Assembly: GCA_026988735.1 (NCBI GenBank) | Contig: JALSKR010000154.1 | Span: 1-14,624 of the forward strand | DNA length: 14,624 nt | Origin: Sulfurimonas sp. | GTDB lineage: Bacteria; Campylobacterota; Campylobacteria; Campylobacterales; Sulfurimonadaceae | Direction: 5' to 3' | Part shown: piece after piece, positions 1 through 14,624 of the stretch | Position numbering within the stretch: the first letter of the stretch is position 1 | Layout: the number at the start of each line of letters is the position of its first letter | The notes under the pieces: generated by a model | Databases searched by the model: none | The model's input: only the letters and a program-made list of their open reading frames with translations | What the model was told of the DNA's origin: nothing | Made by a program: the position numbers and the translations under genes

Positions 1-155
1 GTAAATTCACAGGCTTCTGTTGTACATCCCGGTGTATTGTCTCTCGGGTAAAAATAGAGTACCACCCATTTTCCTTTTAAGTCCCGCAGACACATCTCTA
101 CATCATCCTGATTCGGCAGGCAAAAATCCGGTGCCTTTTCTCCAACTTCTATCAT
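1..155 (-). CDS. bcp: Thioredoxin-dependent peroxiredoxin, PrxQ/Bcp family (3' part outside window)
   Basis: Partial gene: the first 51 codons are present and the rest lies beyond the left edge. The N-terminus begins MIEVGEKAPDFCLPNQ, and residues 39-51 carry the PrxQ signature DNTPGCTTEACEF, with peroxidatic Cys44 and resolving Cys49 five residues later, the spacing typical of atypical 2-Cys Bcp/PrxQ enzymes. The family reduces hydroperoxides in the cytoplasm using thioredoxin, which would protect a microaerophile or sulfur oxidiser from peroxide. Two extra cysteines (Cys12, Cys22) are visible. The start is supported by a GGAG ribosome site about 8 bases upstream. It lies 102 bases downstream of the DUF420-like gene on the same strand; a weak -10-like CATAGT (180-185, minus strand) may give it its own promoter. 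Family assignment is secure; the exact physiological substrate is not shown. Confidence 0.93.
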   Translation of the reverse strand, partial: MIEVGEKAPDFCLPNQDDVEMCLRDLKGKWVVLYFYPRDNTPGCTTEACEF

Positions 156-206
156 TTTCTTTCTCCTAAAAATAAATTTACTATGCAAACTTCTTGCTCT
201 TTGGAA

Positions 207-224
207 CCCGTACTTCAGTGCGGG
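207..224. repeat. Short GC-rich hairpin in the gap upstream of bcp
   Basis: On the plus strand CCCGTAC and GTGCGGG form a 7-bp stem (one T-G wobble) around a TTCA loop. It stands out against the AT-rich gap 156-257. On the minus strand, the direction of transcription, the stem has one A-C mismatch but outer G-T and A-T pairs can extend it. No T-run follows, so it is not a convincing intrinsic terminator. A 12-bp perfect palindrome GTCTTTAAAGAC (231-242) lies just beside it. It could be a dispersed intergenic repeat, an attenuator or RNA-end stabiliser between the DUF420-like gene and bcp. Confidence 0.45.
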
Positions 225-257
225 CTGTGCGTCTTTAAAGACTAAAGGCAAGGTTTT

Positions 258-737
258 CTAATACACAAACAACAGCAGATATACCCATATACCGCTAAAT
301 GAAGTAAAAACTATACCCAAAAAAGTTTTTAAAGCCAATAATTTATGCTCATTGGACTTTAACCCAGGAAGCACTCCTTTTACAGCTTGATAGTTCGCCT
401 TTATAACCGTACGACTCCAGTATACCAATGTAAGCACGGCTATGATTACATGTAACCCTAATACAATGGAAGCGTAAGTGTGCGAAACACCGCTTCCTTC
501 CATAAAAGCATCAAACCCTCCGCCCATACGGACACCGTATTCAAAATATCCGACAACAATGACCGATACAACAAAAATAACATTTTGAACAAAACCATGT
601 GCCTTGTAAAACTTTTTCCTTGCCAGAGCTATTGCTCCATATACCAACAAAGGTAAAACCGCCACAATAAGTGTCACAACATCCATAAACAAAGGAGCTC
701 TTGTTCCCAAAAACCCCTGCGCAAACATATAATCCAT
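258..737 (-). CDS. DUF420-like integral membrane protein
   Basis: A 159-residue, very hydrophobic protein with about four to five membrane segments (roughly residues 18-38, 50-66, 88-107 and 136-158) and no signal peptide. The start (N-terminal Gly-Phe-Leu-Gly-Thr-Arg), the four spaced histidines His47, His86, His96 and His131, and the C-terminal pattern (His-Lys followed by a segment with Ser-Gly-x-Trp-Val-Tyr-Leu) resemble the DUF420/YozB family, some members of which (CtaM) assist haem-copper oxidase maturation. That role is known only for relatives and cannot be shown here. No cytochrome oxidase gene is in view. The ATG follows the dedA stop by 3 bases with an AAAGG ribosome site inside the end of dedA, so it is the last gene of the tightly packed run from ubiA. 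A second in-frame ATG at codon 4 lacks a ribosome site of its own. Confidence 0.72.
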   Translation of the reverse strand: MDYMFAQGFLGTRAPLFMDVVTLIVAVLPLLVYGAIALARKKFYKAHGFVQNVIFVVSVIVVGYFEYGVRMGGGFDAFMEGSGVSHTYASIVLGLHVIIAVLTLVYWSRTVIKANYQAVKGVLPGLKSNEHKLLALKTFLGIVFTSFSGIWVYLLLFVY

Positions 738-740
738 ATC

Positions 741-1340
741 TTATGCCTTTCTTTTTTGATAAGTGTAGTATATCCAGACTAATATTACCAACAAAACGAA
801 AACTATTATAGTTATCTCTTTTAAGTATTCCTGTATAAGTGCCTGATTTTCTCCTATAAAATAACCCAAAAGTGTCAGAATTAGTGCCCAGATTCCCGCC
901 CCCAGTGTTGTAAAAAGAGAAAATTCGACTATATTCATACGCGCCAGCCCCGCCGGTATAGAAATGAGCTGACGTATCCCGGGAATAAGCCTTCCTGTAA
1001 ATGTAGAAATATGCCCGTGACTTTGAAAATAGTTTTCCATTTTATCAAGTGTTTCAGGAAAAATAAAAAAATATTTTCCAAATTTTAAAAGAAATTTACG
1101 TCCCAGAGTCAGTGCCAGATAATAATTTACAAAGGCACCAAGCAGTGAGCCACCCAAAGCACTTCCCATAATGTAGGCTATGCTCATATCTCCTTTTGCT
1201 GCCAGATATCCGGCAGGAACCAAAACAATTTCACTCGGAAAAGGGATAAACGAAGATTCAATCGCCATCATAATAAAAATGCCAAGATATCCCCAGTCAA
1301 ATATCAAGTCTACCAAATCCTGTGCCAACTCTTTTATCAT
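741..1340 (-). CDS. DedA family (SNARE-associated/VTT domain) membrane protein
   Basis: A 199-residue inner-membrane protein. The N-terminal re-entrant region carries the family motif ESSFIPFPSE (28-37), and the second half has GRLIPGIRQLISIPAG (116-131) with the conserved Arg117 and Arg123, followed by further membrane segments and a basic C-terminus. DedA proteins are half-transporters linked to membrane potential, drug resistance and, for some members, flipping of undecaprenyl phosphate or phosphatidylethanolamine. A position directly after ftsW and murG fits recycling of the C55 lipid carrier used by MurG, but that substrate is inferred from context only. The ATG overlaps the murG stop (ATGA, 1337-1340), so translation is probably coupled. 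Length is normal for the family. Confidence 0.93.
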   Translation of the reverse strand: MIKELAQDLVDLIFDWGYLGIFIMMAIESSFIPFPSEIVLVPAGYLAAKGDMSIAYIMGSALGGSLLGAFVNYYLALTLGRKFLLKFGKYFFIFPETLDKMENYFQSHGHISTFTGRLIPGIRQLISIPAGLARMNIVEFSLFTTLGAGIWALILTLLGYFIGENQALIQEYLKEITIIVFVLLVILVWIYYTYQKRKA

Positions 1341-2359
1341 TTTATCTTCTTTTGCACATCTTGAATCATCTGCTGTGCAACATTCCCGTTTGTATAGTGT
1401 AGAAGTTTTTCACTCTTTTCTTTGAGTTGTGGATTTTTGAGCACCTTGATCAGTTTTGGTTTCAAATTTTTCCCTTCACGTTCGCACCATGCCAAATTCT
1501 CTTTGACAAGAAACTGCGCATTGTAATACTGATGATCAGCTGCGGCATAAGGGTAGGGAACAAAAAACGCAGGGCACCCGTTTGCTGTGAGTTCCCAAAG
1601 TGTTGAAGCACCTGCACGCGAAACAGCAAGATCTGCGCGTGTAATCAGCTCCGGCAGATTTTTTGTAAATCCATAAAGTTCGACTGAAACACCAAGTTTG
1701 TCATACTCCCGCTTTACTCTTTCATAGTCGGCTTCTCCCGCCTGATGTATAATGGCAATATTCATCTTTTGCAACTTATAGGCTACATGTAAAGCCAAAT
1801 CGTTAATCGCCTTTGCTCCGTGAGAACCGCCTAAAAATATAATGGTTTCAAGCTTGTCTCTGACTCTGGCATTTTTATAAAAAAACTCTTTTACCGGGTA
1901 TCCCTTAACCGGAGAATTCTCATCGTATGCAGAAATAAAACTTTTGGCATATCTTTTTAAAAGCTTGTTCAACCTGCCTGCAACCGAATTTTGCTCATGG
2001 ATAAAAAGCGGTATAAAAAGACTCAAAGAGGCAAAAGATGCAGGAGCTGCAGAAAATCCGCCGACACTGTAAACTGCCTGAACTTTATGTTTTTTTAAAA
2101 TCTTTCTTGCTTCTAAAAAGGCTTGAAAAATTTTATAGAGTGCTTTTAGCTTTGCAATACTTTTTTTGTTCACAACACCTGTTGTTTCTAAAAAATAGAC
2201 ATGTGAAAAATTACTGTGGTGTCCAAAATATTTTCTGTCCTGTCCTGAAGCAGAACCGACAAAAATCACCTCATGTCCATCTGCTACCGCAGCTGCAGAC
2301 AAAGACTCGGCAATCATCAAATGCCCCCCTGTTCCGCCGCCTGTAATGCATAATTTCAT
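1337..2359 (-). CDS. murG: UDP-N-acetylglucosamine--N-acetylmuramyl-(pentapeptide) pyrophosphoryl-undecaprenol N-acetylglucosamine transferase
   Basis: MurG, 340 residues, a GT-B glycosyltransferase on the cytoplasmic face of the inner membrane. It adds GlcNAc to lipid I to make lipid II, the peptidoglycan precursor. Visible motifs: glycine-rich loop GGGTGGHL (7-14), HEQN (121-124) in the acceptor region, second glycine loop GGSHGAKAIND (177-187), and the UDP-GlcNAc pocket with RAGASTLWE (248-256) and PYAAADHQYYNA (270-281). Length matches the family. The ATG has an AAGGA site about 8 bases upstream and starts 12 bases after ftsW. The ftsW-murG pair is a remnant of the classical division and cell-wall cluster and supports calling the upstream gene FtsW rather than RodA. 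The 3' end overlaps dedA by 4 bases. The sequence contains one copy of the iterated TACATGTAA motif at 1783-1792, read as Leu-His-Val. Confidence 0.97.
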   Translation of the reverse strand: MKLCITGGGTGGHLMIAESLSAAAVADGHEVIFVGSASGQDRKYFGHHSNFSHVYFLETTGVVNKKSIAKLKALYKIFQAFLEARKILKKHKVQAVYSVGGFSAAPASFASLSLFIPLFIHEQNSVAGRLNKLLKRYAKSFISAYDENSPVKGYPVKEFFYKNARVRDKLETIIFLGGSHGAKAINDLALHVAYKLQKMNIAIIHQAGEADYERVKREYDKLGVSVELYGFTKNLPELITRADLAVSRAGASTLWELTANGCPAFFVPYPYAAADHQYYNAQFLVKENLAWCEREGKNLKPKLIKVLKNPQLKEKSEKLLHYTNGNVAQQMIQDVQKKIK

Positions 2360-2371
2360 ATTTGTTTTTCC

Positions 2372-3538
2372 TTAGTTCATTTTTGCTTTTTTAGATGCCA
2401 TGAGCACCATACCCACGCCAAAAGCAGCGCCCAGCATTGCAGAACCGCCGTATGACAAAAAAGGTACTGAAATTCCTTTAATCGGTGTAATGCCGCTTAT
2501 GCCGTAGGCATTGACCAAGAACGAAAAAGAGAGAATCAGTCCGATGCCTATACTAAAAAGATATATACTGGTGTCTTGTGTCCTGTTGGCTATTTTAAAT
2601 ATACGCTGAATCATCCACAAAAAAATAAAAACAACACAAAAAACACCAAAAAAACCAAACTCTTCCGCAAGTCCTGCCAACACAAAATCGGTATGCACCT
2701 CACTTAAAAACCCCAGTTTGAATGTTCCGTTTGCAAGCCCTGTGCCAAAGAGTCCGCCATTGTGTATGGCATTGAGCGAATGCCCTATCTGGTAGGGTTC
2801 TACTTCAACAGGCACCCGAAGTCTCTCTGCAATCGCGTCAGGCAAGAGGTCAAGCACAGAGTTTTGCGCCAAAGCCCACCATGATTTGATTCTGAGTATT
2901 CTGTGATGTGCCGTTACAATAAAAAGAATAACTGCTCCAAAAATCACACCCAAAATAGACAAGAAAAACCGAAAGCTGCTTCCTGCAAAAATCAGCATAA
3001 AAAGCAGTGTTGCACCAAGGACAACAACCTGACCCAAATCTTTTTGTAAAAAAGCTATGATAAACATTGCCCCTAAAAAAATAACGGCATAGGGCATAAA
3101 CCTTTTAAACTCATTGGAGAGTCCCATACCGTCATGATGCCCGAGTTTGCGAGAAAAACTCCACGCCAGAAAATAGATAAAACCGACCTTGAAAAACTCC
3201 ACCGGTGCAAGAGAAAAACCCGCTATTTTAATCCATCGTTTTGCTCCGCCAACTTCAGAAACAATACTCTCCGGTAAAAACGGCATGGCTATCATTAAAA
3301 TCAAAGAACCAAAAAAGAGAGTGAAACCTATGGGTTTGAGCCACTTGTCCGGATCAAGTTGTGAAAGTACAAAAATTATTGTTATGCTGATAAGACCAAA
3401 AACAGTCTGTCTTATGGCAAAATGAAACTCATTCACACCGAATAGGAGTGTTGTATACGGCGTCAGTGTATACGAAAGGACTATGCTTATGCCAATTAAA
3501 AGTGACACGAGGGTAAAAAGCTTTCTGTCTGCGTTCAC
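2372..3538 (-). CDS. ftsW: SEDS-family peptidoglycan glycosyltransferase FtsW
   Basis: A 388-residue polytopic protein with about ten membrane segments. SEDS hallmarks are present: GGAKRWI (97-103), PVEFFKVG (112-119), QKDLGQ (165-170), the periplasmic loop with HTDFVLAGLAEEFGFFG (282-298) holding the likely catalytic Asp284, and the C-terminal GISGITPIKGISVPFLSYGG (346-365). SEDS proteins polymerise lipid II glycan strands together with a class B PBP; FtsW does so at the septum. FtsW is preferred over RodA because murG follows directly. The start is a GTG: translation begins Met-Asn-Ala-Asp-Arg-Lys just before the first membrane segment, 7 bases after the upstream stop, with only a weak AGAG-like ribosome site, so reinitiation from the upstream gene is likely. 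The cytoplasmic N-tail is very short compared with that of E. coli FtsW. Confidence 0.92.
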   Translation of the reverse strand: MNADRKLFTLVSLLIGISIVLSYTLTPYTTLLFGVNEFHFAIRQTVFGLISITIIFVLSQLDPDKWLKPIGFTLFFGSLILMIAMPFLPESIVSEVGGAKRWIKIAGFSLAPVEFFKVGFIYFLAWSFSRKLGHHDGMGLSNEFKRFMPYAVIFLGAMFIIAFLQKDLGQVVVLGATLLFMLIFAGSSFRFFLSILGVIFGAVILFIVTAHHRILRIKSWWALAQNSVLDLLPDAIAERLRVPVEVEPYQIGHSLNAIHNGGLFGTGLANGTFKLGFLSEVHTDFVLAGLAEEFGFFGVFCVVFIFLWMIQRIFKIANRTQDTSIYLFSIGIGLILSFSFLVNAYGISGITPIKGISVPFLSYGGSAMLGAAFGVGMVLMASKKAKMN

Positions 3539-3545
3539 GCTTGCT

Positions 3546-4070
3546 CTACTTTATCTTATTTATTTTTAATACAAATTCCACTTCAGGTTTGGAAAGGTGC
3601 AGTTCTTTGGAAATTGTCTCTATGGAAACACCCTGCTTGAAAAGTGATATTATTTTTTCATCATCATTCCCGTGAATAGAGGCGGGAATAGAGATCTGTT
3701 TTACACCGCTTTCAAGTTGCAGTATTTTGTTTTGTATCTCATGCTCAATGGTATTAATATTATTTTGTAACTGCTTTATCGCCAAAGAGAGCGGATGTAC
3801 CATATCATAGACACTGCGTTCAATTTCCTGATAAATCTCTTCATCATTCATTCTTTGTGAGTTGTCCTTTATACTGCTTTGTGTCTGGTCAAGCTTTTTT
3901 TTCAGATAATAAAACTCTCTGTTTAAATCTTCAACCACAGAAGCAACTGATCGGATATTTTTTGAGTACTCGGCATCTTTTGTATAAACATAATAGAGCA
4001 GATAAAGAATAATCGCACCAAGTATCACAATGAGATATTCTGTATTGAAACTGAACTGATCCAAATTCAC
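3546..4070 (-). CDS. Membrane-anchored coiled-coil protein with C-terminal HTH-like segment
   Basis: Unrecognised at gene level. 174 residues: one N-terminal membrane segment (about 11-29), a long charged, Gln/Asn-rich coiled coil (about 40-125), and a compact C-terminal helix-turn-helix-like module (about 137-171) of the form 'I-x-L-F-K-x-G-x-S-I-E-x-I-S-K-E-L-x-L-S-x-x-E-V-x-F-V-L'. This order (one membrane helix, coiled coil, HTH-like DUF6115-type tail) recalls the SwrB/YlxL family of Firmicutes, which acts on flagellar export assembly; the resemblance is architectural only. The protein should be a single-pass inner-membrane protein facing the cytoplasm. The start is GTG, overlapping the upstream stop as GTGA (4067-4070), which implies translational coupling with the possible PilZ-like protein. 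A role in division or motility is inferred from position before ftsW and is unproven. Confidence 0.75.
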   Translation of the reverse strand: MNLDQFSFNTEYLIVILGAIILYLLYYVYTKDAEYSKNIRSVASVVEDLNREFYYLKKKLDQTQSSIKDNSQRMNDEEIYQEIERSVYDMVHPLSLAIKQLQNNINTIEHEIQNKILQLESGVKQISIPASIHGNDDEKIISLFKQGVSIETISKELHLSKPEVEFVLKINKIK

Positions 4071-4591
4071 TGTTTTTTCTCTTTGGATTCACGGATTAAG
4101 ATACGTTCGCGTGCAGTGAGATAAGCAGCCCACTCTTTTTCATCACGCTCGTGCATTCTGACAATCTGTGCCAAATTGGGAGAAAGTGCCTTAAAAAACA
4201 CGCCGATATCACGTTTGGGATGCACCGGCATATTGATACGCCCATAGTACTCTTTACCCTCTTGCAGCATAGGCTCTTCAAGTTCAAAATGTTCAAACCC
4301 TATAGCTTTTATATGCGCTTCATTTGTCAAAGAGAGTCTTTTTGGTGTTTCATTTTTTAAAAACATTTCAAGCGCATCTATTTTCCGGTGCAGTTCCACC
4401 ATCAGGTTGAGCAGTACCGGATCGCTCTCTGCTGTTTCGCCACGGGCTTTTGCAAGCTTGAGCCACTGAGAAATCGGATCATCGTCACTTTCGCTCAGTT
4501 GCTGATATTCTCTTTCGTATGCATCTTTGTTCAAATCAGCTTCGGAAAAAACTATAGCAATCGGTGCGGGAACTAAACGGGGTTTATTCAT
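4067..4591 (-). CDS. Conserved cytoplasmic protein, possible degenerate PilZ-like domain
   Basis: A 174-residue soluble protein with no signal or membrane segment. The N-terminal third is acidic and low in hydrophobics. Residues 58-79 form a Leu-rich amphipathic helix (LLNLMVELHRKIDALEMFL), followed by a predicted beta-rich section (about 84-148) with 'L-S-L-T-N-x-x-x-x-x-I-G-F', and a charged C-terminal helix. This layout resembles the atypical (tPilZ-type) PilZ domains, where a helix precedes a beta barrel; the canonical c-di-GMP motifs RxxxR and (D/N)xSxxG are not present, so ligand binding cannot be assumed. The ATG overlaps the ubiA stop (ATGA, 4588-4591), and its own 3' end overlaps the next gene, so three proteins are coupled in translation. 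PilZ assignment is tentative; the gene itself is clearly real. Confidence 0.72.
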   Translation of the reverse strand: MNKPRLVPAPIAIVFSEADLNKDAYEREYQQLSESDDDPISQWLKLAKARGETAESDPVLLNLMVELHRKIDALEMFLKNETPKRLSLTNEAHIKAIGFEHFELEEPMLQEGKEYYGRINMPVHPKRDIGVFFKALSPNLAQIVRMHERDEKEWAAYLTARERILIRESKEKKQ

Positions 4592-5460
4592 GATACTACC
4601 TTGTCTGTTATGATTAAAATTAAAAAAGCAATACCCAGATAGCCGTTAACTGTAAAAAAAGCACGGTCTATCTTTGTAAAATCTTTTCGTACTAATCTCT
4701 GCTCATAATAGAGCACAAATCCACTGCCAACAGCAGCTATATAGGCAAATATTCCAAGATCTGCAGCCCATACAAAAAGGAGCCAAAACAAAACAGCCAG
4801 GGCATGAAAAAGAGCAGAGATAAAGAGTGTAGCATCTGCTCCGTAACGAGACGGAATAGAATACAAATCATTGTCTTTGTCAAAATCCATATCCTGCAAA
4901 GAATAAAGCAGGTCAAATCCTGCAACCCAAAAAATCACACCCAATGAAAGTAAAACCGACCATAAAGGGATAGCAGCACTCACAGCAACCACTCCGGCAA
5001 TAGGTGCAAGCCCTAATGCAAGTCCTAAAACAACATGCGCCAAAGAGCTAAAACGCTTGAAGTAAGAGTACGAAGCCAAAACAAACAAAATAGGAAAGCT
5101 TAACGCAAAGGCAAGAGAATTTATCATATATGCTACGGCAATGAAAATAAGAGCATTGACAACTATAAATATAAGTATGCTTCCCCTGTCAAGTCTGCCG
5201 TCTACATTCGGACGGCTGCTTGTTCTTGGGTTTTTTGCATCAATATCACGATCGGCATAACGGTTTACACCCATTGCAAAATTTCTTGCACTGAGTGCCG
5301 CCAAAACACCTAGAATCAAAAGCCATAGACCAAACCAACCATCTGTTGCCACTATCATCGCTATAAAAATGAATGGCAGAGAAAAGATGGAATGTTCAAA
5401 CATCACAAGTTCATTAAAATCTTTTGCTTTTTGTATTATTCTTTGCAAATCAAACCTCAT
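4588..5460 (-). CDS. mqnP: UbiA-family prenyltransferase, probably MqnP of menaquinone synthesis
   Basis: A 290-residue protein with about eight to nine membrane helices. Both Asp-rich diphosphate/Mg binding motifs of the UbiA superfamily are visible: N66-R-Y-A-D70-R-D-I-D74 and Y186-x3-D190-M-D192-F-D194. Family enzymes transfer a polyprenyl chain to an aromatic acceptor in the inner membrane. Campylobacterota make menaquinone by the futalosine route, in which MqnP prenylates 1,4-dihydroxy-6-naphthoate (or its product), so this is the likeliest substrate; 4-hydroxybenzoate (UbiA) is the alternative name often seen in annotation. The distinction is from lineage knowledge, not from a residue I can point to. 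The start codon is supported by GGAG about 13 bases upstream, a rather long spacing. It lies 42 bases after the hybrid-kinase stop; GATAAAAT in this gap could be a -10. Confidence 0.85.
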   Translation of the reverse strand: MRFDLQRIIQKAKDFNELVMFEHSIFSLPFIFIAMIVATDGWFGLWLLILGVLAALSARNFAMGVNRYADRDIDAKNPRTSSRPNVDGRLDRGSILIFIVVNALIFIAVAYMINSLAFALSFPILFVLASYSYFKRFSSLAHVVLGLALGLAPIAGVVAVSAAIPLWSVLLSLGVIFWVAGFDLLYSLQDMDFDKDNDLYSIPSRYGADATLFISALFHALAVLFWLLFVWAADLGIFAYIAAVGSGFVLYYEQRLVRKDFTKIDRAFFTVNGYLGIAFLILIITDKVVS

Positions 5461-5502
5461 CTCTGTATTTATGCTCCATTTTATCCAAATGTGATTTAAA
5501 TT

Positions 5503-8500
5503 TTAATGATATTGTGCAACTCCTGTTTTAAATACCTCAATATACTCATAAAGTAATTCTACTTTATTTTTATGTTGCATAGCATTCTCTTCCAATGCAC
5601 TTTTTTCTATTGTTTGCATAAGTTCATGTATATCTTCAAGATAGAGTGCGCCTGCCGCACCTTTGAGTTTATGTGCTGTTTCATATATTTTTTTATTGTC
5701 TTGGCTTGTAAAAGCATCTTCAAGTACAGGCACAAGTTCATCTAAACTCTCTAAAAACAAGCTTAAGAGTTTTATTCCGACTTCTTTTCCCACTCCCACT
5801 TTTGTATTTACCTGCTGTAAAATTTTTTCTATGTCTATAGACACAGCATCTTCTGGCCCTTGTGAGTATTTAGCCAAAATTGCTTCTAATTTTGTACTGT
5901 CTATTGGCTTGCTCAGATAATCATTCATACCGCAGGCAAGAAATTTTTCCCTGTCTCCTTTGATGGCATTTGCCGTCAATGCTACAATGGCAACATCAGA
6001 CTGCAGTTCCCTGCGTATATTTTTTGTAGCTTCAAGACCGTTCATAACCGGCATATTGATGTCCATAAAAACCAAATCATACTCATTTTGCGCCACTTTG
6101 TCTACAGCCTCTTTCCCGTTATGCGCAAATTCAAGTGTCACATTTGTATACTTCTTAAAAATTGATTCTATCAACATTCTGTTTATTTCATAATCTTCTG
6201 CAACGAGTACATGTAAATAAAGTTTGTCGCATGCCTCATCTTCTTTGCACCCTCCATGTGTATTGTCTTCTTCAACCGTTTCTTCATCTGCATCACACAG
6301 ATCAAAATCCAAATAAAAGAAAAAATTACTTCCCTCTTTTTCAACAGACTCTACCTGCAGTTCACTGCCAAATACATGCAGCAGATCAGCACTGATACTT
6401 AAGCCAAGTCCTGTTCCTCCGAATCTTCTTGTTGTTGATGTTTCTGCCTGGACAAATGGCTTGAATATCTCTTTGAGTTTATCAGGGGCAATACCAATCC
6501 CACTGTCTTTGATGCTGAAATGGACTCTTTGCTGTGTTGGCGTTTCATGAACCAAAGATATACTAAATGTAACTTTTCCGCACTCAGGAGTAAATTTAAT
6601 GGCATTTGAGAGCAAATTAATCATAACCTGGCGAAGTCGTGTCGCATCACTGTATATACATGATGATATGGCATTATCAATTTCCAACGTATAGTGCAGT
6701 CCTTTTTCATCTGCTACTGATTTGAGCAGTTCATAGGTTGTTGCAAATTCTACAAAAGGATTCAAAGCTACCTTTTCAAGTGAGATTTTATTGTTGGTTA
6801 TTTTTGAAGAGTCTAAAATATCATTGACAATATTAAGCAGTGTTTTTGTCGAACTGCTGATAACATTGAGATATTTTTCCTGTGTTGCATTCAGCCGTGT
6901 TTTACCCAGCAACTCTGTAAAACCCAAAATACCGTTCATCGGTGTTCTGATCTCATGGCTCATATTTGCCAAAAACATTGCCTGTGCTGTTTCGGCCGCT
7001 TCAGCTTTTTTTCTACTCTCTACCAAAGAGGTTACATCTTCGCGAATGGCCATATATTCTATAATTTTATTATTCTCATCATGAATGGGAATTATAGAAC
7101 TCTTTACATAGTAACTGCTTCCGTCTTTTGCCCTGTTTGCAAATTCTCCCTGCCAGATGTTTCCTTTTCTTATTTCCCTCCACATCTCGGCAAAGACCTC
7201 ATCAGGGACATCAGGGTCACGGACAATACTGTGCGATTTGCCAATAAGTTCTTCTTTTGTATAGCCGCTCACTTCCTCAAAACGTTCATTTACATAGGTA
7301 ATGTTTCCAAGCGTATCTGTTCTTGAAATTATGACAACACTGTCAAGTGCTTTTAAAAATTCATCAAGTTTAAACTTCGATGCTTTGAAGTTTCTCTCTT
7401 TTTCTTTGAGTTCACTTGTCACATAGTCAATTAAATTAAAAAGTGCACTGTCAGTCTTTGAAACATTTTTATCTCTTCTTTTTTCTCTACACTTGCTTTT
7501 GAGTGTACGTGTTCCTTTTTCGTGCAGAAAAAGTATAGTTGTTGTAATATTGAGCAGTCTTGCCCTTGTATTATTGAGAAAAAATTCTCCGAAGGTAAAA
7601 AAGCCCGATGTAGGTGCTTTTTGTTCAAGCAGTCGAAATGTTTTTTCAAGCTCTTTGCCTAAAAATTGTTTTCGAGCAAGACATGAGTATATAAAACAGG
7701 ACTGCAGTGACTCCTCATCAAAAAGTCTATTCTTTGTATTGTATTGATTTACCAGTGTTCTGCTTCCTATACCAAAACGAACTTTCTCACCCTCTTCAAG
7801 ATTTCCCCCATATAAAAGACTGCCATCATCATTTACATGTAACATTGACCGTGCTATAAATATATCCTCTTCCTGGCAAATTAGCGGAAACTCTATCGTA
7901 GAAGCCGGCATATTGTCTACTGCAAATGCTCCAAGTACTTCCGCATACACATCTTTTACCGGACGATTGTCAATTTCATATACTCTTGCACCCTCGGATT
8001 TGGTAATAGTAAAAGTCGGTCCAACCGCTCTCCACCCCAGGTTATAATCCTGATATACCTCTAAGTCCTCTCCTTTTAAGGCAACACATACCGCACCACC
8101 GTCAAAAACCTTATTTTGAAAAATAGTATATGTTTGTTTGAAATCAAGCATATCCCCTGCCATACCGCCTGCAAGTACAACATTATTGAGATTCAACACA
8201 GAGAGTCCGTAGAGATACTCCTGTCCGTTATGCTGCAGTCCGTCTAAAAATGTAATAACACATTTCGTCTCTTTATCAAAAACCTTTTTAGAAAGTGCAA
8301 CCCCTAAGGCATAAGACTCCTCGCCTCTTTCATAGTAAGCATGAAGCCTTGTTTTTTCAAACACAGAGATACTGATAACAGTGCTGTTTTCCAGCATCTC
8401 ACCATTCATAATTTCTCCCGCTGTAGAGGCACCGATCAATGCTGCATTTGGCAGTGTAGCATGTATTTGTGAAGCGATATTCTCTATTTCCTCTTGAGAA

Positions 8501-8616
8501 CCAAGCGAGGTAAACATCTGTATAAGAGTATTTTCATTATTCGTATCAATATAAGATTCTTTTAAAAATTTAAAAAAGTCCTCTTTGTCTTTGTATCTGT
8601 AATTGTACTGCTTCAT
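5503..8616 (-). CDS. Cytoplasmic hybrid sensor histidine kinase: FIST_N-FIST_C-PAS-HisKA-HATPase-REC-Hpt
   Basis: 1037 residues, no membrane segment or signal peptide. Order: FIST_N (about 30-225, with GASTAGEI 62-69), FIST_C (about 226-365), linker helix (390-425), PAS (about 420-530, with YVNERFEEVSGYT 441-453), HisKA with phospho-acceptor His554 in NMSHEIRTPMNG, HATPase_c with N-box Asn667/Asn671, DSGIGI (704-709) and GGTGLGLS (733-740), REC (about 802-915) with Glu807/Asp808, phospho-acceptor Asp852, Thr881 and Lys903, and a C-terminal Hpt with His982 in AHKLKGAAG. FIST domains are intracellular sensors thought to bind small ligands such as amino acids; PAS may add redox or ligand input. 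All residues for a complete His-Asp-His relay are intact, so an external response regulator is expected; none is adjacent. An acidic linker (771-795) separates kinase and REC. A -10-like TATAGT (8642-8647, minus strand) lies upstream. The output target is unknown. Confidence 0.95.
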   Translation of the reverse strand: MKQYNYRYKDKEDFFKFLKESYIDTNNENTLIQMFTSLGSQEEIENIASQIHATLPNAALIGASTAGEIMNGEMLENSTVISISVFEKTRLHAYYERGEESYALGVALSKKVFDKETKCVITFLDGLQHNGQEYLYGLSVLNLNNVVLAGGMAGDMLDFKQTYTIFQNKVFDGGAVCVALKGEDLEVYQDYNLGWRAVGPTFTITKSEGARVYEIDNRPVKDVYAEVLGAFAVDNMPASTIEFPLICQEEDIFIARSMLHVNDDGSLLYGGNLEEGEKVRFGIGSRTLVNQYNTKNRLFDEESLQSCFIYSCLARKQFLGKELEKTFRLLEQKAPTSGFFTFGEFFLNNTRARLLNITTTILFLHEKGTRTLKSKCREKRRDKNVSKTDSALFNLIDYVTSELKEKERNFKASKFKLDEFLKALDSVVIISRTDTLGNITYVNERFEEVSGYTKEELIGKSHSIVRDPDVPDEVFAEMWREIRKGNIWQGEFANRAKDGSSYYVKSSIIPIHDENNKIIEYMAIREDVTSLVESRKKAEAAETAQAMFLANMSHEIRTPMNGILGFTELLGKTRLNATQEKYLNVISSSTKTLLNIVNDILDSSKITNNKISLEKVALNPFVEFATTYELLKSVADEKGLHYTLEIDNAISSCIYSDATRLRQVMINLLSNAIKFTPECGKVTFSISLVHETPTQQRVHFSIKDSGIGIAPDKLKEIFKPFVQAETSTTRRFGGTGLGLSISADLLHVFGSELQVESVEKEGSNFFFYLDFDLCDADEETVEEDNTHGGCKEDEACDKLYLHVLVAEDYEINRMLIESIFKKYTNVTLEFAHNGKEAVDKVAQNEYDLVFMDINMPVMNGLEATKNIRRELQSDVAIVALTANAIKGDREKFLACGMNDYLSKPIDSTKLEAILAKYSQGPEDAVSIDIEKILQQVNTKVGVGKEVGIKLLSLFLESLDELVPVLEDAFTSQDNKKIYETAHKLKGAAGALYLEDIHELMQTIEKSALEENAMQHKNKVELLYEYIEVFKTGVAQYH

Positions 8617-8684
8617 GAAAAATCTTTTTGTTTGAGTTTACACTATATGGCTTTATAAAGTTATTAATTATGCCTTCTTACTTA

Positions 8685-8704
8685 AGTTTGCTATAATTAC
8701 TCTC
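8685..8704 (+). promoter_or_regulatory. Extended -10 promoter for the coiled-coil lipoprotein-miaA operon
   Basis: A perfect TATAAT (8692-8697) is preceded by TGC, giving an extended -10 (TGnTATAAT) as is usual for sigma-70 promoters in Campylobacterota, which lack a conserved -35. The expected start of transcription is near 8704, leaving a leader of about 27 bases before the ATG at 8731, with AAGG at 8716-8719 as ribosome site. The region 8617-8730 is a divergent intergenic stretch shared with the hybrid kinase. Confidence 0.7.
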
Positions 8705-8730
8705 TAAAATAATACAAGGTTTGCCCAATT

Positions 8731-9402
8731 ATGAAATTTACTGTTTTTCTTTTTCTTCTCCTTTTTTTCACTGCCTGTAATTTCACAGAATCCAAAGAAG
8801 AGCTTGCCGCAAAACAGCTTGAGCAGAAAAAAGCTTTTGAAGCAAAAATTGCCGATACAAAAGAGGTACAGCTGAAAAAAATTGATGCACAAAAAGAGCA
8901 GGAACTGGCAAAAATCAATGCACAAACGACTCTGGCTAAAATGGAAAAAGCACAGCTTTTGGAAAAAATAAAACTTGAAGCCGCAGCACAAAAAGAAAAA
9001 ATGCTTTTGGCGCAGGCCAAAGAAAAAGAGGCTTTTGAAGCAAAACTGCGTGACTTAGAGCGTCAGGATGCTATGGAGTTGAAACGCTATCTTTTACTCA
9101 TACTCTTTTTTGTATTGGTTATTGCTACATATTTTATCTACATCTACTTCAAACGCAGACATGATGACAAACTCAGGGCCTATCAGGACAATCTCGACAA
9201 ATATTTTCATCAGCAGGAAAATATGACAAAAATGCGCATAGCCGAAAAAATCATTGACACTGTTGCCAGCGGAAAGCTTGAAAAAGAACAGGAAAGTGCA
9301 CTTATACAGGCACTCAGTGGAACCATCACCCCATCAGCACAAACAGAACTGTTGCTTGACGAGAGCAGTGAAGAAGTAGAACTCATCGAAGAGAAAAAAT
9401 GA
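8731..9402 (+). CDS. Putative lipoprotein / membrane protein with long Ala-Lys-Glu-Gln coiled coil
   Basis: Unrecognised family, 223 residues. A hydrophobic N-terminus ends in a lipobox-like FTAC with Cys16 (Phe at -3 is atypical, Ala at -1 good). Residues 20-118 are a nearly continuous coiled coil rich in Ala, Lys, Glu and Gln with irregular repeats such as FEAKI/FEAKL and KxQELAKINAQ. A second membrane segment spans about 120-140 and is followed by Lys-Arg-Arg, so the C-terminus (141-223, ending in an acidic tail) should be cytoplasmic. If Cys16 is lipidated, the coiled coil would sit in the periplasm between two anchors, an odd topology; alternatively the N-terminus is a plain membrane helix. 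Its stop overlaps the miaA start (ATGA, 9399-9402), so it is translated with miaA, though no functional link is evident. The ORF on the opposite strand here is a by-product of the repetitive codons. Confidence 0.8.
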   Translation: MKFTVFLFLLLFFTACNFTESKEELAAKQLEQKKAFEAKIADTKEVQLKKIDAQKEQELAKINAQTTLAKMEKAQLLEKIKLEAAAQKEKMLLAQAKEKEAFEAKLRDLERQDAMELKRYLLLILFFVLVIATYFIYIYFKRRHDDKLRAYQDNLDKYFHQQENMTKMRIAEKIIDTVASGKLEKEQESALIQALSGTITPSAQTELLLDESSEEVELIEEKK

Positions 9403-10289
9403 CACCACGCCAACTTGCCATCATAGGACCTACCGCTTCTGGAAAAAGTGATCTGGCTATTAAAGTTGCACAAAAACTTAATGCCTACATACTCTCCATA
9501 GACTCTTTAAGTATCTATAAAGAGATAGACATCGTTTCTGCTAAACCATCCAAAGAAGAGCTTGCACAAATCAAACATTTTGGCATCAACGAACTCTTTG
9601 TCAATGAATATTTCAGTGTTGATATTTTTATAGATTTATACAAAAAAGTTTATGCTACATGTAAAGAAGAGGGTAAAAATCTCGTTATAGTAGGCGGTAC
9701 CTCTTTTTATCTTAAATCTCTGCTTGAGGGACTGTCACCCTTACCACCTATTAGCTCAGAACATCGTTTACATGTAAAGCACAAACTGCAAAACCTGCAA
9801 GAGTGCCATGATTTTTTAACAAAGATTGATGCAGAACATATGCAAAAAATAACTCCTCATGACAAATACCGCATAGAAAAAGCACTCTTGATTTATGAAG
9901 CTTCACAACTCCCACCGAGCCAATGGTTCAAACAAAATCCGCCAAAGCCTGTCATTACAGATTTGCAGATTTACAATATTGATGTAGAGCGTGAAGTATT
10001 GCGTGAGCGTATCCAAAAAAGAACACAAAAGATGTATGAACAAGGGCTTATTGACGAGGTCTGTTTTTTGGAACAAAAATATACAAGAGCACCCCATGCC
10101 ATTGGTGCGATAGGCATCGTAGAGGTTTTAGACTACCTTGATGGAAAAATTGAAAAAGAGGAGATGCTCTCACTTATCTCTACACATACAGCCCAACTTG
10201 CCAAAAGACAGCAAACTTTTAACCGCACACAGTTTGCTGATGTAACAAGTGCAAAACTTGAGGATTTAGAGGAACTTATACTTTCTTAA
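9399..10289 (+). CDS. miaA: tRNA dimethylallyltransferase
   Basis: MiaA, 296 residues, transfers the dimethylallyl group to N6 of A37 in tRNAs reading codons that begin with U, the first step to ms2i6A. Motifs: P-loop GPTASGKS (10-17) that binds the prenyl diphosphate, catalytic-site Asp35 in SIDSLSIY followed by DIVSAKP (44-50), GGTSFYL (99-105), the region KYRIEKALLIYE, the MiaA signature QKRTQKMYEQGLIDEV, and C-terminal QQTFNRTQF. The usual DSRQVYRGMDIGTAKP is altered to DSLSIYKEIDIVSAKP, which as I recall it is the Campylobacterota form. The ATG is inside the stop of the coiled-coil gene. The stop overlaps the stop of the convergent porin gene (10286-10289) with no terminator between. Two copies of the iterated TACATGTAA motif (9656-9664 and 9769-9777) lie in this gene. 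Confidence 0.96.
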   Translation: MTPRQLAIIGPTASGKSDLAIKVAQKLNAYILSIDSLSIYKEIDIVSAKPSKEELAQIKHFGINELFVNEYFSVDIFIDLYKKVYATCKEEGKNLVIVGGTSFYLKSLLEGLSPLPPISSEHRLHVKHKLQNLQECHDFLTKIDAEHMQKITPHDKYRIEKALLIYEASQLPPSQWFKQNPPKPVITDLQIYNIDVEREVLRERIQKRTQKMYEQGLIDEVCFLEQKYTRAPHAIGAIGIVEVLDYLDGKIEKEEMLSLISTHTAQLAKRQQTFNRTQFADVTSAKLEDLEELILS

Positions 10290-11560
10290 AAAGCATAATT
10301 CAGTCGAAGAAGTGTACGCTTATATCCGGCATCGTTACTTCCACTGTTCTTTTTGTCATCCACAAGTGCATAACTCGCTTCAAAATCCAACTTATCACTT
10401 GCTATATAACTAAAAATAATATCGTGTTCTTCATACTCTACAGGTGCGGCTGCATTCGTACCATCAAAACGACCAAAAGCATACGAAAATCCCAAATTTT
10501 GTAAAACAGTTTGACTTAAATCAATTTCCATACCCACTACATAAGCACTGGCATCATCAATAGAATCTATTGTCATTTCTTCCATAGATGTATAGTAGGG
10601 GCCTCCTCCATATCCAATAATAATCGTTTGGTTGCCAGGTGTTATAACATCATTGTAGGCAAAACTTATTCCTATTCCTTTATAAGTGACACCTGTTACG
10701 CCACCATAAACATCGCCCTCAATCATCGAAGAAGAACGTTCGTGATAATGGGCATATTGTCCTGCTAAAGATATACCGATATCACTGTTGAGCGATACTT
10801 CATATGTAGCCTCTATATATTCTAAATCTGTCTGTTTATCAAAACCATAATACCAAGCCTGCAGTTCTACATTTTCAAAACTTTTATTCATTACACCAAA
10901 AAATACTGCATATTTTCCCGTTTCTCCAGTTGCACCTATTGTTCCAGGTATATCTTTAAATTTTGAAATATTTTGACCAGAATCATATCCTGCCCATGCT
11001 GTAATATAACCAGAAACAAAAACAAAATCTTTTATACCACCATAGCCTAATGTCACAGCTTCAAAAGTATTGGGAACCATACGAATATCATCTCTGTCAT
11101 TAAAAGGTGTATCTAGTTTTTGTCGTCCAATGCGTAAATCAAAATTATTATAGTAATAGTCAATATATGCTTCTCCAAAATATGTCAAAGAACTGCCATC
11201 TCCATCGAAAAAATCAAGATTTAATTTACCGGTATTAAAATCTCCACTTAGCGGTGTTATATTTTGCGAAACAAATAAAGAAAGACCAATAGAAGTGTTA
11301 TAATATTTCGCACTTTCATATTTTATCTCCCCTCCTATAGCAGTACCATATGTATCTGGTGTTGTTGTTGCATCATTGTTTTGTCTGACATGTGCTAATC
11401 GAATGTGTCCGGAAACTTCTCCCTGCGTAAAAACATCATCAAACGAATCAACGCTAACAAAATCTGTACCATCACATAGACACACACTGCTACATCTATA
11501 ATCTTGCATTGCAAATGACATAGAACACAAAACACCAATCAAACTAAAATATTTTACCAT
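10286..11560 (-). CDS. OprD-like outer-membrane porin
   Basis: A 424-residue outer-membrane beta-barrel. A signal peptide (about 1-17, cleavage near SFA-MQ) precedes a mature protein of alternating hydrophobic/polar strands that ends in Leu-Asn-Tyr-Ala-Phe, the terminal-Phe signal for BAM insertion. The segment RIGRQKLDTPF...DDIRMVPNTFEA (142-169) is characteristic of OprD-family porins, which import small solutes such as amino acids, dipeptides or aromatic acids. The substrate here is not visible. The mature N-terminus has an unusual Cys cluster, Cys23, Cys27 and Cys29. The ATG has an AAGGA site about 9 bases upstream and follows the aguB stop by 17 bases, so it is probably the third gene of the ppiC-aguB-porin operon, though an additional promoter inside aguB is possible for an abundant porin. 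The 3' end overlaps the miaA stop. Confidence 0.86.
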   Translation of the reverse strand: MVKYFSLIGVLCSMSFAMQDYRCSSVCLCDGTDFVSVDSFDDVFTQGEVSGHIRLAHVRQNNDATTTPDTYGTAIGGEIKYESAKYYNTSIGLSLFVSQNITPLSGDFNTGKLNLDFFDGDGSSLTYFGEAYIDYYYNNFDLRIGRQKLDTPFNDRDDIRMVPNTFEAVTLGYGGIKDFVFVSGYITAWAGYDSGQNISKFKDIPGTIGATGETGKYAVFFGVMNKSFENVELQAWYYGFDKQTDLEYIEATYEVSLNSDIGISLAGQYAHYHERSSSMIEGDVYGGVTGVTYKGIGISFAYNDVITPGNQTIIIGYGGGPYYTSMEEMTIDSIDDASAYVVGMEIDLSQTVLQNLGFSYAFGRFDGTNAAAPVEYEEHDIIFSYIASDKLDFEASYALVDDKKNSGSNDAGYKRTLLRLNYAF

Positions 11561-11577
11561 TTAACACTTTTCCTTAA

Positions 11578-12438
11578 TTATTTTTCTTTACATAGAGGAG
11601 TATACATCTGACTTCTTCTGTCTCTTAATAATCCCCAATACTCTCTTTGCTTTGCGTTTTCATCTAAATCATATTCACCGTAAATTATCTCTTCCTTGTC
11701 ACGAGAGGCTTCGGCAATTTTTTTGCCTGTGTAATCTGTAATGAATGAAGAACCATAAAAAGTAAGTTCACAGTTTTCTCCCCTCTCTTTGCCAATACGG
11801 TTTGCAGCAACTACGGGCACGGTATTTGCCGCGGCATGTCCCATCTGTACTCTTTGCCAGTGTTCTTTTGAATCTAGCCCGATTTCAGGTTCACTTCCAA
11901 TGGCTGTCGGGTAAAAGATAATCTCAGCACCCATAAGTGTCAAAGCCCGTGCTGTCTCACAAAACCATTGATCCCAGCAGATTCCGACGCCGATTTTTCC
12001 GTATGCTGTTTCATAGACTTTAAAGCCTGTGTCTCCGGGTTTGAAGTAAAACTTTTCTTCATAGCCCGGGCCGTCAGGTATATGTGTTTTTTGGTAATTG
12101 TCCATCACAGTTCCGTCTGCATTAATGACAACAAGTGAGTTAAAACAACCTTCTTGTGCTTTTTCAAAATAACTAACTAATACAACTACATGTAATGCTT
12201 TTGCCAGATCTGCAAAATGTTGAATTAGTTTGTTATTTTTAAGCGGTTTTGCCCACTCAAAATATTTTTTGTCTTTGTCTTTACAAAAGTAAAGCCCTTC
12301 AAAAAGTTCCGGTAAAAGTATGATCTTGGCCCCATTTGCAGCAGCCTCGCGGACAAACTGCTCAGCCTTTAAAACATTAGCGTGTTTATCTTCGCTCATA
12401 CTCATCTGAATTGCAGCCACTTTTACCGGTTTACTCAT
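11578..12438 (-). CDS. aguB: Carbon-nitrogen hydrolase, probably N-carbamoylputrescine amidase
   Basis: A 286-residue nitrilase-superfamily enzyme with the complete catalytic set: Glu44 in LLPELFEG, Lys117 in QKTHIPDGPG, and nucleophile Cys154 in GVGICWDQWFCETAR. A second acidic residue (Glu127/128 in GPGYEEKFYF) also fits. The WDQWFPE-like motif and the overall length match AguB, which hydrolyses N-carbamoylputrescine to putrescine, CO2 and NH3, the last step of the agmatine route to putrescine and spermidine. The partner agmatine deiminase (aguA) is not in the window. Beta-alanine synthase-like or other amidases of the same branch are the alternatives. The start follows the ppiC stop by 3 bases, and the porin gene follows by 17 bases. 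One TACATGTAA copy (12187-12195) is read as Leu-His-Val. Confidence 0.9.
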   Translation of the reverse strand: MSKPVKVAAIQMSMSEDKHANVLKAEQFVREAAANGAKIILLPELFEGLYFCKDKDKKYFEWAKPLKNNKLIQHFADLAKALHVVVLVSYFEKAQEGCFNSLVVINADGTVMDNYQKTHIPDGPGYEEKFYFKPGDTGFKVYETAYGKIGVGICWDQWFCETARALTLMGAEIIFYPTAIGSEPEIGLDSKEHWQRVQMGHAAANTVPVVAANRIGKERGENCELTFYGSSFITDYTGKKIAEASRDKEEIIYGEYDLDENAKQREYWGLLRDRRSQMYTPLCKEK

Positions 12439-12441
12439 AAC

Positions 12442-12720
12442 CTACCCTCTGCCTGTCACTTCTAAAAGATGGTACCCAAACTGTGTTTGAATCGGTCCGT
12501 ACACAACACCTACATCTCCGCTAAATACCGCTTTGTCAAATTCAGGAACCATCTGTCCCGGACCAAACTGTCCTAAATCTCCGCCATTTGCAGAAGAAGG
12601 ACATGTTGAATTTGCTTTTGCCACCTCACCAAAATCCGCTCCGTTTTCTATCTCTTTTTTAAGTTCATTACATTTTTCTTCACTCTCTACAAGTATATGT
12701 CTAGCTGTTGCCCATGCCAT
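12442..12720 (-). CDS. ppiC: Small cytoplasmic parvulin peptidyl-prolyl cis-trans isomerase (PpiC type)
   Basis: A 92-residue stand-alone parvulin domain without signal peptide, matching E. coli PpiC (Par10) in length and layout: ATARHILVESEE at the start with active-site His8, the CPSSANGGDLGQF block (40-52) with Cys40 in the catalytic position, GQMVPEFDKAVFS (55-67), and TQFGYHLLEV (79-88) with His84. It catalyses cis-trans isomerisation of prolyl bonds in the cytoplasm. It is the first gene of the operon with aguB and the porin, separated from aguB by 3 bases. The ATG has an AAGGAA site about 8 bases upstream. A minus-strand -10 candidate TATAAG (12766-12771) would give a leader of roughly 40 bases. 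Confidence 0.94.
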   Translation of the reverse strand: MAWATARHILVESEEKCNELKKEIENGADFGEVAKANSTCPSSANGGDLGQFGPGQMVPEFDKAVFSGDVGVVYGPIQTQFGYHLLEVTGRG

Positions 12721-12765
12721 ATTTTCAATTCCTTAGTTTTATTTCTAAAATTTTACTCTCTTTTT

Positions 12766-12774
12766 ACTTATAAT
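12766..12774. promoter_or_regulatory. Divergent -10 region upstream of ppiC
   Basis: The string CTTATAATT contains TATAAG on the minus strand (12766-12771), correctly placed to drive ppiC, and overlapping TATAAT on the plus strand (12769-12774), which could serve as an upstream promoter for the lipoprotein gene. The gap 12721-12840 is very AT-rich and has no other visible structure. Confidence 0.45.
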
Positions 12775-12805
12775 TAAACTCTAAAATCTATTTCTTAGTT
12801 ACTTT

Positions 12806-12820
12806 TGGTACAATGCCTAA
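12806..12820 (+). promoter_or_regulatory. Extended -10 promoter for the single-Cys lipoprotein gene
   Basis: TGGTACAAT (TACAAT at 12809-12814 preceded by TGn) is an extended -10 element. It predicts a transcript start near 12821, about 20 bases before the ATG at 12841, with GGAG at 12828-12831. This placement also argues against the longer reading frame that begins with a TTG at 12805, since that codon would lie in the promoter itself. Confidence 0.6.
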
Positions 12821-12840
12821 AAATTATGGAGAAAAGAATT

Positions 12841-13410
12841 ATGAAAAATATACTTATAGGAATTTTAGCAACTTTTTTACTGCTGGGATGTAGCTCAAAG
12901 AGTGATGAAAATAAAAATATAGAACCAAAACTTGTTGTCGGAAAAAGTTTGACAGATTTAAACCTTAAAGACCAGTTTGGCAAAGAGCATAGCTTAAATG
13001 CAGATACATACAAAGTGATTTTTGCTTTTGACAAAGAGCCTGCACATACATGTAACGACTTTTTTAACACACAAAAACCTACATATCTGCAAGAGCATCA
13101 TGTACAGTTTGTAGCCGATGTCAGTGCTGCTCCTTCTATCATCAGAAGCCTCTTTATTTTACCGGGACTCAAAGATTTCAAACATATTGTACTGCTCTTG
13201 GATGACAAAAACATTGCTGCGCCTTATAGAAAAGGTGTAGATACAACCAAGATTGTCGTTGTGACACTTTTAAACAAAAAAATCACTGACATTAAAACTG
13301 TCAGCACAAAAGAAAAGTTACAAAAAGAAGTAGAAGATGACTCTGCTATGTCATACATCGCACCCGTTATCAACAAAGTCATGGACAGCGTCGATAACGC
13401 TGCAAAATAA
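12841..13410 (+). CDS. Lipoprotein with a thioredoxin-like fold lacking a CxxC motif
   Basis: 189 residues from the ATG at 12841. This start is chosen because GGAG lies 9 bases upstream and because it gives a perfect lipoprotein signal: MKNILIGILATFLLLGC with lipobox LLGC and lipidated Cys17 followed by Ser-Ser. The frame is open further upstream to a TTG at 12805, but that falls in the promoter. The body (about 35-165) reads like a thioredoxin/peroxiredoxin-type alpha-beta fold: 'GKSLTDLNLKDQFGKEHSL' resembles the opening of TlpA/Prx proteins ('DL.DQFG....L'), and the strand VIFAFDKEPAHTCNDF holds the only Cys of the mature domain, Cys71, at the site expected for the active site, without a partner. 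A redox or structural periplasmic role is possible but unproven; I do not recognise the family by name. Ser18 at +2 predicts sorting to the outer membrane by the Lol pathway. Confidence 0.82.
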   Translation: MKNILIGILATFLLLGCSSKSDENKNIEPKLVVGKSLTDLNLKDQFGKEHSLNADTYKVIFAFDKEPAHTCNDFFNTQKPTYLQEHHVQFVADVSAAPSIIRSLFILPGLKDFKHIVLLLDDKNIAAPYRKGVDTTKIVVVTLLNKKITDIKTVSTKEKLQKEVEDDSAMSYIAPVINKVMDSVDNAAK

Positions 13411-13705
13411 CAGCAACAGACGAAAATATATAATCAGGTTTGATGCCAAAAGACAAATCTTTTTCTAAAAACATTTTTGTCACATCAAATGCTGTAATGA
13501 TTTCATCACGAACAATCTCAAAGCCCATTTATTGCAGTTTTGCAACGACTTGGGCAGAGGTTTTTTGGGTGGTATTTGTCAAAAAACGTACAGAATAATG
13601 TTTTTTTATCTCTTTTATTGCTGCCCCTGGAACCGGGCTGTCACCCACATATAAAACACCACCGATGTCGCACAGTACCGCTTTTACTGATGTATCAAAT
13701 AGCAT
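13411..13705 (-). pseudogene. Decayed HAD-superfamily (IIA, LHPP-like) phosphatase remnant with in-frame stop
   Basis: Translating the minus strand from the ATG at 13703-13705 gives a clear HAD-IIA N-terminus: KAVLCDIGGVLYVGDSPVPG (motif I Asp13), then VRFLTNTTQKT (motif II with the conserved Thr) and a helix ending KLQ. Codon 59 is TAA (13529-13531), after which the same frame resumes as MGFEIVRDEIITAFDVTKMFLEK, the expected continuation in LHPP-like proteins, so one AAA or CAA to TAA change would explain the stop. Similarity fades near 13460, and the frame ends at TGA (13379-13381) inside the 3' end of the convergent lipoprotein gene; the catalytic cap and motifs III/IV of a ~250-residue enzyme are missing. 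A strong AGGAGG sits 5 bases before the ATG, immediately after the glutaminase stop, so it was once translated with glsA. The first 58 codons may still be made as a peptide. Confidence 0.85.
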
Positions 13706-13716
13706 AACATCCTCCT

Positions 13717-14624
13717 TTAAAAAATCGAAACGCCTGTTTTTGTCGTAAAGAGTTCCAATGCTTTTGTTCCGATAAGTGAATTTCCCTGCTCATTGAGTGC
13801 GGGTGACCAGACACAAATACCCATCTTTTGTGGTATAACGGCTACAATGCCTCCGCCTACCCCACTTTTTCCGGGCACACCCACCCTAAAAGCAAAATCC
13901 CCCGAAGCATCATAATGCCCACAAGTCAGCATCACCGCATTGATACGTTTTGCCTGTGCTTTGGTTATATATGTCTTGTTGTTTATCGGGTCTACACCGT
14001 GGTTGGCAAGATAGAGCATTGAGCGCGAGAGCTGTTTTGTATTCATCTCCAAAGCACAGTGATTGAAATAGGTCTGTACCAAGGTCATTGCTTCATTGTC
14101 AATATTGCCAAAACTTTTCATCAGATTAGTGAGTGCCAGATTCCTGTAGGCATGCTCCATCTCTGACGCTGCCACTATCTTGTTTATATGAATGTTTTCA
14201 TCATCTGCAATACTGCGTATAAAATCCTGTATGGCATTAAAGGCTATGGCATTGTTTTTATAGTGAGATATAAGAGTATCAGTAACAACAATCGCTCCGG
14301 CATTGATAAAAGGATTACGCGGTATGCCGTTTTCATATTCAAGCTGCACCAAAGAGTTAAAAGGGTTTCCTGAGGGTTCCCGTCCTACACGCTTGTAAAG
14401 TTCGGTACCGAGATATTTTAAAGCCATCGTAAAGGTAAAAACTTTGGAAATACTTTGTATGAAAAAAAGCCTCTCTGATGCACCAACATGGTAAGACCTG
14501 CCGTCAAAAAGGGTAATGCTCATAGCAAACTGCGAGGCATCAACTTCCCCAAGCGCAGGAATATAGTCCGCAACTTTCCCTTTACCAAAGAGCGGCTGTA
14601 TTTCAATCTCAATATCTTGCAGTA
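13717..14624 (-). CDS. glsA: Glutaminase (5' end outside window)
   Basis: Partial: 301 codons are present and the frame is open to the right edge, beginning LQDIEIEIQPLFGKGKVADY. The internal ATG at 14521-14523 is not the start, because the preceding sequence up to ADYIPALGEVDASQFA is conserved glutaminase sequence. Compared with E. coli YbaS numbering only about 9 residues are missing. The serine-dependent beta-lactamase-fold active site is visible: S-I-S-K (SxxK, family Ser66/Lys69) in FFIQSISKVF, Asn in NPFINAGAI, S-E in AASEMEHAYRN, and Ser in VGVPGKSGVGGGIV. The enzyme hydrolyses glutamine to glutamate and ammonia in the cytoplasm. The gene stop (TAA) runs straight into the AGGAGG of the HAD remnant, which was probably the next gene of its operon. 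All residues expected for activity in this part are intact. Confidence 0.96.
   Translation of the reverse strand, partial: LQDIEIEIQPLFGKGKVADYIPALGEVDASQFAMSITLFDGRSYHVGASERLFFIQSISKVFTFTMALKYLGTELYKRVGREPSGNPFNSLVQLEYENGIPRNPFINAGAIVVTDTLISHYKNNAIAFNAIQDFIRSIADDENIHINKIVAASEMEHAYRNLALTNLMKSFGNIDNEAMTLVQTYFNHCALEMNTKQLSRSMLYLANHGVDPINNKTYITKAQAKRINAVMLTCGHYDASGDFAFRVGVPGKSGVGGGIVAVIPQKMGICVWSPALNEQGNSLIGTKALELFTTKTGVSIF

Follow-up and report, generated by a model that had tools for sequence, protein, structure and literature searches.

Why does the octameric palindrome TACATGTA occur eight times in a stretch of 14,624 nt from the sulfur-oxidising bacterium Sulfurimonas sp. (GCA_026988735.1, contig JALSKR010000154.1, positions 1 to 14,624; hereafter the window)? 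The preliminary description had counted these copies and estimated the G+C at 36-38%. The count was confirmed, against a mean of 0.18 and a maximum of 2 in 200 dinucleotide-shuffled windows, and the computed G+C is 38.2%. The sites read as Leu-His-Val are at 447..454 (as TTACATGTAA; DUF420 ORF, 258-737, minus strand), 1784..1791 (MurG-like ORF of glycosyltransferase family 28, 1337-2359, minus strand), 6208..6215 and 7834..7841 (the latter as TTACATGTAA; both in a hybrid kinase ORF with FIST, PAS, histidine kinase, receiver and Hpt parts, 5503-8616, minus strand), 9769..9776 (as TTACATGTAA; MiaA-like IPP transferase ORF, 9399-10289, plus strand), and 12187..12194 (AguB-like carbon-nitrogen hydrolase ORF, 11578-12438, minus strand). 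As had been described, Leu-His-Val is spelled TTACATGTA in six of its seven occurrences in the 15 translated ORFs and CTGCATGTA in the seventh, and the two remaining sites encode Thr-Cys: 9656..9663, in the same MiaA-like ORF, as Ala-Thr-Cys-Lys, and 13047..13054, in an ORF without a Pfam match (12805-13410, plus strand), as His-Thr-Cys-Asn.

The abundance extends beyond the window. Its genome (1.86 Mb) carries 544 copies of TACATGTA and 22 of the reversed control. The Markov model was applied to a near-complete relative, G011, and to short loci, while the other genomes are represented by raw counts; in G011 the genome-wide count was far above the Markov expectation (693 copies vs about 29). 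The proposal that the palindrome is selected at the DNA level also held: G011 has 652 coding copies, while 20 synonymous-codon reassignments gave a mean of 78 and a maximum of 95, which rules out codon or amino acid usage as the cause. The most over-represented tripeptide of G011 is Leu-His-Val, and TACATGTA has bent proteins; the USS of Pasteurellaceae reportedly bends the proteome as well (Findlay and Redfield). By our own ORF calls, TACATGTA is slightly scarcer in intergenic DNA of G011, which holds 5.5% of the sites and 7.7% of the bases. The one-mismatch octamers of TACATGTA showed no overall enrichment in G011 (0.7 to 1.7 of expectation), and nine of the 12 were below expectation. The gradual pattern expected of molecular drive contrasts with these counts.

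The preliminary description had also proposed a strand-oriented, possibly chromosome-orienting motif, with all copies followed by A. All eight window copies are indeed followed by A on the plus strand, but three of the eight are also preceded by T. In the whole genome of the window, the flanking A was found at 411 (plus strand) and 410 (minus strand) of 544 sites, i.e. 75.5% per side, and thus eight of eight copies with A has a chance of about 0.11. The apparent strand orientation in the window is chance. In G011, A was present on both sides at 397 sites (381 expected), and the two sides are nearly independent. The motif is symmetric and closer to TTACATGTAA, with weaker flanks beyond. With the replichore border of G011 taken from GC skew, the one-sided sites did not split clearly between replichores (36/56 vs 74/68, Fisher p 0.06). 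The chromosome-orienting claim was therefore abandoned, on the symmetric genome counts, the replichore comparison, and the strand counts of other words described below. One genome, G237, was an exception, with lopsided flanking-A counts (417 forward vs 252 reverse).

Among 398 genomes of the order, at least 100 copies of TACATGTA were found patchily in Sulfurimonas and otherwise only in its own family and one more. Some genomes without TACATGTA are as densely packed with another word (AAACGCAG, CTCACGCA, CCACATGCC, or AGATGCTA), with copy numbers reaching 1,822. Among cultured species, S. autotrophica and S. denitrificans are TACATGTA species, and S. indica has CTCACGCA. These other dialects were found by a scan of all 7- to 9-mers; a palindrome-only scan of named loci had missed them. 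Many Sulfurimonas genomes have one dominant 8- to 10-mer, with a copy roughly every 1 to 7 kb in cases of clear enrichment. Where two words were counted in the same genome, they were never both abundant, word counts being incomplete in some genomes (G057 has none for some words). A dialect was assigned to part of the genus only, leaving 42 of the 77 Sulfurimonas genomes without assignment. For AGATGCTA the cut at 600 is arbitrary because its background in the genus is high, with many genomes at 100-343 copies. TACATGTA is a perfect palindrome, while the four other dialect words are non-palindromic; an inner core, GCRT, noticed afterwards, is common to four dialects.

In a three-gene tree, TACATGTA and AAACGCAG each recur in separate clades. 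An AguB tree gave at least eight dialect changes among 31 labelled rows of 81, with L063 manually left without a dialect (it has 3 copies and a different word is stronger) and L002 and L004 (2 copies each) counted as TACATGTA. Since the starred AguB branches force just one change per group, the conclusion rests on the three-gene tree.

Conservation of the sites was seen in several species pairs and was absent or weak in others. For the window, the site at 9656 was kept in L001, L002, and L004 (not in L003 and L007), that at 9769 in L001 and L004 (not in L002 and L003), that at 1784 in L002 (not in L003), and that at 12187 in L005 (not in L001, L002, L003, L004, and L007). The sites at 447 and 13047 were not kept in L003, that at 6208 in L001 and L007, and that at 7834 in L001, L004, and L007. 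With each site entering once for every relative compared, 7 of 14 were retained against a background of about 19% (p 0.009), the background k-mers in all these comparisons being unmatched for codon position and protein conservation. From L259 to L261, five of six TACATGTA sites were retained (44% background, p 0.06), while from L259 to L260 there was no conservation (0/5 vs 16%). The word CTCACGC was retained at 4 of 15 sites (22% background), and its conservation fails or is weak.

Since TACATGTA is present in hundreds of copies and relatives carry other words, it looks like a dialect of a self-recognition tag. The different words of close relatives favour a function like that of a DNA uptake sequence (DUS/USS), and we consider it probable, from this comparison of genomes, that TACATGTA is one dialect of such a word. 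Membership of DUS/USS is not claimed; their defining feature is preferential uptake, an experimental property. A putative surface receptor of a type II/type IV-pilus-like uptake machinery would bind the word, and DNA of the own species would then be preferred in uptake for transformation. Uptake with such a bias and recombination (molecular drive), perhaps together with selection, could pile up perfect sites despite the protein changes. After a shift in the specificity of the receptor, the old word would decay and a new one spread, and such a replacement might isolate species from each other's DNA.

Alternatively, TACATGTA might be a palindrome of the HIP1 kind, in which the whole word or its core is the target of an orphan methyltransferase, and mismatch repair directed by methylation converts near-sites stepwise into perfect ones. 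An octameric palindrome that is mostly genic and patchy among relatives agrees with this, as does the deficit of most one-mismatch octamers in G011, and in cyanobacteria alternate HIPs are tied to cognate methyltransferases (extracts of Elhai 2015, PMC4390886). PF01555 (N6_N4) methyltransferases are encoded in some enriched genomes (G004, G032, G033). However, PF01555 is also found in some non-enriched genomes and is absent from G000 (only 80% complete), G006, G011, and G078, and it was thus rejected as the cause. A motif scan of 2,340,000 of the 2,342,011 bases of G011, with Pfam annotation of seven candidates, gave just three N6_Mtase genes as DNA methyltransferases, two of which carry an HsdM N-domain (HsdM_N), in a scan that enzymes without classical motifs could escape. 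Their neighbours are HsdS-like by our own reading. Other methyltransferases of G011, by motif IV and Pfam, are Cons_hypoth95, MTS, PrmC, and CheR, and the same search gave no candidate C5 enzyme. Because near-complete G011 shows only these three N6_Mtase genes by motif, the methyltransferase explanation is disfavoured; the asymmetry of the four other dialect words also speaks against it, and we consider it unlikely.

The word could also be bound by an abundant protein of chromosome organisation, segregation, or repair, with a specificity that varies from one species to another. TACATGTA is spread over the whole length of the G011 chromosome, with 15 to 44 sites in each 100 kb, the word has no strand dependence, and its symmetry suits a dimeric protein. 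But with five words in one genus, a core DNA-binding protein would have to switch specificity repeatedly, and the spacing is near-exponential and slightly clustered rather than regular, with stretches of up to 32 kb in G011 lacking the word; this explanation is quite improbable. The longest of these gaps look like islands. Octamer length, high density, and species-specificity would likewise suit recombination hotspots of the Chi kind, with words that vary by species. Replication determines how Chi is oriented. The per-locus strand counts of the asymmetric words, however, fit 50:50 in three dialects (p 0.60, 0.75, and 0.74), and one word is palindromic, so that Chi is largely ruled out and very unlikely. 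A KOPS-like chromosome-orienting word would agree with the A after all window copies and with the lopsided G237, but is ruled out for the window's genome by its symmetric counts and receives no help from the replichores of G011; we regard it as extremely improbable. An uptake word is a better fit than a methyltransferase-linked palindrome, Chi, or KOPS.

Campylobacter jejuni, of the same phylum, has methylation-dependent uptake (RAATTY, CtsM). Its uptake needs recognition of methylated DNA (extracts of PMC8468864), and it would share with Sulfurimonas the discrimination of own DNA at uptake by a type II/IV-pilus-like machine. In C. jejuni, however, the tag is methylation, while here it is the word that is over-represented, and the matching methyltransferase was not found. 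Cyanobacterial HIP1 is similarly a very frequent octameric palindrome swapped for other words in some genomes (PMC4390886, in extracts), but in G011 no type II or orphan methyltransferase was found and other Sulfurimonas dialects are asymmetric.

In the literature found, Neisseriaceae and Pasteurellaceae are the only groups for which over-represented uptake words are described. Neisseriaceae have eight DUS dialects (extracts of Frye 2013, PMC3630211), one per species and differing between sister taxa, in thousands of copies (hundreds to thousands here); these share a CTG core and their distribution follows phylogeny (extracts of PMC12616744). The words described here belong to another phylum and are known from sequence alone, one of them is palindromic, and TACATGTA, like AAACGCAG, turns up in more than one clade. 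The Pasteurellaceae USS, a 9-bp word without orientation bias and with common coding copies (PMC12616744, PMC1939737, both in extracts), also has an inner core (GCGG, against GCRT in four of the present dialects), but the extracts give two types, against at least five words here, and the one-mismatch words of TACATGTA are unenriched. Known uptake sequences are non-palindromic and commoner than expected in non-coding DNA (extracts of PMC1939737), unlike TACATGTA.

Among the matches listed in open-licence literature, no uptake-type words were described for Sulfurimonas, Sulfurovum, or Campylobacterota. We regard as evenly balanced the wider proposal that DNA self-tagging occurs in Sulfurimonas and its relatives as well as in Neisseriaceae and Pasteurellaceae, that one genus has five or more words, largely exclusive and switching between close species, that TACATGTA is the first palindromic uptake word, and that the switches act as recombination barriers helping to make species. 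If true, such a genus, from a different phylum and with five or more dialects that change between related species, would be a test bed for the origin of these words, for the switching of receptor specificity, and for the possible isolation of species by dialect. The words would also allow a quick genome-based guess at DNA-exchange partners in a group of bacteria that is common at vents and redoxclines.

As for the uptake machinery, G011 encodes T2SSE ATPases, T2SSG, and pilins, and DprA had no match in a search by regular expression only. ComEC was found in 72 of 72 genomes, enriched and non-enriched alike, and competence genes therefore do not account for the patchy distribution. Two ComEC-linked pilins, considered as the receptor, were not associated with dialect: in 18 and 16 of 19 genomes (the pattern missed one pilin in G010 and the other in G004, G009, and G053), they showed no excess similarity within dialects, and the residual difference had the wrong sign (p 0.90 and 0.98). 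ComEC itself showed no excess similarity within dialects (p 0.22). The control gene PriA did show such an excess (p 0.0075), and thus dialect partly tracks descent.

All eight copies of the palindrome TACATGTA that the preliminary description had reported in the window were found at the positions it gave, while dinucleotide shuffles expected 0.18. Its reading of the coding context was also correct: TTACATGTA spells six of the seven Leu-His-Val tripeptides of the window, and two sites are read as Thr-Cys. The window also encodes, at 5503-8616 on the minus strand, a FIST-PAS-histidine kinase-receiver-Hpt hybrid sensor protein of 1,037 residues. The draft genome of the window (G000; 1.86 Mb, 291 contigs, 80% complete) contains 544 TACATGTA genome-wide vs 22 of the reversed word. 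The proposed strand orientation did not hold, as A follows the site 411 times on one strand and 410 times on the other. Because of these counts, A on the same side of all eight window copies (probability about 0.11) is ascribed to chance.

Named loci that encode a relative of the window's AguB-like protein place the window in Sulfurimonas. At least 100 TACATGTA were present in 14 of 60 Sulfurimonas genomes (G000-G059), and none of the others exceeded 62. Across the order (398 genomes), this level was reached in 9 of 46 genomes of the same family and in 42 of 44 of the family coded f20, where 42 of 44 also showed at least a fourfold excess over the control and the maximum was 1,727 copies in 3.0 Mb; the remaining 308 had at most 51 each, as read from the table by eye. 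Genomes G182 and G385 have 611 and 527 copies. In eight counted genomes of the f20 genus g20, the flanking base was A on 92 to 95% of sides, and thus the word there is nearly the ten-mer TTACATGTAA. Seven genomes from other genera of f20 had 16 to 79%, G000 had 75.5%, and genomes G032 and G054 had about 26%. A looser class consists of ACATGT with other flanks; for example, genome G046 has 440 TACATGTA and 481 VACATGTB. Genome G237 differed from most of the 34 counted in being lopsided for TACATGTAA (417 forward vs 252 reverse, p 2e-10); a repeated element may be the cause, or the orientation may be real. In the near-complete relative G011, ORFs at C1:867198-868385 and C1:230306-230704 hold five and four TACATGTA, and ComEC and PriA three each.

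All 7- to 9-mers were scanned in the window and in 62 of 80 named loci (those 9 kb or longer). Other words stand at like density in many Sulfurimonas loci that have little TACATGTA, namely CCACATGCC (15 in 17.8 kb), AAACGCAG, CTCACGCA and weaker candidates, and AGATGCTA was found in genome G369. Genome-wide counts bore out these four: AAACGCAG in 5 of 80 genomes (361-1,822 copies; next genome 141), CTCACGCA in 3 of 80 (621-962; next 114), CCACATGCC in 3 of 80 (905-1,427; next 90) and AGATGCTA in 7 of 71 (663-1,329; next 343, with many genomes at a high background of 100-343). TACATGTA stayed at or below 54 in all 18 genomes of these four dialects, and no genome was on two dialect lists, G057 being left out of the CCACATGCC, AAACGCAG and CTCACGCA counts and the AGATGCTA count taking only some other-dialect genomes. 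A dialect was assigned to 35 of 77 Sulfurimonas genomes (TACATGTA in 17); that of S. indica is CTCACGCA, with 12 copies in 20.8 kb of its locus L007. GCRT, spotted post hoc, lies on one strand of all four asymmetric dialects vs 7.4% of random octamers, and is absent from TACATGTA. Further candidates, which may be additional dialects, are CCGAGTGAG (loci L021 and L063), CAGATGC (L075) and AAACGCCA or AACGCCA (L043 and the G009 locus L269). The CTCACGCA genome G099 has 111 forward vs 30 reverse AAACGCAG, at a guess a tandem or CRISPR-like array. CCACATGCC was intermediate in G036 (85 vs control 2) and in G041 (90 vs control 4), which is the sister of the CCACATGCC genome G327 on the tree; G036 also has 359 VACATGTB, and its dialect may thus be changing or decaying.

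Retention at homologous sites was compared with that of other k-mers, unmatched for codon position. Sites were kept in 8 of 9 cases from G011 to G182 (vs 24%) and, between loci, in 10 of 12 from L048 to L049 (vs 22%), 8 of 10 from L273 to L274 (vs 16%) and 17 of 32 from L012 to L026 (vs 26%). The excess was weaker from L024 to L026 (14 of 21 vs 44%, p 0.03), and L259 to L261 kept 5 of 6 (vs 44%, p 0.06). The window shared 7 of 14 sites with four TACATGTA relatives, where about 19% was expected (p 0.009), a site being counted anew for each relative. From L259 to L260, exact retention was 0 of 5, and four of the five had ACATGT with one altered flank base. CTCACGC showed no excess from L271 to L272 (4 of 15 vs 22%). 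Of the window's sites, 0 of 10 were kept against two other-dialect relatives, not clearly less than for other k-mers (11%; p 0.30).

These words, which are nearly exclusive, maintained in several pairs and unoriented, probably work like a DNA uptake sequence; the claim is one of likeness, not of membership. DUS and USS are likewise numerous, divided into dialects and free of orientation bias (PMC3630211, PMC12616744 and PMC1939737); points of difference are their asymmetry, a common core, agreement with phylogeny and enriched near-matches. No report of comparable words for Campylobacterota was found among the literature matches listed. Per-locus strand counts (loci with at least four sites) were about 50:50 for CCACATGC (113 sites, p 0.60), AAACGCAG (160, p 0.75) and CTCACGCA (76, p 0.74), which argues against Chi or KOPS. 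The HIP1 model (PMC4390886) rests on a methyltransferase. Among the motif IV candidates scanned in G011 were three N6_Mtase genes, two with HsdM_N; the others were RNA, protein or chemotaxis methyltransferases, and a motif search found no C5 candidate.

If the words work like uptake sequences, a receptor of the competence machinery would read them. All 72 genomes checked encode ComEC, whether they have TACATGTA or not. G011 has four T2SSE ATPases, T2SSG and 14 pilin-like ORFs (N_methyl match in 10 of 10 scanned), and a block dnaB-comEC-...-priA-pilins; pilin-like ORFs occurred in 20 of 21 comEC loci examined. Neither ComEC (p 0.22) nor ComEC-linked pilins (p 0.90 and 0.98) tracked dialect. PriA, the intended control, did (p 0.0075), and therefore dialect partly follows descent. 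A DnaB-ComEC-PriA tree (26 genomes, 22 dialect-labelled rows) required at least six dialect changes, the least possible being four, and placed TACATGTA and AAACGCAG each in separate clades. Near comEC and beside priA, the Sulfurimonas loci examined (G011 C1:1989000-1999000 and the related loci L258-L276) carry short pilin-like ORFs, from one to three in number. The pilin-like ORF starting RAGFTMIEL has, by eye, several dissimilar C-terminal types.
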